Source of the DNA: a virus
Reading direction: 5' to 3' (one strand)
IMG/VR virus record: IMGVR_UViG_3300032291_003679
Span: 94,022-158,021 of that record
Length of the DNA stretch: 64,000 nucleotides
Positions 1 through 64,000 of the stretch are shown in pieces. The notes under the pieces are model-generated. The model was given only the letters and a program-made list of their open reading frames with translations. It was not told the DNA's origin and ran no database searches. Within the stretch, counting starts at the first letter, position 1, and every line of letters starts with the position of its first letter. Both the position numbers and the translations under genes were made by a program.

Positions 1-3000
1 ACCATTGACTGCAGTTCACTACCCGAGAATCGTGGCTCGTTACCCTTACTTGGGGTCCACACCGAACCCCTGTTCTGCGTGGCCGCTTCTAGGGTGTACG
101 CCAGGTCGGTAGCTTCGATTATTTTGTTGCGATTTTCTCTGGTATTAAGTTTTGGAAAACTCTTGTCGATAAATTCGTAAAGAGCCTCGTAGACGGCGTA
201 TTTTGGCCTCTTCATCTCCGTGTCGAACCTCTCGCCAGTATCAGATTCTTTCCATACCGATTTTGCGTCTGGAAGAACTCCATTGCGAATCATTTGAGCA
301 ATTGTTGCAGTAGGAATTCCTTTTCTTCTCCACGCATCATTGATTCCGATGGAATCCGTTCCAAAGGCTGATGAAAGTCGCTCCTGTAGACCCTTCTTCC
401 ATTCTTTTCTATCAATTCCAAGATAATCAAGAAGCGAATCAAGGTCGAAGTCTTCTATCGCGGTCTTGTCATCTCTGATTATTTCCCCAGAATCATCTAT
501 AGAGCCTTCTTCTGGCAGAAGCATGTCAAAAGATTCACCATAAAGGTCTATCTCTGCCTCAGAATCTCCTCTTGTTGCACTGTCTGGATAAAAACGGCCC
601 GAGGCTCTAAATTTAGATGTTTCACTTACTTCTCCAAGTTGAACATATTCCTCAGGGGTCATTGATTGATTTTCTTCAACATCAAACCAATATGGGAACG
701 CATCTTTGCCAAACGTTTCAATAATGAATCTGTCACGCATATTTGCGCGGCCAGCATTTTCAGATGCCAAATCAATTTGCGAAATGTCTTCTATGATGTC
801 GCCCTCTGGGGACTGCACTACTTTTTTGGCTTCATTTGCAGAAACTGGAGCAAAGTATCTCCACGCTGAAAGCTCTTTCTGCTTACCGAGTTCAGCAATC
901 AAGAGGCGCACAGCGTCGTGGTTGATTCCAGCATCTGGTTCTCTCATCTTTGCTGCGTTAGCAGGGCTCAACCCAAGCATCTTAGAGATTTCATCCCTTG
1001 TTGCTGGTCGTGACTGTGTCCACCTGATTGTCGAACCGTCTTCGGTATTAAAATTTTCTCTTGAAGTAAATTCTGTTGGGATTCTTATCGTGTCAGCAAG
1101 CTTGTCAATAGAGAGCATCCACGTTTCGGCCGACGGATTCTCGTTTTTGTTGTTGTCACTAATTTTGCCAATACGCACACGTTCTTGACGTGCTTTCATC
1201 GCTTTGCCAACGTTCTGCATTGCGCCGCGAGTGCGTGATTGACGCACCGGCACTGAAAGCGAGTCGTCATCTATGTCAATCGCTATGCCGCGCTTACGTA
1301 CGCCGTCCCATGCCTGCATGGCGAACTGAAGTGCTTGTCTGTTTTTGCTGGAGTTTGGGTCTCCGTTTATTCTCAATCCGGCGAGCTGTTGTGCGCTTAG
1401 GCTACCTCCGTAGATATTGCTTCCAGAAATTTTTCTGCTTCTACGTGTCAGGCGTCTGCTTCCATCGGTGGTTGCTCCACTAGACAGTGTCATTCCTAGA
1501 ACGTCGTCGATGTCACCTTCGTCAACTACTTCATCATCGTCGTCACCTTCTGGAAGTACGAAATCGTCTTCTCCAGGTTTTCCATCTTCACCGAATTCGT
1601 AATCTTCTTCATCAATTTCAGTAATGATGCCTTCAACTTCTTCAGAATCACCATCATCATCAACTGGTACAGGAACCACAATAACTTCGTCGTCTTTTTC
1701 ATCAGTAGGACGAGCTGGGAATCCATTTTCCAGTTCTGAAAGCGACATGGCATTAATTGCCTTGTACCAATCTGGAAGAGGAATCCCGTCCTTATCACCG
1801 AAGGCTCCTCTATCAAGCTCTGGTGGGATATGCCCATCTACAACAGCTTGCTTCATTGCATCACGTATTGCTTTTGTTCGCTCGTCATGCAAGTAATAAA
1901 AGAAACCAGCATTGCCTGGGTCTAACATTTCTTTTGCGCGGGAGAATGCAACATGGACTAGGTTTCCCTCTTCCATGAAGCCAATACCAGCTTCGCCTTG
2001 CGCCAAGTTGCTTGGAAGATTCTGGGACGGGTCTCCCATGTCTTCTGCTACTGCGACGAATCGAGACTCACGACCCTTAGAGAGCTGCATTGTTGTGATT
2101 TCAACATCTCCGCCCCCAGTCTTGGCCGCATCGCGCACTGCTTGAGCAATTTGTGCAAGTATCTCAGTGCTTTCTTCTAGGGTTTCACCTTTAATAACAA
2201 AACCGTCATAATGGCGACGCCCAGCCTGTCCTTCAATTCTAAAGCCACGCTCAGCTTCCTGCATTACTTCAATTTTGTCCTGAAGTCCAAGCTGAATGAT
2301 TGCTTTTTCAAGGTCCCTGCGGTATCTGCCGTTGTTTGAGCCGCGACCTCCTGGTGGAGTATTTACCTTTTGACTTCCGTCTGGCCTGTCTATTGGTCGA
2401 CCGGTGTCCACGCCGTCGCCGGTTATTATTATTCGACCAGTTGCTTTTCCTGGGGATTTGTCACTACCCCCTTCAATTTCAAGAGCAGCATAAACAGCTT
2501 GCTTAAACGTGTCGTCAACGTTGGGAATAATGAAAAGCTTTTCTCTCTGTGTTGATTTAGCTTTCCATGCGGACTTTTGTCTTCCGGCTATTTCTCTTAT
2601 TTGGTCAACACCAACATTCCAGTTATCGAGTTCCATCGTCTTGCGTTCTGGAATTAAAACTGCTGGGATTATGTCAATTTTTTCCTTGCCCTTGGCTTTG
2701 CCTTTTTCGTGAACCCCTTTAACGACGGTTCCCTGAAGGAGTTCTAGCATTCCCTTTGTGCCAAGAGCTTTGCCTGTTGGGTCATTCTTGGGTGGCTTCA
2801 TTATCAAGTTATAAGCAGAACGTGCTTGCTGATATCTTGCTTGACTAAGAGCCTTTTGTAGCGCGCCAGTTGTCCAGACGTTGCCTAGCCACCCAGATGC
2901 CTGTGGTTTACCGAATCGTGCAACATAATCTCGCTGCTGTTGTGGTGTTCGGTTAATAAAATCAAGATGCTTCGTAAAGGTAACTAGCTGCTCCCACTTG

Positions 3001-6000
3001 GATGCTGGAATAATTACTTCCGGCAACTTTGGCATGCCGCGTTCGTCTTTCTTAACAGCCCTGCTGTTAATGACGATATTAATAAACTTAAGAGCTTCGT
3101 TGATTATTTCGGCATTTGTTCTACACAAAATCATCGTCGGCAGATTTCCCTTGTCGGCCTCTTCGTATCTGTCGACTATTCTTCCTTCCTTTGGCGCGTA
3201 AAGTTTATCTCTTAATTCCTTAAGGGCTTTATCTTGCTCTCTTCTGCTTAGGGATGAAATATTTAGCTTCTCCGTGGGGGAAGAATATTTTTTCTCAATT
3301 TTAGCAATCAGGAGCTCTCGGGTTGCATCATCAAGTTCTTCAACAGGGAAATTTCCGCGTCTGTCTTCTTTTGGTAACAATGGGTCAAACTGTCTATTAA
3401 TGACCGTTTGTGCCTGACCCTTAACATGCTTCCATGCAACTGGTTGTGGAACCCCTTGCTTCGTTAGATGCAGGTTCTGTCCACCCAAAACAAGGTTTGT
3501 CGCATGACCGATAACTCCGCCGTATCTAAATGACTCAGTAATGCTCTGCGCATACTCCGGCTGTAGTGACTCAAGAATATTTTTTGAATCACGGAATGCG
3601 TAAACTGCTTGCCTGTCGTCGCCAACAATTATAATTGGAAGTTTATCCCTATTTCTATCAAGGACAGTTTCCAGAACTTCGTTAGTATCTTGCGATTCGT
3701 CAACCATAAAGGCACCGAGAGGATTCTCTGGTGTCGCTACTTTTTTGCGTAAAGTTGCTCTGGACGTTTTCCCGGCCTTGTCCGAAATCGTCGTAACAAT
3801 CCACTCTTCTCCATCGGCAACATACGTATCGCCTTCACTAAGAGATGACGGAATGGCGACTTTTGCTCTTGTCTGATTGCTTGAATGGGTAATTAAGCCT
3901 GGGTCTGTTCTTAGGTCTGGGTCCGTCAGCATCCAAAGTTTTGCTATTAGTTCCATTGATGGCATAACGTTAGAGTCACCATCTGAAATTTGGTCAACTA
4001 TCGACTGGACCGAATCAATCCATAGCTTTGGAATTGCGCTTTCCGGCAAAATGCTATCTACTCCGCCGGGCTTTTTCCCATGGCCGCGCGGCGTATCTAA
4101 GTCTTCTATGGCCTTTTTGGGCTGCATAAAATGTTGGGCAGTAACTTTTTCTTCTTTCGAAAGCCCCCATCTTCTGAGGGCGTTGGCAAGAAGGTCACCC
4201 ATTTCAGAAAACTCTACGAACTCACCGTTTGGAAGTTCGAATCCATCAACTTCTACTTCAACTTTTGTTTTTTTGCCTTTTTCATTAAGGACTGGCTTGC
4301 CTGTCGTGTCTACGACAGTTACCATCTTTTTTTTCTTTTTTTGGTTTGGCCACTTGTTTATTTCAAGATGTTTTACAAAATCTTCACCCGACTCAAGCAC
4401 TACCCATCCCAATGCCTCTAGGCCTGGGTCTTCGCCTACAAATGTTTCTATTGTTCCATCAAAAGTTTCCCTGACAAAGTTTTTACCAATCATCTTTTCG
4501 ACGTCTGGTGTTTCTTCTTCGCTTTTCCACTTCGGATTACGTCGCATGGACTTTTTGCTATCGCGGGATTTGTTTAGCATTACCAGCTTCCGGCGCATAC
4601 CTTTTCCATACCTGGCGTCACCTTGGCCAAGGCGTAGCGACCACTGCCACAATTTGTCCGTTGTTGCAATACCAGTGTTTTTGGGGAATTCAACTTCAGC
4701 TTCTAATTGGTTTTTAGTGTTAAACACCGTGTAGAAAATGTTGCCAGTTTTATTAGCTTTTGCTAAGTCTGCTACCGTTTCTTCAATCTTGTCTGCTGGT
4801 ATTTTGCTGAAATCAACACCGTAAGTATCTGACAGATACGCTAATTGTTCAGCCCTGCGGACATCGCCTTCTGGCCAGAGTTCAAACTCTCTCTGAAGGG
4901 CCCACGCAATGCTCTTTAGTGTTGTTGTTTTGCCCGTTCCTGCACCAGCAAGAACGCTGAAAACTGCTGGATTTCTTTTATGTATAAGCGACATTGCTAC
5001 AGCTATGATGTCACGCTGTTCGTTAGTTGGTTCGTCCTTAAGGGCGAACGCAAGCCCAAGAGAGACTTTCTCGTCTATCCGTTCAATGTCTGCGACACCT
5101 TTTTGTTTGCCCTTTGGTGTTCCACTAATCGGGCCATCTTGTTTGCCGCTAGCTAACGCACCAGACGGAGTTATAACAACGCCGTCCTTGTTTTTGGCTG
5201 GGAGCCCTTCGAGTGACCGAGCGAGTTCTCTTTCGGAAGGGCTTGATGGAACAAAATCGTCAAAAGCTTCGGAGTCAAGAAGGTCTTCTAGCGGTCCTAC
5301 TATTGTCGTTGTCGGTTTGATTGGTTCAATGTCTTCGTATCCTGCAAGCATTGGCACTTCATACCATGAGTCCTCTTTGCCCTTGCGCTCATCGTCAGGG
5401 ATGCCGGCAAGACGACGCATTGTTGCCGAACGGTTAAGCAAGTAGTCGTTTGCTTGCTGAGCCTGAACGATTGCTCTATGAATTGCGAGAGGGTCTGAAC
5501 GTAGCTTCTTTAGCCAGCTATTTAGGTACAAAAGATGGTCTTCGCGTACTGTTGGCTCCAGACCCATTGACCCCATTGCGAATGCTGAACCTATTTCTGC
5601 AATCAATTCTTCGAATGCGTACTGGTCATCGCCGAATTCACGGCCCAGAGTTCTGTTTAGTCTTGTTGGGTGAGATGTCCAGTGAATTGTCTCATGCATT
5701 GCCGTCCCATAGAATGCGAGGGCATTCTCAAACTGTTCAAATGCTGGCATGTGAATCTTGTCAGTGGATGGACGATAAAAGGCTTGCTGGCCTTTTGATT
5801 CGACAAATGCTGGACCTATTTCTTGGATTACGTTTTCAATATCCTGCAACCGCTGCTCTTGGTTGATGTCAGTATCTTCAACTTCGTAATACTTGTTAGG
5901 AAGATTAGAAACATCATCAACGTTGTATACGGTTTGAACAACGTAATAGCGACCCATCTGGATTGCTTGTCCATCAGCGTTTATTACAGTTCTGCCATCA

Positions 6001-8918
6001 CGTGGCACAAGAATAGAAACGCCGCGAGCACTAGCTCCAGGCTTTAATTTTCCGCCTAGTTTTTCCCATTGCGTTCTGCCTGCCCATCTGTTTGTTTTGT
6101 AGCCGCGACTTTGCGCAGTAAGCAAAAGGGCTAGCTGATTCATGCCCTGGTAAACACGATTTTTAGTTGGGTTACGCGCAAAGATTTCCGGGTTGCGCCA
6201 CGGCATCTTCCATTGTTTTGTTTTGTCAGGGTTATCAATTAAGTCTTGCAGGACTTCGATAATCTCCTCGGCCATTCTCTTGTACATTTCCGCAAGGATT
6301 GGAGAGTCTTCTGGTATTTCTGCTTTATCTGGAAGTTTTCCGGATGAAAGTGCAGCACTAATTGGGCCGTCAAATTTTCTTATCTCGTTGTTGGTTCTCT
6401 TGTTTTTTGACTTATTTAGATATTTTGCGTAACCGCTAGAAAGCTTTTGCTCAGGGTCGTCTGGTATTGCTACGAACTCTGGCTTTCGGCCGCGGGCAAG
6501 TTCGAGGTTCTCTCTATCCTGGTCTTGCTGCATGATGGACGTGACAAGGTCCCTATCAGGAGGGATGCGAACGAACCCTGGCTTTCGGCCGCGGGCAAGC
6601 GGAGTGCTTCTGTCGATGACTTCTGGCTTCTCGTCTGGTATCTCTACAAATTCTGGCTTTCGGCCTTGGGAAAGACGCGTATTTCTATCGAGAACCTGTG
6701 GTTGCTTCGGCTTTTTCTTAGGCTTATCTGCCTCCGCTATTTCGTCTTCAGCCATCTTCTCGACACGATTCATATACTTGTCAAGGTCAGCAATAGCCTT
6801 CTTTAGCTTCTTTATCTGGTCAGCGTCAGTAGCGCCGTCCAGCACTCCCTGTAGTTCGTCTCTTTGAGATTCTGCGGCACCGTATTTTTCGGCTGAATCA
6901 ACATCTGGGTCGTCTATTCGCGGAAGGTCTAGCGGGATTTTCCCTGAAGATAGACGCTCGGTCCGAGCAATAGTTTCTGATTCTGGCTTAGAAAGCTGAC
7001 GGGGTGACGGCTTTGGGTTACGAATTGAGCCAGGACCATCTGGAGTTGGGTCCGGAGTAGCAAGTGGGACGCCACGAAGGAATAGACCTTCACCGACGAC
7101 TCCGTTGAGGTTTGCGTCACGAGCTGTGAATGGGTCAAAGTCTTCTGCCCCGATTGAGGTAAAGAACCTTCCACGTGAACGACCGCCTCCAATGTTAGGA
7201 CGGTCGATTAGGCGACTGCCGATAGCGCGTCCGAGGCGGTAACCAGCCGCCTTCCACTCTATGTCATTCTCACCTAGAGATTTTTTTTTTAGATTATCAA
7301 CAGCCGTATCGATGGCTTCAATCAGCTCAAAGCTGACACCAGAGGTGATGACGATGCCGTTGACATCCACAAAGGAGTCGACATTGTGATAGTCAAAGAT
7401 TGGGTCTAGAGCTTGTTTTACTTGAAAGGCAAACTGAGGCACCACTGGAAGCAAGTATGGCTTCTGGTCGAAATTGTCATCTTTTGTTGAGCCAAACTCG
7501 CTGAGAAGCTTAAACTTACGACGCTTCTTGCGGCGTCTCCCAACAACTCCACGGAGTGCTGCAACTGCAAGTTCTCCTGGATACTTTACTTCCAGGTCAG
7601 CAATGTAGTCCTCTTCGTTGAATTCTTCGTCAAGTTCATAAGTCTTCTTAGATGCTGTGTCGCCGGTGACTACTCCCTTGGGAATTACGGCAAATCTGCA
7701 CTTGCCTTCTGGCTCGACATCCATGGCGATTATCTTGCAAGAATTTCCACCTTGGTAGAAGACGCAGTTTGCGCACTTAACGCCAATTGCAGCAACTGGG
7801 TTTTCAGCTGCAGGCTTATAGCCAGCCCAAACGCCGTCAGAATCCTCGTTGAAACGACCGTGGCGCTTAACAATCTTAAGAAGAGCATCTCTTAAGTCTG
7901 TTTCTTCTTGGTCGAGATTGTTTTTGTCAAACTCTGGCTGATTTCTTTCATCATCCATGTCTTCGTATTGGACGGGGGGCAGAGGAACCATACGGTTGCC
8001 GTTTTCTCCAGGCTTAATAGCAATTGGCATCGCCGGCATTTGTGATGGGCGAATCACTCTTTGTGGCTCATTTGCAGGGACACCAGGTGCCAGCATTGGC
8101 ATATTCTGCATTGGCGCAACTGGCTTGCGTGCTGGCATCACCACAATCTGCTGTGGTGGACCAAACATGTAGCGTCCGCGGTTCCCACTAAATCCGCACT
8201 TGTAGCGACCGACTTCACCATTGTCCATTCTGCGGGCAAATGTAATTTCGTCGTCGTTTACGTCCATCAGTGAAACTTTTGCACCAAGGATTGTAGCTAG
8301 TTGCTTTTCTATTTCAGCCTTGTCGATGGCGTCTTCGTCGTCTTCCATCATCGCCATCATGACGCCACTGGCGTTGTCGTCAGACTTAACTGAAATTGTT
8401 CCAGTAAGTTGATTTGCTCCATGTAAAACGGGCGAGACCTCGTAAAGTTCAAGTTCGTAAATAACGTTTGCTTGAGACTTTTGGTCAAACTGGGCCCGAA
8501 GGGTCTTGTATCCGATTGACCATTCCTGCTCTTCTCCAAAGAAAGCAACCATGGCAAAAGCTTCCCGACCTTTTTCTGAATTAAGGTTGAATTGCACACG
8601 GGCGAACAGGCCACCAATGCCAGCCATTTTCATCTTAAGTGGCAAGCGATTGTCCGTATTTGGAACTTCGTAAATCTCTAGAACTTTACCGATTGGGTCA
8701 TTCCAGCTATGTCCCCAGACAACTCGTGGCTTACGGCGTTGGAGGCTCTTGGCGAATGCTCCACTTGCAACAATGTCACCAACGGAGTCTTTGTTACCAA
8801 TACCAGCAACGAAACACTCAACTATGCCCTGAGCCTCATCAAGGTTGATGTTTCCGCCCTTCGAAGAGAGCGAGTTACCAAGCGAAGTTGACTTGTATTC
8901 GAATAGTTCAGATGGCAT
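1..8918 (-). CDS. Giant prohead protease / ArdC / SF1 helicase polyprotein (3' end beyond window)
   Basis: A single open frame of 2,972 codons from ATG 8918 to the left edge, with no stop. Residues 1-180 look like an HK97-type prohead protease (U35): His70 in VVWGHSWNDPIG and Ser134 in EWSIGYK are the likely catalytic pair. Cys382, 385, 394 and 407 form a Cys4 cluster. Residues about 875-1110 match ArdC: an N-terminal ssDNA-binding-like part (KMPWRNP, YQGMNQLALLL), then a zincin with HETIHW at 1075-1080 and a downstream Glu in EELIAE. Residues about 1295-2340 are an SF1 UvrD-like helicase: Walker A AGAGTGKTT (Lys1330), Walker B VDESQDT (1740-1743), GDDRQAVY, and VAFSRAKE (Arg2327). An Asp/Glu-rich stretch follows (about 2395-2475), then an unrecognised region. 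The domain calls are firm; joining them in one gene is unusual. It lies downstream of the portal, where a maturation protease is expected. Packaging of the extra domains in the head is inference. Confidence 0.87.
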   Translation of the reverse strand, partial: MPSELFEYKSTSLGNSLSSKGGNINLDEAQGIVECFVAGIGNKDSVGDIVASGAFAKSLQRRKPRVVWGHSWNDPIGKVLEIYEVPNTDNRLPLKMKMAGIGGLFARVQFNLNSEKGREAFAMVAFFGEEQEWSIGYKTLRAQFDQKSQANVIYELELYEVSPVLHGANQLTGTISVKSDDNASGVMMAMMEDDEDAIDKAEIEKQLATILGAKVSLMDVNDDEITFARRMDNGEVGRYKCGFSGNRGRYMFGPPQQIVVMPARKPVAPMQNMPMLAPGVPANEPQRVIRPSQMPAMPIAIKPGENGNRMVPLPPVQYEDMDDERNQPEFDKNNLDQEETDLRDALLKIVKRHGRFNEDSDGVWAGYKPAAENPVAAIGVKCANCVFYQGGNSCKIIAMDVEPEGKCRFAVIPKGVVTGDTASKKTYELDEEFNEEDYIADLEVKYPGELAVAALRGVVGRRRKKRRKFKLLSEFGSTKDDNFDQKPYLLPVVPQFAFQVKQALDPIFDYHNVDSFVDVNGIVITSGVSFELIEAIDTAVDNLKKKSLGENDIEWKAAGYRLGRAIGSRLIDRPNIGGGRSRGRFFTSIGAEDFDPFTARDANLNGVVGEGLFLRGVPLATPDPTPDGPGSIRNPKPSPRQLSKPESETIARTERLSSGKIPLDLPRIDDPDVDSAEKYGAAESQRDELQGVLDGATDADQIKKLKKAIADLDKYMNRVEKMAEDEIAEADKPKKKPKQPQVLDRNTRLSQGRKPEFVEIPDEKPEVIDRSTPLARGRKPGFVRIPPDRDLVTSIMQQDQDRENLELARGRKPEFVAIPDDPEQKLSSGYAKYLNKSKNKRTNNEIRKFDGPISAALSSGKLPDKAEIPEDSPILAEMYKRMAEEIIEVLQDLIDNPDKTKQWKMPWRNPEIFARNPTKNRVYQGMNQLALLLTAQSRGYKTNRWAGRTQWEKLGGKLKPGASARGVSILVPRDGRTVINADGQAIQMGRYYVVQTVYNVDDVSNLPNKYYEVEDTDINQEQRLQDIENVIQEIGPAFVESKGQQAFYRPSTDKIHMPAFEQFENALAFYGTAMHETIHWTSHPTRLNRTLGREFGDDQYAFEELIAEIGSAFAMGSMGLEPTVREDHLLYLNSWLKKLRSDPLAIHRAIVQAQQANDYLLNRSATMRRLAGIPDDERKGKEDSWYEVPMLAGYEDIEPIKPTTTIVGPLEDLLDSEAFDDFVPSSPSERELARSLEGLPAKNKDGVVITPSGALASGKQDGPISGTPKGKQKGVADIERIDEKVSLGLAFALKDEPTNEQRDIIAVAMSLIHKRNPAVFSVLAGAGTGKTTTLKSIAWALQREFELWPEGDVRRAEQLAYLSDTYGVDFSKIPADKIEETVADLAKANKTGNIFYTVFNTKNQLEAEVEFPKNTGIATTDKLWQWSLRLGQGDARYGKGMRRKLVMLNKSRDSKKSMRRNPKWKSEEETPDVEKMIGKNFVRETFDGTIETFVGEDPGLEALGWVVLESGEDFVKHLEINKWPNQKKKKKMVTVVDTTGKPVLNEKGKKTKVEVEVDGFELPNGEFVEFSEMGDLLANALRRWGLSKEEKVTAQHFMQPKKAIEDLDTPRGHGKKPGGVDSILPESAIPKLWIDSVQSIVDQISDGDSNVMPSMELIAKLWMLTDPDLRTDPGLITHSSNQTRAKVAIPSSLSEGDTYVADGEEWIVTTISDKAGKTSRATLRKKVATPENPLGAFMVDESQDTNEVLETVLDRNRDKLPIIIVGDDRQAVYAFRDSKNILESLQPEYAQSITESFRYGGVIGHATNLVLGGQNLHLTKQGVPQPVAWKHVKGQAQTVINRQFDPLLPKEDRRGNFPVEELDDATRELLIAKIEKKYSSPTEKLNISSLSRREQDKALKELRDKLYAPKEGRIVDRYEEADKGNLPTMILCRTNAEIINEALKFINIVINSRAVKKDERGMPKLPEVIIPASKWEQLVTFTKHLDFINRTPQQQRDYVARFGKPQASGWLGNVWTTGALQKALSQARYQQARSAYNLIMKPPKNDPTGKALGTKGMLELLQGTVVKGVHEKGKAKGKEKIDIIPAVLIPERKTMELDNWNVGVDQIREIAGRQKSAWKAKSTQREKLFIIPNVDDTFKQAVYAALEIEGGSDKSPGKATGRIIITGDGVDTGRPIDRPDGSQKVNTPPGGRGSNNGRYRRDLEKAIIQLGLQDKIEVMQEAERGFRIEGQAGRRHYDGFVIKGETLEESTEILAQIAQAVRDAAKTGGGDVEITTMQLSKGRESRFVAVAEDMGDPSQNLPSNLAQGEAGIGFMEEGNLVHVAFSRAKEMLDPGNAGFFYYLHDERTKAIRDAMKQAVVDGHIPPELDRGAFGDKDGIPLPDWYKAINAMSLSELENGFPARPTDEKDDEVIVVPVPVDDDGDSEEVEGIITEIDEEDYEFGEDGKPGEDDFVLPEGDDDDEVVDEGDIDDVLGMTLSSGATTDGSRRLTRRSRKISGSNIYGGSLSAQQLAGLRINGDPNSSKNRQALQFAMQAWDGVRKRGIAIDIDDDSLSVPVRQSRTRGAMQNVGKAMKARQERVRIGKISDNNKNENPSAETWMLSIDKLADTIRIPTEFTSRENFNTEDGSTIRWTQSRPATRDEISKMLGLSPANAAKMREPDAGINHDAVRLLIAELGKQKELSAWRYFAPVSANEAKKVVQSPEGDIIEDISQIDLASENAGRANMRDRFIIETFGKDAFPYWFDVEENQSMTPEEYVQLGEVSETSKFRASGRFYPDSATRGDSEAEIDLYGESFDMLLPEEGSIDDSGEIIRDDKTAIEDFDLDSLLDYLGIDRKEWKKGLQERLSSAFGTDSIGINDAWRRKGIPTATIAQMIRNGVLPDAKSVWKESDTGERFDTEMKRPKYAVYEALYEFIDKSFPKLNTRENRNKIIEATDLAYTLEAATQNRGSVWTPSKGNEPRFSGSELQSM
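6330..6960 (-). repeat. Linker with repeated L-S/A-x-G-K/R motifs in the polyprotein
   Basis: This low-complexity linker lies between the Cys4 cluster and the ArdC domain. Six copies of a short motif start at Leu656 (LSSGKIP), 749 (LSQGRKPEF), 774 (LARGRKPGF), 807 (LARGRKPEF), 826 (LSSGY) and 857 (LSSGKLP). Several continue as xxxIPxD about five residues later. The same core recurs outside the linker at Leu17 (LSSKG), Leu1255 (LASGK, between ArdC and helicase) and Leu2478 (LSSGA, after the acidic tail). At DNA level the GRKPEF/GRKPGF copies share a near-identical stretch, so recent duplication is likely for those three. Confidence 0.8.
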
Positions 8919-8919
8919 G

Positions 8920-8947
8920 CAATAGACCCTTCAAGTTGTGTCTATTG
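8920..8947 (-). promoter_or_regulatory. Hairpin presenting the ribosome-binding site of the polyprotein
   Basis: On the minus strand a perfect 8-bp stem (CAATAGAC at 8940-8947 pairing with GTCTATTG at 8920-8927) encloses a 12-nt loop that contains GAAGG. That Shine-Dalgarno-like element ends 9 nt before ATG 8918, so the stem lies between it and the start codon. It could tune translation of the protease gene relative to the portal. The pairing is visible; a regulatory role is inference. The rest of the 131-bp gap to the portal holds another inverted repeat (8997-9004 with 9036-9043, 8 bp, 31-nt loop) of unknown meaning. Confidence 0.4.
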
Positions 8948-9049
8948 AAGATAATAAGCGATTGGGAAGTCTGTTTGGTGTAACTATTACTTAAGATTTC
9001 AGTATAAAGAAACTATTCTATTGTTGGCGTTAATTTACTGAAACTGCAC

Positions 9050-11155
9050 TTAAACAGTCTGCCCAAAACCCCAAGCCGCCCTGGTTTCCCGCTCCGCGAA
9101 AGAGTCTTGTTGATGAGCGAAAAACTCCGTAAACATCTCTACAAGTCCGTCTCGGAAGAAAGAGAATCTCTTTTCCTCGTCCGCATACTCAAAAGATTTG
9201 AGCATTAGTGAATTTATTTCACTGAAGTGTGACTCGTTAATCTTTTTGATTCTTGCAACATGAGCATCAATCATTGCTCGAACATCTTTTGCGGGCAGTG
9301 CCTTTACTCTGAGGCCCTTCTCCGATGCTTCGTTCACTCGTGACTCAAACGAGTCATTGATAATTGAAGAAATAACCGGCCTGATGTCTTCATCAAATTG
9401 CTTGTTCCATGTGTCTATGGACAGAACCGATTCGATGTCAAGAGTTCCATGCATTAGTGCTTTTTTGGACTTTAGTCCGCTTGCTTTTTCAAGAACTACC
9501 CGCTGCTGGCGCTCCATGACTCTTTCTACTCCGCGTGAGAGAATGTTGGTCCAACGCTCAATCGATTGTTCATTTCTATCGACTGATTCTTTTTCTGAAT
9601 CATCAGACTTTGTCTCAATCTCAGATTCTGGGGATGAAGCGACCGTTGTTGGTGCTGGAGGCATTGCTGTCTGCGGTATCCCGCCGAAAGCCTCTGGTGG
9701 AACAGTTGTTTGCGCAAGCTGTCCTTCTGCTGCTGTCTCGGCAAGAGCACCAGCCATTGTGTTCGTATCGAGCGGCATGACTTCTCCGCCTGGAGGAATA
9801 GGTGCTGGGGCACCTGGAGGCATTCCTGGCATACCTGGGGGCATTCCTGGCATTCCTGGCATTCCTGGCATTCCTGGCATTCCTGGTGCTCCTGGAATCT
9901 GTGTTTGTCCCTCTTCCATCTTCTTTTTGGTATTGGCGATAGGAATGAGGTTTGGATTTTGCAGCAGAGAGTCAGCAAGGTCTGCTTCTACTTCTTTGCG
10001 TGAAGAACCCATTCTGTATTCGTTTGCGCTGATAAGACCAGACTGGAACTCTTGGAGAAGGTATTTGTCTCTCTCTTGCTTATAAAGCATAAGGATTGGC
10101 ACTTCGGACGTATCAAAATCTAAATAGAATTTTTCATCAAGTTCGTCAAGGCCACGAGCCAATGGCTCTAGGTGAGGAAGCATTGTCTCCATCCAGAAAA
10201 CACGAATTTCTTCAGCTGCGTTACTAAATGTTCTTCCTGCAGCATTTCCGATAACTGATTCCGGGACACCGAAGGATGAAAGAATTTCTTCTTTTGTTAT
10301 CTGTCGCATCTGAATATATGCAGCATCACGCGGGTTCGCGGAAGTATCAACAAAATCCACCCCATCGTCTGCTGCAATAACCGTCGTATGGCCTGCTTTT
10401 GCAAGATTTCCACGGAATCTGCTTCTTAGCTCTTCCTTGTCGTCCTCGTCAATTGCGCCCCTAACGACCAAAAGTCCACCAGGGCGGCCATCGTTTAGGA
10501 GGTAGTTGCGGTTATAAAGTTTGGCTAGGTTTTCAATTTCAATTGCTACGCCAGCTGCCTCTAGGGGTGTTAGAGACAGGTATGGGTCAAGTGGATGAGG
10601 TCTTCTTATCCAGCAAACATCTTCTGGCTTGAGAATTCTTTTTTCTCCATATGGCATCTGCACTTCATAGCCAGATACAAAAGTTTTAGGGTCGGGGATT
10701 GGGGCTGTTGATTGGGGCGGAAGAAGGTTGAGCGCGATGATGCGACCATCTCGCCCAAATATTTTCTCAATAAATGCGCCGCGAGTTCCAAGAAGCAACT
10801 GGGCAGAAAGCCTGTATCTGAATATAAAGGAGTTTTCTCCAACATTTGCTTTATTATTCAGAAGCTCCAGAAGGGTTGAGCGATTTGCTTCTCTACCTAC
10901 AACTATTTCGCCCTTATTTGAGTTGTTTTTTCTGAGAATTATTGGAAGTCGCGCTTGGTTGCCAGCGATTGCATCAATACACCTGTTAACCCAGGTGATT
11001 TTTGACATTCCTTCACGGTAGGCGCGCTCAATATCCCAAGAGTCACGGTATGCCTTCCCAGCAAGAGATGGGTTAATGGAGATAGGCGCTCCATACCCAA
11101 CGTCCTTTCTGGACTGGGAATTTATGTTTTTGTTTTGAGGTGCGTTCCAAGCCAT
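9050..11155 (-). CDS. Portal protein (HK97-like family), extended C-terminus
   Basis: A 701-residue protein. Residues about 25-410 read as a phage portal of the HK97/SPP1-like superfamily (for example RGAFIEKIFGRDGRI, then EEILSSFGVPESVIG, a typical portal segment, then AAEEIRVFWMETMLPHLE). The portal forms the dodecameric DNA channel at the head vertex. After the portal core comes a Pro/Gly/Met tract (about 422-455), a Ser/Glu-rich linker, and a helical, charged C-terminal domain (about 540-701) that I do not recognise; a MuF-like head-morphogenesis role is possible. Typical portals are 400-550 residues, so this is long. It is preceded by a small membrane protein (8-bp gap) and followed by the protease fusion, the usual portal-protease order. 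Confidence 0.88.
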   Translation of the reverse strand: MAWNAPQNKNINSQSRKDVGYGAPISINPSLAGKAYRDSWDIERAYREGMSKITWVNRCIDAIAGNQARLPIILRKNNSNKGEIVVGREANRSTLLELLNNKANVGENSFIFRYRLSAQLLLGTRGAFIEKIFGRDGRIIALNLLPPQSTAPIPDPKTFVSGYEVQMPYGEKRILKPEDVCWIRRPHPLDPYLSLTPLEAAGVAIEIENLAKLYNRNYLLNDGRPGGLLVVRGAIDEDDKEELRSRFRGNLAKAGHTTVIAADDGVDFVDTSANPRDAAYIQMRQITKEEILSSFGVPESVIGNAAGRTFSNAAEEIRVFWMETMLPHLEPLARGLDELDEKFYLDFDTSEVPILMLYKQERDKYLLQEFQSGLISANEYRMGSSRKEVEADLADSLLQNPNLIPIANTKKKMEEGQTQIPGAPGMPGMPGMPGMPGMPPGMPGMPPGAPAPIPPGGEVMPLDTNTMAGALAETAAEGQLAQTTVPPEAFGGIPQTAMPPAPTTVASSPESEIETKSDDSEKESVDRNEQSIERWTNILSRGVERVMERQQRVVLEKASGLKSKKALMHGTLDIESVLSIDTWNKQFDEDIRPVISSIINDSFESRVNEASEKGLRVKALPAKDVRAMIDAHVARIKKINESHFSEINSLMLKSFEYADEEKRFSFFRDGLVEMFTEFFAHQQDSFAERETRAAWGFGQTV
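9842..9886 (-). repeat. Tandem 9-bp repeat encoding Gly-Met-Pro in the portal
   Basis: Five perfect tandem copies of CATTCCTGG on the plus strand (minus-strand PGM triplets), flanked by diverged copies on both sides (roughly 9790-9900). The tract is in frame and encodes a collagen-like flexible linker. Copy number is likely to vary by slippage without breaking the frame. Confidence 0.9.
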
Positions 11156-11162
11156 GCGTTAT

Positions 11163-11429
11163 CTACTCAGAACCCAACAAGAAACCGAAAAGTCCACAAG
11201 AGACACCAGCGACCACCCAACCGGCAGGGAAAAATATCATTCCTGCTCCAATACTAGTAAATATTATAAAGCAAAGCATTAATACATTTGCGAAAGTTCT
11301 ACGATTAGCCCTAATTTGAAGCCATCTGCGGAAAACCCGAATTTTTAAAGTTAACCGAGCCGGAAGCGTCTTGATGGTCTTTTTAAATTTGCGGCGTCTG
11401 TTTTTTGTTTCTGCTTGCGCTGGGGGCAT
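11163..11429 (-). CDS. Small two-helix membrane protein, unknown function
   Basis: 88 residues. The first 45 are very basic (many Lys/Arg, for example KNRRRKFKKTIK). Two hydrophobic segments follow, about residues 48-67 (NVLMLCFIIFTSIGAGMIFF) and 70-86. It is the first gene of the minus-strand head block and is probably co-transcribed with the portal. The positive N-terminus predicts a cytoplasmic N-tail. I do not recognise a family; a holin-like or membrane-anchoring role cannot be told from sequence. Confidence 0.6.
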   Translation of the reverse strand: MPPAQAETKNRRRKFKKTIKTLPARLTLKIRVFRRWLQIRANRRTFANVLMLCFIIFTSIGAGMIFFPAGWVVAGVSCGLFGFLLGSE

Positions 11430-11482
11430 GTAAGATACAGTAGCGCATAAGTTGGCTCTCGCGCACTAAGAGCCTTATCGAT

Positions 11483-11491
11483 TGGTATTTA
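11483..11491 (+). promoter_or_regulatory. Candidate extended -10 promoter for the terminase gene
   Basis: TGgTATTTA (TG-n-hexamer) ends 6 nt before the ATG at 11498, which would place the transcript start at or near the start codon; no Shine-Dalgarno sequence is present. The site sits in the 68-bp gap between divergent genes (the minus gene starts at 11429). No good -35 is seen. Similar TG-n-TA elements precede other genes in the window. Confidence 0.35.
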
Positions 11492-11497
11492 TAGTTT

Positions 11498-12811
11498 ATG
11501 GCTGGAAAAGCTAACTGGGAAGAAGTCCTTGAATACCTCAGCCCCAAAATGCCTTCATTTTGTCCGGAGGAGCCATCTATAAACCAAAAAGTTTTCTTGA
11601 GAACCAATTCACTTGAGGGACTATTTGGTGGGGCTGCCGGTGGAGGCAAGTCCAGTGCTCTTTTGATGGCTGCACTGCAATACGTAGATGTCCCAGGGTA
11701 CTCTGCAATCCTTTTCCGTAGGACATTTGCGGACCTTTCGCTCCCTGGAGCTCTGATGGACCGCTTTAAGTCATGGATGAGCAACTACGACGATGTCCAC
11801 TGGAACAACAACACATTCGTTGCCACCTTCCCATCCGGTGCGCGTATTTCTTTCGGATACTTAAATAACGTTAATGACTATCTCCGCTACAAAGGTTCCG
11901 AATTTCAGTTCATAGGAATGGATGAGGTCACGGAAATCCGTGAATCTGACTACAGATACCTGTTCTCCCGTCTCCGCCGTCCTGCAAGCGGACCAATCGC
12001 CCAAGTCCCACTCAGAATGAGGGCTGCGTCAAACCCTGCCCCCAACTGGGTGCGTCAGCGCTTTATCGTGGAAGGCAAGGAGACTGGAAGGGTGTTTGTC
12101 CCATCTACGCTAAAAGACAACCCTGGAATTGACGCTGACTCATACCGACAGGCTCTGTCAGCCCTTGACCCAGTGGAAAGAAGAAGACTTGAAGAGGGCG
12201 ACTGGTGGTCAACCACCCTGGGCAGCCTGTTTGAGCGGGAATCTTTCATAATTATTGACGCCGACGAGATACCACTTATAACCAACTCAGCGAGAGTTGT
12301 CAGGTTCTGGGACCTTGCAGCCACCGAGCCTCACGCTGGCAACCCTGACCCTGACTGGACGGTTGGGACGCTCATGCTGTTTGACGGGGGGGTTTCCTAC
12401 ATTCTTGATGTTAGGAAGGCGCGCGTAAAAGGAGAAAAAGTAGAGCAATTAATCTCCGAGACCGCCGAAGATGACGGATACGGGGTTTCAATTAGAATGG
12501 AACAAGAACCCGGTTCTTCCGGAAAGGCCTTGGTTGACCAGTACGCCAGATACGTCGTTCCTGGGTATGACTTTGGCGCAATGAGGCCGACCGGAGACAA
12601 GGTGACAAGGGCTAGGCCGTTCGCCGCTGCTGCCGCCAACGGAAACGTTCGCCTGGTTCGTGCCCCTTGGCTCACTGACTGGCTGGACGAATTTTCTTCA
12701 TTTCCAGAAGCCGCGAACCACGACGACCAGGTTGACTCCGCTGTTGGAGCTTTTACTTTTTTGACTGGTTTGGGGTTGCCTCAACGCAAACGTGCTTCTA
12801 TAATTTTCTAA
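11498..12811 (+). CDS. terL: Terminase large subunit
   Basis: 437 residues, the DNA-packaging motor: N-terminal ATPase plus C-terminal RNase H-like nuclease. Visible motifs are Walker A GGAAGGGKSS (about 45-54), Walker B FIGMDEV (about 138-144) with the catalytic Glu, the SNPAPNW coupling-type segment, the first nuclease Asp in VRFWDLAATEP (about 272), and the C-terminal nuclease acid in NHDDQVDSAVGAF (about 406-418). Length is normal for the family. It is transcribed away from the portal and protease, so terL and portal are divergent rather than in the usual single operon. No small terminase is recognisable nearby. The start has no ribosome-binding site and may be leaderless. Confidence 0.95.
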   Translation: MAGKANWEEVLEYLSPKMPSFCPEEPSINQKVFLRTNSLEGLFGGAAGGGKSSALLMAALQYVDVPGYSAILFRRTFADLSLPGALMDRFKSWMSNYDDVHWNNNTFVATFPSGARISFGYLNNVNDYLRYKGSEFQFIGMDEVTEIRESDYRYLFSRLRRPASGPIAQVPLRMRAASNPAPNWVRQRFIVEGKETGRVFVPSTLKDNPGIDADSYRQALSALDPVERRRLEEGDWWSTTLGSLFERESFIIIDADEIPLITNSARVVRFWDLAATEPHAGNPDPDWTVGTLMLFDGGVSYILDVRKARVKGEKVEQLISETAEDDGYGVSIRMEQEPGSSGKALVDQYARYVVPGYDFGAMRPTGDKVTRARPFAAAAANGNVRLVRAPWLTDWLDEFSSFPEAANHDDQVDSAVGAFTFLTGLGLPQRKRASIIF

Positions 12812-12848
12812 ACCATCACCAAACTAGACTTACAAAGAGGTACTACTA

Positions 12849-13343
12849 ATGAGCTTGGGTAGAATCCAAGAACTCCGTTCCGCCATCATGGAACTAGACA
12901 AAGATATTTCTTCTTTCCTAAAGGAAGCGCCAAGTGCAGAAGAAGCCGGTACAGCTCTCGCTGAGCTGAACTTTTTAAAGCGAGACATTTCTCTCGTTTA
13001 CGACATATTCGCTGGAGCTCTTTCAGAAATTATGGGACCAGTAGAATCGTTGCATCTTTCAGATGGAACAACTATTGAAAAGAAGTCTTCCTATGACCGA
13101 AAAGGCTGGAAGCATGCAGACCTCGGTTCTGCGGTCGCAGAACGCCTCGTAAAGATGTCTATCGACATGGACACGGGGGAAGTAACCAAGTCTCCGAAAG
13201 AAATAGCACAAGAGATGCTTTCATATTGTGCTCCTTCTTATTGGAGAATCAAAGAACTTAACAAAATTGGCTTGAATGCAGATAACTTCAGTGAAGTTGG
13301 AGAACTCAAGACCAGCATCATCGTCCGTAAACCAAAGTCATAA
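12849..13343 (+). CDS. Hypothetical protein ahead of the recombination genes
   Basis: 164 residues, with a Shine-Dalgarno sequence (AGAGGT) 8 nt before the ATG. Mostly helical and acidic in the first 60 residues (LRSAIMELDKDISSFL), then a more mixed C-terminal half with SSYDRKGWKHADLG and KEIAQEMLSYCAPSYWRIK. I do not recognise a family. Position immediately before a Rad52-like gene and in the same operon (14-bp gap) suggests a role in replication or recombination; this is context only. Confidence 0.7.
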   Translation: MSLGRIQELRSAIMELDKDISSFLKEAPSAEEAGTALAELNFLKRDISLVYDIFAGALSEIMGPVESLHLSDGTTIEKKSSYDRKGWKHADLGSAVAERLVKMSIDMDTGEVTKSPKEIAQEMLSYCAPSYWRIKELNKIGLNADNFSEVGELKTSIIVRKPKS

Positions 13344-13357
13344 ATCGAGGAGAGAAC

Positions 13358-14038
13358 ATGACACAGAACAGCCAAGACATTGCCCGCCAGCTCGCAGAGC
13401 CATTTCCAGAAGAAATGGAAAAGACTCTCGTCAAGAGTGGCGTTTCTCTTATTTACCTTCCAATTAGCGAAGTGATTAATCGACTTAACAAAGTTCTCGG
13501 TGTAGAGAACTGGTCTTTTGAAATCATCTCAGTACGTCGTGACGAGGTGGACGTTGACGAAATAATCGCGCACGTTTCACTGTCTGCTGAAATCGATGGC
13601 AAATCTATTGTTAAGCATGGATTTGGTGGCCAGACAGTCAAGCGCCAAAGAAAAGACAACAAGCCTGTCGACCTTGGCAACGACTTCAAGGGAGCAGTAT
13701 CTGACGCCCTCAAGAAAGCCGCTCAACAGTTAGGCATCGGTCTATATCTTGCTCGGTCTGCAGACGCGATGGATGCCGAGGACGCAATTCATTCTGCTCC
13801 ACAGCAACCCGAGCAACCATCGGAGATTGACGAAAGATGGAACAACTTTGTATCTGTTACAAAAACACTCACACAAGAGCAAAAAGACTCTTTGAACGAT
13901 TTTTGGGCAAAGCATTCTGGCGGCAAACCAAAGCCAACACGTGCCACAGCAACAGAAGATGACATTGATGTCCTTGTTGTTGAAGCAATGCGACTTTCGT
14001 TCGGTGCAACTCTTGTAGAGCCAACAGATGGCAAGTGA
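13358..14038 (+). CDS. Rad52/Rad22-like single-strand annealing protein
   Basis: 226 residues; strong ribosome-binding site (GAGGAGAG) before the ATG. The N-terminal 135 residues resemble the Rad52/Rad22 double-strand-break repair fold used by phage annealases: YLPISEVINRLNKVLGVENWSFEI, a beta-rich middle (IIAHVSLSAEIDGKSI), then LGNDFKGAVSDALKKAAQQLG, the conserved helix of the family. The C-terminal 80 residues look like a flexible partner-binding tail. It would anneal complementary single strands during replication or repair. The next gene, a RecB/Cas4-like nuclease, overlaps it by 11 bp; exonuclease plus annealase is the Red-like arrangement. Confidence 0.85.
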   Translation: MTQNSQDIARQLAEPFPEEMEKTLVKSGVSLIYLPISEVINRLNKVLGVENWSFEIISVRRDEVDVDEIIAHVSLSAEIDGKSIVKHGFGGQTVKRQRKDNKPVDLGNDFKGAVSDALKKAAQQLGIGLYLARSADAMDAEDAIHSAPQQPEQPSEIDERWNNFVSVTKTLTQEQKDSLNDFWAKHSGGKPKPTRATATEDDIDVLVVEAMRLSFGATLVEPTDGK

Positions 14039-14810
14039 TGAGCCAGTGGTTCTTGTAGCCCCAGATAGGCTTTCGCCGTCTTCCATATCAACGTTTCAGC
14101 AATGTCCACTGAAGTTTAAATTCAGCAAAATTGACGGACTTCGTGATGCCCCAACAGAAGCAACAATGCTGGGAAATTTCGTTCATGAGATTCTAGAAGT
14201 AATGTATGCACTTCCTGCTGAACAGCGGACGCAGGACACGGCCCGCGCTTTGGCTCGTGACTTGTGGTCTTCTAAGTGGGAGGAACAGGTCACAACGCTG
14301 ATTCACACAGAGAAAGAATTAAAACTCTTCAGATGGACGGCATGGTGGTGTGTAGAGAATCTATGGAACCTTGAGGAACCCAAAGAAGTCGAACCTTATT
14401 CGATAGAAGAGCATGTAGAGGGAGAGATTTCTGGGATTAAGCTTCACGGCTTCATAGACAGATTGCACTTCTCTGACGGAGTAGCAAAGGTGTCTGACTA
14501 CAAGACAGGCAAGACACCTAAAAAGAACTACATCGATGACAAGTTCTTTCAGTTAATTATCTACACTCAGCTTTTAGAGAGCGCCGGGATTAATGCGGAC
14601 AAAATTGAAGTCGAGCTTCTTTACCTGAAAGACGGAGTCAGGTTCGCAAAAGAAATTACAAAAGAAGATGTGGCCAAGGTCGCATCCGTGATTGCTGAAG
14701 TAAGAGAAGGCATAGAGAAGAGATGCGAGGAAGGGTATTTTGAGCCGAACAAGTCAATCTTATGCAACTGGTGCGGATTCAAGTCAATTTGTCCAGCATG
14801 GCAAAAGTAA
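14028..14810 (+). CDS. Cas4/RecB-like PD-(D/E)XK exonuclease with Fe-S cysteines
   Basis: 260 residues. N-terminal SISTFQQCPLKF (Cys26) and C-terminal CNWCGFKSICPAW (Cys246, 249, 255) provide the four-cysteine iron-sulfur site of Cas4/AddB-type nucleases. The catalytic core shows GNFVHEILEVMY, then GFIDRLHF with the first Asp and VSDYKTGK with the Asp-Lys pair, and QLIIYTQLL. It likely resects DNA ends to feed the preceding Rad52-like annealase. It overlaps that gene by 11 bp, implying translational coupling. There is no Cas1/Cas2 nearby, so a CRISPR role is not supported. Confidence 0.88.
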   Translation: MASDEPVVLVAPDRLSPSSISTFQQCPLKFKFSKIDGLRDAPTEATMLGNFVHEILEVMYALPAEQRTQDTARALARDLWSSKWEEQVTTLIHTEKELKLFRWTAWWCVENLWNLEEPKEVEPYSIEEHVEGEISGIKLHGFIDRLHFSDGVAKVSDYKTGKTPKKNYIDDKFFQLIIYTQLLESAGINADKIEVELLYLKDGVRFAKEITKEDVAKVASVIAEVREGIEKRCEEGYFEPNKSILCNWCGFKSICPAWQK

Positions 14811-14820
14811 GGGTTCATCT

Positions 14821-15336
14821 GTGAGCCCTAAATGGAATGATGACATCTTCGCACGTACAGTTGCAGAAGAGGTAAAGAATAAAGTTACCCCTATTGAAAG
14901 AGATGAGCTACGTCGCCCAGAGAACTGGGACAGATGGAAGCGCGCTCTTGTTGCTTTGTCGGATAATCTGCAAAACCAGATTGAGCTAATTGAAGAAGAC
15001 AACGAGTCGGACCAAAGACGCTATTCTTCGCTTGGGTCAAAAGGCAATAAGTTGACAACTGAAACTCGTCGCTACTATGACGAGAAAGCAACCAAGATTA
15101 AAAGATTCAAATATCACGTAGACAGAAGACTTGATGAGGTCTGCGTAATGATTGAAACTGGAGAGGCCACACAGAGTGACGGATGGAAAGAGGTCGACTT
15201 TTACCGTAGAGCGATAATTGCGCACCGCAACATGCTCCGAGACTTTGACCTAGAGGATACAGCGATTGACCGCTCCCTCTGGGATTGCCTTGACGGTAAA
15301 TGGACCTTTGATTCTATTAACAACGACAACTTGTGA
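14821..15336 (+). CDS. Hypothetical helical protein
   Basis: 171 residues if started at GTG 14821, chosen because a longer frame from 14740 would overlap the upstream nuclease by 71 bp, whereas GTG 14821 lies 11 bp after its stop with TAAGGG in front. Charged and helical throughout, with DRWKRALVALSDNLQNQIEL and YRRAIIAHRNMLRDFDLEDT. No family recognised. Operon position suggests a part in DNA metabolism. Confidence 0.65.
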   Translation: MSPKWNDDIFARTVAEEVKNKVTPIERDELRRPENWDRWKRALVALSDNLQNQIELIEEDNESDQRRYSSLGSKGNKLTTETRRYYDEKATKIKRFKYHVDRRLDEVCVMIETGEATQSDGWKEVDFYRRAIIAHRNMLRDFDLEDTAIDRSLWDCLDGKWTFDSINNDNL

Positions 15337-15353
15337 TGTAGTCTTGCGCTTAG

Positions 15354-15707
15354 ATGGAGCGTAAAAAACCAATTAAGCGGACACCAATTAAGCGTAGTTC
15401 AGCGCCAATAGCGAAGCGCAGCAAAAAAACCGAGAAAGCTTATGTTGAGCGTCGTAAAATAGTTGCTGAGATGCTCGCCGAGTTCCCGCTTTGTTTTGCT
15501 TGTCCAATATTTGCAAAACACGACGGCTTGTCAACGTTTATTCATAAGAACAGTGTTGACATTCATGAACTAATAAGAAGGTCACAGGGTGGCTCTATTT
15601 TGGACAGAGATAATCTTGTTTCAGTCTGTAGACAATGCCATACGCGAATAGGAAATGAGCCATCTTTGGCTTTTTCACTAGGACTCGCAAAACATTCTTG
15701 GGATTGA
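15354..15707 (+). CDS. HNH-type nuclease-like protein
   Basis: 117 residues. A basic N-terminus (KKPIKRTPIKRSSAPIAKR) precedes a compact HNH/zinc-finger region: CFACPIF at about 43-49, then VDIHELIRRSQGG (the His of the betabeta-alpha-metal site), LDRDNLVSVCRQCHTRIG with Asn, CxxC and the final His. Small stand-alone HNH proteins near terminase are common in phages and can assist packaging cleavage, but homing or DNA-processing roles are equally possible. No clear Shine-Dalgarno site. Confidence 0.78.
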   Translation: MERKKPIKRTPIKRSSAPIAKRSKKTEKAYVERRKIVAEMLAEFPLCFACPIFAKHDGLSTFIHKNSVDIHELIRRSQGGSILDRDNLVSVCRQCHTRIGNEPSLAFSLGLAKHSWD

Positions 15708-15757
15708 GTGTATTATTTAATCATTCCTAGATATCGCTACCTGGGGACAGTATAGGT

Positions 15758-15801
15758 ACAAGGGCGGGCAGGCGCATAATTTGACGACTGCCCGCCTTTG
15801 T
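15758..15801 (+). terminator. Strong hairpin, probable terminator
   Basis: Inverted repeat of 14 bp with a single mismatched position: ACAAGGGCGGGCAG (15758-15771) and CTGCCCGCCTTTGT (15788-15801), with a 16-nt loop. It lies in the gap after the HNH gene. There is only a short T stretch after the stem, so efficiency is uncertain. The candidate promoter of the next gene begins directly after the hairpin. Confidence 0.7.
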
Positions 15802-15804
15802 ATT

Positions 15805-15813
15805 TGCTATAGT
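15805..15813 (+). promoter_or_regulatory. Candidate extended -10 promoter for the RuvC-like gene
   Basis: TGcTATAGT ends 8 nt before the GTG at 15822; no ribosome-binding site precedes that GTG, so the transcript may be leaderless or nearly so. It sits directly behind the 15758-15801 hairpin, consistent with a new transcription unit starting here. Confidence 0.45.
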
Positions 15814-15821
15814 CACTGCTT

Positions 15822-16349
15822 GTGAATATTCTTGGGTTAGACCTATCTTTGACGTCTACCGGGTATTCATTTCATGGGAATACTGGAATATTTTCAACGA
15901 AAGCCAAAGGACCAGAGAGGCTTTCTACGATAAACAAACTCGTATTGCAGTTTTGTCTTGACAACGGTGTTGAGTGCGTTGTCATTGAGGGCTACTCATT
16001 TGCTTCACGAAACTCACAGGCCCACAGCATTGGTGAACTTGGAGGATGTATACGCATGACCTTGTGGGAGTGCAATATTCCGTACATCGAGGTCCCACCA
16101 AGATGTAGGGCAAAATTTGCTACAGGCAAGGGGAATGCTGGCAAAACAGAGGTCATATCGTCCATCTCATCAAAGACTGGCCTTGTGTTCTCTGGTGCTG
16201 GAGCAGATGATGAATGTGATGCGTGGGTTCTTGAGCAGATGGGCCTTACTTATCTTGGAGAGTCGACACAATCTTGGACAAAAGAGCAACTTGAGGCTTT
16301 AACGAAAGTAGACTGGTCGCAAATAGACACAATGAGGGGAACCGCTTAA
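15822..16349 (+). CDS. RuvC-like Holliday junction resolvase
   Basis: 175 residues, GTG start. RNase H-fold signature: ILGLDLSLTSTGYS with the first catalytic Asp near residue 7, VVIEGYSFASRN with the second acid, and GAGADDECDAWVLEQMGL with the last acids. Matches the RuvC/phage crossover-junction nuclease family in size and motif order. It would resolve branched DNA before or during packaging. First gene after a terminator-like hairpin; the next gene begins immediately after its stop. Confidence 0.88.
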   Translation: MNILGLDLSLTSTGYSFHGNTGIFSTKAKGPERLSTINKLVLQFCLDNGVECVVIEGYSFASRNSQAHSIGELGGCIRMTLWECNIPYIEVPPRCRAKFATGKGNAGKTEVISSISSKTGLVFSGAGADDECDAWVLEQMGLTYLGESTQSWTKEQLEALTKVDWSQIDTMRGTA

Positions 16350-16685
16350 ATGAGAACCACACCGATTAGCCAGGTAGATATTGAGCAAGAATTACTACGC
16401 TTGATGGATACCTTAGAAAATGAAACAGAGCAATTTGAGTCACTATCTATGGATATGGCAAAAAAAGAAGCTGTCTATAAAGCAAACTGGGCTCGTGAAT
16501 ACTTATCAGCTAAGGGCTCTATTAAAGAGCGTGAAGCTTGGGCTGACTACAAACTTGACCAAGAATTGTTTGAGTACAAGTGTGCTGAAGCTCTTGTAAA
16601 GGCAAAAAGAGAAAAACTTCTTTCTGTTCGCTCATCGATGGACGCAATAAGAACACTAAACGCAAACGTAAGAACGCAGGTATAG
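16350..16685 (+). CDS. Hypothetical coiled-coil protein
   Basis: 111 residues starting directly after the resolvase stop. Almost entirely helical with heptad-like Leu/Ala spacing (QELLRLMDTLENETEQFESL, AEALVKAKREKLLSVRSSM). No recognisable family. Its tight position between resolvase and ParB-like genes suggests an accessory DNA-metabolism role only by context. Confidence 0.65.
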   Translation: MRTTPISQVDIEQELLRLMDTLENETEQFESLSMDMAKKEAVYKANWAREYLSAKGSIKEREAWADYKLDQELFEYKCAEALVKAKREKLLSVRSSMDAIRTLNANVRTQV

Positions 16686-16687
16686 AG

Positions 16688-17566
16688 ATGCCTAATGGGA
16701 TACATGAATCACTACTTCAGCTGGCTGTGGATGTTGACATCCTTGTCCCACTAGACAACAACCCGCGTCGTGGCGATGTTGCCGCAATCATGTCCTCATA
16801 CAAAGAGTTTGGGCAGATTAAGCCAATCGTAATAAGACCAAATGATGACGGAACAGCAACAGTCATAGCAGGAAACCACCAACTGCAGGCTGCTAAGAAT
16901 CTTGGATGGGACAAGATTGCTGCCGTACCTTATGAGGTTGACGGAGAACGGGCTATCGCCTTTGCAATTGCCGACAACAGAACAATGGAGCTTGGTTATA
17001 CGGAGCCGGAACTTCTCAACGAAGTAATTCTTGAATTAGCTGATGTCTATCCAGAACTAATGACTGGTCTTGGGTGGGACGAATTCTCAACGGCAGAAAT
17101 TGAACAGAAAGTTATTCGTCAAGATAACCGAATAGTTGAACCGGGTGCTGGATTTATAGCCCCTGTTATGTCCGGCAATTCAGGCAATGGATTTACTTCA
17201 GGGGAAGCAAGATTTGACAGATACGAAGACTATGAAGAAAATGACGAAGAATACAACGCTCCATCTGCTGAACGACCAGGTTTGGATAGAAATGCTGTTT
17301 CGGTCACGCAAACAGAAGACGGCAAGCAGAGAATAGGCATAATGCCAGGGATGGACCAAAATGATGCTGTCATCCGTGGGTCTACAACCGTGGCTCCAGG
17401 TTCTGCGCCTCAGGCTGTTGTCCAATATACGCTAGTCTTTGATAACACCGCACAGCAGGCTAGGTGGTATGAATTCGTCAAGTGGCTTCGCTCAGACCCA
17501 GCCGTAGTCGGAACTACTACAGCAGAAAAATTAATCGACTTCATCAATCAACACATAGAGATTTAA
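16688..17566 (+). CDS. ParB/Srx-like domain protein
   Basis: 292 residues. Residues about 12-100 show the ParB N-terminal (sulfiredoxin-like) fold: LVPLDNNPRRGDVAAIMSSY, FGQIKPIVIRPND, TVIAGNHQLQAAKNLGW, then AFAIADNRTMELG. The GNHQLQAAK segment corresponds to the ParB GxRRxxA nucleotide-binding box. The middle is low complexity and acidic; the C-terminal 60 residues (VQYTLVFDNTAQQARWYEF) form a separate domain. Phage proteins of this kind act as DNA-binding CTPases or nucleases; which applies here is open. It is the first of two ParB-like genes flanking a PAPS-reductase-like gene. Confidence 0.85.
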   Translation: MPNGIHESLLQLAVDVDILVPLDNNPRRGDVAAIMSSYKEFGQIKPIVIRPNDDGTATVIAGNHQLQAAKNLGWDKIAAVPYEVDGERAIAFAIADNRTMELGYTEPELLNEVILELADVYPELMTGLGWDEFSTAEIEQKVIRQDNRIVEPGAGFIAPVMSGNSGNGFTSGEARFDRYEDYEENDEEYNAPSAERPGLDRNAVSVTQTEDGKQRIGIMPGMDQNDAVIRGSTTVAPGSAPQAVVQYTLVFDNTAQQARWYEFVKWLRSDPAVVGTTTAEKLIDFINQHIEI

Positions 17567-17567
17567 C

Positions 17568-17768
17568 ATGGACCCAATAGAACAAAAATGCAGATACCTT
17601 CTTGGCAGAGGACGCATTTCAGCAAATGAATGTGCCGAGGTTTTGAATGTTCTTGATATAAGAATTTCAGAAGCCACGCACTGGAAAGAAATAGCCGAAA
17701 AAGCGCTAAATGAAAACAATGAACTGAGAGCTGAAGTAGCACGCTTGAGTCAAATAGCGCGGTACTAA
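17568..17768 (+). CDS. Small hypothetical protein
   Basis: 66 residues, ATG one base after the preceding stop. Helical with a C-terminal coiled-coil segment (EIAEKALNENNELRAEVARL). No family recognised. It fills the space between the ParB-like and PAPS-reductase-like genes and is translationally coupled to both. Confidence 0.6.
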   Translation: MDPIEQKCRYLLGRGRISANECAEVLNVLDIRISEATHWKEIAEKALNENNELRAEVARLSQIARY

Positions 17769-17769
17769 A

Positions 17770-18909
17770 GTGACCCGTCAACGTCTATTCCTAGACATGA
17801 GTTGCGTAGAAGCTGCTCGCCAAAGAATTCGCCACGTTTATGACACATTCGATACTGTCTGTGTTCAGTTTTCTGGTGGTAAAGACTCTACGGCGGTCCT
17901 TTTGCTTGCCAAAGAAGTGCACGAAGAAAGGGGCCTCGGTCCTGTAAAGGTTATTTTCCGTGACGAAGAGATGGTTAGCCCTGTGGTGGCGGACTATGTC
18001 GAGCGAGTAAGAAATTATGACTGGGTCGACATGGAATGGTATTGCCTTCCGTATCCGGCAGAAATATGGGTGCTCGGCTACAGAATAACTACATTGCTTT
18101 GGAGCCAGGAGCGCTTTGAGCAAGACAGATGGATACGCCCAATGCCATCGTGGGCAATAAGCGGAAAACATTTTGGACTGAGCCACAGTGTTTCCTTGCC
18201 TGAGCAAACTGACTACTACACAATGCAAGGGAAGAAGGGAAACGTTGCCTTCCTCACCGGAGTACGAGCAAGTGAATCAATGGTTCGCTATAGGTCGATA
18301 GTTCAGAAACTTCACGAGAACTACATAAATACTCCATACAAACTAAAAAAGGGAATACCTCTTAAGTTTGCAAAAGTAATTTACGACTGGAACACAAATG
18401 ATGTGTTTAAGTTCATCATTGAAGAGCATGGCGCTGAATATTGTGAGTACTACGACCTTGCCGCCCTAACTGGAAGCAATACAAGAGTTGGAATACCACT
18501 GCATGCTACGGCAATTAGAAGAATCGGTGACGTTATAGCAACTGAGCCAGAGTTTTATGACAGACTTTTTGAATGCTTCCCGTACATTGACGCACAGCGC
18601 AGACTGTGGCCTGAATTTGACTCAGAACAATTAATCGAAAGCTATGCCCGTTTTGGTTTTGATGGCGCATCAAGTTTTATAGACGAGTATCTGGTTGGGG
18701 ATAGGCGCAAGACCGAAGCAAAAGCATATGTTTCTAAATTCAGAAAAAAACACCTGACCGACCCTCATGGGTATCCAGTTAGTTGGTTAATCAGAAACCT
18801 AATGCTCAATGATATTGACGTAAACTCACCGACGCCAGTGGGGCCAAAAACAAAAGCTCACGCAGTTAGGGCTGTGGAGATGGAAAGAGCCGACATCTAT
18901 GAATATTAA
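17770..18909 (+). CDS. PAPS reductase-family PP-loop protein, IbrA-like
   Basis: 379 residues from GTG 17770. The N-terminus reads EAARQRIRHVYDTFDTVCV, then the PP-loop FSGGKDSTAVLLLA (about 37-50), the ATP pyrophosphatase motif of PAPS-reductase-family enzymes. FRDEEMVSP follows, with FLTGVRASESMVRYRS and KVIYDWNTNDVFKFI typical of the IbrA/DUF3440 branch. Proteins of this family pair with ParB-like IbrB; in E. coli the pair controls eib genes, with unknown chemistry. Here a ParB-like gene overlaps the 3' end by 11 bp. It may activate a substrate by adenylation or sulfur transfer; that is inference. Confidence 0.85.
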   Translation: MTRQRLFLDMSCVEAARQRIRHVYDTFDTVCVQFSGGKDSTAVLLLAKEVHEERGLGPVKVIFRDEEMVSPVVADYVERVRNYDWVDMEWYCLPYPAEIWVLGYRITTLLWSQERFEQDRWIRPMPSWAISGKHFGLSHSVSLPEQTDYYTMQGKKGNVAFLTGVRASESMVRYRSIVQKLHENYINTPYKLKKGIPLKFAKVIYDWNTNDVFKFIIEEHGAEYCEYYDLAALTGSNTRVGIPLHATAIRRIGDVIATEPEFYDRLFECFPYIDAQRRLWPEFDSEQLIESYARFGFDGASSFIDEYLVGDRRKTEAKAYVSKFRKKHLTDPHGYPVSWLIRNLMLNDIDVNSPTPVGPKTKAHAVRAVEMERADIYEY

Positions 18910-19456
18910 TATTGAGTACGTAGACCCATCGGTCTTGTCAGTTCCTGAATGGAAAGCGACATATACGCTTCGGCCAGAGATGTTAGTTATTTCAGCATCG
19001 CTTTCCCAGTTTGGCTTTATCCAACCAATTCATGTGCGAAAAGCAACGGGGGAGATTATTGACGGTTCAGAAAGATTCCTATTAGCAACAAGCATCCCGC
19101 AGATACTAAGAAAAAGCTCTGGGTTGATTCCCGTTGTCTTTCACGACGTAGACCACATTGACGCAATGCTTATGCACTTGAGACTAAATAGAGGACATTC
19201 TCAAGTAATTGCTCAAAAAACCTCAAACATTGTCAGGGCAGTTAAGCGTTCTGGAAAGTATGGAGTGTCTGATTTTGAAGACATGCTGTGCATGAGGTCT
19301 GAGGAATTGTCAATAATGCTTGACGGAAGCCTGCTGAAAACACGCAAATTAAAGGAACACAACTACGCCAGGGCATGGATTCCTATTGAGGCACCGCCGG
19401 GTTCCGTAGGAGAAGAATCTTTTTCCATAGAAAGACCTCCTAATCCTGACAGATAA
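18899..19456 (+). CDS. Second ParB-like protein, IbrB-like
   Basis: 185 residues. The first about 100 resemble a compact ParB/Srx domain: EMLVISASLSQFGFIQPIHV, EIIDGSERFLLATSI (ParB box), PVVFHDVDHIDAMLMHLRLN. It overlaps the IbrA-like gene by 11 bp, the same pairing seen for IbrA-IbrB. The C-terminus is short and proline-rich. The classic helix-turn-helix of chromosomal ParB is not obvious, arguing against a partition role; no ParA gene is nearby. Confidence 0.78.
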   Translation: MNINIEYVDPSVLSVPEWKATYTLRPEMLVISASLSQFGFIQPIHVRKATGEIIDGSERFLLATSIPQILRKSSGLIPVVFHDVDHIDAMLMHLRLNRGHSQVIAQKTSNIVRAVKRSGKYGVSDFEDMLCMRSEELSIMLDGSLLKTRKLKEHNYARAWIPIEAPPGSVGEESFSIERPPNPDR

Positions 19457-19470
19457 ATAAAACTCTTTTC

Positions 19471-19479
19471 TGGTATATT
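19471..19479 (+). promoter_or_regulatory. Candidate extended -10 promoter
   Basis: TGgTATATT lies 23 nt before the ATG at 19503, and a Shine-Dalgarno sequence (AGAGGAGC) sits between them. The 46-bp gap from the ParB-like gene could hold an independent promoter for the basic protein. No convincing -35. Confidence 0.4.
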
Positions 19480-19502
19480 TATAAAAAGACTAGAGGAGCA
19501 TT

Positions 19503-20285
19503 ATGCCCGGAGTACGCTACGGCCCAGACATTTCAGACGACGCTGCCTTCATTCTTGATTCTGTTAAAGAGTTGCAGGCAAAATTGCGTAAAGGTTTGAC
19601 CCTAAGCAAGGACCGCAAGGGCAAAGCTGGTGAAGCTACTAAGCTTGCGCAGTACAAGAAACTTGCAAAAGATATCTTCGGCGTAAGCGAAAAAGATTTT
19701 GATAGAGGAAGATTTGGAGACCTTGCCACTATGGCAACATATGGTGGCTCTAAGTCTCGAAGCAAACTTGCAAAGAGCTGGAGAACTGGTGGACAGATGA
19801 AGAAGTCTGTTACCCAGGAATTTGTCGACAGAGGCGTACCTGGTGGAAGAAGAGCTGGAAGTACTAAAACTCCAGACACAGCATGGTACCTTGGACGAAC
19901 CAGACCGAAGAAGTTCAGAGAAGTTGAAGGCCGAATTCAGCGCCGTTTAAACCGCAACGGGACATCTTACAATGGCGTAAGCGTGCCTCCACGAGGTGCT
20001 AAGCCAGACAATTTCCTCGCTGCAGTGGACTCTTTGAATATCACTCGTGCGCGAGGAAAGACAAACACGCCAGCTACCAGCGATATAGCTAACAGACCTC
20101 TCGGAGTAAGCAGAGGCGCAAGACCCGGAAGTTCAATCCGCCCTCCTTTGCCAAAAAGCGCTATAGCCGCAGAAAAGCGCAGAAGAGCACAGTCAGGTAC
20201 AAAGAAAGCGCGAGAGCTTGCCGGCAAGGGTAAAGGTAAAAGCGGCGGAAAGCCGAAGACACCAAAGAAGCCTAAGAAGGCATAA
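19503..20285 (+). CDS. Very basic Lys/Arg-rich protein, unknown
   Basis: 260 residues, strong ribosome-binding site. Residues 1-80 are mixed (ISDDAAFILDSVKELQAKLR); from there on the protein is rich in Arg, Lys, Gly, Pro and Ser, ending in a histone H1-like tail (KGKGKSGGKPKTPKKPKKA). The charge suggests nucleic-acid binding, for example DNA condensation in the head or silencing of host DNA, but no family is recognised. It ends 5 bp from a convergent gene. Confidence 0.7.
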   Translation: MPGVRYGPDISDDAAFILDSVKELQAKLRKGLTLSKDRKGKAGEATKLAQYKKLAKDIFGVSEKDFDRGRFGDLATMATYGGSKSRSKLAKSWRTGGQMKKSVTQEFVDRGVPGGRRAGSTKTPDTAWYLGRTRPKKFREVEGRIQRRLNRNGTSYNGVSVPPRGAKPDNFLAAVDSLNITRARGKTNTPATSDIANRPLGVSRGARPGSSIRPPLPKSAIAAEKRRRAQSGTKKARELAGKGKGKSGGKPKTPKKPKKA

Positions 20286-20289
20286 AAGA

Positions 20290-20703
20290 CTACCTCTCGG
20301 TAATCTTTAACATCTTCTTCTCGTGTAGCCCGAATCCAGAGTCGAGCTCAATAGGGTCGATTATGTCCTCATAAAAGATGTGCCCATCCATGCCTGAATC
20401 TTCTTTTATTAAGAAGTCCTTTACTGAAGCATGTGGTTCAAAAACAGCAACGTAACGGCCGTTTTCGTCTTTCCCAACAATGTCTATATTTGTAGAGGAA
20501 AACGCAGCAACTGTTACTCTCCACAGAAAATCGGTGAACTCTTCGAGCTCTTCGCCGTCCATGTCTCCTTGCTCTTCTTCAAAATAGAAAAACAACACTT
20601 CAAGGGCGTTTCTCAGGACATCTACGTTGGCTGCCCTTTTGTCTTCAGGATTAGAAAAAAAGTTTACTAAAATCTGTTCTTGAATATTGTTTTTTGTTGT
20701 CAT
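20290..20703 (-). CDS. Acidic hypothetical protein, paralogue of its neighbour
   Basis: 137 residues, rich in Asp/Glu. The central region (NVDVLRNALEVLFFYFEEEQ, then NIDIVGKDENGRYVAVFEPH) aligns with the upstream gene (NREILERVARILFVVFMADD; DIVGTNSEGDYVARFKPY), so the two arose by tandem duplication. Its ATG overlaps the upstream stop (ATGA). The pair is encoded against the direction of all neighbours. No family recognised; small, acidic, inverted accessory genes are often host-interaction factors, which is only a suggestion here. Confidence 0.72.
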   Translation of the reverse strand: MTTKNNIQEQILVNFFSNPEDKRAANVDVLRNALEVLFFYFEEEQGDMDGEELEEFTDFLWRVTVAAFSSTNIDIVGKDENGRYVAVFEPHASVKDFLIKEDSGMDGHIFYEDIIDPIELDSGFGLHEKKMLKITER

Positions 20704-21002
20704 TGCATATTTCTTTCTTTACCGAAGTGTTCCAGTGACTTATAAGGCTTAAATCTAGCGACATAATCACCTTCTGAGTTCGTACCGACGATATCCATAC
20801 CTGCAACGGCCATAAGAACTGTTGCTATTCCAAAAGAGTCATCAATCAGTTCATCCACCTCTGACTCGCTCATTGGCTCGTCGTCTGCCATGAATACGAC
20901 AAAAAGTATTCTGGCAACCCTTTCCAAGATTTCTCTATTTGCATCAACCTTTTCTTGTTGAGAAAATTTAATAGTTGGAGCAAATAACTGTTCAGATGAC
21001 AT
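20700..21002 (-). CDS. Acidic hypothetical protein, paralogue of its neighbour
   Basis: 100 residues from ATG 21002 (an upstream TTG at 21008 would add two residues). Acidic middle (DDEPMSESEVDELIDD), then GMDIVGTNSEGDYVARFKPY shared with the following gene. Lacks the 45-residue C-terminal extension of its paralogue. First gene of a two-gene inverted operon; the 119 bp upstream, shared with the connector gene, holds a small hairpin (ACACC...GGTGT at 21013-21027) and probably divergent promoters. Confidence 0.7.
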   Translation of the reverse strand: MSSEQLFAPTIKFSQQEKVDANREILERVARILFVVFMADDEPMSESEVDELIDDSFGIATVLMAVAGMDIVGTNSEGDYVARFKPYKSLEHFGKERNMQ

Positions 21003-21121
21003 AACCAAAATTTACACCCTATTGGTGTCTGGGTCAATGCTCGTCTCCCCCTGCAGACATACTTGGTGTTAGAATTTGATACCGCATTTATTTGCGAAAT
21101 CGCTTTATCACTGGAGTAGCC

Positions 21122-21766
21122 ATGATTGTCTCGGTCAACGACATTAAGACATATATGGACATCAAGCTAAATCCCCGTCAAGAGGATGCAGCAGAAATGA
21201 TTCTTGCTGGCCTGCAGAGCGAGCTAGAAGCATTCCTCAGAAGGCCCATCGAAGTATCTGAATTCGAAGAAGAGCATCGTCTCGACGCCGCTCATACGGG
21301 CGTTCCAATGGGGTCATTCTTGACCGCCAACGACAATACATACAACTCCTCCTTCACGACCAGCCCACGGAACGACATGACCACATGGGCAAGTCCGCCA
21401 CCAGCTATTTATTTTAGAAACACACCAATTGTTTCTATCTCTGAAGTAAAAGTAAAACCATTATTTGGAGAAGAAAAAATTCTCGTTGAAGAAAATGACT
21501 ACATCCCTCGTAAATACGGAATTGACTACTACTACGGATACACGGACGACTTGATTACGGTTACCTATACAGCAGGGCTAGACGGCACAACAATACCGGC
21601 AATGAAGCTAATGATTCTTCGTGCCGCATCCCGTGAAATGCAAAACATGCACGATGACGTTGTTGCGGTAAAAGACCTAAACACACGAAATACAGGGCCG
21701 GCCGTAACAGGCTTTCTTGATACTGAACTTTCAAGCCTTCGCAAGTACAGAAGGATTCAGGCGTAG
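21122..21766 (+). CDS. Head-tail connector (gp6-like adaptor)
   Basis: 214 residues from ATG 21122, chosen over an upstream in-frame start at 21092 because GGAG lies just before it. The N-terminus VNDIKTYMDIKLNPRQEDAAEMILAG, followed by ELEAFLRRPIE, matches the helical phage gp6/gp15-type connectors that sit below the portal. A long beta-rich insert (about 50-150) with a Ser/Thr/Asn-rich stretch is larger than usual. It starts the plus-strand tail block, followed 7 bp later by a virion-morphogenesis protein, the standard order. Confidence 0.8.
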   Translation: MIVSVNDIKTYMDIKLNPRQEDAAEMILAGLQSELEAFLRRPIEVSEFEEEHRLDAAHTGVPMGSFLTANDNTYNSSFTTSPRNDMTTWASPPPAIYFRNTPIVSISEVKVKPLFGEEKILVEENDYIPRKYGIDYYYGYTDDLITVTYTAGLDGTTIPAMKLMILRAASREMQNMHDDVVAVKDLNTRNTGPAVTGFLDTELSSLRKYRRIQA

Positions 21767-21772
21767 CAAAAA

Positions 21773-22270
21773 ATGGCTAATCGCAGTGTAGTAGTCGTAG
21801 TAGACGCCAAATGGGATGGGGATGACGCTCAAGACAGGCTGAAAAACATGAAGGATAGGGCCACAAATATGAGCCCTGTCCTTACTTGGGCCGGTAAATA
21901 TTTAGAGCGTGCTTACTCAAAAAACTTCACCACCATGGGCTCGTTGTCGGCAAAAGCGATGCTTAAGGGAGCGTGGCCCCCTCTTGATAACGAGTACGCT
22001 TCATGGAAGGCAACAAAAGTTCCTGGTGCTACTCCATTGATATTCAGTGGAAAACTGTTCAGAAGTGTTTCAAGCATGAACTCTAGTCCCAAAAACGCTC
22101 TCAGCGACATGTCGGCCACCTTCGTTATAGATAGCCCAATTGCAAAGTTCCACCAATACGGAACTCAAGACATGCCATCTCGTAAAATACTTTTTGTACC
22201 AAGAGACTTTGACAGGGATATAAATAAAAAAGCAACGCAGTACATCGTTAACGGAAGCAAGCTGACATGA
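21773..22270 (+). CDS. Tail completion / virion morphogenesis protein (Mu gpG-like)
   Basis: 165 residues. The C-terminal half carries the hallmark of the phage virion-morphogenesis family: PLIFSGKLFRSVSS, then IAKFHQYGTQDMPSRKILFVP. These proteins complete the head-tail joint. The N-terminal part (DDAQDRLKNMKDRATNMS) is helical. Position between connector and tail terminator supports the call. Confidence 0.82.
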   Translation: MANRSVVVVVDAKWDGDDAQDRLKNMKDRATNMSPVLTWAGKYLERAYSKNFTTMGSLSAKAMLKGAWPPLDNEYASWKATKVPGATPLIFSGKLFRSVSSMNSSPKNALSDMSATFVIDSPIAKFHQYGTQDMPSRKILFVPRDFDRDINKKATQYIVNGSKLT

Positions 22271-22875
22271 CCCCGTTAATGAATGGTTCGCATGCAGCAA
22301 AAAAGTATGTCAATGACTACCTGTCTCGTGACATACCAATCAGGCTTATCCGCTACAGAAATGGCTGGAACCTGGATAGCACGGATTTGCCAGACCCAGG
22401 CCAGTACATCGCCTACGAGCCCCTAGCGATAGATGAGTGGCCTTCAATCATTACGGTCGCTCTATCGATGAACGGTCTTGAGCGGATTGGCTACGATAGC
22501 GCCGACCCTCTATACCGAGTTAGCTACAGCATGAGAACATACGTGTGGGTTAGAGACGAAGGCAACGAAGCCACCACTTTAATGCGAGATAGATTGACGA
22601 CGGTGGTCAGAAGCGCATTGCTTGATTATCCGTGCCTAAAAGCTTTCGATGCAAGAACTTCGTTTAGGGCCGTTATCGCCGAGAATACTTTGCGTGAAGA
22701 ATATTCCGACATAACTTTACTAAAAGGCGACAGAATGATGGCCGGTGCTTACCTCGCCTACACGCTAGAGATGGACGAAGTAGTCACAAGAGAACCGCTT
22801 GGAATTGTTTCCGAGATAGAGATAGAAGCAAGAACTGCTGGCACAAACGAAGAAATGCCTTCTCTTGATGATTAA
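22267..22875 (+). CDS. Probable tail terminator protein
   Basis: 202 residues; its ATG overlaps the upstream stop by 4 bp. The fold cannot be confirmed by eye, but size, position directly before sheath and tube, and the pattern of an alpha/beta domain with repeated edge strands (YRVSYSMRTYVWVRDEG, then AYLAYTLEMDEVV) fit proteins that cap the tail tube. Alternative: another neck protein. Confidence 0.6.
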   Translation: MTPLMNGSHAAKKYVNDYLSRDIPIRLIRYRNGWNLDSTDLPDPGQYIAYEPLAIDEWPSIITVALSMNGLERIGYDSADPLYRVSYSMRTYVWVRDEGNEATTLMRDRLTTVVRSALLDYPCLKAFDARTSFRAVIAENTLREEYSDITLLKGDRMMAGAYLAYTLEMDEVVTREPLGIVSEIEIEARTAGTNEEMPSLDD

Positions 22876-22919
22876 ACAGCTACTTTTAAAAGTTCAATTC
22901 ATAGTTGCACAAAATAATA

Positions 22920-22957
22920 GAATCCCGTCTGTACAATTGACCATACAAACGGGATTC
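22920..22957. terminator. Hairpin terminator ahead of the tail sheath gene
   Basis: GAATCCCGTCTGT (22920-22932) pairs with ACAAACGGGATTC (22945-22957), 13 bp with one mismatch and a 12-nt loop. It lies in the 105-bp gap between tail terminator and sheath genes and could separate neck from tail transcription, which need different amounts. No long T-run follows. Confidence 0.65.
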
Positions 22958-22980
22958 CCTATTCGAAACAGTGAGGTCCT

Positions 22981-24438
22981 ATGCCTGGCGTAGTCATTTC
23001 AACTTCAGTTAGAACCGGCCCATCAACGGCTACAGTTCGTGAGTCATCACAGCTGTTCATTGTTGGCCTCACCGAGCGCGGCCCATCCGATGAGCCAGTG
23101 CTTGTAGAGAGCCTTGCCGAATTTGAGGACGTTTTTGGCGGATATCAGTCATATTCATACACACACCCAACTCTCGAGACATTCTTCGAGGAGGGTGGAA
23201 CTCGCGCATACGTTGCTCGTGCCGTTGGTGCTTCAGCAACAGTCGGAGAGTTAACGCTTCAAAATGGTGGCGACGACGTCATCACGCTGACAGCTAACGG
23301 TGCCGGCGCATGGAGCGCAGACGTTGAGGTTGCAGTAACGCACCCAACAGCCTCGACTTTCAAAATTGACATCTACTACGGTGGTGGCTCTCCAAAGTAT
23401 ACGACTGGAAGCGTTTCGAGCGCATCTCAGGCTGTAGGACGAATCAACCTAAGCGCAATAGCTTCACGGTATGTCACAGCGTCTGTTGATGATGCAGAAC
23501 TGATTCCATCAGTCATTGCTGCTACAGCATTGTCAGCAGGAGACGATAATTACGAGCTTGTTGATGCCGACACATACGAAGCACAGCTTGAACTTTTCAA
23601 CGATGCTCTTGGCTCCGGCGCAGTTATCTGTGCCGAAGATTCAAGCAACGCAATGGGCTCTTCACTTATCGCGCACTGCAATACATACAGCAGAGTTGCT
23701 CTCCTGTTTGCAAACGAGACTGCAACGGCATCCGAGGTGAAGGCAAAAGCACTTACACTTCAGGCCGAAGACCACCCTGAGCATGCAGCCCTTTATTACC
23801 CATGGGTAGAGGTTCCAACCGGAACCCCTGGCGTAACACGCGTTATTCCGCCTGTCGGTTATGTCGCTGGCAAGCGCTCGGTCGCTCACAACCAAACAGG
23901 ACCACATCTTCCTGCAGCAGGCCTTTTGTCTGCATCGAAGTTTGTAGTTGGTATCAAGTCCGACATCAACAAGACCGTTGGTGACAACTTGGACGAGAAC
24001 TACGTGAATGCTCTGAGAGTTATTCAAAACACAATCAGAGTTTATGGTGCACGTTCACTGTCTTCCGATACAGACAACTTCCGCTACATTACGCAGCAGG
24101 ACGTTGTTAACACAATCGTGACAGAGTGCTACCGTTCGATAGAAGATGTGGTTTTCAGCTCAATCGATGGTCGAAACACGATTTTCGCCAACATCGAGTC
24201 ACGACTAATTTCAATCTTGTCGGTTATGCGTAATATTGGGGCACTGTACCCAGCATTCGATGCAAATGGACGCCAGCTTGACAATGGGTACATCGTGAAG
24301 TGTGATTCTTCCATGAACCCAACATCACAGTTGGCAGACGGTCTGGTCAAGGCAAAGGTTGGCGTTCGCGTCAGCAGCGTCGGGGACAGAATCGAAATCG
24401 ACATCGTCAAGTCAAACCTCACTTCAACAGTGGTTTAA
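22981..24438 (+). CDS. Tail sheath protein
   Basis: 485 residues, GAGG ribosome-binding site. N-terminus MPGVVISTSVRTGPSTATV, then FIVGLTERGP, AEFEDVFGGYQSYSYTHP, FFEEGGTRAYVARAVG, the signature opening of contractile-tail sheath proteins; the C-terminal domain includes TQQDVVNTIVTECYRSIEDV and DRIEIDIVK. Polymerises around the tail tube and contracts to drive injection. Shows the phage is a myovirus. Followed by the tube gene 16 bp later, the canonical order. Confidence 0.95.
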   Translation: MPGVVISTSVRTGPSTATVRESSQLFIVGLTERGPSDEPVLVESLAEFEDVFGGYQSYSYTHPTLETFFEEGGTRAYVARAVGASATVGELTLQNGGDDVITLTANGAGAWSADVEVAVTHPTASTFKIDIYYGGGSPKYTTGSVSSASQAVGRINLSAIASRYVTASVDDAELIPSVIAATALSAGDDNYELVDADTYEAQLELFNDALGSGAVICAEDSSNAMGSSLIAHCNTYSRVALLFANETATASEVKAKALTLQAEDHPEHAALYYPWVEVPTGTPGVTRVIPPVGYVAGKRSVAHNQTGPHLPAAGLLSASKFVVGIKSDINKTVGDNLDENYVNALRVIQNTIRVYGARSLSSDTDNFRYITQQDVVNTIVTECYRSIEDVVFSSIDGRNTIFANIESRLISILSVMRNIGALYPAFDANGRQLDNGYIVKCDSSMNPTSQLADGLVKAKVGVRVSSVGDRIEIDIVKSNLTSTVV

Positions 24439-24454
24439 TCGGAGGAAGTAACCA

Positions 24455-24952
24455 ATGGCAAAAGTAGCGCAGAGACAAGTACTTGCAACAATAGTTCCAA
24501 GCACTTTTACCAATAACGCCAAGCAACAAACCAACGTTCAGGTTAACCTCCCGCGTTGGAACGAGTTCCGCTTCGCGCAGGTCTCAGGCGGTGAAATCAC
24601 TGCATCTGTTGAAAAGATTTATGAAGGTGGCAAGTCACGACCAACAGTGTTGTGTGCACCCTCCGAAATCGGCGACATTACCCTGACAGCCCACTACGAT
24701 GACGACATGAATTCAGCGGAAACTGCTGCTGGAATTGGTGCAAAAATCAAGGGCCTCCGCAAGTATGTCGGTACGGCTTACTACAACATCACAGTGTCTG
24801 TTTACGACTGCGACATCAAGGACCCAACAAACGACCGCGTTTACACAAATGCGCTCTTGGTTGGAATGACGGAGCCAGAAGGCGACTCGTCTTCGGGTGC
24901 TCCTGCAACATTCGCCCTTACATTCGCAATTTCAGACGTCGACGCCCAATAA
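24455..24952 (+). CDS. Tail tube protein
   Basis: 165 residues, ribosome-binding site GGAGG. A beta-rich protein with FRFAQVSGGEITASVEKIYEGG, ITLTAHYDDD and FALTFAISDVDAQ; size and position directly after the sheath identify it as the inner-tube subunit of the contractile tail. Confidence 0.85.
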   Translation: MAKVAQRQVLATIVPSTFTNNAKQQTNVQVNLPRWNEFRFAQVSGGEITASVEKIYEGGKSRPTVLCAPSEIGDITLTAHYDDDMNSAETAAGIGAKIKGLRKYVGTAYYNITVSVYDCDIKDPTNDRVYTNALLVGMTEPEGDSSSGAPATFALTFAISDVDAQ

Positions 24953-24970
24953 ATCGCCTAGTTGCATTTT

Positions 24971-24994
24971 TGGCTAGCCATAATGTGCTAGTTT
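24971..24994 (+). promoter_or_regulatory. Palindrome and extended -10 ahead of the tail chaperone gene
   Basis: A perfect 10-bp palindrome TGGCTAGCCA (24971-24980) is followed by TGcTAGTTT (24986-24994), which ends 7 nt before the ATG at 25002. There is no Shine-Dalgarno sequence, so transcription may begin at the start codon. The palindrome could be an operator overlapping this promoter; that is inference from spacing only. Confidence 0.35.
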
Positions 24995-25001
24995 CTGCAC
25001 T

Positions 25002-25553
25002 ATGAGCGAAAATGCATTGTACGTAAGCGAAGATTCCGATGACGCAAAGGGTGGCAAAAAGTCACCTCAGCGTGACCTGACAGCATCAAGCGTTAAGGAA
25101 GAGACACAACTCGACCGCCTACGCTCTATTGTTAAGAAAAAGGTTGAGCGTCCGGTAGTCCACATTCAGGTCCCAGAACGCCCTGGTGTTAGCGTCATAA
25201 TTAGCCCAAACATCACTCAGTCACAGATGAAAAACTGGCGTAAGAATGCTGGCGAAGACTCAAGAAACGGTCTTGACCCAACAAAGTTTGCTTGCCTTGT
25301 TATTGGCCATTCAACTGTTGGTATCTGCATGGATGACGTTGAGATTTTTGACGAAAATGGCAATAATCTTAATTTTGCCCACCCGCTTATTCTTGAAATG
25401 ACAGAGACAACACGTCCAGTCCCCGATGCAGTTCGGGCACTTTTCGGTGTTGACCCCCACGTTGAGTCAGCTGCTCTCGCAATTCTTGATGCGGCCGGAT
25501 ATTCAGATACGGTTGCCGCAGTGGACCCTACGAAGGAGTCTTCGACGAACTAG
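25002..25553 (+). CDS. Tail assembly chaperone, short form
   Basis: 183 residues, between tube and tape measure, the fixed place of tail assembly chaperones that load onto the tape measure. The N-terminal 45 residues are charged and disordered; the body includes RPVVHIQVPERPGVSVIISP, TKFACLVIGHSTVGI and VPDAVRALFGVDPHVESAAL. Ends at TAG 25551. A -1 frame continues past this stop (next entry). No Shine-Dalgarno site. Confidence 0.8.
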   Translation: MSENALYVSEDSDDAKGGKKSPQRDLTASSVKEETQLDRLRSIVKKKVERPVVHIQVPERPGVSVIISPNITQSQMKNWRKNAGEDSRNGLDPTKFACLVIGHSTVGICMDDVEIFDENGNNLNFAHPLILEMTETTRPVPDAVRALFGVDPHVESAALAILDAAGYSDTVAAVDPTKESSTN

Positions 25554-25726
25554 TCGTAGATTCCACAGTCGCATCAGCAGCAAGGCTCGGAGAGCTTTTT
25601 CACGTAAACCCATTAGAAATAATGGATGTAGACGAAACTGACTGGTTGCTACTATTGGCCTGTGCTAAAGTTATAGGCAACGACCGCGAAGAGCAAGAGC
25701 GAAAGTCGAAGACTCAGGGCATATAG
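25490..25726 (+). CDS. -1 frame extension of the tail assembly chaperone
   Basis: In the -1 frame the sequence is open from the codon after TGA 25487 to TAG 25724, 78 codons, overlapping the end of the short form. It reads YEGVFDELVVDSTVASAARL and then WLLLLACAKVIGNDREEQER, composition and length typical of the T part of phage G/GT chaperones. It lacks a usable start of its own (the only ATG is internal), so it is best read as a programmed frameshift product. No canonical slippery heptamer is visible in the 25490-25550 overlap; GGACCCT near 25522 is the nearest candidate. Confidence 0.62.
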   Translation, partial: CGRIFRYGCRSGPYEGVFDELVVDSTVASAARLGELFHVNPLEIMDVDETDWLLLLACAKVIGNDREEQERKSKTQGI

Positions 25727-25780
25727 TCCATAGCTCGGCAGCCTTACACTCACGTGACTTAAAAATCACTCGGAGTAGGA

Positions 25781-28700
25781 ATGGCAGACGAAAACGTCGA
25801 CATTAAGATTAGGTTTGACGCCAAAACGGCGGACCTTAATCGTGCCATCGCAAAACTTGCTGTACTAGAAAAACAAGTAAAGAAGCTCTCCAGCGGTAGA
25901 GAAGAAGCGTTTGCGCGACGAACAACAAACACCCTTAGCAATGTAACCAAGGGCTGGAAGCGTAGTTTTGACTTCATAGATGCCGGTGCAAAAATGGCCG
26001 GTAAGGGACTCACCAAGTTTCTTGGATTAGCCATAAAGGGTGTAGTCGTAGAAATGGGGCTCCTGGCTGCAGCAATGGTTGGCGTCCACGCACTGTTTGT
26101 CGCTGGCCAATTTATAATGAAGGCGTACCGAGGGGCAATGCAAATGCTGGCGGCAGGCGCAGCTGGTGTAACAGTCGCTATGGCTGCTGCGTCTGCAGCA
26201 ATCCGTGAGCAGCAGGCTGCAATATTTGCCTATAGAGGCAAGGGTGCTCCGGCTTTTGGTTCAGCAATGAACCAGACCCGCATGGGGATGCGCAACCTTC
26301 AAAGCGATGCAAGTTTAGCGACTTTAGGTGTCGAGGCATTAAATAAGGCCTACGGCAATATGTCGAAGTCAATGAATACTGCCCAGATAAATAAAAGCGG
26401 CGGTGCAATAAAAGCATTGATGGATTTTGGCTCCGCTGGTCAAGACCCTGCAAAAGGACTAGAACAGGTATCGATAGTAATAGCATCTTTGTCTGATAAG
26501 AAAAAGGGAATTTCAGATGTCATAACAGAGGCCAAAAAGCTTGGCCCAGAGATGGAGCAGGCCCTAAAAAAAGCCAACGTTAAGACAAAGAAGCAATTTC
26601 AAGAATTGCTCATGTCTGGGGAGCTTGCTAAAAGCGGTGGCGTTACGGGCCAGTTTGATGCCGTAAATGGCACCCTAATTAGTCAACTAAAAGGATACTT
26701 CACTCGCCTGCGTGGTGAGTTTGCAGACTTTGGTGACCAGTTCCTAGAACCGCTAAAGGAAGCTTTCGACCGAGTCTTTGGAACAATCAGACGTGACTTA
26801 CAGCGCGTAATGGGCGCTATCATGTTCAGCTTTGGCACCCAGGGTGTTATTGATAATTTTTCAAGTGCTATAGAAAAAGCATCTAACTGGCTCGTAAAAA
26901 TGATTCGCGAATATCTGCCTGGAGCTATAGGCATGTTCGACAGAATCGGTGATTGGTTTACTAGATTTAAGCGCGGGTGGAACCTTGTACTTGACCAAAC
27001 CAGACCGCTCATAGACGGTGCTCGCGTTCTTTACAAAGCATTTGAGCCAGTTTGGGACGCGCTGAAGCGTGGGGCAGACAACTTAACCCTGTTTCGCGAA
27101 CTGCTTATACAAAACCAAGACAATGTTCAAGAATTTGGTGAACGTATTGGGAAACTGATTGATTCACTTTCTAAGTTCTTCATGAACATGAAGAAAATGT
27201 TTATGGATATGCTTCCGTTCCTTAACGACCTTGTCTCTGGCCTGACGACAGTGTTTGACATGATTTCCAAGATATTTACTTCCGGCGCAGGCAAAGGTCT
27301 AGCTGGAGCGCTTGCCCCTCTTATGGGGTTTTCTATTTTGGGAAGAGCTCTTTCTGGAGTAAAGGGACGCCTAATGCCGAACGTTGGCGCAATGTCCGCA
27401 CAGCAAATGAATGTAACGGCAAACAACGTTTCTATCGCCAACCCAGTTGGTCCAGTGGCGGGGTCGCGAACAATGTTTGGCGGTGGACCACTTTTTTCTG
27501 GGGCACCTGGCAGCTATCCGTCTGGACCATCTGGGACACCTGGAGCAACATCATCTGCAGGAACAGCAACAGCAGCAGGTAGTGCAGCGCTTGCTGCTCT
27601 CTCGTCGGGCAAAACTTCTGGTGGAAACTTTTTAAAGATGCCAAGCGGAGGAGCAGTAAGCAAACTTGCAGACAATCCACGCAACACACTTAGATACAAC
27701 ATGCTCACTGGAAGCAGGATGACGGTTCGCGGGAGCGATATAAATCAACGAGAAAAAGAACGGTTTACTCAACGCCAACAATTGGGACGTGGCCTTGGCT
27801 ATTACATGTTCGGTCAAGCTTCTAACCCATACGCGAAAATGGAAGGAGATGCAGCAGCTCGTGCCTCCGCCCGCTTTGAGGCAACACAGGGGCTGCAGAG
27901 CCTGTCTATGGACGAGCTACATAAAGTAGCGGTAGATAAACATGGAATTACTGGGTTGACCGATAAGACATCACGTACAGACGTAATTGCACGAATACAA
28001 GGTTCTGCTGGGTATAAAGATGAAGATTACGCCGGAATGAGGAAGGTAGGACTCGGAGAGGCGATTAAAAACACGAGAGGAAGAATGCGCTTTGCCGCTA
28101 CGGGGGTAATGGATAGGGCACAGTATGCAGGAAGACGTGTTTCTGGGGCATACCAAGGAGCCATGGCTTACTTTAATTCTGGTGCATTTAATCCTGAAAC
28201 AGGTGAATATTACGACCTTAAAGATGCTCGTGACAAAATAGATGAGCGGTTCCAGAAAACCAAAGATGAAGCTGGTGGCAGTAAAAGAAAACTTCTTAGA
28301 GGAAGAATAGATAGGGCAAGAGATTCAAACAGGCTTAACAGAACGTATGGAAAATTTGGCAACGCATACAATGTGAAGTTTGCTAAAAGCGCCAGCGGAC
28401 GTATGGGTGCAGGCATGGGTCTTGGTCTAATGAGCCAAGTCGCTCCAGAAGAAATGCGTGGAGCAATGGCGCTGGGTGCAACTGTTGGACAAATCGACCC
28501 ACGTTTGGGAATTGCTGTTGCCGGAATAGGCGGAGCCATGAAGGCTCAGGGAGCAATGAAGGGTGCCCTCTCTGGCGCTGCTGGTGGAGCTGCTTTAGGC
28601 GGAATGCTTGGACCGCATGGAGCAGCAATCGGTGCCGGAATCGGTCTTGTTGTTGGCGGCATTATGGGTGCCGTTAATAAGGGAAAACAGCAGCTAAAAG

Positions 28701-30586
28701 AAGCCAGGGAAACTGTACACAAGAGTCTTGGCGAGTTTTACATGGCTAGCCTGAAGTCGTCAGGCGAACAGTTTGAAAAAAACCGTAAGATTCTTGAATC
28801 CGGCGGGAGCCTCGAAGGCAAATCTGGAGCTATGCAGGGAGCTGGAGCCAAATTTGCAGCCGCACAAGGGAAGGTGCGCACTTCAATACTTTCAGCCATA
28901 GAAGCAGGGGGCGGAGGGTATGGAAGCGGTGGCGACAGGGAATTCTATGACCCCAAAAAAATACTTGACGAATATTACAAAACTGAAGAGGGAAGCAAAG
29001 TATCTACTGAGGATAGAAAGAAACAAAAAAAACGTGCCACAAATACGGTTCGTGAACTTCTTAAAGCAACCGACCCAGCAGTGCAGACGCAGCTCAAGGA
29101 AATTGACAAAGTCAACAACGACAGAATAGCTGCCCTTTCCCGCGCAACAGGAAAGAGTGGAGCAGAGTTAGAGCAATTAGCAAAAAGTATGGGCGTGGAC
29201 CTATATGACGCAACGGTCCAATATGACGAACTTCTTGGGAAATTTACTGCGAATCTCAGGAAAAACAAGGAGCAATTAAATGCCGCTCTTACTGATACCT
29301 TTCTATCTGGAGCTAATCCTTTTACGAAAAAACGAGAAGCAGGAGAAGCGCAGTATGCGCTAAACCAAAACTTTAGACAACTTGGCGACATTCTTCGTGG
29401 CGGCGGCACTAAAGCAGAAAAAATGGGTGCTGTCGACTCCAGTATGGAGCAAGCATTCAGTCAGATACTAACGGTTGCTGGTGGCGATGCTTTTAAGGCA
29501 TACGACATATATAACAGAATGTTTATGTCTGGTGCAGACCAGGGAATATTTGCTCAAGGTGCAGAATTTGAAGGCCAATCAGAACATTTCCTCGGAAATG
29601 CAACATTTAATGAATCTTCTAGATTAATTACAGAGGGAGTTAACTCTGAAGCAGCAACGCAAATTCGTGGCTATCTCGCAGAGAAGAACATGAGCGTTGA
29701 CACTGGATTGCTAGAAGCGTCTCTAAACAAGATGACACCAGACCAGCAACGGAGTCTTCTTTATGACCTCAAAACAATGGATGAGGACACAAGTGTTCCA
29801 AAAGCTGGCGAGACAAACGACCTAAAAAAGGCCCTTAAGAGAAAAACAGGGGGCGGAATAGAGCAGGTCTTGGCTACCGCCTATGGCCTTGAGGGAATAG
29901 CAATTACTGGTGAAAAAACTGAGAGCCTGGACAAGATAGCAACAGCCGCCACAGACTTCTCTACCGCTGCAGACGGTCTCAAAACAGCAGTCGAAACATT
30001 CAATACCAACATGACTGGATTCTTCGACGCCCCTCTCGGTAATGCACCGGAATGGTGGAAAAAAGGACTGAAAGTTACCGGCGAAGGTGATGACATGCGC
30101 CTCATGCCAGACGCAGACACATCTACTCCTCGTGCAGGACAAGTTGGCGATACTGCCACAAGCAAGCTTTCTCAAACAATGTCCCGTCATGCTGCGATGA
30201 ACGGTCAGCTAACAGGTAAAAGAACAGTTACATCGAGCCTGCGAAACTATGCGCTTGGTTCACCAAGTTCCGACCACGCAACTGGTTCAGCATATGACCT
30301 CACTGGACAAAATCTTGGACAATACGCCAAGCTTGTTCATGCCAACGGTGGGTTTGCTGAGTTCCATGGAAGCATGGCGAATAGGCATCTACACGTAGTC
30401 CCAGGCCCAGGAGTTGGGGATACCAGCACCTCCCGGCCAATTTCATCCGTAACTACCGGCGGTGGGGGAACAACGAATTACTATTCAATCGAGATAAATG
30501 GTGGAAATGCCTCTCCAGAAGCAATCGCAAACATGGTAATGGCAAAACTAAAAGACCAGGAACGCTCAAACAGGGAGCGCAGATAA
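25781..30586 (+). CDS. Tape measure protein with C-terminal M15-like peptidase domain
   Basis: 1,601 residues, the longest complete gene in the window. Helical N-terminus (IAKLAVLEKQVKKLS), hydrophobic stretch (about 75-150), a second Gly/Ala-rich membrane-like region (about 880-970, GAAIGAGIGLVVGGIMGAV) and long charged coiled regions fit a tape measure that sets tail length and helps DNA cross the membrane. At about 0.15 nm per residue it predicts a tail near 240 nm. Residues about 1470-1545 carry SPSSDHATGSAYDL and NRHLHVV, the zinc-ligand pattern of M15/VanY peptidases, so it probably also cleaves peptidoglycan peptides during entry. An LSSGK motif near residue 607 resembles those of the protease polyprotein. 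Confidence 0.92.
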   Translation: MADENVDIKIRFDAKTADLNRAIAKLAVLEKQVKKLSSGREEAFARRTTNTLSNVTKGWKRSFDFIDAGAKMAGKGLTKFLGLAIKGVVVEMGLLAAAMVGVHALFVAGQFIMKAYRGAMQMLAAGAAGVTVAMAAASAAIREQQAAIFAYRGKGAPAFGSAMNQTRMGMRNLQSDASLATLGVEALNKAYGNMSKSMNTAQINKSGGAIKALMDFGSAGQDPAKGLEQVSIVIASLSDKKKGISDVITEAKKLGPEMEQALKKANVKTKKQFQELLMSGELAKSGGVTGQFDAVNGTLISQLKGYFTRLRGEFADFGDQFLEPLKEAFDRVFGTIRRDLQRVMGAIMFSFGTQGVIDNFSSAIEKASNWLVKMIREYLPGAIGMFDRIGDWFTRFKRGWNLVLDQTRPLIDGARVLYKAFEPVWDALKRGADNLTLFRELLIQNQDNVQEFGERIGKLIDSLSKFFMNMKKMFMDMLPFLNDLVSGLTTVFDMISKIFTSGAGKGLAGALAPLMGFSILGRALSGVKGRLMPNVGAMSAQQMNVTANNVSIANPVGPVAGSRTMFGGGPLFSGAPGSYPSGPSGTPGATSSAGTATAAGSAALAALSSGKTSGGNFLKMPSGGAVSKLADNPRNTLRYNMLTGSRMTVRGSDINQREKERFTQRQQLGRGLGYYMFGQASNPYAKMEGDAAARASARFEATQGLQSLSMDELHKVAVDKHGITGLTDKTSRTDVIARIQGSAGYKDEDYAGMRKVGLGEAIKNTRGRMRFAATGVMDRAQYAGRRVSGAYQGAMAYFNSGAFNPETGEYYDLKDARDKIDERFQKTKDEAGGSKRKLLRGRIDRARDSNRLNRTYGKFGNAYNVKFAKSASGRMGAGMGLGLMSQVAPEEMRGAMALGATVGQIDPRLGIAVAGIGGAMKAQGAMKGALSGAAGGAALGGMLGPHGAAIGAGIGLVVGGIMGAVNKGKQQLKEARETVHKSLGEFYMASLKSSGEQFEKNRKILESGGSLEGKSGAMQGAGAKFAAAQGKVRTSILSAIEAGGGGYGSGGDREFYDPKKILDEYYKTEEGSKVSTEDRKKQKKRATNTVRELLKATDPAVQTQLKEIDKVNNDRIAALSRATGKSGAELEQLAKSMGVDLYDATVQYDELLGKFTANLRKNKEQLNAALTDTFLSGANPFTKKREAGEAQYALNQNFRQLGDILRGGGTKAEKMGAVDSSMEQAFSQILTVAGGDAFKAYDIYNRMFMSGADQGIFAQGAEFEGQSEHFLGNATFNESSRLITEGVNSEAATQIRGYLAEKNMSVDTGLLEASLNKMTPDQQRSLLYDLKTMDEDTSVPKAGETNDLKKALKRKTGGGIEQVLATAYGLEGIAITGEKTESLDKIATAATDFSTAADGLKTAVETFNTNMTGFFDAPLGNAPEWWKKGLKVTGEGDDMRLMPDADTSTPRAGQVGDTATSKLSQTMSRHAAMNGQLTGKRTVTSSLRNYALGSPSSDHATGSAYDLTGQNLGQYAKLVHANGGFAEFHGSMANRHLHVVPGPGVGDTSTSRPISSVTTGGGGTTNYYSIEINGGNASPEAIANMVMAKLKDQERSNRERR

Positions 30587-32091
30587 TGGCAGTTGGAAAT
30601 ATTGTTTACGTTACGGTTGGGTATACGCAGGGGGACAATGCGAGCGTCCGCAAAGGATACCCGATAAGGCGTAAATATAAACAAACAGAGAATACTCAAT
30701 CTCCAAAATTCCCATCTTCGTACACTGAAGTATCTAATCAGTTGTACTGGTTCCCATTCACGTCACTTGGGGCATCAGACGAAAACTATATACCGTACAC
30801 AATCGGCGATGAATATGGGTGGTCCGACGACCAAGCAAAACGTGCACCACAAATACCGTACACCAACCCACGCACGACAAAATATGATGAGTTTCCTACT
30901 GGGCATAAAATAGTCTATGGCGGTTCTATATACGTAGCAACACGACACACATTTGATTGGTCTGAAACAAAATTCGATGTATCCATAAACCCATACAAAA
31001 CCGCACGTGTACATAAGTGGCGTAGATTTACTGATACGTCGGACACCTGGACTCAGTACTGGTACCACCCGCTGCTTCGGAAGTTCTACACACTTGCGGA
31101 AACAGACGCACTCCAGGAGTTGCCAGACTTTAATGAACCGACGCAGTCCAGGTGGGATAGGTTTGTTGGAGATTCAAAGGACATGAATCTAAATAATTTT
31201 ACATTTGCGCAGATACGTGAGCTTGTTTCCACTGGGTCTGCTCTCGCTACTGCAACTTCTGCTGTTCAGTCCCTCGAGCAGCTATCAATGGCTGCACTCT
31301 CGGCCGCGCAGCGTGACGGTACTAACGTAAGGACCTCCACGGCACAAATGTCCGGAACGTTTGTTATCAATAGTCAGGCTGGCGGACAAAACGGTCAAGG
31401 AGTTCTTCTGCCTGACAATCTTCCTAAAATGATTCAACGGATGGCTACTGGCACGTCGGGCGTAAAAACAATACTTGACACATATGTTTTTAACCTCAGG
31501 CCAAACAATATTTCATACTCCAACATTGGGATTACATGGACAGAAGTTGACAGGGTAAATAACTTCCCACTTGTCGACTATAGAAATAATAAACTGATGA
31601 AGATAACCTTCGAGTTTGTTGTTGAAGCTCAAGCACAAGGCGTTTCCAGTCTTTACGAATCTTGCGAAGAACGCATACGCCAAGTCCAACGCATGGCAAA
31701 TCGCCCAGAACTGATTGTGTTTACAAACTTTGACTCACTATTCGGCGAGGCTGTTTTTAGCCAAACCTCTACGGCAACTTATCGTGAATGGGCAATCGTT
31801 GATATGTCTATCAACTCCATACAGCGCACACCAGTTGGACCAGATACCGTCCAGGGAGCAATAAGTAGAGCAACAATAAGTATGACAGTTCAAGAGGTGA
31901 GACTTACGCCTGACCAGGTCATATTTATGCCAAAACTTAAAAAAACTCCAGCCGTACCGAACACTCCAACACCTGGTGGGGACCCCGAGCCATGCATCGA
32001 GTACGCAACCGATGCAGCTGGTTCTGCTTTAACAGGCGTAAAATACAGCCCGTGTTGGTATAAGAACCGTGGCTTGCCGGTTCCGAGTTAG
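30586..32091 (+). CDS. Baseplate/tail protein after tape measure
   Basis: 501 residues; its ATG shares one base with the tape-measure stop (TAATG). The middle shows DTYVFNLRPNNISYSNIGIT and MKITFEFVVEAQAQGVSSLY, seen in proteins that link the tube to the baseplate hub. No LysM repeat or catalytic motif is evident to me. Proline-rich C-terminal tail (TPAVPNTPTPGGDPEP). Function assigned from position, moderate certainty. Confidence 0.65.
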   Translation: MAVGNIVYVTVGYTQGDNASVRKGYPIRRKYKQTENTQSPKFPSSYTEVSNQLYWFPFTSLGASDENYIPYTIGDEYGWSDDQAKRAPQIPYTNPRTTKYDEFPTGHKIVYGGSIYVATRHTFDWSETKFDVSINPYKTARVHKWRRFTDTSDTWTQYWYHPLLRKFYTLAETDALQELPDFNEPTQSRWDRFVGDSKDMNLNNFTFAQIRELVSTGSALATATSAVQSLEQLSMAALSAAQRDGTNVRTSTAQMSGTFVINSQAGGQNGQGVLLPDNLPKMIQRMATGTSGVKTILDTYVFNLRPNNISYSNIGITWTEVDRVNNFPLVDYRNNKLMKITFEFVVEAQAQGVSSLYESCEERIRQVQRMANRPELIVFTNFDSLFGEAVFSQTSTATYREWAIVDMSINSIQRTPVGPDTVQGAISRATISMTVQEVRLTPDQVIFMPKLKKTPAVPNTPTPGGDPEPCIEYATDAAGSALTGVKYSPCWYKNRGLPVPS

Positions 32092-32093
32092 TT

Positions 32094-33818
32094 ATGTCTT
32101 CAAAACTGTTTCTTCCATCACGAGTAGACACATACCGCGACAGCCAGAGTGTTACAAACTTTCGTGGACCATTTGAGAAAAAAATTATTATTGCATCTCT
32201 GCCAGATAATTTACAAGCAGACATATCTACACACGTTACACAGGCAAGCGTTAGTTACTCTATGTCATTAGCGTCGGAATTGTCTTTTGACGTAATAGAC
32301 GTTAATTTGCTCATGTCTAGAAATAATTATTTCATACTAGGTCGTGATGTAATATACGAAACACAGACTCTTGGGCGTGTTGATTCATACACAGGAGAAG
32401 TAAGACCTGTGCAACAACTTTTTGAAATAGCAGACGTAACCGTTTCGCAGGGACCAGGCGGAAGTGCATTGTACTCAGTTAAGTGTTACACAAAAGCAAT
32501 ACAGCAGATGAAGCGCGATAAAAAGCCTGGCGCTATAAAAGGAAACGGTAGCCAATACATACGCAATGCTGCTCGCAAATATGGACTAGATGTTTACTGG
32601 GAAGAGACATCAAAAGCAAAAACCATATCTCAGTCAAGTGGTTCAAAACAAACAGAATCACTTTGGGAAGTCATGCTGAGACTTGCTGACGATGCAAAAT
32701 TTGTTTTATTTGAAGTTGATGGAATTATTGTATTTGCATCAGAAAAATTTCTTATGCATAAATGGGGAACAAACATTAGATATGTTGAAAAAACTACAAT
32801 TGACAAGAAAACAAAAAAGAAAAAGAAGAAAAAACTGGTACGCAGGTTTATTCCACTGCAATGGCCAAACGGTGGAGATGATTATATTGGCACACCAGGA
32901 TACTTTAGGCTCGTAGAACGCCCAACATTTCGTAAGTCCGCAAACGACCCGTATGCGGCTGAGGGTAGCTGCATGGTCGAGCGATTTAATGCCACGCAAA
33001 TACGTCCAGGCATGACGGCTTATGTAGGTATGGTGCCCAACATGTCTGGGTACTACTTGGTTGATTCAGTTTCTTTCAACGAAATGGTCCCCGACCCTGT
33101 AAGTGTGTCTTTTAGGACGCTCACACGTGATGAAGAAAAAGAAAAAATAAAACTTCTTCCAATAGGAACAAAATATCAACAGACTGCAGTAATAGGTCAG
33201 CCAATAAGAACAACTGCCGATACTGCAAAAATAGAAAAAGGAAACCCAATTTCTAGGCCAGCAGCAGACAAGCGAATCACTGGCGAAAACCTTCCGACAG
33301 CGGAATTTAGATATAGATATCCATTGATGGAGTATGCGAACATATCACGAACCTACGCTGCCTATTTGGGGAAAATGGAAGACAGCACAAACTCCAGAAA
33401 CACGGTCTTAATTACTGGAAACATTGACTTATGGGAAAGACCAGTATTGCTTGTTAAAAACAATGCCGGAACTCAAACATTGGGCTACCAGACGTTATTT
33501 TCAATTACCCACGTGGTTGAGTCTGGCTCGGAATTTAGAGCCATACTTCTTCCCAGTATCTACACCGAAAATGGTCAGCCCGTCATAAAAACAGAGGCTC
33601 AAATAATAGAAAAATACAACAACGCCGGTGGGTACTCGGGAACAGCTAAACACCTTGGTGTTATAGCTGGACCAACATTTAATGAAGCAGTTTTGAACGC
33701 GAGGGATTATGGAATTCTACTTTCCCTTCAAAGTGACTTAGTTACGAGCAAGCGTTTCCCAGGATTCAACTTGTCAACACTTGTTGCAACCCCCGGCTCT
33801 TTGGATAGTCAGTGGTGA
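32094..33818 (+). CDS. Baseplate hub protein (gpD/XkdQ-like)
   Basis: 574 residues. The N-terminal part (ASVSYSMSLASELSFDVIDV) with a ligand-binding-like beta core, then SQYIRNAARKYGLDVYWEE and ESLWEVMLRLADDAKFVLFE, are typical of late-control D / XkdQ hub proteins that trimerise at the tail tip. A lysine-rich loop (TKKKKKKKLVRRF, about 240-252) is unusual. Followed by the spike gene. Confidence 0.8.
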   Translation: MSSKLFLPSRVDTYRDSQSVTNFRGPFEKKIIIASLPDNLQADISTHVTQASVSYSMSLASELSFDVIDVNLLMSRNNYFILGRDVIYETQTLGRVDSYTGEVRPVQQLFEIADVTVSQGPGGSALYSVKCYTKAIQQMKRDKKPGAIKGNGSQYIRNAARKYGLDVYWEETSKAKTISQSSGSKQTESLWEVMLRLADDAKFVLFEVDGIIVFASEKFLMHKWGTNIRYVEKTTIDKKTKKKKKKKLVRRFIPLQWPNGGDDYIGTPGYFRLVERPTFRKSANDPYAAEGSCMVERFNATQIRPGMTAYVGMVPNMSGYYLVDSVSFNEMVPDPVSVSFRTLTRDEEKEKIKLLPIGTKYQQTAVIGQPIRTTADTAKIEKGNPISRPAADKRITGENLPTAEFRYRYPLMEYANISRTYAAYLGKMEDSTNSRNTVLITGNIDLWERPVLLVKNNAGTQTLGYQTLFSITHVVESGSEFRAILLPSIYTENGQPVIKTEAQIIEKYNNAGGYSGTAKHLGVIAGPTFNEAVLNARDYGILLSLQSDLVTSKRFPGFNLSTLVATPGSLDSQW

Positions 33819-33828
33819 ATAATGACTC

Positions 33829-33855
33829 TTAACACATTTAAAATAGTAGTAAAGT
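33829..33855 (+). promoter_or_regulatory. Candidate promoter for the spike gene
   Basis: TTAACA (33829-33834) and TAAAGT (33850-33855) are separated by 15 bp and end 7 nt before the ATG at 33863; no ribosome-binding site, so a leaderless transcript would fit. The 44-bp gap is one of few non-coding gaps in the baseplate block. Confidence 0.4.
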
Positions 33856-33862
33856 TGTAATT

Positions 33863-34747
33863 ATGCGCCCAGACATAGTCAATAGAGATAAGTCATCATC
33901 GCACCCCCTGAAGCCAGGGAGGTTCTATATGGGCATAGTCAAGTCTGTTGACTCTCGTGGGGCAGCGACTATTCACGTATCTGAGCTTGGCTCATCCTAC
34001 GATAAAGTTGTACCACTAAATACAACAAACCTTAACCATGTTGCGGTTGGCGATGTTGTTAAATGTACATTTTCTGACGAGTTTTTTACTGAGCTTATTG
34101 TTCTTGGTGTATCCAATATCAAAGAAGTTCCAGAAGTAAGTTCTTTCGCCCCAACCATTTCATCTCCCGTTTCTGGTCAAGTTATTAAATACAACGGCAC
34201 GAGCTGGATAAACGAATCAGAAGAGGGGTTTGCTTACAAGGTCGGAGACACTGGACCGGGTGGTGGCATTATCTTCTTTGTTGACCGTTTTGACGAGTAT
34301 GCAGGGTTTACTTATCTTGAAGTAGCCCCAGTCAGTACTCAGGTTCTAAGAGTTTGGGCTACAGATACAGACCCAGGACCAGGAATTGGCAATCAGCAGA
34401 CCGGAGTTTCTGGTGCTGATTCAAGGGCACTTGGTGATGGTTACCAGAACACCTTAGACATAGTTGCTCAAGCAGGCAATGTTGCCGCAACTTGTGCTGC
34501 TGCGTATTGTGCTGACCTAACTTCGGGTGGTCAATCAGACTGGTATCTCCCAAGTATTTCAGAATTACAACTAGTTCGCAATGTTGTGTACAATCAACTG
34601 GGCGTTGGCGGTTTCCTCAATTCCTCGTATTGGAGTTCAACCGAGAACACTGCGAGCAACGCTTGGTACTACACTTTTCATACAGAACTTTTAGACACGC
34701 TAAGCAAGACGCAAAACCAATACGTTCGCCCAGTGAGAAGGTTCTAA
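33863..34747 (+). CDS. Baseplate spike: OB-fold domain fused to DUF1566-type lectin-like domain
   Basis: 294 residues. Residues 15-100 (KPGRFYMGIVKSVDSRGAAT, VGDVVKCTFSDEFFTELIVL) look like the OB fold of gpV/gp5-type spikes. Residues about 125-294 match the DUF1566/Lcl C-type-lectin-like fold: GDTGPGGGIIFFVD, SDWYLPSISELQLV, YWSSTENTASNAWYYTF, and the terminal VRPVRRF. The first domain would plug the hub; the second probably binds a surface ligand. The next gene's ATG overlaps the stop. Confidence 0.8.
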   Translation: MRPDIVNRDKSSSHPLKPGRFYMGIVKSVDSRGAATIHVSELGSSYDKVVPLNTTNLNHVAVGDVVKCTFSDEFFTELIVLGVSNIKEVPEVSSFAPTISSPVSGQVIKYNGTSWINESEEGFAYKVGDTGPGGGIIFFVDRFDEYAGFTYLEVAPVSTQVLRVWATDTDPGPGIGNQQTGVSGADSRALGDGYQNTLDIVAQAGNVAATCAAAYCADLTSGGQSDWYLPSISELQLVRNVVYNQLGVGGFLNSSYWSSTENTASNAWYYTFHTELLDTLSKTQNQYVRPVRRF

Positions 34748-35049
34748 TGGATTCCATCGTTTTCCCAATTCAATTTGACAGTACTGGCATAAAAAAACAT
34801 CAAGACGGCACAACTGACTATTATTCACAGCTTTTGTCGATATGCATGCTTACCGAGCCAGGAACACACCCGATGAGTCCTCAGTTTGGAGCCTACGACC
34901 CATCTTTCCGCGTTATAGATAAAAGCATATTTGTCTTGAATGCGTCTCAGTTTGTTCCAGAAGTAACAATAACGAATATTGACATATCCGAAAAAGATTC
35001 TAAAGACGGGACAATGAAAGTTGCCGTCTCTTTTGACATAAACATATAG
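34747..35049 (+). CDS. Baseplate wedge protein (gp25-like)
   Basis: 100 residues from ATG 34747, which shares a base with the upstream stop; a longer frame from 34630 would overlap the spike gene by 118 bp. YYSQLLSICMLTEPGTHPMSPQFGAYD matches the gpW/gp25 lysozyme-like wedge family (the normal L-x-T-x-x-G-x-R-x-x-x-P region diverged). Initiates sheath polymerisation at the baseplate. Followed by gpJ, the standard order. Confidence 0.83.
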   Translation: MDSIVFPIQFDSTGIKKHQDGTTDYYSQLLSICMLTEPGTHPMSPQFGAYDPSFRVIDKSIFVLNASQFVPEVTITNIDISEKDSKDGTMKVAVSFDINI

Positions 35050-35059
35050 AGGTTCCACA

Positions 35060-36517
35060 ATGCCAGCAGATTTTTCAGAATATGTAGACCTTTCGATATT
35101 CGACAAAGAACCAGGAGATATTTACCGAGACTCTATTGAGCTTGCTCGGTTATCGCTTCCTGACTTCAATTTGCGCGTTGGCACGCCAGAAGATGCGATT
35201 TTTCAGGCCGCAGCATACGTAAGCGCACTTAACATTAATGCAATCAACCGACTGCCAGACAGGCTTATGGCAGGAATAGTGTCAATGTTGGGTTATCAGC
35301 GGCAAGAAGCAATACCAGCCGAAGTAGACGTAGAGATAACTGTTGGCTCCTACGATGGTGGGACAATCCCTGTTGGAACAGTTTTTGTATACGACTCCAT
35401 ATTTGAAGACGAAGTACAGCAGTATGCTTTTCAGTTGACATCATCATTAACTATCCCTGCGACCAACGAAAACACTTTCCCGTCTGAAATAGCTACCATT
35501 ACTGCAATTGAGGCTGGAGTAATGCCCCCCTTGACAGCTGGGATAGAGTTATCAGCAATCTCTTCAGGTACTGACATAATTTCCGTAGTCGTTGCTAGTA
35601 ATGCCAATTTTGCCAACGGTCTTAATGCAGATATGGATAATGAGTACCTATCCAAAGCCACAACATATTTGCGTTCTCTTGCTTCTGCACTAGTTAGGCC
35701 TTCACAGGTCGATGCATATTTGTTAACAAACTATCCTGGCATTATTTCTCGCGCTAAAACGTTTGACTTAACAAACGGCGACTCAGATGGTGGGAATATT
35801 ACAAACAAACGCACAAGCGGTGTTATTAAAACATTCCTAGATTCGACTTTAGCAACAATAGAAACAGAAGCTCCACATCTTTTTGTAGTGGGCGACGTTG
35901 TTGAGTTAGATATTTTTAATTCATCTGTAAGTGCAACGTTCAATGGGGAACATACAGTAACCAATGCCAGCGATACAACTTTTAGTTTCATAAAAGTCGC
36001 TGGAAACTCTGCAAGCACTGTAGTGACTGGTTCGGCATATGCAGGCCAGGACGTATCGGGGTATGTCGCAGTAGTGGCGTATGGGAATAACACCGAGCTT
36101 ACTTCACCTCAAAAAATCGATATTTTAAGTGAGGTTCGCGCAAAGTCGGTTGCTGGACTTACGATTGACATAATCGACCCAACGTTAGTGACGCTTGAAA
36201 TAAATGGCTCCATAACTCTCGACCAACAGTATGAGCAGACAGCGCTACAACAAACAATTGAAGATGCTCTTATTGAGTTCCTTAGTCCGTCAAATTTTTC
36301 TCTTTCTTTTGACAGAATAAGACAAAGCCAAGTGATATCTCTAATTAGCAATATACCTGGCGTTGTTTATGTTGCGTCCCTGTCTCTTTTGCCGACCGGA
36401 AGCGGATGGCTTCCGCAACACGACAACGACCTTCTATTTAGGGACAAAGGCTCCCTGCCTATACTGTCTCTCGACGACATTGACTTCACCTACACATCTA
36501 TAGACGTGGAGGGGTAG
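35060..36517 (+). CDS. Baseplate J-like protein
   Basis: 485 residues, ribosome-binding site AGAGGT. LSIFDKEPGDIYRDSIELAR, then TPEDAIFQAAAYVSALNINA, MLGYQRQEAIPAEVDVEIT, GGTIPVGTVFVYDS fit the gpJ/gp6 wedge family. A Ser/Thr-rich beta insertion (about 250-350) interrupts the family core. Forms the wedge ring with gp25 and gpI-like proteins. Confidence 0.9.
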   Translation: MPADFSEYVDLSIFDKEPGDIYRDSIELARLSLPDFNLRVGTPEDAIFQAAAYVSALNINAINRLPDRLMAGIVSMLGYQRQEAIPAEVDVEITVGSYDGGTIPVGTVFVYDSIFEDEVQQYAFQLTSSLTIPATNENTFPSEIATITAIEAGVMPPLTAGIELSAISSGTDIISVVVASNANFANGLNADMDNEYLSKATTYLRSLASALVRPSQVDAYLLTNYPGIISRAKTFDLTNGDSDGGNITNKRTSGVIKTFLDSTLATIETEAPHLFVVGDVVELDIFNSSVSATFNGEHTVTNASDTTFSFIKVAGNSASTVVTGSAYAGQDVSGYVAVVAYGNNTELTSPQKIDILSEVRAKSVAGLTIDIIDPTLVTLEINGSITLDQQYEQTALQQTIEDALIEFLSPSNFSLSFDRIRQSQVISLISNIPGVVYVASLSLLPTGSGWLPQHDNDLLFRDKGSLPILSLDDIDFTYTSIDVEG

Positions 36518-36518
36518 T

Positions 36519-37730
36519 GTGGCTAGAACTGTAAACTTACTATCCGACGGCAATGCGCTTCTCAGGTTTTCTTCATCTGATGGTGCAAACATAGGTATTT
36601 CATCTGTCTCCTACGATTGGGAGGCTGATAACGCGACACTTTTCATTTCTGGAAATGATTTTATTGTCAATACTAGGTATGTTCTTGTCGCGGCCCCAAA
36701 CGATAGCGACGACATCGTAATCCGCCTTCCGGCAATGCCGCTAAATATTGCAGACAATGGTCGGGTCCTTTCTGCAAACATGAGATTAAAAGTAAATTCA
36801 CCTGTTATTGTCGACGCTCTTTTATATATTGATTCAGCATCAGCATCATATTCTGCGGTCTCGCAGTCTTATACGAGCGGCTTGTATAGCGCTGTCCATA
36901 CAAACCAAGTGTCGGTTCCGGACGACAGCAACGTTCATACTGCGACAATTGAAATAACTGTTTCTGGACACTCAACAAATCCAGTTCACATGACAATGCC
37001 GCACATTATTCACGATATGGCAATTTTTGAAAACCCGTTTGTTCGACGTTCTAGAACATTTTTGCCAGATTTTTATTTCGAAATAGATTCTGCTCAGACT
37101 CAACCATCGTACCCATTTTTCAGGCTAGTTGATATTCTCACATCTGCCGCTGGGGAGACGGTGCTTGAGCACGACAGGATGTATGGTGTTGAAGTTGGGC
37201 AAGTACAGCTTCCGGAACAAACTGCAGAATATTGGGCAAGAAGCACATTGGTATCACCACGTTCAGTCCGCGATAACTATATTCCATGGCTTGCGCAGTT
37301 TACCGGTGGACCATTGCGTCAAAATATACAAAAACCAGATGGCTCATTGTTTTTCACAAACGAGGGAACAAGACGCGACTTTGTAGAGTGGCAATTAACT
37401 GGCGGTTACTACGGTCGTTCTGCTGGCTCAAGAGAAGCAATGACTGAGGCTGCAAAGCAATTGCTTCTTTACACAAAAGATGGTTCGCAAAGTACTTTTT
37501 CGGTAGCAGTAACCCCTCGCTACTTGGGTGACCCGTTTGCCGTGCGCGTCCAAACTCTCACAAACGAGACCCCAGACGCAGGCGACGGGGAAGAAAGCAA
37601 CCTTGTAAAGCAGTCTGTTTCTTGGGCTAAACCTATGGGGTATACAGTTGTTCATCAAACTGTTGACGAATTCTTTTTCTCGTTTGACGACCCCACCTTG
37701 GGTCTTCTGGATTCCATGAGGTTTGGATAA
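36519..37730 (+). CDS. Tail protein I-like baseplate protein
   Basis: 403 residues from GTG 36519, one base after the gpJ stop. N-terminal half is beta-rich and unfamiliar; the C-terminal half has VRDNYIPWLAQFTGGPLRQN, EWQLTGGYYGRSAGSREAM and AKPMGYTVVHQT, as in gpI-like proteins that attach fibres to wedges. Longer than P2 gpI (about 180), so a fibre-docking domain has been added at the N-terminus. Confidence 0.75.
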   Translation: MARTVNLLSDGNALLRFSSSDGANIGISSVSYDWEADNATLFISGNDFIVNTRYVLVAAPNDSDDIVIRLPAMPLNIADNGRVLSANMRLKVNSPVIVDALLYIDSASASYSAVSQSYTSGLYSAVHTNQVSVPDDSNVHTATIEITVSGHSTNPVHMTMPHIIHDMAIFENPFVRRSRTFLPDFYFEIDSAQTQPSYPFFRLVDILTSAAGETVLEHDRMYGVEVGQVQLPEQTAEYWARSTLVSPRSVRDNYIPWLAQFTGGPLRQNIQKPDGSLFFTNEGTRRDFVEWQLTGGYYGRSAGSREAMTEAAKQLLLYTKDGSQSTFSVAVTPRYLGDPFAVRVQTLTNETPDAGDGEESNLVKQSVSWAKPMGYTVVHQTVDEFFFSFDDPTLGLLDSMRFG

Positions 37731-37769
37731 AATGATAAAATCAACTATTAACAATTCAGGAGAAATATA

Positions 37770-38789
37770 ATGGCTGGCTCAGGAGTAAGACTGTTCGTCT
37801 CTGGCGAAATCGCGTATGCCGCTGACGTAAACACATATCTAATGGACCAGGTGATTAGCCGTTTCCCAAACGCGGCAGCTAGAAACGCTGCATTTGGTAA
37901 CGGCATCCCTGTATCGCAACCGGGTGGTGACGGTAAACCTCAGATTTCAGAAGGTCGTTTTTGTTACTTAGACGACATTAATGAAGTTCAATTTTACGAC
38001 GGTGCTACATGGCAGTCTGCATCGCAGTTCACTGTTGGTGACGGGACAATCACAGAAGCAAAACTTGCAGCTAACTCGGTCACATCTGACAAGATTGCTC
38101 CAGGAACAATTATTGCTTCAGACGTTGGTAATAACACGATTACAGAAGCCAAGCTGACTACTTCGGTAGCCGGAAATGGTCTTTCTGGAGGAAACGGAAC
38201 CGCGCTTGCCGTAAATGTTGACAACTCAACCGTGGAGCTGAATTCCGATGCTCTCCGAGTAAAAGACCTTGGAATAACCACTGGAAAACTTGACGACGGT
38301 GCTGTTACGTCTGCAAAACTTGACACAAATATTTCTATCGACGGAGAGGTATCTGTTGGTACGGACCTAACCGTAACTGGAACATCTTTCATAGCTGAAA
38401 TAATTGAAAAAGTGCATTCTGTTGGGGCGGTGTCCGGAACAGAAAATATAGATATTTTGACGGCGGGAATTCACTTTTTTGACGTTTCTAGCACTTCTTC
38501 ATTTGTTTTGAATTTTACTGGAGACGGTACAGCCAACTCTTTTCATAACATGACTTCAGTTGGTCAGTCTATTACTGGAGTAATTCTTGTAACTTCTGGC
38601 TCAACAACATGTAGGCCAACTTCGATACAAATTGACGGCAATACGATTACTGGCGTCAAGTGGTTTGGTGGTGTTTCCTTCCCTGACGGAAGCGGTGGAG
38701 GCGCGGTCGATTCGTACACGATTACAATCATAAAGACTGCAGCAACTCCAACTTACGTTGTGTTAGCAAGTCAATCAAAGTTCTCATAA
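37770..38789 (+). CDS. Tail fibre protein
   Basis: 339 residues, ribosome-binding site AGGAG. N-terminal IAYAADVNTYLMDQVISRFPN and FGNGIPV is a common attachment module in phage fibres. The middle repeats short segments (GDGTITEAKLAANSVTSDKI, NTITEAKLT, GITTGKLDDGAVTSAKL) as in beta-helical shafts. The C-terminal 130 residues form a beta-rich tip (HFFDVSSTSSFVLNFTGDG). Confidence 0.8.
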   Translation: MAGSGVRLFVSGEIAYAADVNTYLMDQVISRFPNAAARNAAFGNGIPVSQPGGDGKPQISEGRFCYLDDINEVQFYDGATWQSASQFTVGDGTITEAKLAANSVTSDKIAPGTIIASDVGNNTITEAKLTTSVAGNGLSGGNGTALAVNVDNSTVELNSDALRVKDLGITTGKLDDGAVTSAKLDTNISIDGEVSVGTDLTVTGTSFIAEIIEKVHSVGAVSGTENIDILTAGIHFFDVSSTSSFVLNFTGDGTANSFHNMTSVGQSITGVILVTSGSTTCRPTSIQIDGNTITGVKWFGGVSFPDGSGGGAVDSYTITIIKTAATPTYVVLASQSKFS

Positions 38790-38798
38790 GGAGAATCA

Positions 38799-40550
38799 AT
38801 GCCTTTTCTTGGTGGACGCGCTTCGGCTTCTAGAGGATTTTTTGGTGGTGGCTCAACGCCAACCCCTCCAACAAGCCTGTCTTCAATCGAAGGTAATCAG
38901 CAGCTGACGATATCGTTCACTGCTCCATCTTTTAATGGTGGATTGACGATTGGAAACTACGAATACGCACTTTCGACCAACAGTGGTTCATCGTACGGCG
39001 CATGGACCGCTCTTTCCCCGGTAGATACTTCTTCACCGATTGTAATAAGTGGACTAACCAACGGACAGGCATATCACGTAAAGCTCAGGGCAATAAATGC
39101 TCTTGGCGGAGGTCAGGAATCAGACCCACTATCAACGAACACAACTCCATTTACGGTACCGAGCGCGCCTGTTATTTCGGTAGCTAGACAAGCCTCGCAA
39201 ACGCTACGCATAACTCTCGCTACTGCAGCCCCAGGAAACGGCAGAACCGTAACGGGTTATGAATACAGAATAAAAAGCAGTGGTTCATACGGTTCATACA
39301 TAGCACTATCTGGTACGACCGGCCCATGGGACATTGGAAGCTTGTCTAACGGAACTTCATATACGGTTCAAGTTAGAGGTGTAAATGTCGGGGGAAGTGG
39401 ACTGGGCTCTAATGAACCATCTGCAATACCATTTACGGTGCCAGACCAGGTTGGTACTCCAACATCCTCTTCAGGGGATAGAAGATTCACAATCACATGG
39501 AGTGCTCCAGGAAATGGTGGAAACGGAATCAGTGCCTATAGAGCTCAGTATTCAACAAACGGTGGGGCTAGCTGGACAGGTGATGCAACTCCGACAACAA
39601 CTCCAACAAGCCACACTTTCACTGTAGAAAACGGAAGCTCCTACATAGGTAGAGTGCAGGCAATTAACGCTGCTGGAAACGGAGCGTACTCGGCTGCTTC
39701 ATCTGCCAGTACGCCAACATTTGCTGCGCCGGGTGTGTCAGCAGAAAATCTTTCTGGATACGGAGTTAAGGAGCCAAGAAGCAATTCATCATGGTACAAA
39801 GGTCCATTTAGGGTCTACTTCTCTCCAACGGCATGCGAAAACTACAGAGACACATATGTAACTATTACTGACGCATACGGTCAAAGCAACACAGAAGGTC
39901 CATATACTTCTTCTGCCGCAAATCAGTACGTTGACTTTTCTACTGTAGATACGTATTATGGCTCAGCAGACATAGGCTTAAGTCAGTATTACACGGTGAC
40001 GGTAACTACGTACAATACTGCCAACCACGGAGTTTCAGCTTCAATAGGCCACACAACACGGTCGGCAAATACAGTCTCCTTCGACGACTCTGATACTTGG
40101 GAAACAGGTCCAATTCTCGTAACTGGCGGCAGCATGGCTCGTGAATATTATGACTGGTATGCCACTATAGATGAAAGCGTTAGGACTGCAGATGTTTACG
40201 CACGGGCTAGTCAAGCAAGCCCAACAATTAACACAGTAAGCACTAACAGAAACCCGAGCTTGTGGCTGTCGTCAGCAACTTCATCTACTGGAAGCGGTGG
40301 AGACACCGTGTCCCTGTATAGCCTTACCAATCTTCGTGCAAGTGCTAATAACGTGTGGAGGACTCAAGAATGGAACCATACTAATCTAAACACTGGCTTT
40401 AATACAACAGGAACCGGCGGCTCAAGTAATTATGCCCAGAGATACTCAATAGCGGGTGACGGCGACACCGCTGGAACATGGCCAGCAGGTCAACAAATAA
40501 ACACTTACTTGAAAGTAAACTACGTAATACGCATGTATTACTATATATGA
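38799..40550 (+). CDS. Fibronectin type III repeat tail protein
   Basis: 583 residues, ribosome-binding site AGGAG. At least three fibronectin type III domains between about 25 and 310: LTNGQAYHVKLRAINALGGG, LSNGTSYTVQVRGVNVGGSG and ENGSSYIGRVQAINAAGNG are the conserved FG-region strands. The C-terminal half (310-583) is Ser/Thr/Tyr-rich and unrecognised, likely a binding tip. FN3 domains in phage tails usually give weak cell-surface adhesion. It follows the fibre gene by 9 bp. Confidence 0.85.
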   Translation: MPFLGGRASASRGFFGGGSTPTPPTSLSSIEGNQQLTISFTAPSFNGGLTIGNYEYALSTNSGSSYGAWTALSPVDTSSPIVISGLTNGQAYHVKLRAINALGGGQESDPLSTNTTPFTVPSAPVISVARQASQTLRITLATAAPGNGRTVTGYEYRIKSSGSYGSYIALSGTTGPWDIGSLSNGTSYTVQVRGVNVGGSGLGSNEPSAIPFTVPDQVGTPTSSSGDRRFTITWSAPGNGGNGISAYRAQYSTNGGASWTGDATPTTTPTSHTFTVENGSSYIGRVQAINAAGNGAYSAASSASTPTFAAPGVSAENLSGYGVKEPRSNSSWYKGPFRVYFSPTACENYRDTYVTITDAYGQSNTEGPYTSSAANQYVDFSTVDTYYGSADIGLSQYYTVTVTTYNTANHGVSASIGHTTRSANTVSFDDSDTWETGPILVTGGSMAREYYDWYATIDESVRTADVYARASQASPTINTVSTNRNPSLWLSSATSSTGSGGDTVSLYSLTNLRASANNVWRTQEWNHTNLNTGFNTTGTGGSSNYAQRYSIAGDGDTAGTWPAGQQINTYLKVNYVIRMYYYI

Positions 40551-40563
40551 TAGGTTTCGTAAA

Positions 40564-40884
40564 ATGATGAAAAAACAACACTATACAACAGTACCTGTAA
40601 AGATATCTGACCCAGACGCTTTCGTGGACTCAGAATTTTCTTTCGTTGCCGTTCGTGATGGAATTTCCATTGCAAATATTTTCAAATTCGGAGATGTAGT
40701 AGGTGATTCTCGGCCTGTAAACATACCTGATTATGAAACTTTCGTATCTTTATTTGCTGGTGATGTTCAGTTCGTGAACCATTCACCCGTTCCGGCTGGC
40801 ACCGAATGGAATGGTGAGTCATTTGTTCTGCCAGATTATGAAGGATTTGAACTTTTGGGCACAATTGAGAATGAACCTCAATGA
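40564..40884 (+). CDS. Hypothetical protein, tail region
   Basis: 106 residues. Contains TVPVKISDPDAFVDSEFSFV and NIPDYETFVSLFAG, VLPDYEGFELLGTI. No family recognised. Its stop overlaps the next ATG, and it follows the FN3 tail gene, so a fibre accessory role is possible. Confidence 0.6.
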   Translation: MMKKQHYTTVPVKISDPDAFVDSEFSFVAVRDGISIANIFKFGDVVGDSRPVNIPDYETFVSLFAGDVQFVNHSPVPAGTEWNGESFVLPDYEGFELLGTIENEPQ

Positions 40885-41117
40885 GAAGTGAATTTGGTAA
40901 AAATCGCAAAGCTAGCCCTTTGGACTTTTTCCGCAAATCTACAGAATATGCAGAAAAATCAGTCGAGGATGCAAGATACAAAATATGCACAGAATGCCCT
41001 AGCTTCGTAGCAATATCTCGCCAGTGCGCAAAGTGTGGTTGCTTTATGCATTTAAAAACAAAACTTGCCCACGCTGAATGCCCAATTGGCAAGTGGGGCC
41101 CGGTTCTAACAGATTAA
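40881..41117 (+). CDS. Small zinc-ribbon protein
   Basis: 78 residues with two CxxC pairs, ICTECPSF (about 36-43) and CAKCGCFM (about 49-56), a following AECPIGKW, typical of a small zinc-binding protein family common in aquatic phages. Role unknown. Its ATG overlaps the upstream stop (ATGA), and its TAA interlocks with the stop of the convergent gene within TTAA 41114-41117. Confidence 0.75.
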   Translation: MRSEFGKNRKASPLDFFRKSTEYAEKSVEDARYKICTECPSFVAISRQCAKCGCFMHLKTKLAHAECPIGKWGPVLTD

Positions 41118-42175
41118 CTGTTTAGTTCGTACCAACCTTTTCCCCACAGGCTTTGCAAGCGGGTAAAGTATTTTTCATACATCAGGCCAACAGCGTCTAA
41201 ACCGTATCTGTCTTTTGCATACTTGCTAATTGAAGCCCTATCAAGAGACTTCACATCTTCTGCTGCATTGACAAACTCTTGAAGAGTGTGGCACCTAAAC
41301 CCGGTAACACCATCAATGACAGTTTCCGTAAAAGCTCCCCAGTCTGTAGAGATAACTGGAGAACCACAGGCCATGGCTTCTACAGCAACGGTTCCAAAAG
41401 GCTCAACATAGATAGTTGGAGTGAATGTCGCTATTGCCCCACCCATTAGTTTCGCGCGCTGTTCGGTTCCAACAACACCAACGTACTCTCCGTATTCAGG
41501 TGGAACGCCTTGACCGGCAATTACCAACCGCTTGCCTAGATGTTTGCAAACATCGACGGCAATTTGGTAACCCTTGCGCTCAATTAGGCGTCCAATGTAA
41601 AGATAGTAGTCGTCTGGTTCTTCTTGCAGCGGGAAGTTTTCAACCTCTATATAGCTCGGAATTACCGTGTCGTAGAACTTTCCGTCGAGAGCGTGAGGGT
41701 CAGTTACTTTTGAGCCATAGCAGGAGTGCATCCAAGCGTATGATTCAAAAACCTTGTATGGAGCAAATGAGCCACCGTAGCCAATTCCAAACTCTACGCT
41801 TAGTTCCTCGGGAAAAGCATCAGCGATGGGCTTAGAGGCGTAACCAGCAATAAGACAAATAAAGTCTTTATGTTCTAAGCGGTTTCTAATTCCGTAAATC
41901 ACATTGGCGTTGAAATTTTTCCAGTGAGGAAGATTCCAGTCGAAAGATGCAGCAGAATAGTGATTGTCTCCTACAGCCTTTAAACGCTGTTCTTCGCTAA
42001 TACATACAATGTGGTCATCGCACGGCGCTTCATTGAACTCGCCACCGTAGAGAAATACGGTATGCCCGAGGTTCTTCATCATGATGCAGAACTTACGAAC
42101 CTTTTCCGTGTAGGCGCAAGCCGTAAAATCTTCAGTTGTGTTTGTGTGAGGCAGGCTTACGACATGAAATCTCAT
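41114..42175 (-). CDS. Family 4-like glycosyltransferase
   Basis: 353 residues, GT-B fold. YLYIGRLIERKGYQIAVDVC (the start of the C-terminal donor-binding half), KRLVIAGQG, and EPFGTVAVEAMACGSPVIST, the E-x7-E motif of GT4 enzymes. Transfers a sugar from a nucleotide donor to an unknown acceptor. Last gene of the minus-strand modification block; its ATG lies directly before the stop of the upstream gene's frame. Confidence 0.88.
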   Translation of the reverse strand: MRFHVVSLPHTNTTEDFTACAYTEKVRKFCIMMKNLGHTVFLYGGEFNEAPCDDHIVCISEEQRLKAVGDNHYSAASFDWNLPHWKNFNANVIYGIRNRLEHKDFICLIAGYASKPIADAFPEELSVEFGIGYGGSFAPYKVFESYAWMHSCYGSKVTDPHALDGKFYDTVIPSYIEVENFPLQEEPDDYYLYIGRLIERKGYQIAVDVCKHLGKRLVIAGQGVPPEYGEYVGVVGTEQRAKLMGGAIATFTPTIYVEPFGTVAVEAMACGSPVISTDWGAFTETVIDGVTGFRCHTLQEFVNAAEDVKSLDRASISKYAKDRYGLDAVGLMYEKYFTRLQSLWGKGWYELNS

Positions 42176-42463
42176 TTAAAACCACCAGAAATGTTTAAGA
42201 ATTGAAAGACTGGCCAGAACTACCCACGCCACGTTGAAAAGAATGATTGTTGGCAGCGTCTTACGAGTCGAGGTCCAGATTAGAGCAACGCTTGAAATAA
42301 TTGCGAAAATATATAGCCACCAGAACTGTTTTCCTAAAAGAAGACCAGGAAAGATGATTGCAATCTTTGTGGAAAAACCCCATGCTTCTACCGTGTTGAC
42401 GCTATTCCAATACTTGCGACTAGACATAGTTTTGATTGCATCGATGATTTTTCTAAAAAACAT
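42176..42463 (-). CDS. Small membrane protein
   Basis: 95 residues from ATG 42463, preferred over a start at 42508 because AGGAG stands just before it. Three hydrophobic segments in the last 70 residues (IAIIFPGLLL; FWWLYIFAIISSVALIW; TIILFNVAWVVLASLSIL). No family recognised. Lies between a glycosyltransferase and an oxygenase. Confidence 0.6.
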   Translation of the reverse strand: MFFRKIIDAIKTMSSRKYWNSVNTVEAWGFSTKIAIIFPGLLLGKQFWWLYIFAIISSVALIWTSTRKTLPTIILFNVAWVVLASLSILKHFWWF

Positions 42464-42470
42464 TTTTCTC

Positions 42471-43007
42471 CTAAATGTAAGACATGTAGTCACGGCCTTT
42501 TTCCGCAAAAAAAAGCTGAATGCTATAACGTCTGACGGGCGCTGCCGCAGAAATCATAGATACATGATGTGGGATTTGACCCTTGGCAACCACCGCAGTA
42601 TTGAACTCTGGAATATGGCCCTTCAGGTTTCCGTCTTCTAGATACATAAATAGACCACCCCAGTTTTTATCCCAAAACTCATTAAGATAAATAGAGACAT
42701 TGATTGGGGTGTAGTCTTCGTGCCAGCCGATTTGAGAATGGATAGGCATTGAAAAAAACATCGGGAACGGAATGTACAGATTCATAGTCTCTACTTCCGG
42801 AATAAATAAACCTATTTCCCGTCTGAGTTTTTCCTCAAACTGGGAAAGACTTGCCATCATTATCGAAGCAGAGCCAGCAACAATATCCTGATTCCACATC
42901 GTATTTTCTCTCCAGATATAATCATCTGCATTTTGTACGATGTATTCATGCATTTCGTTCATTAACTCAAAAGACAAAACGTTCTGGTGTTTTTCAACTG
43001 TTCCCAT
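42471..43007 (-). CDS. 2OG-Fe(II) oxygenase family protein
   Basis: 178 residues from ATG 43007 (GGAG five bases upstream; a TTG three bases earlier is too close). Double-stranded beta-helix oxygenase pattern: QIGWHEDYTPINVSIYLN (His-x-Asp iron ligands), WGGLFMYLEDG, and GQIPHHVSMIS with the second His, then VRRYSIQLFF with the 2-oxoglutarate Arg. Substrate unknown. One of three such enzymes in the block; overlaps the upstream gene by 14 bp. Confidence 0.8.
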   Translation of the reverse strand: MGTVEKHQNVLSFELMNEMHEYIVQNADDYIWRENTMWNQDIVAGSASIMMASLSQFEEKLRREIGLFIPEVETMNLYIPFPMFFSMPIHSQIGWHEDYTPINVSIYLNEFWDKNWGGLFMYLEDGNLKGHIPEFNTAVVAKGQIPHHVSMISAAAPVRRYSIQLFFAEKGRDYMSYI

Positions 43008-43677
43008 CAATGCTCCATATGTGTGGCTTTACGTGGCTCAAACGAATTGTAGTGTCAAAATGACACTCAATGCCAGCGCGTCTGGCTCTCATGAATAGTG
43101 CAGAATCTTCACTCGTATTGACTTCCGTTTTTTTTGTAATAGGGTTTATTTCTGTAGTATTAGCAAAATATGGAAATTCTATTTCCCCAAAGACGCCTCT
43201 TTTCATACAGCAAAAACCAAGACCGCTTGAATAAATTTTTACGTATTCTGGCAAAGAAGCAAGTTCATCGACATAAAAATGCTGAGGAACGGGGTCGTCC
43301 CAGTTGAGCGCATCATGACAAGTTTCTGTGGCGTCAGCGGCAAATTGTTTCATAACGCTTAAACGTCCATCAGGGCTAATCATGTAGGCACCAACAGTAA
43401 TTTGATGCGGTGAATTAATAATTTTACAAAAGTCTTCAACGGTCCAAAATATGTCGCTGTCTATCCACAAAAGCCTGTCGTGAGGTTCGCGTGACATTCG
43501 AAGACCCTCTACCATTAATTCTCTAAGTTGACCAACATGGGAACCAGAGTGATGACAGAGACCAACACTAATATTTGCACGAGCAGCGTACGCCATTGTT
43601 CGATGCAAGCTAACCACATACTGGGGAGTGAATGACTGCGCTGGCGTCATAATGATGACACGCTTAACATTACTCAT
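42994..43677 (-). CDS. GT-A glycosyltransferase-like protein
   Basis: 227 residues. VIIMTPAQSFTPQYVVSLHR opens a Rossmann-like GT-A fold, LLWIDSDIFWTVEDF has the DxD metal/nucleotide motif (about 71-73), and GLGFCCMKRGVFGEIEFPYF fits the acceptor side. Likely transfers a sugar; acceptor unknown. Part of the oxygenase/glycosyltransferase block. Confidence 0.75.
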   Translation of the reverse strand: MSNVKRVIIMTPAQSFTPQYVVSLHRTMAYAARANISVGLCHHSGSHVGQLRELMVEGLRMSREPHDRLLWIDSDIFWTVEDFCKIINSPHQITVGAYMISPDGRLSVMKQFAADATETCHDALNWDDPVPQHFYVDELASLPEYVKIYSSGLGFCCMKRGVFGEIEFPYFANTTEINPITKKTEVNTSEDSALFMRARRAGIECHFDTTIRLSHVKPHIWSIDGNS

Positions 43678-43687
43678 CGCCAGAAAC

Positions 43688-44407
43688 TTAAGCCTCGGGG
43701 GTTACAAATGAAGAGTCATCAAAAACGTTAACAACGGGCGTTTTAATGTTTTCATTTTGAATTGGAGTAAGCGAGCAGTTTATAAACTGACTAATAATCC
43801 ATTTATCGTTTGATAATGGAACCATTCCTTGATGTGGATATAGCCATGTCGTTGGAAAAATAACCACTTTGCCAATCTCTGCCTCGGTAATGAGGCCATG
43901 TTCTGGGAACGACGTCCCACCACCTTCTTTTACCGTATTGAGATAAACAATTACGGCAAGAATGCGCGCGGTGTTGGTGCCATCATCGATTGGGAACCAA
44001 GGCTGCGCATCGCAGTGTCTTCTGTAGAAGCCAACATTTCTTTCGTACCGTTGAATCCTAAAACCTGTGCAGTGAAGTCCGGGTGCGGACCACAGGTCCT
44101 GGTAATGCTCAATATAGTCAGCTACACAACTCCATACATCGTTATTGAATTCTTCACAGATGCTTGAGTAAATTCTGAAGTATTTAAGGTCTGGGGTGTA
44201 CTGCTCTGCATTCATAAACGAAGTATCCATGCAGTTTTTCATTAATGGGTTATACCCACCAATAGTTGGACCAAGTTCAAAAAGAGTGTTGAAATCCTCT
44301 GTTAAACACGAAACCAACTGAGCACATTTGTCTGCGTCCAAAGCATTCTTGTATTCAGCAATAGCAATGTCTTTGCCGAGCGGAAATGATGCATTTATCT
44401 GTCCCAT
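43688..44407 (-). CDS. Prolyl 4-hydroxylase-like 2OG-Fe(II) oxygenase
   Basis: 239 residues. GFYRRHCDAQPWFPIDDG (His-x-Asp), ILAVIVYLNTVKEGGGTSFPEHG (typical P4H/PHD strand with the conserved GGxTxF-like element), KVVIFPTTWLYPHQGM (second His) and the following Lys/Trp region match the collagen-type P4H branch. It may hydroxylate proline or another residue. Collagen-like fibres lie 3.5 kb away on the same strand. Confidence 0.83.
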   Translation of the reverse strand: MGQINASFPLGKDIAIAEYKNALDADKCAQLVSCLTEDFNTLFELGPTIGGYNPLMKNCMDTSFMNAEQYTPDLKYFRIYSSICEEFNNDVWSCVADYIEHYQDLWSAPGLHCTGFRIQRYERNVGFYRRHCDAQPWFPIDDGTNTARILAVIVYLNTVKEGGGTSFPEHGLITEAEIGKVVIFPTTWLYPHQGMVPLSNDKWIISQFINCSLTPIQNENIKTPVVNVFDDSSFVTPEA

Positions 44408-45180
44408 CTACGCTGTTCCCTTCTGTATTTACCTTTTCGTTTAAAACTAGGCACCCACGGACCGCCAAACCCTAAACCTTCGTGCGCATGAAATAAACCT
44501 TCATCCCCGAAAATTAATGAATTGGCATTGTCTTTACGTTTGAAAATAATCAGCTGGGCAATCGGTGTCCCCTGAGCAATGTGAAATGGCTTGTCTGTTA
44601 AGACGTTAAGAACTACATTGACCGTATGGTAATAATCAGTATTGACGACGCCTGCGACTACGTCAAATTCTGGTCTCGGATTGACAAGCGAAGAAGTAAT
44701 CATGACAGAATAGCCCTTGGCGGTCCTGACGTTCCAAGGAGACACAAGTTTTAAATAGTTTGCGCCTTGAACACTTTTATCACGACGCTCAGTAAAAGGA
44801 CATGCGCCAGTCTGATTGAAACCAAAAGGTTCTATTTTCCCAGCCCGTCCATTTGGGTCTGGTTGCGTTACGTTGAACTCAGCATCAAAATAATGACCGT
44901 CCAGAGATGGCCTAACGCGAATATCTGCCCACAAAGGAAGGGTTATTCCCGTTTCTGCTACATCCGAAACTCCAGGACAATATTTAAGATTCTTGTCTTC
45001 ATCAAGCCGGTGAGTCCACCATTCTTTAAAGTTTCTATTCAGAATTGGTCTAGTCACATCTGTAACAACCATGCCATTGCGCTCCGGCATAAAAAGAACT
45101 TCATTTGGTTTTAGTTTTGGAACGTCGCGAGGGCTATTGCCAGAAATAAAAGAAATACCTTTATCTTTTGAAGACTTCAT
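44395..45180 (-). CDS. Hypothetical protein with dUTPase-like segment, possibly DUF6065
   Basis: 261 residues from ATG 45180, chosen because AAAGGA precedes it. The C-terminal third (GVVNTDYYHTVNVVLNV, then FHIAQGTPIAQLIIFKR) resembles the jelly-roll core of trimeric dUTPases, but the catalytic motifs are not evident. From memory this resembles DUF6065, often next to tryptophan-halogenase genes; not verified. Overlaps the halogenase gene by 20 bp and the next oxygenase by 13 bp, so all three are coupled. Confidence 0.65.
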   Translation of the reverse strand: MKSSKDKGISFISGNSPRDVPKLKPNEVLFMPERNGMVVTDVTRPILNRNFKEWWTHRLDEDKNLKYCPGVSDVAETGITLPLWADIRVRPSLDGHYFDAEFNVTQPDPNGRAGKIEPFGFNQTGACPFTERRDKSVQGANYLKLVSPWNVRTAKGYSVMITSSLVNPRPEFDVVAGVVNTDYYHTVNVVLNVLTDKPFHIAQGTPIAQLIIFKRKDNANSLIFGDEGLFHAHEGLGFGGPWVPSFKRKGKYRREQRRWDR

Positions 45181-46651
45181 GATGTTTCCTTTCACTTCGG
45201 CTCTGCAGGAACGAATTCCTAAAATTGTCAAGCTCTTTCTTTGAAGAGTCTATCGTTCCGTATTCACTCAGCATACGTGCAGAAATGTCCTTACTTACAA
45301 GTCCTTGACCTTGGGCAACATGCCACAGGTGGGCCACCTGAAACAGTTCGTAGCCATTTGCTCCATATGGGTCATTCCGAGAAGGACTGCGTTCTTTCCA
45401 CAAAGCCAGCAATTCCTCAAGCATCGGCGGTTTTTCCATGTCCGCAGCGTCTCGCCAGAATTGGGTATCCCGCCTGTCGGAAACATAGTGCAAAGCAATC
45501 ATTGAAACAAGATTTTCATGAAAGTCATTCATTATTTCGTTGTATCTTTTTGGAGAAGCGGTATGCCACGGTTCATATGAGCCCAAAAAGGTACAAAGAA
45601 GACGAGCCTGTTGAATAGCGGTAGATATGGATGTTGCTTCCAGTGGTTCAATAAAGGAACTGGCCAAACCAACAGCAACACAGTTTTTGTGCCACTGCGT
45701 CTTTAAGTACCCTGAATCGTAATGAATAAACCGTGGTGACTCAATCGTATAGCCGGTTGCTTCTTGCAACTCGTTTATTACGCTTTCCTCGTCTATGTGT
45801 TTTGAAGAATATACATACCCGTTACCGCGACGTTCTTGTGTCGGTATTTCCCATATCCATCCTGCAGATGCTGCCCGAGCCCGTGTATATGGTCTGATTT
45901 CACCACTTGGGTCAGGTGGGGTTGGGAATGGCGATGCCGAATCAACTAAAAGGTATTTTGAATATGAAGACCATTCGGTGTTTCCTATTTCGCTCATTAG
46001 CACACGATAAAAACCACTTGCGTCAATCCAGAAATCAGCAAAGTGCTCGCCGTTTTGAAGTTCTACTGATTTAATAAATCCGTTTTCGGAATCAGTGTTA
46101 ACTTTCGTAACAATGTCATCCACAAAAGATATTCCACGGTTTTTGCACAAAGAATGAAAATACGAGTTTAATTTAAAAGTGTCAAAATGAAATTGGTTTG
46201 TCGATGAATGGGGGGACAAGCTGTCACTAATGTCGTTGCCGTTTTCGTCAACTTTAAAAGGGACAGGAATATAGTTTTCTATAAATCTAGGGTTTGTCAA
46301 AGAGTTGGTTAGTAGCTTCCCGTTTACGTTAATCCAGTCATACAAAGGAACTGTATCGTGATGAAATCCATACGAGTTTACGCTGTGGAAATATTGAGGA
46401 GTATGGGTCGACCAGCCCTCAAAATAAATCCCATATTTATGGGTTGCTCCTGCTTCATCAACCAACTCATCAATGTCAATATCGCACATCTCACAAAAAA
46501 GACGCCAATGTTCTGTTGAACCTTCACCGACACCAATAATTCCAAGTTTTGATGACTCAATGATTGTCACGTCAGATTTTGGTAATCGTTTTTTTATAAC
46601 GATTGCGGCTATCAACCCCGCAGTTCCACCGCCAACAATTGAAATTTTCAC
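45161..46651 (-). CDS. Flavin-dependent tryptophan halogenase-like protein
   Basis: 496 residues, GTG start. N-terminal FAD site ISIVGGGTAGLIAAIVI (GxGxxG type), GVGEGST with the family's EGST element (about 42-48), THKYGIYFEGW with a Lys at the position of the catalytic Lys, and WIWEIPTQ (about 266-273), the WxWxIP motif that blocks monooxygenase chemistry. The same family includes cyanophage-encoded halogenases. It would chlorinate or brominate a free or protein-bound indole/aromatic substrate using a partner flavin reductase, none of which is visible here. Confidence 0.88.
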   Translation of the reverse strand: MKISIVGGGTAGLIAAIVIKKRLPKSDVTIIESSKLGIIGVGEGSTEHWRLFCEMCDIDIDELVDEAGATHKYGIYFEGWSTHTPQYFHSVNSYGFHHDTVPLYDWINVNGKLLTNSLTNPRFIENYIPVPFKVDENGNDISDSLSPHSSTNQFHFDTFKLNSYFHSLCKNRGISFVDDIVTKVNTDSENGFIKSVELQNGEHFADFWIDASGFYRVLMSEIGNTEWSSYSKYLLVDSASPFPTPPDPSGEIRPYTRARAASAGWIWEIPTQERRGNGYVYSSKHIDEESVINELQEATGYTIESPRFIHYDSGYLKTQWHKNCVAVGLASSFIEPLEATSISTAIQQARLLCTFLGSYEPWHTASPKRYNEIMNDFHENLVSMIALHYVSDRRDTQFWRDAADMEKPPMLEELLALWKERSPSRNDPYGANGYELFQVAHLWHVAQGQGLVSKDISARMLSEYGTIDSSKKELDNFRNSFLQSRSERKHHEVFKR

Positions 46652-46652
46652 G

Positions 46653-47267
46653 TTACCTAAACCACGTTACAAAAGAATACTTGATGTCGTAAGAATTTTC
46701 TTTTATTGGAAGGGCGGCATGCTTGTAAAGATAGTTAGAAGGGAAAAGAACAAACGAGCCAGCTTGGCATGGAACAGTCAAATCCAAGTGTTCAAAGTAA
46801 AGTTCACCACCTTCGAAGTCGTCATTGAACCACCCAACCAAACTTAATTGACGCTGATTTTCAGGGTGGTAATCAATGTGTGGCCTATACTCTGCGCCGC
46901 TAGGGTATTTTAGAACCCTATAACCTTCATCCGCTTGCAGCTCAAGGTCGTAATCGTTACGGTATTGATAAACGCATGCATTGATTTTTTCAAAAGAATC
47001 CAACCATTTTTTGTGAAGGTCGAAAAGCCTGTGATGCTCCTGAACGGAATCAAGCATTATAGGACTTAGTTCCATCTGGTTGGATTGCCTGTAATCAGAA
47101 ATGATGCCGCTTCCTGTTGGGGAAACTTCCCACATTAGGTATGGCCAATCCTGTGCGGATTCTTTTTCAATTTCATCAATAATGCCAGTGGGGTCAAATA
47201 TATTTTTATGAAGAACAACACCTGGGGCAAGTATTTCTTTTTCATATTCAAAACTGTTTTCAGTCAT
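46653..47267 (-). CDS. 2OG-Fe(II) oxygenase (PKHD-type)
   Basis: 204 residues. YRVLKYPSGAEYRPHIDYHP (His-x-Asp at about 133-135), LSLVGWFNDDFEGGELYFEH, SFVLFPSNYLYKHAALPIKE (second His) and KYSFVTWF are the usual iron- and 2-oxoglutarate-binding elements. Lies immediately upstream of the halogenase gene (1 bp apart). Third oxygenase of the block. Confidence 0.85.
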   Translation of the reverse strand: MTENSFEYEKEILAPGVVLHKNIFDPTGIIDEIEKESAQDWPYLMWEVSPTGSGIISDYRQSNQMELSPIMLDSVQEHHRLFDLHKKWLDSFEKINACVYQYRNDYDLELQADEGYRVLKYPSGAEYRPHIDYHPENQRQLSLVGWFNDDFEGGELYFEHLDLTVPCQAGSFVLFPSNYLYKHAALPIKENSYDIKYSFVTWFR

Positions 47268-47712
47268 TATTTTCTCGTTCTATTACTTTAAACTCATTTA
47301 TCCAGAGATACTGCTCGTCATCTTTCCACAATACGAAAGATAATTCCGATTCAGAACCCATTCTTACATTAAACTCAGCATAATGTCGTTCAAGAACTGA
47401 CGGAATCAACATTAAGTGCCCGTTTGGTTCTTGAATTATATGACGAAATAAAGTAAAACGAAAGCCAGCAGTTAAGTCAACAAATTCGTTAACATAACTA
47501 AACTTAAAATATTCTTTAGAAATAGGCTGAGGTGGCGTCAACTGACAAAAATGCTCAATTGGGATTGACAAAGGGATAGGTTTAGACCTGTCGAACTTCA
47601 AACTCTTTGTCCGCTCGTTGTCCCCAACTAAAACAGGGACAAGATGCAGCCGAGAGAGCTTCTTGGCCTCTTCTAAATAGCTCTCATCTGGGCAATAGAT
47701 AACTCTGTCCAT
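47260..47712 (-). CDS. Hypothetical protein
   Basis: 150 residues; overlaps the downstream oxygenase start by 8 bp. Contains SYVNEFVDLTAGFRFTLFRH, VLERHYAEFNVRMG and ELSFVLWKDDEQYLWI. Mixed alpha/beta; no family recognised. Co-transcribed with the modification enzymes. Confidence 0.55.
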   Translation of the reverse strand: MDRVIYCPDESYLEEAKKLSRLHLVPVLVGDNERTKSLKFDRSKPIPLSIPIEHFCQLTPPQPISKEYFKFSYVNEFVDLTAGFRFTLFRHIIQEPNGHLMLIPSVLERHYAEFNVRMGSESELSFVLWKDDEQYLWINEFKVIERENND

Positions 47713-47723
47713 GGACAGGCATG

Positions 47724-47960
47724 TTACTCTAGTTCAGAGAGAAGTGCACACACGTTCATATATTGAGCACGGCATTTTTCAATTACATCCTTCAAGCCGG
47801 TTTCATACCCTGAAAAATCAGTAGTGTCGATATCGACGCTAAATGGGTCTTCAAATCCCATCTGAATCAAAGCCATAACAATCTGTGTTTCAAGATTGTT
47901 TTTTGCGCCACCAAGCGAAACTTTTCTTGCATCTGATGTCATGTTGTTTAAGTTTGCCAC
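47724..47960 (-). CDS. Small hypothetical protein
   Basis: 78 residues from GTG 47960, with AGGAGAAA upstream. N-terminus polar, then TQIVMALIQMGFEDPFSVDID and a Cys-containing helix (IEKCRAQYMNVCALLSELE). No family recognised. It follows the glycine-rich fibre gene and may be the first gene of the enzyme operon. Confidence 0.55.
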   Translation of the reverse strand: MANLNNMTSDARKVSLGGAKNNLETQIVMALIQMGFEDPFSVDIDTTDFSGYETGLKDVIEKCRAQYMNVCALLSELE

Positions 47961-47968
47961 GGTTTCTC

Positions 47969-49645
47969 CTATGAATTAATTATAATTTTTGTGCTTGACT
48001 GCAAAGCCTGTGTCAGTCCAGAAGTATCAGTAATGATAATTATACCGCCTTCTCTGCCCTGGGTTCCGGCATTGCCAGCCGCTCCGGCATTGCCAGCCGC
48101 TCCATTATTCCCAGCGTTTCCTGGATTTCCTGCAAGACCCTTTGGTCCGTTTGTTCCAGGATTACCAGCGTTGCCCGCTACACCAGCATTGCCAGCTGCT
48201 CCAGCGGTGCCTCCAGCAATATGATGCTGGTGAGCTGTGTGAGATGCGTTGGAGTTTGCGTAATGGAAAGTATTTGGGTTGTGACCACTTACATAATTAT
48301 ATGAATGATGGTGCCCTAATCCAATTAAAAAGTGGGCAACGTTTGCTGGCACAGAACCACGTGGCCACACCCTGTTTGCTGCAGCGCCAGTATAATGGAA
48401 GGCGTGAGAGCTCCCGCGGTGCGAATGTCGAGGGAAGTGCCCAGAGTTTGATTCGTTGGCAGGGCGACCTGGCGTGCCTCCAAATGTTCTCATGTGTCCA
48501 TAACCGTTGAGTGCCCCATCGAATGCGTGCGCCACGGCGTGGTTTGGGTTCGAACCAGCAGGGTGGCCATAGTTGTGAAAACCCGAGTCGTGAGCATGAA
48601 CATACGTGTCACCGCTACCACCAGCATTTCCAGCAGCCCCAGGGTTTGCTACACCAGGATTGCCAGCCGTGGCTCCAGTGCCATTAGTTCCATCAGCACC
48701 TGCGTTACCAGCATTAGCCCCAGTGCCTGCGCTCCCTGCATTTCCAGCAACTCCATTTGTACCAGATTGCCCGACGCTGATAATTGTTCCAGAACCAGAA
48801 ATTGTTTTTGCAACAATCAAAACAATCGGACCGCCTACACCTCCTACGCCGTTGGAACCAGCATTTCCAGCATTTCCAGCATTTCCCGCAGTCCCACCAG
48901 CGCCGTTGGTGCCAGCATTGCCTGGGTTGCCTGCAGCGCCGGCTGAACCGCCATGTCCTGTGCCGTTAGTGCCCGCATTGCCATTGTTGGCAACATGATG
49001 AGGGCTGTGCCAGTTGTAGTAAACACCAGAACCGCCATGAGCATAGTGCCAGTGACCAGGCAACCCAGTAGTTCCACCTGCTGTTGCGCCACTTCCTCCG
49101 TGACCACCAGTCCCTGCGCTTCCTGCTGCGCCTGCCCCCCCAGCCGTCGCTCCAGTTCCTGCGTTTCCTGCTGCTCCTACTCCCCCTGAACCTCCGGAAG
49201 TCGCACCAGTACCATCTGCTCCTTTATCTCCACCACTGAACTGGCGAACTATTCCTGCATTGTCTACAAAATATCCGGTAATCGCAGTTTCTAAATTGTG
49301 AAGAACACTCAGCGGCAAAGGGTTACTGGAAGTCTGGCTGATGCTGTATGTTGCAACCGAAGAAGCCTGGCCTGCGACAGTTCCGGTGTTTATGGGTGTT
49401 GTGTAACCCACAGAAGCACCTATTGTGCCATTGTTTACGAGTTCTCCCTTAACAAAAACACGGAATCCGTTAGTAATAAAAGTACAGCTGCTGTTAATGG
49501 TCAACGAGTTGTAGTACATGTCTCGCGTGATTACGGTAGGAGTACCAGTGTTGGACACAACTACGTTCCCATCGCTACCGTTACCATAAACGGAGTCATT
49601 ACCTATTCTTTGTTCGTATACCTTATTAAATTTTTCAATATACAT
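47969..49645 (-). CDS. Glycine-rich, histidine-rich fibre protein
   Basis: 558 residues. N-terminal 110 residues (SVYGNGSDGNVVV, VITRDMYYNSLTINSS, NGFRVFVKGEL) match the N-terminus of the upstream gene. Then long Gly-Ala-Gly/Asn tracts (AGNAGTGATAGGAG and similar), split by a His-rich region at about 320-480 (HAHDSGFHNYGH; HSHRGSSHAFHY; GLGHHHSYNYVSGH; HTAHQHHIAGG). Glycine-rich helical shafts with His clusters at the tip are used by phage adhesins to bind metal and stabilise trimers. Adhesin role inferred. Confidence 0.8.
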   Translation of the reverse strand: MYIEKFNKVYEQRIGNDSVYGNGSDGNVVVSNTGTPTVITRDMYYNSLTINSSCTFITNGFRVFVKGELVNNGTIGASVGYTTPINTGTVAGQASSVATYSISQTSSNPLPLSVLHNLETAITGYFVDNAGIVRQFSGGDKGADGTGATSGGSGGVGAAGNAGTGATAGGAGAAGSAGTGGHGGSGATAGGTTGLPGHWHYAHGGSGVYYNWHSPHHVANNGNAGTNGTGHGGSAGAAGNPGNAGTNGAGGTAGNAGNAGNAGSNGVGGVGGPIVLIVAKTISGSGTIISVGQSGTNGVAGNAGSAGTGANAGNAGADGTNGTGATAGNPGVANPGAAGNAGGSGDTYVHAHDSGFHNYGHPAGSNPNHAVAHAFDGALNGYGHMRTFGGTPGRPANESNSGHFPRHSHRGSSHAFHYTGAAANRVWPRGSVPANVAHFLIGLGHHHSYNYVSGHNPNTFHYANSNASHTAHQHHIAGGTAGAAGNAGVAGNAGNPGTNGPKGLAGNPGNAGNNGAAGNAGAAGNAGTQGREGGIIIITDTSGLTQALQSSTKIIINS

Positions 49646-49647
49646 TG

Positions 49648-50367
49648 TTACACCAACTGCATGTAGTTGACGGTTCCAGGATTTTGGCCAGTTACGTTAG
49701 TCGTGACAGATGCAGGCAACGCCACAGCACTTGATATTAGTAGGACAACTCCACCTCCAGCAGGAGCTGTGGCTGGAGCTTGTATGTAAGCAGTGCCGCT
49801 TACAGGGCCAGCTATATATCTAGCCGCAAGGATTACGACTCCACCACCAGCCTGCCCGCTTCCGCCCGCTCCGCCTCTTAAAAATGTCGGCCCTCCAGAA
49901 GCAGTGACAGAATAGCCTTGAATTGCTTGGCGAGGAATGCTCCAATATTGTGTTCCGCCAAGAGCAGCCGTCGGTACTGTCGCCGTGAACCCAGTTGCAG
50001 AACCGCCAAGAGAATGAGTCACGGCAGTGCTCACTGCTCCTCCTTGTTGAATTGAGCCAGCAGTTGAAAAACCCGTAGTAAAGCCAATCGTTGCGTCGTT
50101 TCCAGCAAAGGTTAAAATATTTTTAACAAATATTCTGTATCCGTTTGGTGCTAAGCGAACGCTTGTATTTAGCGTCAGATTGTTAAAAAACATATCTCTT
50201 GTCATTGTGTAGACACTCGCTGATGGAGCCATGCTCAAAACAGTCGTGGACCCATCAAGAACAGCATCGCCATCCATGCCTGTTCCGTAAACAGGGTCGG
50301 CGGAATCAAGAAACTGCGCCATAGAATCTGGCACGTTCATTCTTGTGATGCTGGTAAATCTTCTCAT
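49648..50367 (-). CDS. Fibre protein, paralogue of the downstream fibre
   Basis: 239 residues. N-terminal PVYGTGMDGDAVL, VYTMTRDMFFNNLTLNTS and NGYRIFVKNIL align with the next gene's N-terminus. The C-terminal part (FLRGGAGGSGQAGGGVVILA) is short and Gly-rich rather than His-rich. Probably an attachment or shaft component; 2-bp gap to its paralogue. Confidence 0.75.
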   Translation of the reverse strand: MRRFTSITRMNVPDSMAQFLDSADPVYGTGMDGDAVLDGSTTVLSMAPSASVYTMTRDMFFNNLTLNTSVRLAPNGYRIFVKNILTFAGNDATIGFTTGFSTAGSIQQGGAVSTAVTHSLGGSATGFTATVPTAALGGTQYWSIPRQAIQGYSVTASGGPTFLRGGAGGSGQAGGGVVILAARYIAGPVSGTAYIQAPATAPAGGGVVLLISSAVALPASVTTNVTGQNPGTVNYMQLV

Positions 50368-50369
50368 AG

Positions 50370-50708
50370 TTATGGAATCGTTTTTACACCAGTAATCAAA
50401 ATGTTGACTACATCGTCCGAAGATGCTGATGCCCAGAGTTTGTCTCCGGCAGGAACAAATATATCCGAGGCAATCATCATTGTTTCATTTGCAGCAAGAG
50501 CCATTGAGTTGAATATTCTGTTTGATGAAGTTGTTGAAGTATCTGCCGAGCCAGTTATTGAAAAGTGCACAGTGACAGAAGAAGAATGGGTATTACACAA
50601 AACCAACTGCGTGATAACAAGCGTTTCTCCGGTGCCTACTTGATATAAAACTTCTTCAGTTGCATCTATTGGAGTGAAAACGATTCGTGCGACTTCGACT
50701 GTTGCCAT
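50370..50708 (-). CDS. Hypothetical tail protein
   Basis: 112 residues; beta-rich (LVITQLVLCNTHSSSVTVHF, MALAANETMMIASDIFVPAG, VNILITGVK). Matches small, immunoglobulin/jelly-roll-like proteins often found among phage fibres, but no family is firmly recognised. Two-bp gap to the downstream fibre gene. Confidence 0.6.
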   Translation of the reverse strand: MATVEVARIVFTPIDATEEVLYQVGTGETLVITQLVLCNTHSSSVTVHFSITGSADTSTTSSNRIFNSMALAANETMMIASDIFVPAGDKLWASASSDDVVNILITGVKTIP

Positions 50709-50716
50709 GATTTTAC

Positions 50717-54484
<3,768 letters not shown>

Positions 54485-54497
54485 TCAGGGCAATTTT

Positions 54498-54701
54498 TTA
54501 CTTTTCTGAAGCTCCAGAACCCTTGCCGAAAGCAGTGTCGTTTGGATTCAAGTAGCGCATGATTACAGGAAGCGCAGCTGCCCAAAGAGCATTAAGCGAC
54601 AACTTCCAGTCTTGTGTTGCGACCCATGTAGATACGCCAGCGCCAATGACGCTTCGTCCATAGGAAGCCAATAGTGCTTTGTGTGCTGCTGTCAATTTCA
54701 T
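54498..54701 (-). CDS. Small holin-like membrane protein
   Basis: 67 residues. HKALLASYGRSVIGAGVSTWV, then LSLNALWAAALPVIMRYLNP: one or two membrane segments with a polar C-terminus (TAFGKGSGASEK). Such small proteins occur in phage fibre/lysis regions and are called holins, but no endolysin gene is next to it, so the role is open. Confidence 0.6.
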   Translation of the reverse strand: MKLTAAHKALLASYGRSVIGAGVSTWVATQDWKLSLNALWAAALPVIMRYLNPNDTAFGKGSGASEK

Positions 54702-54710
54702 TGGTTTCTC

Positions 54711-56021
54711 CTAACCTGTTACTACGATTGTGTAATCGTTTGCACCAATTGATGCACCGTTGAGGACAACGGAAACAGTGTTTCCATTTACGCGAGTTAC
54801 ATCACCAAAAACAGTTGCATTATTGGCGGCAACTTCATAAATCTGAACAATAACATCAGTTGTTCCAAAGTTGTGAGTCACTGTTGTGGTTGATGTTGTT
54901 CCCGATGAAGCAGCACAGCCTTGCTTTGCAATTCTTGCAAGAACAGGAGTACTTGTTGTCAGACCAGAAGCAGATGTTTCTGCAAGATTTGTACGAGCGG
55001 TAGCGGCTGTTGAGGCGCCTGTACCACCGTCTACAACTGCAACATCTGTGCCGTTCCAAACACCAGTAGTGATTGTTCCGAGAGTCGTAATTGTGTTTTG
55101 ACCAGCGTACGTGGAAGCAATGTCGATAGCGTTAGCCGAGACAGAAATACGGTCAGCTGTGCCAACAGCGTTGACTGTTGCGCCGTCTTTTGTAAGACCG
55201 TCACCTGCAATTACTGCTCCAGCACCAGAAAACTGAACCCAGTTCATTGCATCGGTACCAACAGTAATTGGACCGTTGCTTGAAACTACGAAGCCAGAAT
55301 CTGCGTTTACAGTTCCTTCCTCAACGAAAGTAAAAGTTCCACCAGACACTGTTCCTGTATCTGCAGTGCCGTTTGCGTCAGTTGCGCGGACGGCTGGGCC
55401 AGAAGACTGAACAACGTAGATACCGTTTTGTGATGCTGTCCCTTGGTTCTTAACAAGAACGCGGTCACCAGCAACAAGGGTTACTGTGGTGTCGATTGTG
55501 TCGCCGGCCTCAAGTTCGGTCGAAAGGTTGACTGCGGCAGTAGTAGCGGCACGAACTGACTGCTTAACATCAAGACCCTGACGGGCTGCGTCTACATAAC
55601 CCTTGGTAGCGGCGTGGGCAGGGTCAGTAGGGGTAGCAACCTTGATGTTGCCGCTTGCGTCCCTTATGACCAGCTTGCTTGCCGTAGCCTCTGAAGTTGC
55701 ATCAGCTAGCTTGCTGAAGTCGGAAGCAGAAAGTAGACCAGCGCTTGCGGAAGTTGCAAGATTTGGCGTGATGGTTATTGAACCGTTTGATTCGTTGATA
55801 GTGAGAGAGGTTGATTGGCTACCGGTAGATGTAACACCGGAAATCATCTTTCGCCATGCTGATGCCGTGGCGTCCCACACCTTGATGACGCCTTCACCGC
55901 TATGGAAAAACATTCGGCCGTCGAAGTTGCCAGTATTCGGGTCTGTACCAAGCACTTCAAAAGTGGCATTAACCAGCTGATTCTGGTTCAGGTCAATATT
56001 TGTAAGAAATTTTTGTGCCAT
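54711..56021 (-). CDS. Tail fibre protein
   Basis: 436 residues. N-terminal NIDLNQNQLVNATFEVLG, the usual fibre-start sequence, followed by KVWDATASAWRKM and a repeated beta shaft. The middle module (LDVKQSVRAATTAAVNLS, RVLVKNQGTASQNGIYVVQS) is shared with the 50717-54454 fibre. The C-terminus (VTHNFGTTDVIVQIYEVAAN) is a tip-like fold of many phage fibres. Confidence 0.82.
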   Translation of the reverse strand: MAQKFLTNIDLNQNQLVNATFEVLGTDPNTGNFDGRMFFHSGEGVIKVWDATASAWRKMISGVTSTGSQSTSLTINESNGSITITPNLATSASAGLLSASDFSKLADATSEATASKLVIRDASGNIKVATPTDPAHAATKGYVDAARQGLDVKQSVRAATTAAVNLSTELEAGDTIDTTVTLVAGDRVLVKNQGTASQNGIYVVQSSGPAVRATDANGTADTGTVSGGTFTFVEEGTVNADSGFVVSSNGPITVGTDAMNWVQFSGAGAVIAGDGLTKDGATVNAVGTADRISVSANAIDIASTYAGQNTITTLGTITTGVWNGTDVAVVDGGTGASTAATARTNLAETSASGLTTSTPVLARIAKQGCAASSGTTSTTTVTHNFGTTDVIVQIYEVAANNATVFGDVTRVNGNTVSVVLNGASIGANDYTIVVTG

Positions 56022-56034
56022 CTGGCCCTCGCTT

Positions 56035-56352
56035 TTAGGTTAAATACGCGTATCCTGAAAAAGGGACTGTAAATAAAACTTTTATTTGAGTGTCGCTATC
56101 ATATTGTACTTCACCAATAACAACAGTTCCCGCAGAATCAACAACCATTATCGAAGGCCTTCCACCCAAGCTGTGGGTTATTGTCCACACCGATGCAGCA
56201 ACCCCTTGGTTGTGTACGTATCTTCTTGTGTTCCCGCCGCTTGTAGATAAACGGACAACAACCTGATTGGGGGCGTCCTGATTTACTAAAACCTTGTTGG
56301 CCGTATCTTCGTTTACGATTACGTTATTTGGAACGCTATTGCTATCGCTCAC
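56035..56352 (-). CDS. Small fibre/tail accessory protein
   Basis: 105 residues from GTG 56352, which overlaps the upstream stop (GTGA). N-terminal low complexity (NSVPNNVIVNEDTANKVLV) and a C-terminal beta domain (VWTITHSLGGRPSIMVVDSA, IKVLFTVPFSGYAYLT) related to fibre tips. No precise family. Confidence 0.6.
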   Translation of the reverse strand: MSDSNSVPNNVIVNEDTANKVLVNQDAPNQVVVRLSTSGGNTRRYVHNQGVAASVWTITHSLGGRPSIMVVDSAGTVVIGEVQYDSDTQIKVLFTVPFSGYAYLT

Positions 56353-56732
56353 CTGGTTACCTCTGGGCTGAGGTTAAAAATTCCTTGTAGAATTCTTGAC
56401 ACAATATTTCCAGAACTGATTATCTCCAGGTCATATACTCCGCTCGTAGACACGGAAGCGGTTACGTTTGCTGGGGCAAATATCAATATCTTATTGACAT
56501 CTCCAGCTATTGGGTTTATGGTCAAACCACCATTGGCTGTCGTCAGCTCAAGAAGAAAACTTGGTGAGTCAATAGTTCTTCTTACTTGCATTCGCGCTGT
56601 GTAGCCTGCCAGGCTAAATGGCACAAAAGTATTGCCTGTAGGGTCTTCCTCTAAATCGGGTTGTTCGATTTCCAGGGTACGCGTAAAAGTGGAACCCTGC
56701 TGACACGTGATGTTGTAGTTGCCAGCCAACAT
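56349..56732 (-). CDS. Tail/baseplate accessory protein
   Basis: 127 residues from ATG 56732 with GGAGG 11 nt upstream; an ATG at 56765 would add 11 residues. NYNITCQQGSTFTRTLEIEQ opens like fibre-region proteins that carry a QGxTF motif; YTARMQVRRTIDSPSFLLEL and GVYDLEIISSG are beta strands. First gene of the minus-strand fibre operon, with a divergent gap of 152 bp to the next plus gene. Confidence 0.6.
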   Translation of the reverse strand: MLAGNYNITCQQGSTFTRTLEIEQPDLEEDPTGNTFVPFSLAGYTARMQVRRTIDSPSFLLELTTANGGLTINPIAGDVNKILIFAPANVTASVSTSGVYDLEIISSGNIVSRILQGIFNLSPEVTR

Positions 56733-56884
56733 TGCGAAGAATGCCTCCAGAGTAAACAGGTTCACAAAGATTGTAGATTACGCAGGGCCTTTGTTGGCCC
56801 AAGTATTTAGTGCACTTTTTCAATTATTCGTTTATCTCTTTATTGATGTCGACGAATTTCTTTAATAGTCTGAAAGTGATTTTT

Positions 56885-57976
56885 ATGAAAAAACCGCAAA
56901 AGCCAACTATCGCTTTTTTGACCCACGACTGGGCATGGGGTACCGAACCACTGCAGCCAAATGGGTGTTGCTGGTATCGGTGCAAACTACCTTCAGACCA
57001 GCTAAACAAGCGTGGCTGGTTTACTGCTGTCGGCTTCCCTGGGTTTAATGAAAAGCGCGGCTTCGGAATGCTCGTAGACGATGGGCGAGCAGTCCACGGG
57101 TGGGACATAATTGTATTAAAACTGTTGATGCAGAAAGAGATACTTGAGTCAATACCAAAAGCTCAAGCGATGGGGCAAAAAATAGTTGTTGATATTGACG
57201 ACTGGTTTGATGGCCTTTCTAAGTCAAATAGGGCATTTGAAGCTACAGACCCTAAAAACAACCCAGACTCTAATCGAGAGATTTATGCTCAAATAATTAT
57301 GGCTGCAGATGCGATAATTACCTCAACGCCTTTTCTTTTTGAGTACTACGGAAAAAAGCGCGACAACGTGTTTATGGTTAGAAACGGAATAGATACTGAC
57401 CGGTGGAAAAAAAAGCAATTTAAGACAAATAGAAAATTGAGGATTGGATGGGTTGGGGCTACGCACTGGCGCTCAAACGACCTTGAGCAACTTTCTTCAT
57501 TTATGGGGAAATACGTAAAACAAAAAAATCTTATGTTCCATCACTCTGGACATAATCCAAATGCTCCTGATGCACATGAACTACTCGGAATACAGAAAGA
57601 ACTTTCACAAGTTACAGGAATGGCTCCCATACTTGACTACCCTCAACTTTTGACACCAATTGATATTGGGATAATCCCGCTAAACAACATTGAATTCAAT
57701 CACGCTAAATCTTTTATTAAGGGATTGGAATACGCAGCAGCCGGTGTCCCCTTTGTGTCTTCATATTCTCCCGAATATCAATATTTAGCGGATAATGGTA
57801 TAGGTCGAGTTGCGAAGAATGAAAAAGAATGGATTTATCATCTGGATGAATTGCTTAATCCTCAAAAACGCCTAGATGAAATAAATGAAAATTACTCACT
57901 TCTGCACAAATTCTCAATGGATGCTCGTGGTGACGACTGGGATGCAACGATGCGGTTCATTAAGGACAATGTTTAG
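56885..57976 (+). CDS. Glycosyltransferase (GT-B, family 4-like)
   Basis: 363 residues from ATG 56885, preferred over a start at 56810 as GAAAGTGA stands upstream and the family sequence begins here. IAFLTHDWAWGTEPLQPNG, KIVVDIDDWFDGL (DxDD), IITSTPFLFEYYGK, VRNGIDTDRW, LRIGWVGATHWRSNDLEQL and FIKGLEYAAAGVPFVSSYSP fit GT-B glycosyltransferases; the last has the E/A-rich donor motif. First of five coupled plus-strand genes. Confidence 0.85.
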   Translation: MKKPQKPTIAFLTHDWAWGTEPLQPNGCCWYRCKLPSDQLNKRGWFTAVGFPGFNEKRGFGMLVDDGRAVHGWDIIVLKLLMQKEILESIPKAQAMGQKIVVDIDDWFDGLSKSNRAFEATDPKNNPDSNREIYAQIIMAADAIITSTPFLFEYYGKKRDNVFMVRNGIDTDRWKKKQFKTNRKLRIGWVGATHWRSNDLEQLSSFMGKYVKQKNLMFHHSGHNPNAPDAHELLGIQKELSQVTGMAPILDYPQLLTPIDIGIIPLNNIEFNHAKSFIKGLEYAAAGVPFVSSYSPEYQYLADNGIGRVAKNEKEWIYHLDELLNPQKRLDEINENYSLLHKFSMDARGDDWDATMRFIKDNV

Positions 57977-57978
57977 TC

Positions 57979-58632
57979 ATGCAAGACATTCAGTGGACTT
58001 TTGGAATAGTCACAGGATTTGAGGACTATCAAAGACTTAATGACATACTCGATTCAATAAGAGGACTCTCGATTCCAGAATACGAAATTATTCTCATTGG
58101 TGGGGAAAATAATGGCTGCACTCCATCTGCCGAGGATGTTCGAATAATTGATTTTGATGAATCTCAAAAACCTAGATGGATAACGAGAAAAAAGAATATT
58201 CTTGTTAATGAAGCAAAATACGAAAATGTTGTGTTAATGCACGATTATCACGTCTTTGATAAAGACTGGTACTTGAACTTCAAATCTTTTGGTACAGACT
58301 GGGAAATATGCTCATGTCCTCAGTATTTAATTACTGGGGACAGAAACCCCATGGACTGGTCGCTATGGGACAAGCCAAATCATGGCAGGGCATGGTCGCT
58401 TGATTACGACGACTGGTCTCAGACACAGTACATGTATATATCTGGTGGATTTTTCATTGTCAAAAAACATGTACTAATAGAGGAACCGTTAGACGAATCG
58501 CGAGGCTGGAACGAAGAAGAAGACGTTGAATGGTCTATGCGGGTACGCAACAAATACGTGATGAAGTGCAATGGTAAAAGCATTGTTAGACACAACAAAT
58601 GGCATAGACATGCAGGTCCGGAGCCTCAATGA
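57979..58632 (+). CDS. GT2-like glycosyltransferase
   Basis: 217 residues, 2-bp gap after the previous gene. WTFGIVTGFEDYQRLNDILD, VVLMHDYHVFDKDWYLNF (the HDYH in place of the DxD), ISGGFFIVKKHVL and RGWNEEEDVEWSMRVRNKY (the ED acceptor-side motif) are typical of GT2-type enzymes. Its stop overlaps the next ATG. Acceptor unknown. Confidence 0.8.
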   Translation: MQDIQWTFGIVTGFEDYQRLNDILDSIRGLSIPEYEIILIGGENNGCTPSAEDVRIIDFDESQKPRWITRKKNILVNEAKYENVVLMHDYHVFDKDWYLNFKSFGTDWEICSCPQYLITGDRNPMDWSLWDKPNHGRAWSLDYDDWSQTQYMYISGGFFIVKKHVLIEEPLDESRGWNEEEDVEWSMRVRNKYVMKCNGKSIVRHNKWHRHAGPEPQ

Positions 58633-60002
58633 AAAGTCAGAAACTCGTAATATTCGACCTAGACGGTGTGCTAATAGATTCGCGTGATGTTCATTACGAA
58701 TCACTTAATCAGGCGCTTTCTCTTGTTGGTCAAGAATTTGTAATATCTCGCAGCGAGCACTTATCTACTTTTGATGGGCTTGGGACAACCAAGAAGCTGG
58801 AAATGCTCAGCTCGATGAAAGGACTCCCAAGGGATAAACATTCAGAGATATGGGAAGATAAACAAAAAGCGACAATAGACATACTTGGTCTACTTCCAAA
58901 AAACGCGAATGCAATAGACATTATGCAGACGCTAAAAGCAGATGGTTGGAAAATTGCTGTTGCCAGCAATGCTATACGCGAAACAGTAATCACCGCGCTT
59001 AACGCAATTGGCGTTCTACATATGGTGAGTCACATTATGAGCAATGAAGACGTAAAACATCATAAGCCTCATCCAGAAATGTACTGGCAGTGCATGATTA
59101 ACTGTAGCGCAACTCCCTCTTCGACGATAATTGTTGAAGATTCACACATAGGTAGAGAGGGCGCAACTGCATCCGGCGCGCATCTCTTTGCAATAAAAGA
59201 CTCGTATAACCTAGATAAAGAGAGACTATTACGCATGGCATCAGAAATAAACGCAAGCCAAAGAACAAACGTCGCATGGAAAAACGAAAAAATGAACGTT
59301 CTGATTCCAATGGCAGGAGCTGGTTCTAGGTTCTCTCAAGCTGGATACACGTTTCCGAAACCACTTATTGAGGTTCACGGAAAGCCAATGATTCAGATGG
59401 TTGTAGAAAACCTCAACATCGACGCTCGTTTTATATTTTTGGTGCAAAAAGAACATTACGAAAAATACAACTTAAAGCAAGTTTTGAGCATTATTAAACC
59501 GGGTTGTGAAATAGTCATTGTTGACGGGATGACAGAAGGTGCTGCCTGCACAACGCTGCTTGCTTCCGGATTGATAGACAATGAAAACCCTCTCCTTATG
59601 GCAAACTCAGACCAGTTGGTTGAATGGAACAGCAACGAATGTCTTTATGCTTTTGATGCGGACGAAATAGACGGCGGAATCCTAACCTTTAAGGCAACCC
59701 ACCCCAAATGGTCGTACGCCAAAATGGGCGAAGATGGCTTTGTTGAAGAAGTCGCTGAGAAAAACCCAATCTCAGACAACGCCACAGTAGGCATCTACTA
59801 CTGGAAGCATGGTTCTGATTATGTTAAATACGCAAATCAGATGATTGAAAAAGACATAAGAACGAATAACGAGTTCTATGTCTGTCCGGTATTCAACGAG
59901 GCCATTCAAGATGGCAAAAAGATACGCATTAAAGAAGTTTCCGAAATGTGGGGAATCGGAACACCCGAAGACCTTAACTACTACCTGGAGAATTGCAAAT
60001 GA
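58629..60002 (+). CDS. HAD phosphatase-nucleotidyltransferase fusion
   Basis: 457 residues. Residues 1-220: HAD hydrolase, LVIFDLDGVLIDSRDVHYES (DxDG), VASNAIRETVI, KPHPEMYW, TIIVEDSHIGREGA. Residues about 222-457: sugar-1-phosphate nucleotidyltransferase, LIPMAGAGSRFSQAGYTFPK (GxGxR and the Lys), LMANSDQLVEW, NPISDNATVGIYYW, SEMWGIGTPEDL. Together these would dephosphorylate and activate a sugar or polyol phosphate. The fusion is less usual than separate enzymes. Both stop/start junctions overlap (ATGA). Confidence 0.85.
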   Translation: MKSQKLVIFDLDGVLIDSRDVHYESLNQALSLVGQEFVISRSEHLSTFDGLGTTKKLEMLSSMKGLPRDKHSEIWEDKQKATIDILGLLPKNANAIDIMQTLKADGWKIAVASNAIRETVITALNAIGVLHMVSHIMSNEDVKHHKPHPEMYWQCMINCSATPSSTIIVEDSHIGREGATASGAHLFAIKDSYNLDKERLLRMASEINASQRTNVAWKNEKMNVLIPMAGAGSRFSQAGYTFPKPLIEVHGKPMIQMVVENLNIDARFIFLVQKEHYEKYNLKQVLSIIKPGCEIVIVDGMTEGAACTTLLASGLIDNENPLLMANSDQLVEWNSNECLYAFDADEIDGGILTFKATHPKWSYAKMGEDGFVEEVAEKNPISDNATVGIYYWKHGSDYVKYANQMIEKDIRTNNEFYVCPVFNEAIQDGKKIRIKEVSEMWGIGTPEDLNYYLENCK

Positions 60003-60706
60003 GCAAAAACAAAAATGACTACCTTGCGATGCAAAACTCGTATTATGACGAGTATGCAAGCCAGTGGTCGCTAGATTTTAGAGACCCCGTCGTTGGCTCT
60101 TATGATGCTCACAACAACTGGCCCGACTATGACGCAGTTTTGTTTAAAGATTTTGATACAAACGGCTTAGTTGCTCTTGAGTATGGCTGTGGTCCAGGAA
60201 GAAATCTTGTGAAGTTTTCTAACCGTTTTGCAAGAATCGACGGAGTCGATATATCCGACGTAAACATTAATAAAGCAAAGATAAACCTTGAGCACAACGG
60301 CATCTCTGGTTCAAACCTTTATGTCACGAGTGGTGACAATTTGTCAATGATAGAAGACGACACCTATGATGTTGTTTTCGCCGTTATTTGCTTTCAGCAC
60401 ATCTGCTCTCACGAAATTAGATTCAGCATTCTCAAAGACATATATCGAGTCTTGAAGCCAGGCGGAAAGCTCTGCTTCCAGATGGGTTATGGAGGAAAAG
60501 AAGGAATCCCTACTGCTGGATACTTTGATGACGTATTTGATGCAGCAAGTACCAATGGCCACGCCGATGTAAGCATCACAGATGAGTCAGATATACAAAA
60601 AGACCTAACCGAGAAGATTGGGTATATCAATTACAAGTCCGACATCAGAGAAACTGGACCTGGGGACAATCATAGAAACTGGATATGGGTTCAGGTTGAA
60701 AAATGA
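59999..60706 (+). CDS. SAM-dependent methyltransferase
   Basis: 235 residues from ATG 59999, overlapping the previous stop; a TTG at 59993 is a weaker alternative. VALEYGCGPGRNLVKFS (motif I), RIDGVDISDVNINKAKINLE (motif II), YDVVFAVICFQHI, RVLKPGGKLCFQMGYG: a class I methyltransferase. Likely methylates a sugar or lipid intermediate of this operon. Ends in an ATGA overlap with the next gene. Confidence 0.85.
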   Translation: MSKNKNDYLAMQNSYYDEYASQWSLDFRDPVVGSYDAHNNWPDYDAVLFKDFDTNGLVALEYGCGPGRNLVKFSNRFARIDGVDISDVNINKAKINLEHNGISGSNLYVTSGDNLSMIEDDTYDVVFAVICFQHICSHEIRFSILKDIYRVLKPGGKLCFQMGYGGKEGIPTAGYFDDVFDAASTNGHADVSITDESDIQKDLTEKIGYINYKSDIRETGPGDNHRNWIWVQVEK

Positions 60707-61977
60707 TTTACATATCGCACAGAGGAAATATAGATGGCGTAAATCCGAGCCTAGAAAATAGTCCATCATATTTAGAAACCGCAATTGAAAAAGGTTTTGA
60801 TGTTGAAGTTGACTTATGGGTTAATGAGTCTGGAATTTTTTTAGGTCATGATGGCCCTGAATACCAAGTGCCACAAGAATGGCTCACAGATAGAAAATCT
60901 CAAATATGGGTTCACTGTAAAAATTCTGATGCGTTAAGTTTTTCGCTGAGAAACGATTTGCATTGTTTTTTTCACGATACTGACGACTACACAATTACTA
61001 GTAAAGGATACGTATGGGCTTATCCTGGCAAAAAACATAGTTCGGACAGGTGCATAAATGTACTCCCCGAAAAGACGTCATTAGATATGCCTGATGGGTG
61101 GGAAGTTAATTACTACGGAGTTTGCTCCGACTTTGTTCAGAAACTAAAGGAGCCTAAGTTGAAAATACAAGATTCACCAATCTTAAAACCAATTGACTAT
61201 AACAAGCATTTTGTTATTGGAACGCCTCTTGTTGGGTGGAAGTGCGATGCAAAAGAACACTTAGAATGGTTGAAAAACAAAAAAGAAATCACTGAGCGTT
61301 TCCCAAATGTTAAATGGTTTTCTGCGTTTGAATTAGACCAACGAGGCCTGGAGCCTTTTAAAGATGTAATTGAAGAACTAAAAGAAGTAAACGGAGACTA
61401 CTGGACCTATTCCATAAATGACATGCAAACATCTGTCACCTCTGGTAATAGATGGATTCGAATAGAGACAGGAAGAAATTTAATTAGAGAATTTGCCCAG
61501 CGACACAGAATAACAAGCGGTCACCACTGGGGAGAAGACTGTACTGAAATTAATTACGGTGTCACAAATTATTCTGCGATTCTTTATGTTGACTCAGATA
61601 TTTCAATAACTGCAGATGTTATTGAAAAGATGCTGGAAGTAGACAGACCGCTGGTTGGAGCTGATGTTCCTTCTTATGGTCTTTCCGGAAGTATCATCAT
61701 GGATAGTCCAAGAATAGAAGAACACTGGACAACCGCTGGGTGCCTTTTGGTTAATGCCCCAGCTTTCTATGATTTGCCCTGGTACCACAACTCATATTTA
61801 AATCTCAGTGACGACCCAACATTCCAGTCAATGGCAGAAAGGCTGCTTCGCCGAGAAGGTGTGAATAATTTAGACACCCCATACGGTATGACTTGGGTCA
61901 GAAAAGACGTGCAAGCCTTGCATCATGGAAACTTAGTTCCGGTTGAGCAGAGAAACATTTCAAAGAGAATCATTTAA
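60703..61977 (+). CDS. GDPD-like domain fused to GT-A glycosyltransferase
   Basis: 424 residues. Residues 1-150: MIYISHRGNIDGVNPSLENS, FDVEVDLWV and FLGHDGPEY carry the His, Glu/Asp and HD residues of glycerophosphodiester phosphodiesterases. Residues about 165-424: YNKHFVIGTPLVGWK, ILYVDSDISI (DxD), VGADVPSYGLSG and CLLVNAPAFYDLPWY resemble GT-A enzymes. Such a combination could make or trim a phosphodiester-linked glycan. The fusion is unusual; overlaps the methyltransferase by 4 bp. Confidence 0.78.
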   Translation: MIYISHRGNIDGVNPSLENSPSYLETAIEKGFDVEVDLWVNESGIFLGHDGPEYQVPQEWLTDRKSQIWVHCKNSDALSFSLRNDLHCFFHDTDDYTITSKGYVWAYPGKKHSSDRCINVLPEKTSLDMPDGWEVNYYGVCSDFVQKLKEPKLKIQDSPILKPIDYNKHFVIGTPLVGWKCDAKEHLEWLKNKKEITERFPNVKWFSAFELDQRGLEPFKDVIEELKEVNGDYWTYSINDMQTSVTSGNRWIRIETGRNLIREFAQRHRITSGHHWGEDCTEINYGVTNYSAILYVDSDISITADVIEKMLEVDRPLVGADVPSYGLSGSIIMDSPRIEEHWTTAGCLLVNAPAFYDLPWYHNSYLNLSDDPTFQSMAERLLRREGVNNLDTPYGMTWVRKDVQALHHGNLVPVEQRNISKRII

Positions 61978-61998
61978 TAAGCACTCAATAAAATAAGG

Positions 61999-62004
61999 TA
62001 CAAT
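61999..62004 (+). promoter_or_regulatory. Candidate -10 element for the secreted protein gene
   Basis: TACAAT lies 25 nt before the ATG at 62030 in the 52-bp gap after the sugar operon; GTGGGGAAA precedes the ATG and may serve as the ribosome-binding site. No clear -35. Supports an independent transcription start here. Confidence 0.35.
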
Positions 62005-62029
62005 CTTCACTGGAGAGTCAGTGGGGAAA

Positions 62030-64000
62030 ATGGGCATAAATGTATATTTGCGCGCATTAAAAAGTGCCAAATCAAGAATAAGGTTCAGGAAAAGCTCCTG
62101 GATTGCTTTGCCTGCTCTTTTCCTGGCATTTGGCGGAACCCTTAATGGTGCAGCGCTTGCGTCCCAGGAGCCGGGATTAACGGTAACTGTTTACAACAAT
62201 TTCGGCTATAACGGCAGCCCACCCCTCCCAGCAGTTTCCGGAAGACCAGTTGCCGGAGAGACGACAGTATCAAGGGTTGAGCAAGACTTTGACCAGTCGC
62301 CACCATTTGGGCTCTATGAAGACTTTATTGTTCGGTATGAAGGCTATGTAACCTCTCCGGTTTCTGGTTCTTTTAGATTTTGGCCTCAAGCAGACGACGG
62401 CACTCAGCTCTATATAGATGACATTCGCGTTCAAAACGATTGGCGAGACAAGGGAGGCGGAGGAGCATTTTCATCTTATGTTGATTTTGAAGCCGGTGTT
62501 TCTAAGAAGTTTGAAATGTGGTTTTATGAAAACGGCGGAGGAGCATGGACGACTCTTTATTGGGACATAAATGGCGGATGGGAAGTAGTTCCAGATAGTG
62601 CTTTTACAAAACAAGTAGTTCCAACAACCACAACAACTACAACAGTTGCCCCGTACCTGAACGCTCCACAAAATCTTGAAGTTACATCCACGAATGAAAG
62701 CAAGGTTTATTTATCATGGGACGCACCAGAACAATCAAATACGGAGGTTGAGCGTTATGCTGTTTTCTATTCTTGTGATAATTGGAGTAGTGGTTTTGGG
62801 ATTGCTAGCCTAACCACTAGTGCTGTTGTTGAGGGCCTGGACCCTGAGCAGTCTTGTCAGTTTAAGGTCCGGGCCGACAACGACTCAATACCTACCTACT
62901 CTGGCTGGAGTAATGAAGTTAACGGCGTAACGCTACCTACCACTACCACTACTAGTACAACTACGACCACTACCACTACGAGTACAATTGTTGAACAGGA
63001 GGTTCCCGAATGGACTACGACGACTGTATTGACCCCGCCTGCGACTGTCACGCCGAATGAGCCGGTAGATGAGACACCCCCGAGCGCGAGTTATCCCGAA
63101 GGTGATGGACCCGCCGCCTCGATACCACAATATGCCCCAGAACAAGAGACAACAACACAAACGGACGAACCGCCGATAGTAGTTCCGGAACAAGTACAAG
63201 ACACTGCTGACATTGCCGTAGAAGACATTTTTGATGGACCAATGTCTAATGCAGGAATTGCCAATGCAGTTGATGACTTGATAGCGGATGCAGAAACACC
63301 AACACAACTAACTGCTGTTGTTAATTCGCTTCTTGACCAAGAACTCTCAGACACTCAGTTTGCTACCGTTATTGAATCAGTTTTTGATGGACCTATGTCT
63401 AACGAGAACTTTGCCGCTGCAGTAGACGCAGTATTTGAAGACCCAACTAAACTTTCAGATGCGCAATTTGAAGACGCAGTTACGGCGGTCTTTGATGGCC
63501 CATTGTCTAATGCTCAATTTGAAGACGCAGTAGAAACGGTCTTTGAAGATACAAACTCTCTCAGCAACGAACAGTTTGACGCAGCAGTACAGGCAGTCTT
63601 TGACGAACCACTTACTACGGAACAATTCAGCGAAGCCCTTGATGCTGTGTTTGACGAACCACTTACCGATGAGAAGTTTGACGCCATTGTTGATGCTGTT
63701 TTGGATGCACCTCTTTCTGGTGAACAGTTTGAAGAACTGGTTGGAGTCTTGGAATCCGACACTGTTACCGAAGAACAGGTTGCAGCAGCAGTTGATTCAG
63801 TTATTGAAAACGGAGTTACCGAAGAACAAGCAACAGACCTTGCCACCAGCGAAAAAGTCTTGGAGAGCATCGACGGCGACCAAGCAACAGAAATCTTTGA
63901 CGCTGTTGACATTGGCGCAGTAACGCCAGAAGAAGCAGCACAACTTGTTGAAGCAGTGCAGGAGGCACCAACCGAGGTCAGAGAAGCAATGGAATCTGAA
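62030..64000 (+). CDS. Secreted PA14/FN3 protein with acidic repeats (3' end beyond window)
   Basis: 657 codons, still open at the right edge. Residues 1-46: basic start, hydrophobic core SWIALPALFLAFGG and AALASQ, a signal peptide with a likely AxA cleavage site. About 48-195: PA14-like domain (FIVRYEGYVTSPVSGSFRFW; QADDGTQLYIDD). A Thr-rich linker (PTTTTTTTV), a fibronectin III domain (about 215-300), and a second Thr-rich linker (TTTTTSTTTTTTTTST). From about residue 395 an acidic array of 17-19-residue repeats, VFDGPLSNAQFEDAV-like, at least eight copies. A phage-encoded exported or surface protein; adhesion or surface exclusion is possible. The Thr linkers are common in Acidimicrobiia and related actinobacteria. 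Confidence 0.85.
   Translation, partial: MGINVYLRALKSAKSRIRFRKSSWIALPALFLAFGGTLNGAALASQEPGLTVTVYNNFGYNGSPPLPAVSGRPVAGETTVSRVEQDFDQSPPFGLYEDFIVRYEGYVTSPVSGSFRFWPQADDGTQLYIDDIRVQNDWRDKGGGGAFSSYVDFEAGVSKKFEMWFYENGGGAWTTLYWDINGGWEVVPDSAFTKQVVPTTTTTTTVAPYLNAPQNLEVTSTNESKVYLSWDAPEQSNTEVERYAVFYSCDNWSSGFGIASLTTSAVVEGLDPEQSCQFKVRADNDSIPTYSGWSNEVNGVTLPTTTTTSTTTTTTTTSTIVEQEVPEWTTTTVLTPPATVTPNEPVDETPPSASYPEGDGPAASIPQYAPEQETTTQTDEPPIVVPEQVQDTADIAVEDIFDGPMSNAGIANAVDDLIADAETPTQLTAVVNSLLDQELSDTQFATVIESVFDGPMSNENFAAAVDAVFEDPTKLSDAQFEDAVTAVFDGPLSNAQFEDAVETVFEDTNSLSNEQFDAAVQAVFDEPLTTEQFSEALDAVFDEPLTDEKFDAIVDAVLDAPLSGEQFEELVGVLESDTVTEEQVAAAVDSVIENGVTEEQATDLATSEKVLESIDGDQATEIFDAVDIGAVTPEEAAQLVEAVQEAPTEVREAMESE
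63213..63770 (+). repeat. Acidic 17-19-residue tandem protein repeats
   Basis: Repeats of the type [A]-V-F-[D/E]-[D/E/G]-P-[L/M]-[S/T]-x-E/A-Q-F-x-x-A-V-[D]-A, visible as VFDGPMSNENFAAAVDA, VFDGPLSNAQFEDAVET, VFDEPLTTEQFSEALDA, VFDEPLTDEKFDAIVDA. The DNA copies are related but not identical, so this is an old array. Acidic helical repeats of this kind may bind calcium; no canonical EF-hand is seen. Confidence 0.8.

What the first reader, a model, noticed from the sequence alone, without database searches (positions are those of the whole stretch)
1..8918. Prohead protease fused to an antirestriction domain and a helicase in one giant frame
One frame of at least 2,972 codons joins an HK97-like maturation protease (His70/Ser134), a Cys4 cluster, an ArdC-like domain (HETIHW, 1075-1080), an SF1 helicase (Lys1330 to Arg2327) and an unknown tail. 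Prohead proteases are normally 200-250 residues and act inside the head. A fused cargo would be packaged and could be delivered with the DNA: ArdC against restriction, the helicase to process incoming DNA. Packaged antirestriction proteins are known (P1 Dar proteins, T4 internal proteins), but I know of none encoded as a protease fusion.
Basis: partly seen in the sequence, partly recalled or inferred. Interest (0 to 1): 0.9.

Follow-up and report, generated by a model that had tools for sequence, protein, structure and literature searches.

The report
Phage polyprotein with built-in head protease
A virus of actinobacteria joins its head-maturation protease to an antirestriction enzyme, a helicase and an unknown domain in one 3,020-residue protein, and a short peptide motif that changes from phage to phage sits at every domain junction, which suggests that the protease cuts this and two other giant proteins into separate cargo that could be carried in the virus head.

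Summary
The frame is complete at 3,020 aa (stop 145 bp left of the window) and carries a Peptidase_S78 protease (His70/Ser134), a Cys4 cluster, ArdC-N plus MPTase-PolyVal zincin, a UvrD-type helicase and an unknown tail. It lies between portal and major capsid genes. Full-length homologues occur in several separate assemblies, so it is not an assembly error.

A short motif, LSSG[KRA], sits at the junctions protease|ArdC|helicase|tail and recurs in two other giant proteins of the phage (20 copies, 0.26 expected). In relatives the motif is phage-specific (LSSG, FSSG, GFAS, GLAS, GMAS, ISGR) but the same in all giant proteins of one genome (22 of 22). Four of six relatives with an unfused protease, and three related isolates, lack it. 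Best explanation (0.72): the N-terminal head protease cuts itself free and cuts several polyproteins at these sites into separate cargo proteins, probably packaged and ejected. Cleavage, packaging and ejection are inferred, not shown. Closest known: polyvalent proteins (Iyer 2017) and the phage-specific sites of T4/phiKZ/SPN3US head proteases. A new variant of a known kind.

The parts
1..8918 (-). Giant ORF, 3,020 aa in full (runs 145 bp beyond the window to G000:93877)
8352..8843 (-). HK97-type prohead protease (Peptidase_S78), residues 26-189, His70 and Ser134
   Evidence: Pfam 3e-11, PHROG 5e-27; His70/Ser134 invariant in 35 homologues
7698..7775 (-). Cys4 cluster, residues 382-407
   Evidence: consensus shared by homologues
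6954..7271 (-). Module before the first motif, residues about 550-655. P0009 starts with a related module, and the C-terminal part of unfused proteases aligns to the corresponding region of fused relatives
6939..6953 (-). Junction motif LSSGK, residue 656 (predicted cut releasing the protease)
   Evidence: low-confidence segment 643-659 in the model
6660..6674 (-). Degenerate motif LSQGR, residue 749
   Evidence: not conserved in orthologues
6585..6599 (-). Degenerate motif LARGR, residue 774
   Evidence: not conserved in orthologues
6486..6500 (-). Degenerate motif LARGR, residue 807
   Evidence: not conserved in orthologues
6429..6443 (-). Junction motif LSSGY, residue 826
   Evidence: conserved in 4 of 5 orthologues amid indels; LARG in the fifth
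6336..6350 (-). Junction motif LSSGK, residue 857, just before ArdC
   Evidence: SSGK kept in all 5 orthologues aligned
5415..6290 (-). ArdC-N plus MPTase-PolyVal zincin (HETIHW at 5679-5696), residues 877-1168
5142..5156 (-). Junction motif LASGK, residue 1255, between ArdC and helicase
   Evidence: conserved in orthologues as LASGK/LSSGR/LSSGA
1896..5042 (-). SF1 UvrD-like helicase, residues about 1293-2341 (motif I GAGTGKT, motif II VDESQD, motif III GDDRQAVYAF, motif VI VAFSRAKE)
1473..1487 (-). Junction motif LSSGA, residue 2478, between helicase and tail
   Evidence: conserved in the orthologues as LSSGA/LSSGT, FSSGR in G013
3..1472 (-). C-terminal tail (residues 2483-3020, last 48 outside the window); well-folded in the model (pLDDT 80), no match in PDB or BFVD
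9050..11155 (-). Portal protein, next gene upstream
   Evidence: Phage_portal E=1.5e-49
11498..12811 (+). Terminase large subunit
25781..30586 (+). 1,601-aa ORF in tape-measure position (after sheath, tube and chaperone) with two LSSG motifs (residues 36 and 607)

Best explanation
The giant frame is a self-processing polyprotein of the phage head. Its N-terminal HK97/assemblin-type prohead protease (Ser134/His70) recognises a short phage-specific motif, [RKGS]-[L/F/M]-[S/A]-S-[G/R], which here is LSSG[KRA]. It cuts itself free at the first copy (residue 656) and releases ArdC-zincin (about 860-1255), the UvrD helicase (about 1259-2478) and the tail (about 2482-3020) at the later copies. The same protease cuts in trans two further giant proteins of the same phage (2,391 and 3,479 aa, with 5 and 11 copies) and perhaps the tape measure. 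The products are head-internal proteins that are most likely ejected with the DNA: ArdC against restriction, helicase and exonuclease to process incoming DNA. Shown: domains, gene context, motif placement, concerted change of the motif within a genome, and its absence in several relatives with an unfused protease. Inferred: that the motif is a cleavage site, which bond is cut, packaging, ejection and cargo functions.
For: (1) LSSG occurs 20 times in the three giants against 0.26 expected; the other orderings of the same letters occur 0-1 times. Proteome-wide 22 against 1.5. (2) The copies use different codons: 22 copies, 20 distinct DNA 12-mers, so selection is on the peptide. (3) Copies lie at the junctions protease|ArdC|helicase|tail. 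Across seven giants 1 of 73 motifs falls inside a recognised domain against 14.5 expected. They are kept amid indel-rich linkers. In the model of residues 1-870, sites 656, 749, 774, 807, 826 and 857 all lie in segments with pLDDT below 50. (4) Relatives use other variants (FSSG, GFAS, GLAS, GMAS, ISGR), yet the protease giant and other giants of one genome share the same top variant in 22 of 22 genomes. The variants follow the protease tree: LSSG-type clade against a GxAS-type clade. (5) Homologous cassettes in other polyproteins carry the local variant: exonuclease next to LSSG or ISGR, ArdC next to LSSG or GFAS. Ends of cassettes shared between polyprotein types lie within 25 aa of a motif in 107 of 240 cases against 34.6 at random, p<=0.001. 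(6) Four of six relatives with an unfused protease (776-881 aa) have no such motif and two have ISGR; the three isolate genomes lack a repeated motif. The C-terminal part of the unfused proteins aligns to fused residues about 390-560, just before the first motif of the fused ones (511-535 in G040, G036, G035). (7) The motif persists in relatives without MPTase-PolyVal (G019, G021, G035, G036, G040). (8) No in-frame start with a strong Shine-Dalgarno at the junctions. Precedent: one protease, phage-specific site (SXE in phiKZ, AXE in SPN3US), several head substrates, self-cleavage (PMC5694885, PMC7411985).
Against: No proteomics or cleavage assay exists for these uncultured phages. The capsid protein, the canonical substrate, has no LSSG; the nearest candidate near the end of the delta domain (LNGGR/LANGR, an L-x-x-G-[RK] form) does not change with the motif variant. 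Two relatives with an unfused protease (G030, G034) still have a motif (ISGR), so fusion is not required. The fused/unfused contrast is essentially one branch of the tree, so it is not many independent events. When cassette ends are compared only across motif classes the excess near motifs is weak (177 vs 138, p=0.07). Every motif-bearing genome examined also has an HExxH zincin somewhere in its giants, so a zincin is not fully excluded as the cutter.
Confidence: 0.72

Rival explanations
1. The polyprotein is cut at these motifs, but by an embedded zincin (MPTase-PolyVal in this protein or the HExxH domain of the 2,391-aa protein), as Iyer et al. proposed for polyvalent proteins; the S78 domain only matures the capsid.
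For: MPTase domains are the usual candidate processing peptidase in polyvalent proteins (PMC5512222). An HExxH is present in the second giant of essentially every genome.
Against: The motif persists where MPTase-PolyVal is absent (G019, G021, G035, G036, G040). The second-giant HExxH is also present where no motif exists (G026, G028, G041, G042). Motif variants follow the S78 protease tree.
Confidence: 0.12
2. No cleavage: the motif is a short capsid-docking or packaging signal, or a fixed linker, and the intact fusion is packaged with the protease as carrier.
For: Phages do use short capsid-targeting sequences (T4 CTS, P1 DarB; PMC5694885, PMC9024508). Concerted, phage-specific variation could also track the capsid lattice.
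Against: Up to 18 copies in one chain, and copies at almost every domain junction, are unnecessary for targeting. The T4 CTS is itself a cleaved propeptide. The capsid protein is similar between LSSG- and GFAS-type phages while the motif differs.
Confidence: 0.12
3. The motif marks recombination boundaries or homogenised repeat DNA that help shuffle cassettes, without a function in the protein.
For: Cassettes do move between the giants, and their ends lie near motifs.
Against: The DNA of the copies differs: 20 of 22 are distinct at synonymous positions, 14 of 14 in G021.
Confidence: 0.03
4. The giant frame is an assembly artefact joining separate genes.
For: None found.
Against: Full-length frames in several separate datasets at 57-78% identity; S78 and MPTase in the same frame in most relatives.
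Confidence: 0.01

Closest known systems
Polyvalent proteins (Iyer, Burroughs, Anand, Aravind 2017, PMC5512222)
   Same: Many unrelated catalytic domains in one chain, ArdC-N plus MPTase, head-gene context, predicted packaging and injection; analogy to polyproteins and an assemblin-like peptidase in some members already noted.
   Different: That peptidase was reported as always C-terminal; here it is N-terminal. UvrD helicases were noted only in a few actinomycete plasmid-type giants. No recurrent junction motif or phage-specific cleavage site is found in the passages read.
T4 gp21 / phiKZ gp175 / SPN3US gp245 prohead protease systems (PMC5694885, PMC7411985)
   Same: One head protease cutting itself and several head-internal proteins at a short phage-specific motif (SXE in phiKZ, AXE in SPN3US).
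   Different: There the substrates are separate genes losing propeptides; here motifs separate whole enzymes inside giant chains that include the protease.
HK97-type (S78) prohead protease
   Same: Fold family, His/Ser pair, position next to the portal.
   Different: Fused to about 2,350 aa of cargo after the first motif; the capsid gene lies some 13.5 kb away.
P1 Dar system / T4 internal proteins
   Same: Packaged antirestriction proteins linked to head assembly and proteolysis.
   Different: Encoded as separate genes, no protease fusion.

Membership tests
Polyvalent proteins | Two or more biochemically unrelated domains in one polypeptide of a phage or plasmid | tested here: met
   S78, ArdcN, MPTase-PolyVal, UvrD
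Polyvalent proteins | Encoded in the head/packaging gene context | tested here: met
   Between portal and major capsid gene
Polyvalent proteins | Assemblin-like peptidase, when present, at the C terminus (reported pattern in Iyer 2017, not a defining requirement) | tested here: not met
   S78 at residues 26-189 of 3,020
Polyvalent proteins | Delivered into the host with the DNA | not testable with these tools
   Needs virion proteomics or ejection assays
HK97-type prohead protease (S78) | Profile match and catalytic His/Ser | tested here: met
   His70/Ser134 invariant in 35. Foldseek gave only a weak, non-significant herpesvirus-protease match (1vzv, E=0.38)
HK97-type prohead protease (S78) | Cleaves the capsid protein delta domain | not testable with these tools
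   The capsid protein has an N-terminal extension with LNGGR near its end but no LSSG
Multi-substrate prohead protease system (T4/phiKZ/SPN3US type) | Phage-specific short motif shared by several proteins of one phage and differing between phages | tested here: met
Multi-substrate prohead protease system (T4/phiKZ/SPN3US type) | Same motif at the capsid protein cleavage site | tested here: inconclusive
   L-x-x-G-[RK] in the capsid protein resembles LSSG[KR] but does not co-vary
ArdC antirestriction protein | ArdC-N followed by MPTase zincin | tested here: met
   activity untested
SF1 UvrD-like helicase | Motifs I, II, III, VI in order | tested here: met
   UvrD and PHROG helicase hits

The most novel reading that the evidence does not exclude
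A large clade of actinobacterial contractile-tailed phages encodes its ejected arsenal as true polyproteins, with the head-maturation protease as the N-terminal module. Protease specificity and dozens of cleavage sites spread over several genes have changed together from phage to phage, and cargo cassettes take on the local cleavage site when they move.
Probability: 0.6. Interest if true: 0.88.

Novelty: new variant of a known kind. Interest (0 to 1): 0.76.

Why it matters
Polyprotein processing by an embedded protease is a hallmark of RNA viruses and retroviruses; for tailed phages it has been only an analogy. If right, the motif parses giant phage proteins of unknown function into their real mature products, gives a ready system for studying co-evolution of protease specificity with many substrates, and offers a simple design for loading proteins into a phage head (protease, motif, cargo). 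It also makes the open question of who processes polyvalent proteins directly testable.

Tried and rejected
Assembly error: rejected. Internal translation starts at the junctions: no in-frame ATG/GTG with a strong Shine-Dalgarno in P0002 or orthologues G001 and G003; one at residue 185 in G002 (one list entry printed there is a script artefact). Isolated phages: the 2,391-aa protein has no match in INPHARED, and the best 40 of 102 records matched by the giant all match its ArdC part. Fold of the tail: confident model (pLDDT 80) but no significant match in PDB or BFVD. Fold search of residues 1-870: model too poor (mean pLDDT 59), best relevant match a herpesvirus protease at E=0.38, not counted. 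Solved relatives by sequence: none. Capsid cleavage site: no clear answer. Cross-class cassette test alone: weak (p=0.07). Papers: nothing found on phage polyproteins of this kind.

Full report
What is there. The window is bases 94,022-158,021 of a 158,021-bp linear IMG/VR contig. The giant minus-strand frame starts at window 8918 and ends 145 bp beyond the window, 3,020 aa in all. Pfam and PHROGs give an HK97-type prohead protease (S78), ArdC-N followed by the MPTase-PolyVal zincin, and a UvrD-type SF1 helicase. Portal is the next gene upstream; tail sheath, tube and chaperone lie to the right. On the minus strand follow a 523-aa acidic protein, a 2,391-aa giant, five more genes and the major capsid protein. 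The capsid protein is 46% identical to those of Gordonia and Brevibacterium phages and the contig carries two WhiB genes, so the host is most likely an actinobacterium.

Not an artefact. Eleven further IMG/VR contigs encode clear homologues at 57-100% identity, full length in several separate datasets. Among 46 records reached mostly through the capsid protein, S78 was found in 36 and MPTase-PolyVal in 26. Where both were found they share one open frame of about 2,900-4,900 aa, except in G018. Six relatives have the protease as a 776-881-aa protein instead, and the isolates Chidiebere, Cantare and GMA6 as a 429-501-aa frame.

The junction motif. LSSG occurs 22 times in the proteome against 1.5 expected, 20 of them in three giant proteins of 3,020, 2,391 and 3,479 aa; in those giants 0.26 are expected and the other orderings of the letters occur at most once. 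In the finding's protein LSSG/LASG sits at residues 656, 826, 857, 1255 and 2478, that is protease | linker | ArdC | helicase | tail. In five orthologues these sites are kept (as close variants where not identical) while the surrounding linkers gain and lose stretches. All six intact or degenerate sites in the modelled part (1-870) lie in low-confidence, probably disordered segments. Across seven giants 1 of 73 motifs lies within a recognised domain, 14.5 expected. The copies are not DNA repeats: 20 of 22 differ at the DNA level.

The motif is phage-specific and shared between genes. In relatives the over-represented tetrapeptide of the giants is LSSG, FSSG, GFAS, GLAS, GMAS or ISGR. In all 22 genomes where it can be scored, the protease giant and the other giants use the same variant. 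LSSG-type and GxAS-type phages form separate groups on a tree built from the protease domain alone. Homologous cassettes carry the local variant: the exonuclease of the 3,479-aa protein is flanked by ISGR in G030/G034 and LSSG in G020, and ArdC by GFAS in G043 and LSSG elsewhere. Ends of cassettes shared between different polyproteins lie near motifs three times more often than at random (107 vs 34.6, p<=0.001), though a test restricted to pairs from different motif classes was weak (p=0.07).

The unfused protease as comparison. Four of the six relatives with an unfused protease have no repeated motif; the other two have ISGR in their other giants. The isolates have no repeated motif of this kind in the portal-capsid region. 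The C-terminal part of the unfused protein aligns to fused residues about 390-560, and the first motif of the fused proteins follows soon after (511 in G040, 526 in G036, 535 in G035, 655 in G015, 656 here). The cargo thus appears appended after a complete protease, separated by the motif.

Which protease. The motif is present where MPTase-PolyVal is absent (G019, G021, G035, G036, G040), and the HExxH of the second giant is present where the motif is absent (G026, G028, G041, G042). So the motif tracks the S78 protease better than a zincin, but a zincin is not excluded. Phage-specific motifs shared by several head substrates, and self-cleavage, are established for the phiKZ/SPN3US proteases (PMC5694885, PMC7411985). 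By general knowledge, herpesvirus assemblin, the fold relative, cuts (V/L/I)xA|S, which resembles the GxAS variants; this is a lead, not a test.

What remains inferred. Cleavage itself, the bond cut, packaging, ejection and cargo activities were not tested. The capsid protein shows no LSSG and its likely processing region does not change with the motif variant, the main gap in the argument. The tail folds confidently but matches nothing known.

Comparison with the known. It belongs with the polyvalent proteins of Iyer et al. (PMC5512222), who noted the polyprotein analogy and an assemblin-like peptidase, always C-terminal, in some members. New here are the N-terminal head protease and the concerted, phage-specific junction motif across several giant genes. 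I rate it a new variant of a known kind.

Noticed in passing
G000:C1:58545-68984 (L008:548-10984, minus), left of the window: 3,479-aa protein with 11 LSSG motifs; contains an RNase_T exonuclease (Pfam 1e-8), weak GNAT matches and an HExxH stretch. It begins with a module related to residues about 530-640 of the protease giants of relatives.
   Followed up: partly
G000:C1:85000-92175 (L002:1003-8175, minus): 2,391-aa protein without any Pfam, PHROG or INPHARED match, with HEIAHH and five LSSG motifs; conserved in relatives.
   Followed up: partly
window 25781-30586 (+): ORF in tape-measure position carries two LSSG motifs (residues 36 and 607), so it might also be processed.
   Followed up: no
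L009:5834-7861 (676 aa) and L002:1003-8175: Both contain a similar cysteine module (CPEGYQYGGRFTDNRLSTCG and CPPGTPAANQFTDATGSNCFG); RCPE and YQYG recur in most relatives.
   Followed up: no
window 50717-54454 (-): 1,245-aa collagen-like protein of GATGPTG repeats, probably a tail fibre.
   Followed up: no
L117 and L132 (G034, G030): Unfused-protease phages that nevertheless carry an ISGRMG motif in their other giants, possibly an intermediate stage.
   Followed up: partly
L135:4605-13634 (-) (G004): 3,009-aa protein in a stretch with 9 LSSG motifs that also holds a GANLTGA/GADLTGA repeat, like pentapeptide repeats.
   Followed up: no
G000:C1:71920-72138 (-) and 8008-8199 (+): Two WhiB-family genes, pointing to an actinobacterial host.
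   Followed up: yes

What the first reader, a model, noticed from the sequence alone, without database searches (positions are those of the whole stretch)
42471..47267. Tryptophan halogenase with three 2OG oxygenases and a dUTPase-like companion
A flavin-dependent halogenase with its WIWEIP motif is packed with three distinct iron oxygenases and a DUF6065-like protein in overlapping genes. Phage halogenases are known from cyanophages, but here the whole set lies beside fibre genes. It might modify side chains of fibres or synthesise a halogenated metabolite.
Basis: partly seen in the sequence, partly recalled or inferred. Interest (0 to 1): 0.7.

Follow-up and report, generated by a model that had tools for sequence, protein, structure and literature searches.

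The report
Halogenase cassette tied to phage adhesin
This phage carries a halogen-adding enzyme and oxygenases in a mobile gene block that, in every related virus that could be checked, travels with an unusual histidine- and glycine-rich fibre protein, which suggests that some phages chemically modify the protein with which they grip their host.

Summary
The comparative evidence points upstream. In IMG/VR, loci found through the neighbouring short fibre gene (49648-50367), independently of the halogenase, carry a His/Gly-rich putative adhesin (47969-49645 here), the halogenase and the dUTPase-like gene: 51 of 51 dereplicated loci with enough flank have both enzymes' genes, and 48 of 51 a 2OG oxygenase. 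Of 20 close relatives found by terminase, the same 3 have all of these and 17 have none. Gene order varies, and two contigs hold two whole copies. Halogenase divergence follows the fibre genes (rho 0.68-0.69, p 0.0005), not terminase, portal or sheath (p 0.09-0.39). The block is a cassette swapped with the receptor-binding region. Most likely its enzymes modify the adhesin. Protein-bound tryptophan of the adhesin cannot be the general target, because 4 of 68 adhesins have none; Tyr, His or Asn are likelier. Substrate, products and host are unproven. The dUTPase-like protein lacks the dUTPase catalytic Asp and is probably not a dUTPase.

The parts
54711..56021 (-). Fibre/decoration-like gene at the start of the fibre locus; outside the cassette and present in relatives that lack it
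   Evidence: phrog_2647 1e-38, phrog_30390 2e-42; homologues in cassette-free relatives G036 and G045
50717..54454 (-). Collagen-repeat tail fibre with phage collar domain (1245 aa); neighbour, not always near the cassette
   Evidence: PF01391 1e-76, PF07484 7e-20; no long collagen repeat within reach in many cassette loci
50370..50708 (-). Small conserved protein (112 aa) ahead of the fibre pair
   Evidence: Same position in many cassette loci
49648..50367 (-). Short conserved fibre protein F (239 aa), constant partner of the adhesin
   Evidence: 45-76% identical among cassettes; N-terminal paralogue of the adhesin; no match in GenBank phages
47969..49645 (-). Putative adhesin ADH (558 aa): conserved N-terminal domain, Gly-rich repeats, hypervariable His/Asn/aromatic-rich insert, conserved Gly-rich C-terminus
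   Evidence: AF2 confident at both ends, not in the insert
47260..47712 (-). Small protein of unknown fold (150 aa), usual cassette member
   Evidence: In 41 of 51 dereplicated loci; no Pfam, PHROG or NCBIfam family
46653..47267 (-). 2OG-Fe(II) oxygenase OX3
   Evidence: PF13640 5e-13; HxD 46/46, second His 45/46, Lys 43/46
45161..46651 (-). Flavin-dependent halogenase HAL (496 aa, GTG start)
   Evidence: PF04820 6e-100; GxGxxG, catalytic Lys72 and Glu338 all 60/60
44395..45231 (-). dUTPase-fold, DUF6065-like protein DUT (likely ATG start at 45180)
   Evidence: AF2 pLDDT 87, Foldseek to dUTPases E 4e-5; dUTPase catalytic Asp replaced by His or Asn in 49 of 52; in 51/51 loci
43688..44407 (-). 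2OG-Fe(II) oxygenase OX2, present in a subset of cassettes
   Evidence: PF13640 1.9e-9; HxD/H/K conserved; presence tracks Asn content of the adhesin
42994..43677 (-).
   Evidence: phrog_34859 1.3e-10, phrog_1574 1.6e-26; found only in the closest loci L002-L004
42471..43010 (-). 2OG-Fe(II) oxygenase OX1, variable accessory
   Evidence: PF13640 3.6e-7; only in L002-L004
42176..42508 (-). Small putative membrane protein, conserved near many cassettes
   Evidence: Conserved at 2e-54 to 8e-31 in many loci
41114..42175 (-). GT4 glycosyltransferase
   Evidence: PF00534 1e-18, phrog_3408 9e-85; also kept at this edge in a cassette-free relative

Best explanation
The genes form a mobile adhesin-maturation cassette. 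F and ADH are receptor-binding fibre components; ADH shows a hypervariable insert, rich in His, Asn, Gly and aromatic residues, between Gly-rich repeats. During late infection the halogenase (FADH2, O2 and halide) and the 2OG oxygenases (Fe(II), 2OG and O2) post-translationally halogenate and hydroxylate side chains of that insert; the catalytically dead dUTPase-fold protein is a carrier, chaperone or specificity partner. The altered surface would tune receptor binding or stability. Shown: gene content, intact catalytic motifs, obligate linkage, co-absence, and co-inheritance as a cassette apart from the phage core. Inferred: that ADH is on the virion and binds the receptor, that ADH is the substrate, which residues are changed (Tyr or His for the halogenase and Asn or Pro for the oxygenases are my guesses), and the role of DUT.
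For: (1) 51/51 dereplicated F loci with at least 6 kb downstream have HAL and DUT, and 48/51 a 2OG gene (from the F-seeded scans 45 and 56). (2) Co-absence: of 20 relatives found by terminase, HAL, F/ADH and DUT are all in the same 3 (G002, G003, G033) and in none of the other 17. (3) Linkage survives rearrangement: enzymes downstream, upstream or inverted, oxygenase after DUT, and two full cassettes in tandem in L214/L216. (4) Mantel tests over 16 genomes: HAL with F 0.69, ADH 0.68, OX3 0.61, DUT 0.66 (all p 0.0005); with TerL 0.26 (p 0.09), portal 0.14 (p 0.19), sheath 0.04 (p 0.39). (5) Catalytic residues intact. (6) Adhesins with OX2 hold about twice the Asn (11.2 vs 5.9%); phylogenetic regression p 1e-5 at fitted lambda, 0.03 under pure Brownian motion. 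(7) A relative with 85% terminase identity has, in the same slot, other His-rich fibres and a 2OG gene but no HAL or DUT. (8) Precedent for peptide and protein Trp halogenation by such enzymes: ChlH, PMC12518702.
Against: No product, virion proteomics or host is known. Two cyanophages and a pelagiphage with related halogenases (about 33-36% identical) have no match to this adhesin in their whole genomes, so the enzyme family has other uses. OX2 changes state only 4 times on the halogenase tree, and the independent-pairs test is not significant. Adhesin virion location rests on gene position and composition; the AF2 model is poor in the insert and has no PDB match. 2OG genes also occur without the cassette.
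Confidence: 0.58

Rival explanations
1. The enzymes modify the host receptor or another surface molecule rather than the adhesin, for example to block superinfection. They travel with the adhesin because both are specific for the same receptor.
For: Explains cassette swapping, co-absence and co-inheritance with ADH equally well. Glycosyltransferases and other sugar-type genes surround the cassette.
Against: Does not explain why Asn content of ADH tracks OX2 or why the adhesin is so rich in oxidisable His/Tyr/Asn. The enzymes carry no obvious export signal (my reading of the sequences, not a tool result).
Confidence: 0.14
2. A biosynthetic cluster making a halogenated, hydroxylated small molecule (auxiliary metabolism), placed beside fibres by chance or by late expression.
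For: Phage halogenases are usually described as auxiliary metabolic genes (PMC10452541). The characterised viral halogenase VirX1 takes many small aromatics (PMC8407142).
Against: 51/51 linkage to one fibre type and co-absence within one phage lineage; no scaffold-building enzymes in the conserved core; divergence follows fibre genes, not the core.
Confidence: 0.15
3. Synteny by descent only: neighbouring genes inherited together in a conserved late region with no shared function.
For: All members are late-region genes of related phages; many contigs are near duplicates.
Against: Core genes are conserved while the cassette is replaced as a unit (TerL 97% but HAL 52%, OX3 34%, DUT 35%); linkage survives reordering and inversion and occurs in lineages with 44-48% TerL identity.
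Confidence: 0.06
4. The His-rich insert is a metal-binding fibre (like T4-type HxH fibres) and the enzymes act on a small ligand or glycan displayed with it rather than on side chains.
For: 16% His in the region; an alternative HxH-type fibre set occupies the same slot in G036; HxH fibres bind iron (PMC11705849).
Against: Insert pattern is irregular rather than HxH arrays; no conserved ligand-making enzymes beyond the two oxidative families.
Confidence: 0.07

Closest known systems
Viral flavin-dependent halogenases (cyanophages; VirX1 of cyanophage Syn10)
   Same: Same Pfam family with intact Lys/Glu; S-H38, P-SSM2 and HTVC008M homologues found; in HTVC008M the halogenase abuts a 2OG-type dioxygenase gene
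   Different: About 33-36% identical, no match to the His-rich adhesin in those genomes, no fixed partner genes described
BrvH / Xanthomonas-type bacterial halogenases (PDB 6y1w, 6frl, 9luq)
   Same: Among the best sequence matches in solved structures
   Different: Bacterial; natural substrates not settled as far as I know
Peptide-modifying halogenases in RiPP pathways (ChlH, SrpI)
   Same: Shows that this enzyme class can halogenate peptide and protein Trp (PMC12518702, PMC10858898)
   Different: Those act on small precursor peptides; here the presumed substrate is a large phage fibre
T2/S16/PP01 gp38 adhesins
   Same: Hypervariable segments between Gly-rich motifs at the fibre tip (PMC12892980)
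   Different: No sequence match to any gp38 structure; insert is His-rich; enzymes attached
Nereis jaw protein Nvjp-1
   Same: His- and Gly-rich protein in a halogenated material (PMC13120676)
   Different: Animal structural protein; analogy only

Membership tests
Flavin-dependent halogenase (PF04820) | GxGxxG FAD motif | tested here: met
   60/60 homologues
Flavin-dependent halogenase (PF04820) | WxWxIP motif | tested here: met
   WIWEIP in window; W 60/60, second W 54/60 (F in 6), I 58/60, P 60/60
Flavin-dependent halogenase (PF04820) | Catalytic Lys and Glu (PrnA K79, E346; numbering from own knowledge) | tested here: met
   K72 and E338, 60/60 each
Flavin-dependent halogenase (PF04820) | Halogenating activity | not testable with these tools
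   needs enzyme assay
Free-tryptophan halogenase (PrnA/RebH/SttH type) | Trp-pocket HPF segment and C-terminal substrate lid | tested here: inconclusive
   HPF of SttH aligns to HSV here and alignments stop before the C-terminus; V/I/L at that position in 60/60; no structural docking done
2OG-Fe(II) oxygenase (PF13640) | HxD...H iron triad and Lys/Arg for 2OG | tested here: met
   OX3 and OX2 conserved across homologues; OX1 passes the Pfam cut-off and shows HED, PHH, RY by reading
dUTPase | dUTPase fold | tested here: met
   Foldseek E 4e-5, PF00692 over cut-off
dUTPase | Catalytic Asp of motif 3 | tested here: not met
   N in window; H or N in 49 of 52
DUF6065 (PF19541) | Score over gathering cut-off | tested here: not met
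   13.2 bits against 26.6
gp38-type polyglycine adhesin | Gly-rich motifs flanking hypervariable receptor loops | tested here: met
   sequence architecture
gp38-type polyglycine adhesin | Sequence or fold homology to gp38 | tested here: not met
   no gp38 hit by profile or by Foldseek on a poor model
gp38-type polyglycine adhesin | Located on fibre tip, binds receptor | not testable with these tools
   needs virion structure or binding assay

The most novel reading that the evidence does not exclude
Phages use a transferable cassette to install halogen and hydroxyl groups on a hypervariable, His/Tyr/Asn-rich adhesin, extending receptor-binding chemistry beyond the standard amino acids, with the cassette swapped between phages like a host-range module.
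Probability: 0.45. Interest if true: 0.92.

Novelty: categorically new. Interest (0 to 1): 0.78.

Why it matters
Halogenases are common in aquatic phages, but the papers found here treat them as auxiliary metabolic genes with unsettled substrates. A strict partner gives a concrete candidate substrate and makes the question testable in a single proteomics experiment. If phages tailor their adhesins chemically, sequence-based prediction of host range would miss a whole layer, and new peptide- or protein-halogenating enzymes would be available in large numbers.

Tried and rejected
(a) Collagen-repeat fibre as the hydroxylase substrate: not consistently near the cassette. (b) Tryptophan in ADH as a universal target: absent in 4/68, and absent from the insert in 32/68. 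(c) The NP dipeptide as an oxygenase motif: strong raw correlation with oxygenase number (rho 0.75), but OX2 changes only 4 times on the tree and NP is not significant after phylogenetic correction; only total Asn (up) and Trp (down) keep an association, among 8 measures tested. (d) dUTPase function: catalytic residue lost. (e) Direct search with DUT as a single sequence found nothing. (f) Adhesin model: no PDB match. (g) Host: the genome-contig scan gave only weak hits in MAGs; terminase and portal are about 42-44% identical to actinophages, which is not enough to name a host. (i) A first run of the co-inheritance script failed on an empty sequence and was repeated.

Full report
WHAT IS THERE. 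The window is the last 64 kb of a 158,021-base viral contig. It is a myovirus: tail sheath, portal and large terminase are recognisable. The interval 42471-47267 on the minus strand holds, in transcription order, a 2OG-Fe(II) oxygenase (OX3), a flavin-dependent halogenase (HAL), a dUTPase-fold protein (DUT), a second 2OG oxygenase (OX2), a glycosyltransferase-like gene and a third 2OG oxygenase (OX1). Directly upstream lie a small gene (47260-47712), a 558-aa Gly/His-rich protein (ADH, 47969-49645), a 239-aa fibre-like protein (F, 49648-50367) whose N-terminus is homologous to that of ADH, a small protein, and a collagen-repeat fibre with a collar domain.

ENZYMES ARE INTACT, THE dUTPase IS NOT. 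Across 60 homologues the halogenase keeps the FAD motif, catalytic Lys and catalytic Glu without exception; OX3 and OX2 keep the iron triad and the 2OG-binding Lys with few exceptions. DUT has a well-predicted dUTPase-like fold (pLDDT 87; Foldseek 4e-5), but the catalytic Asp of dUTPases is His or Asn in 49 of 52 sequences. It is more likely a binding or scaffolding protein. Among solved structures the halogenase is closer to Xanthomonas/BrvH-type enzymes than to PrnA/RebH, and the alignments end before the C-terminus.

THE LINK. A search with the halogenase returned 80 loci, most with the same neighbours. To avoid circularity I searched with the fibre gene F instead. After dereplication, 51 F loci had at least 6 kb held downstream; all 51 contain HAL and DUT, 48 contain a recognised 2OG oxygenase and 41 the small protein. 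Beside F lies a Gly-rich ADH, nearly always with a His-rich region: 16% His over about 210 residues on average; a few (L189, L190, L207) are less His-rich. The three loci without a recognised 2OG gene belong to one subtype; in one of them (L011) a protein that reads like a methyltransferase stands in the OX3 position (my reading; no Pfam hit). The core is therefore F, ADH, HAL and DUT, with oxygenases as near-constant accessories.

NOT JUST SHARED DESCENT. Gene order is not fixed: enzymes may follow the adhesin, precede it, lie in opposite orientation, or have the oxygenase after DUT, and contigs L214 and L216 carry two complete cassettes in tandem. Starting from terminase, I chose 20 large records with 82-97% identical terminase. 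HAL is in three of them, F/ADH in the same three, and DUT in the same three; the other 17 have none of these. Two of the three were already known as cassette carriers and some records are incomplete, so this is supporting evidence rather than a full census. In one cassette-free relative (G036) the same slot, between the collagen fibre and the GT4 gene, holds three collar-type fibres with HxH repeats and one 2OG gene instead.

CO-INHERITANCE. For 16 genomes I compared pairwise identities. HAL divergence follows F (0.69), ADH (0.68), DUT (0.66) and OX3 (0.61), all p 0.0005 by Mantel permutation, but not terminase (0.26, p 0.09), portal (0.14, p 0.19) or sheath (0.04, p 0.39). DUT also correlates with terminase (0.42, p 0.01). 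Against the window, G002 has terminase 97% and portal 90% but HAL 52%, OX3 34%, DUT 35%; G014 has terminase 48% yet also HAL 52%. The cassette moves independently of the core, as expected of a host-range module.

WHAT IT PROBABLY DOES. The simplest reading is that the enzymes mature the adhesin. ADH recalls T2/S16/PP01 gp38, where hypervariable receptor loops project from Gly-rich segments (PMC12892980), although no sequence or fold homology was found. Halogenases of this class can act on protein-bound Trp (ChlH, PMC12518702), but Trp is absent from four whole adhesins and from the insert in 32 of 68, whereas Tyr is present in all adhesins. The halogenated, His- and Gly-rich jaw proteins of Nereis are a loose analogy (PMC13120676). 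For the oxygenases there is a hint: cassettes with OX2 encode adhesins with about twice the Asn in the insert; this survives phylogenetic regression (p 1e-5 at fitted lambda, 0.03 under strict Brownian motion) but rests on only four changes of OX2 and is one of eight measures tested. I treat it as exploratory.

RIVALS. Modification of the host receptor would explain the same linkage and is a strong rival. A small-molecule pathway is the usual label for phage halogenases (PMC10452541) but fits the obligate fibre link poorly. Related halogenases in two cyanophages and a pelagiphage occur without this adhesin, so the enzyme family has more than one use. In HTVC008M the halogenase still abuts a dioxygenase gene, and some contigs (L073, L079) carry four tandem halogenase-family genes among several oxygenases next to three tandem Gly-rich fibre genes, which again suggests a fibre connection.

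LIMITS. No host, no virion proteomics and no biochemistry. Contigs are metagenomic and partly redundant; only the best 80 loci per scan were seen. Profiles for the enzymes were built from the same loci. The literature check covered open-access papers only; no paper found there describes this cassette.

Noticed in passing
L073:9986-16235, L079:9986-16259: Four tandem halogenase-family genes with several 2OG oxygenases and DUT homologues, directly downstream of three tandem Gly-rich fibre genes.
   Followed up: partly
L214, L216: Two complete F-ADH-enzyme cassettes in tandem on one contig.
   Followed up: partly
L394, L395 (G045, G038): Close relatives without the halogenase cassette carry clusters of 7-10 PF13640 2OG oxygenases near tail fibre genes.
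   Followed up: partly
L397:3198-5767: Three collar-type fibres rich in HxH motifs (possible metal binding) replace the cassette in the same slot.
   Followed up: partly
window 42471-43010; L082:5392-6024 and 8434-8925: The 2OG oxygenase OX1 matches PHROG 274, labelled DNA endonuclease V, and S-H38 has two genes so labelled close to its halogenase; the label may be wrong for these proteins.
   Followed up: no
L011:9296-9973: A protein that reads like a methyltransferase occupies the position of OX3 in one cassette subtype.
   Followed up: no
contig positions 49272-53415 (L088): Genes that read like a dTDP-rhamnose pathway and ThyX, suggesting the phage makes its own sugar nucleotides; not searched against families.
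   Followed up: no
contig positions 58548-68984 and 85003-92175 (L088-L090): Two giant open reading frames of 3479 and 2391 aa, unidentified.
   Followed up: no
window 56810-61977: Sugar-type gene block (glycosyltransferase, HAD-nucleotidyltransferase fusion, methyltransferase) conserved next to some cassettes and also in a cassette-free relative.
   Followed up: partly
window 17770-18909: PAPS reductase-like gene in the structural region (phrog_2302).
   Followed up: no
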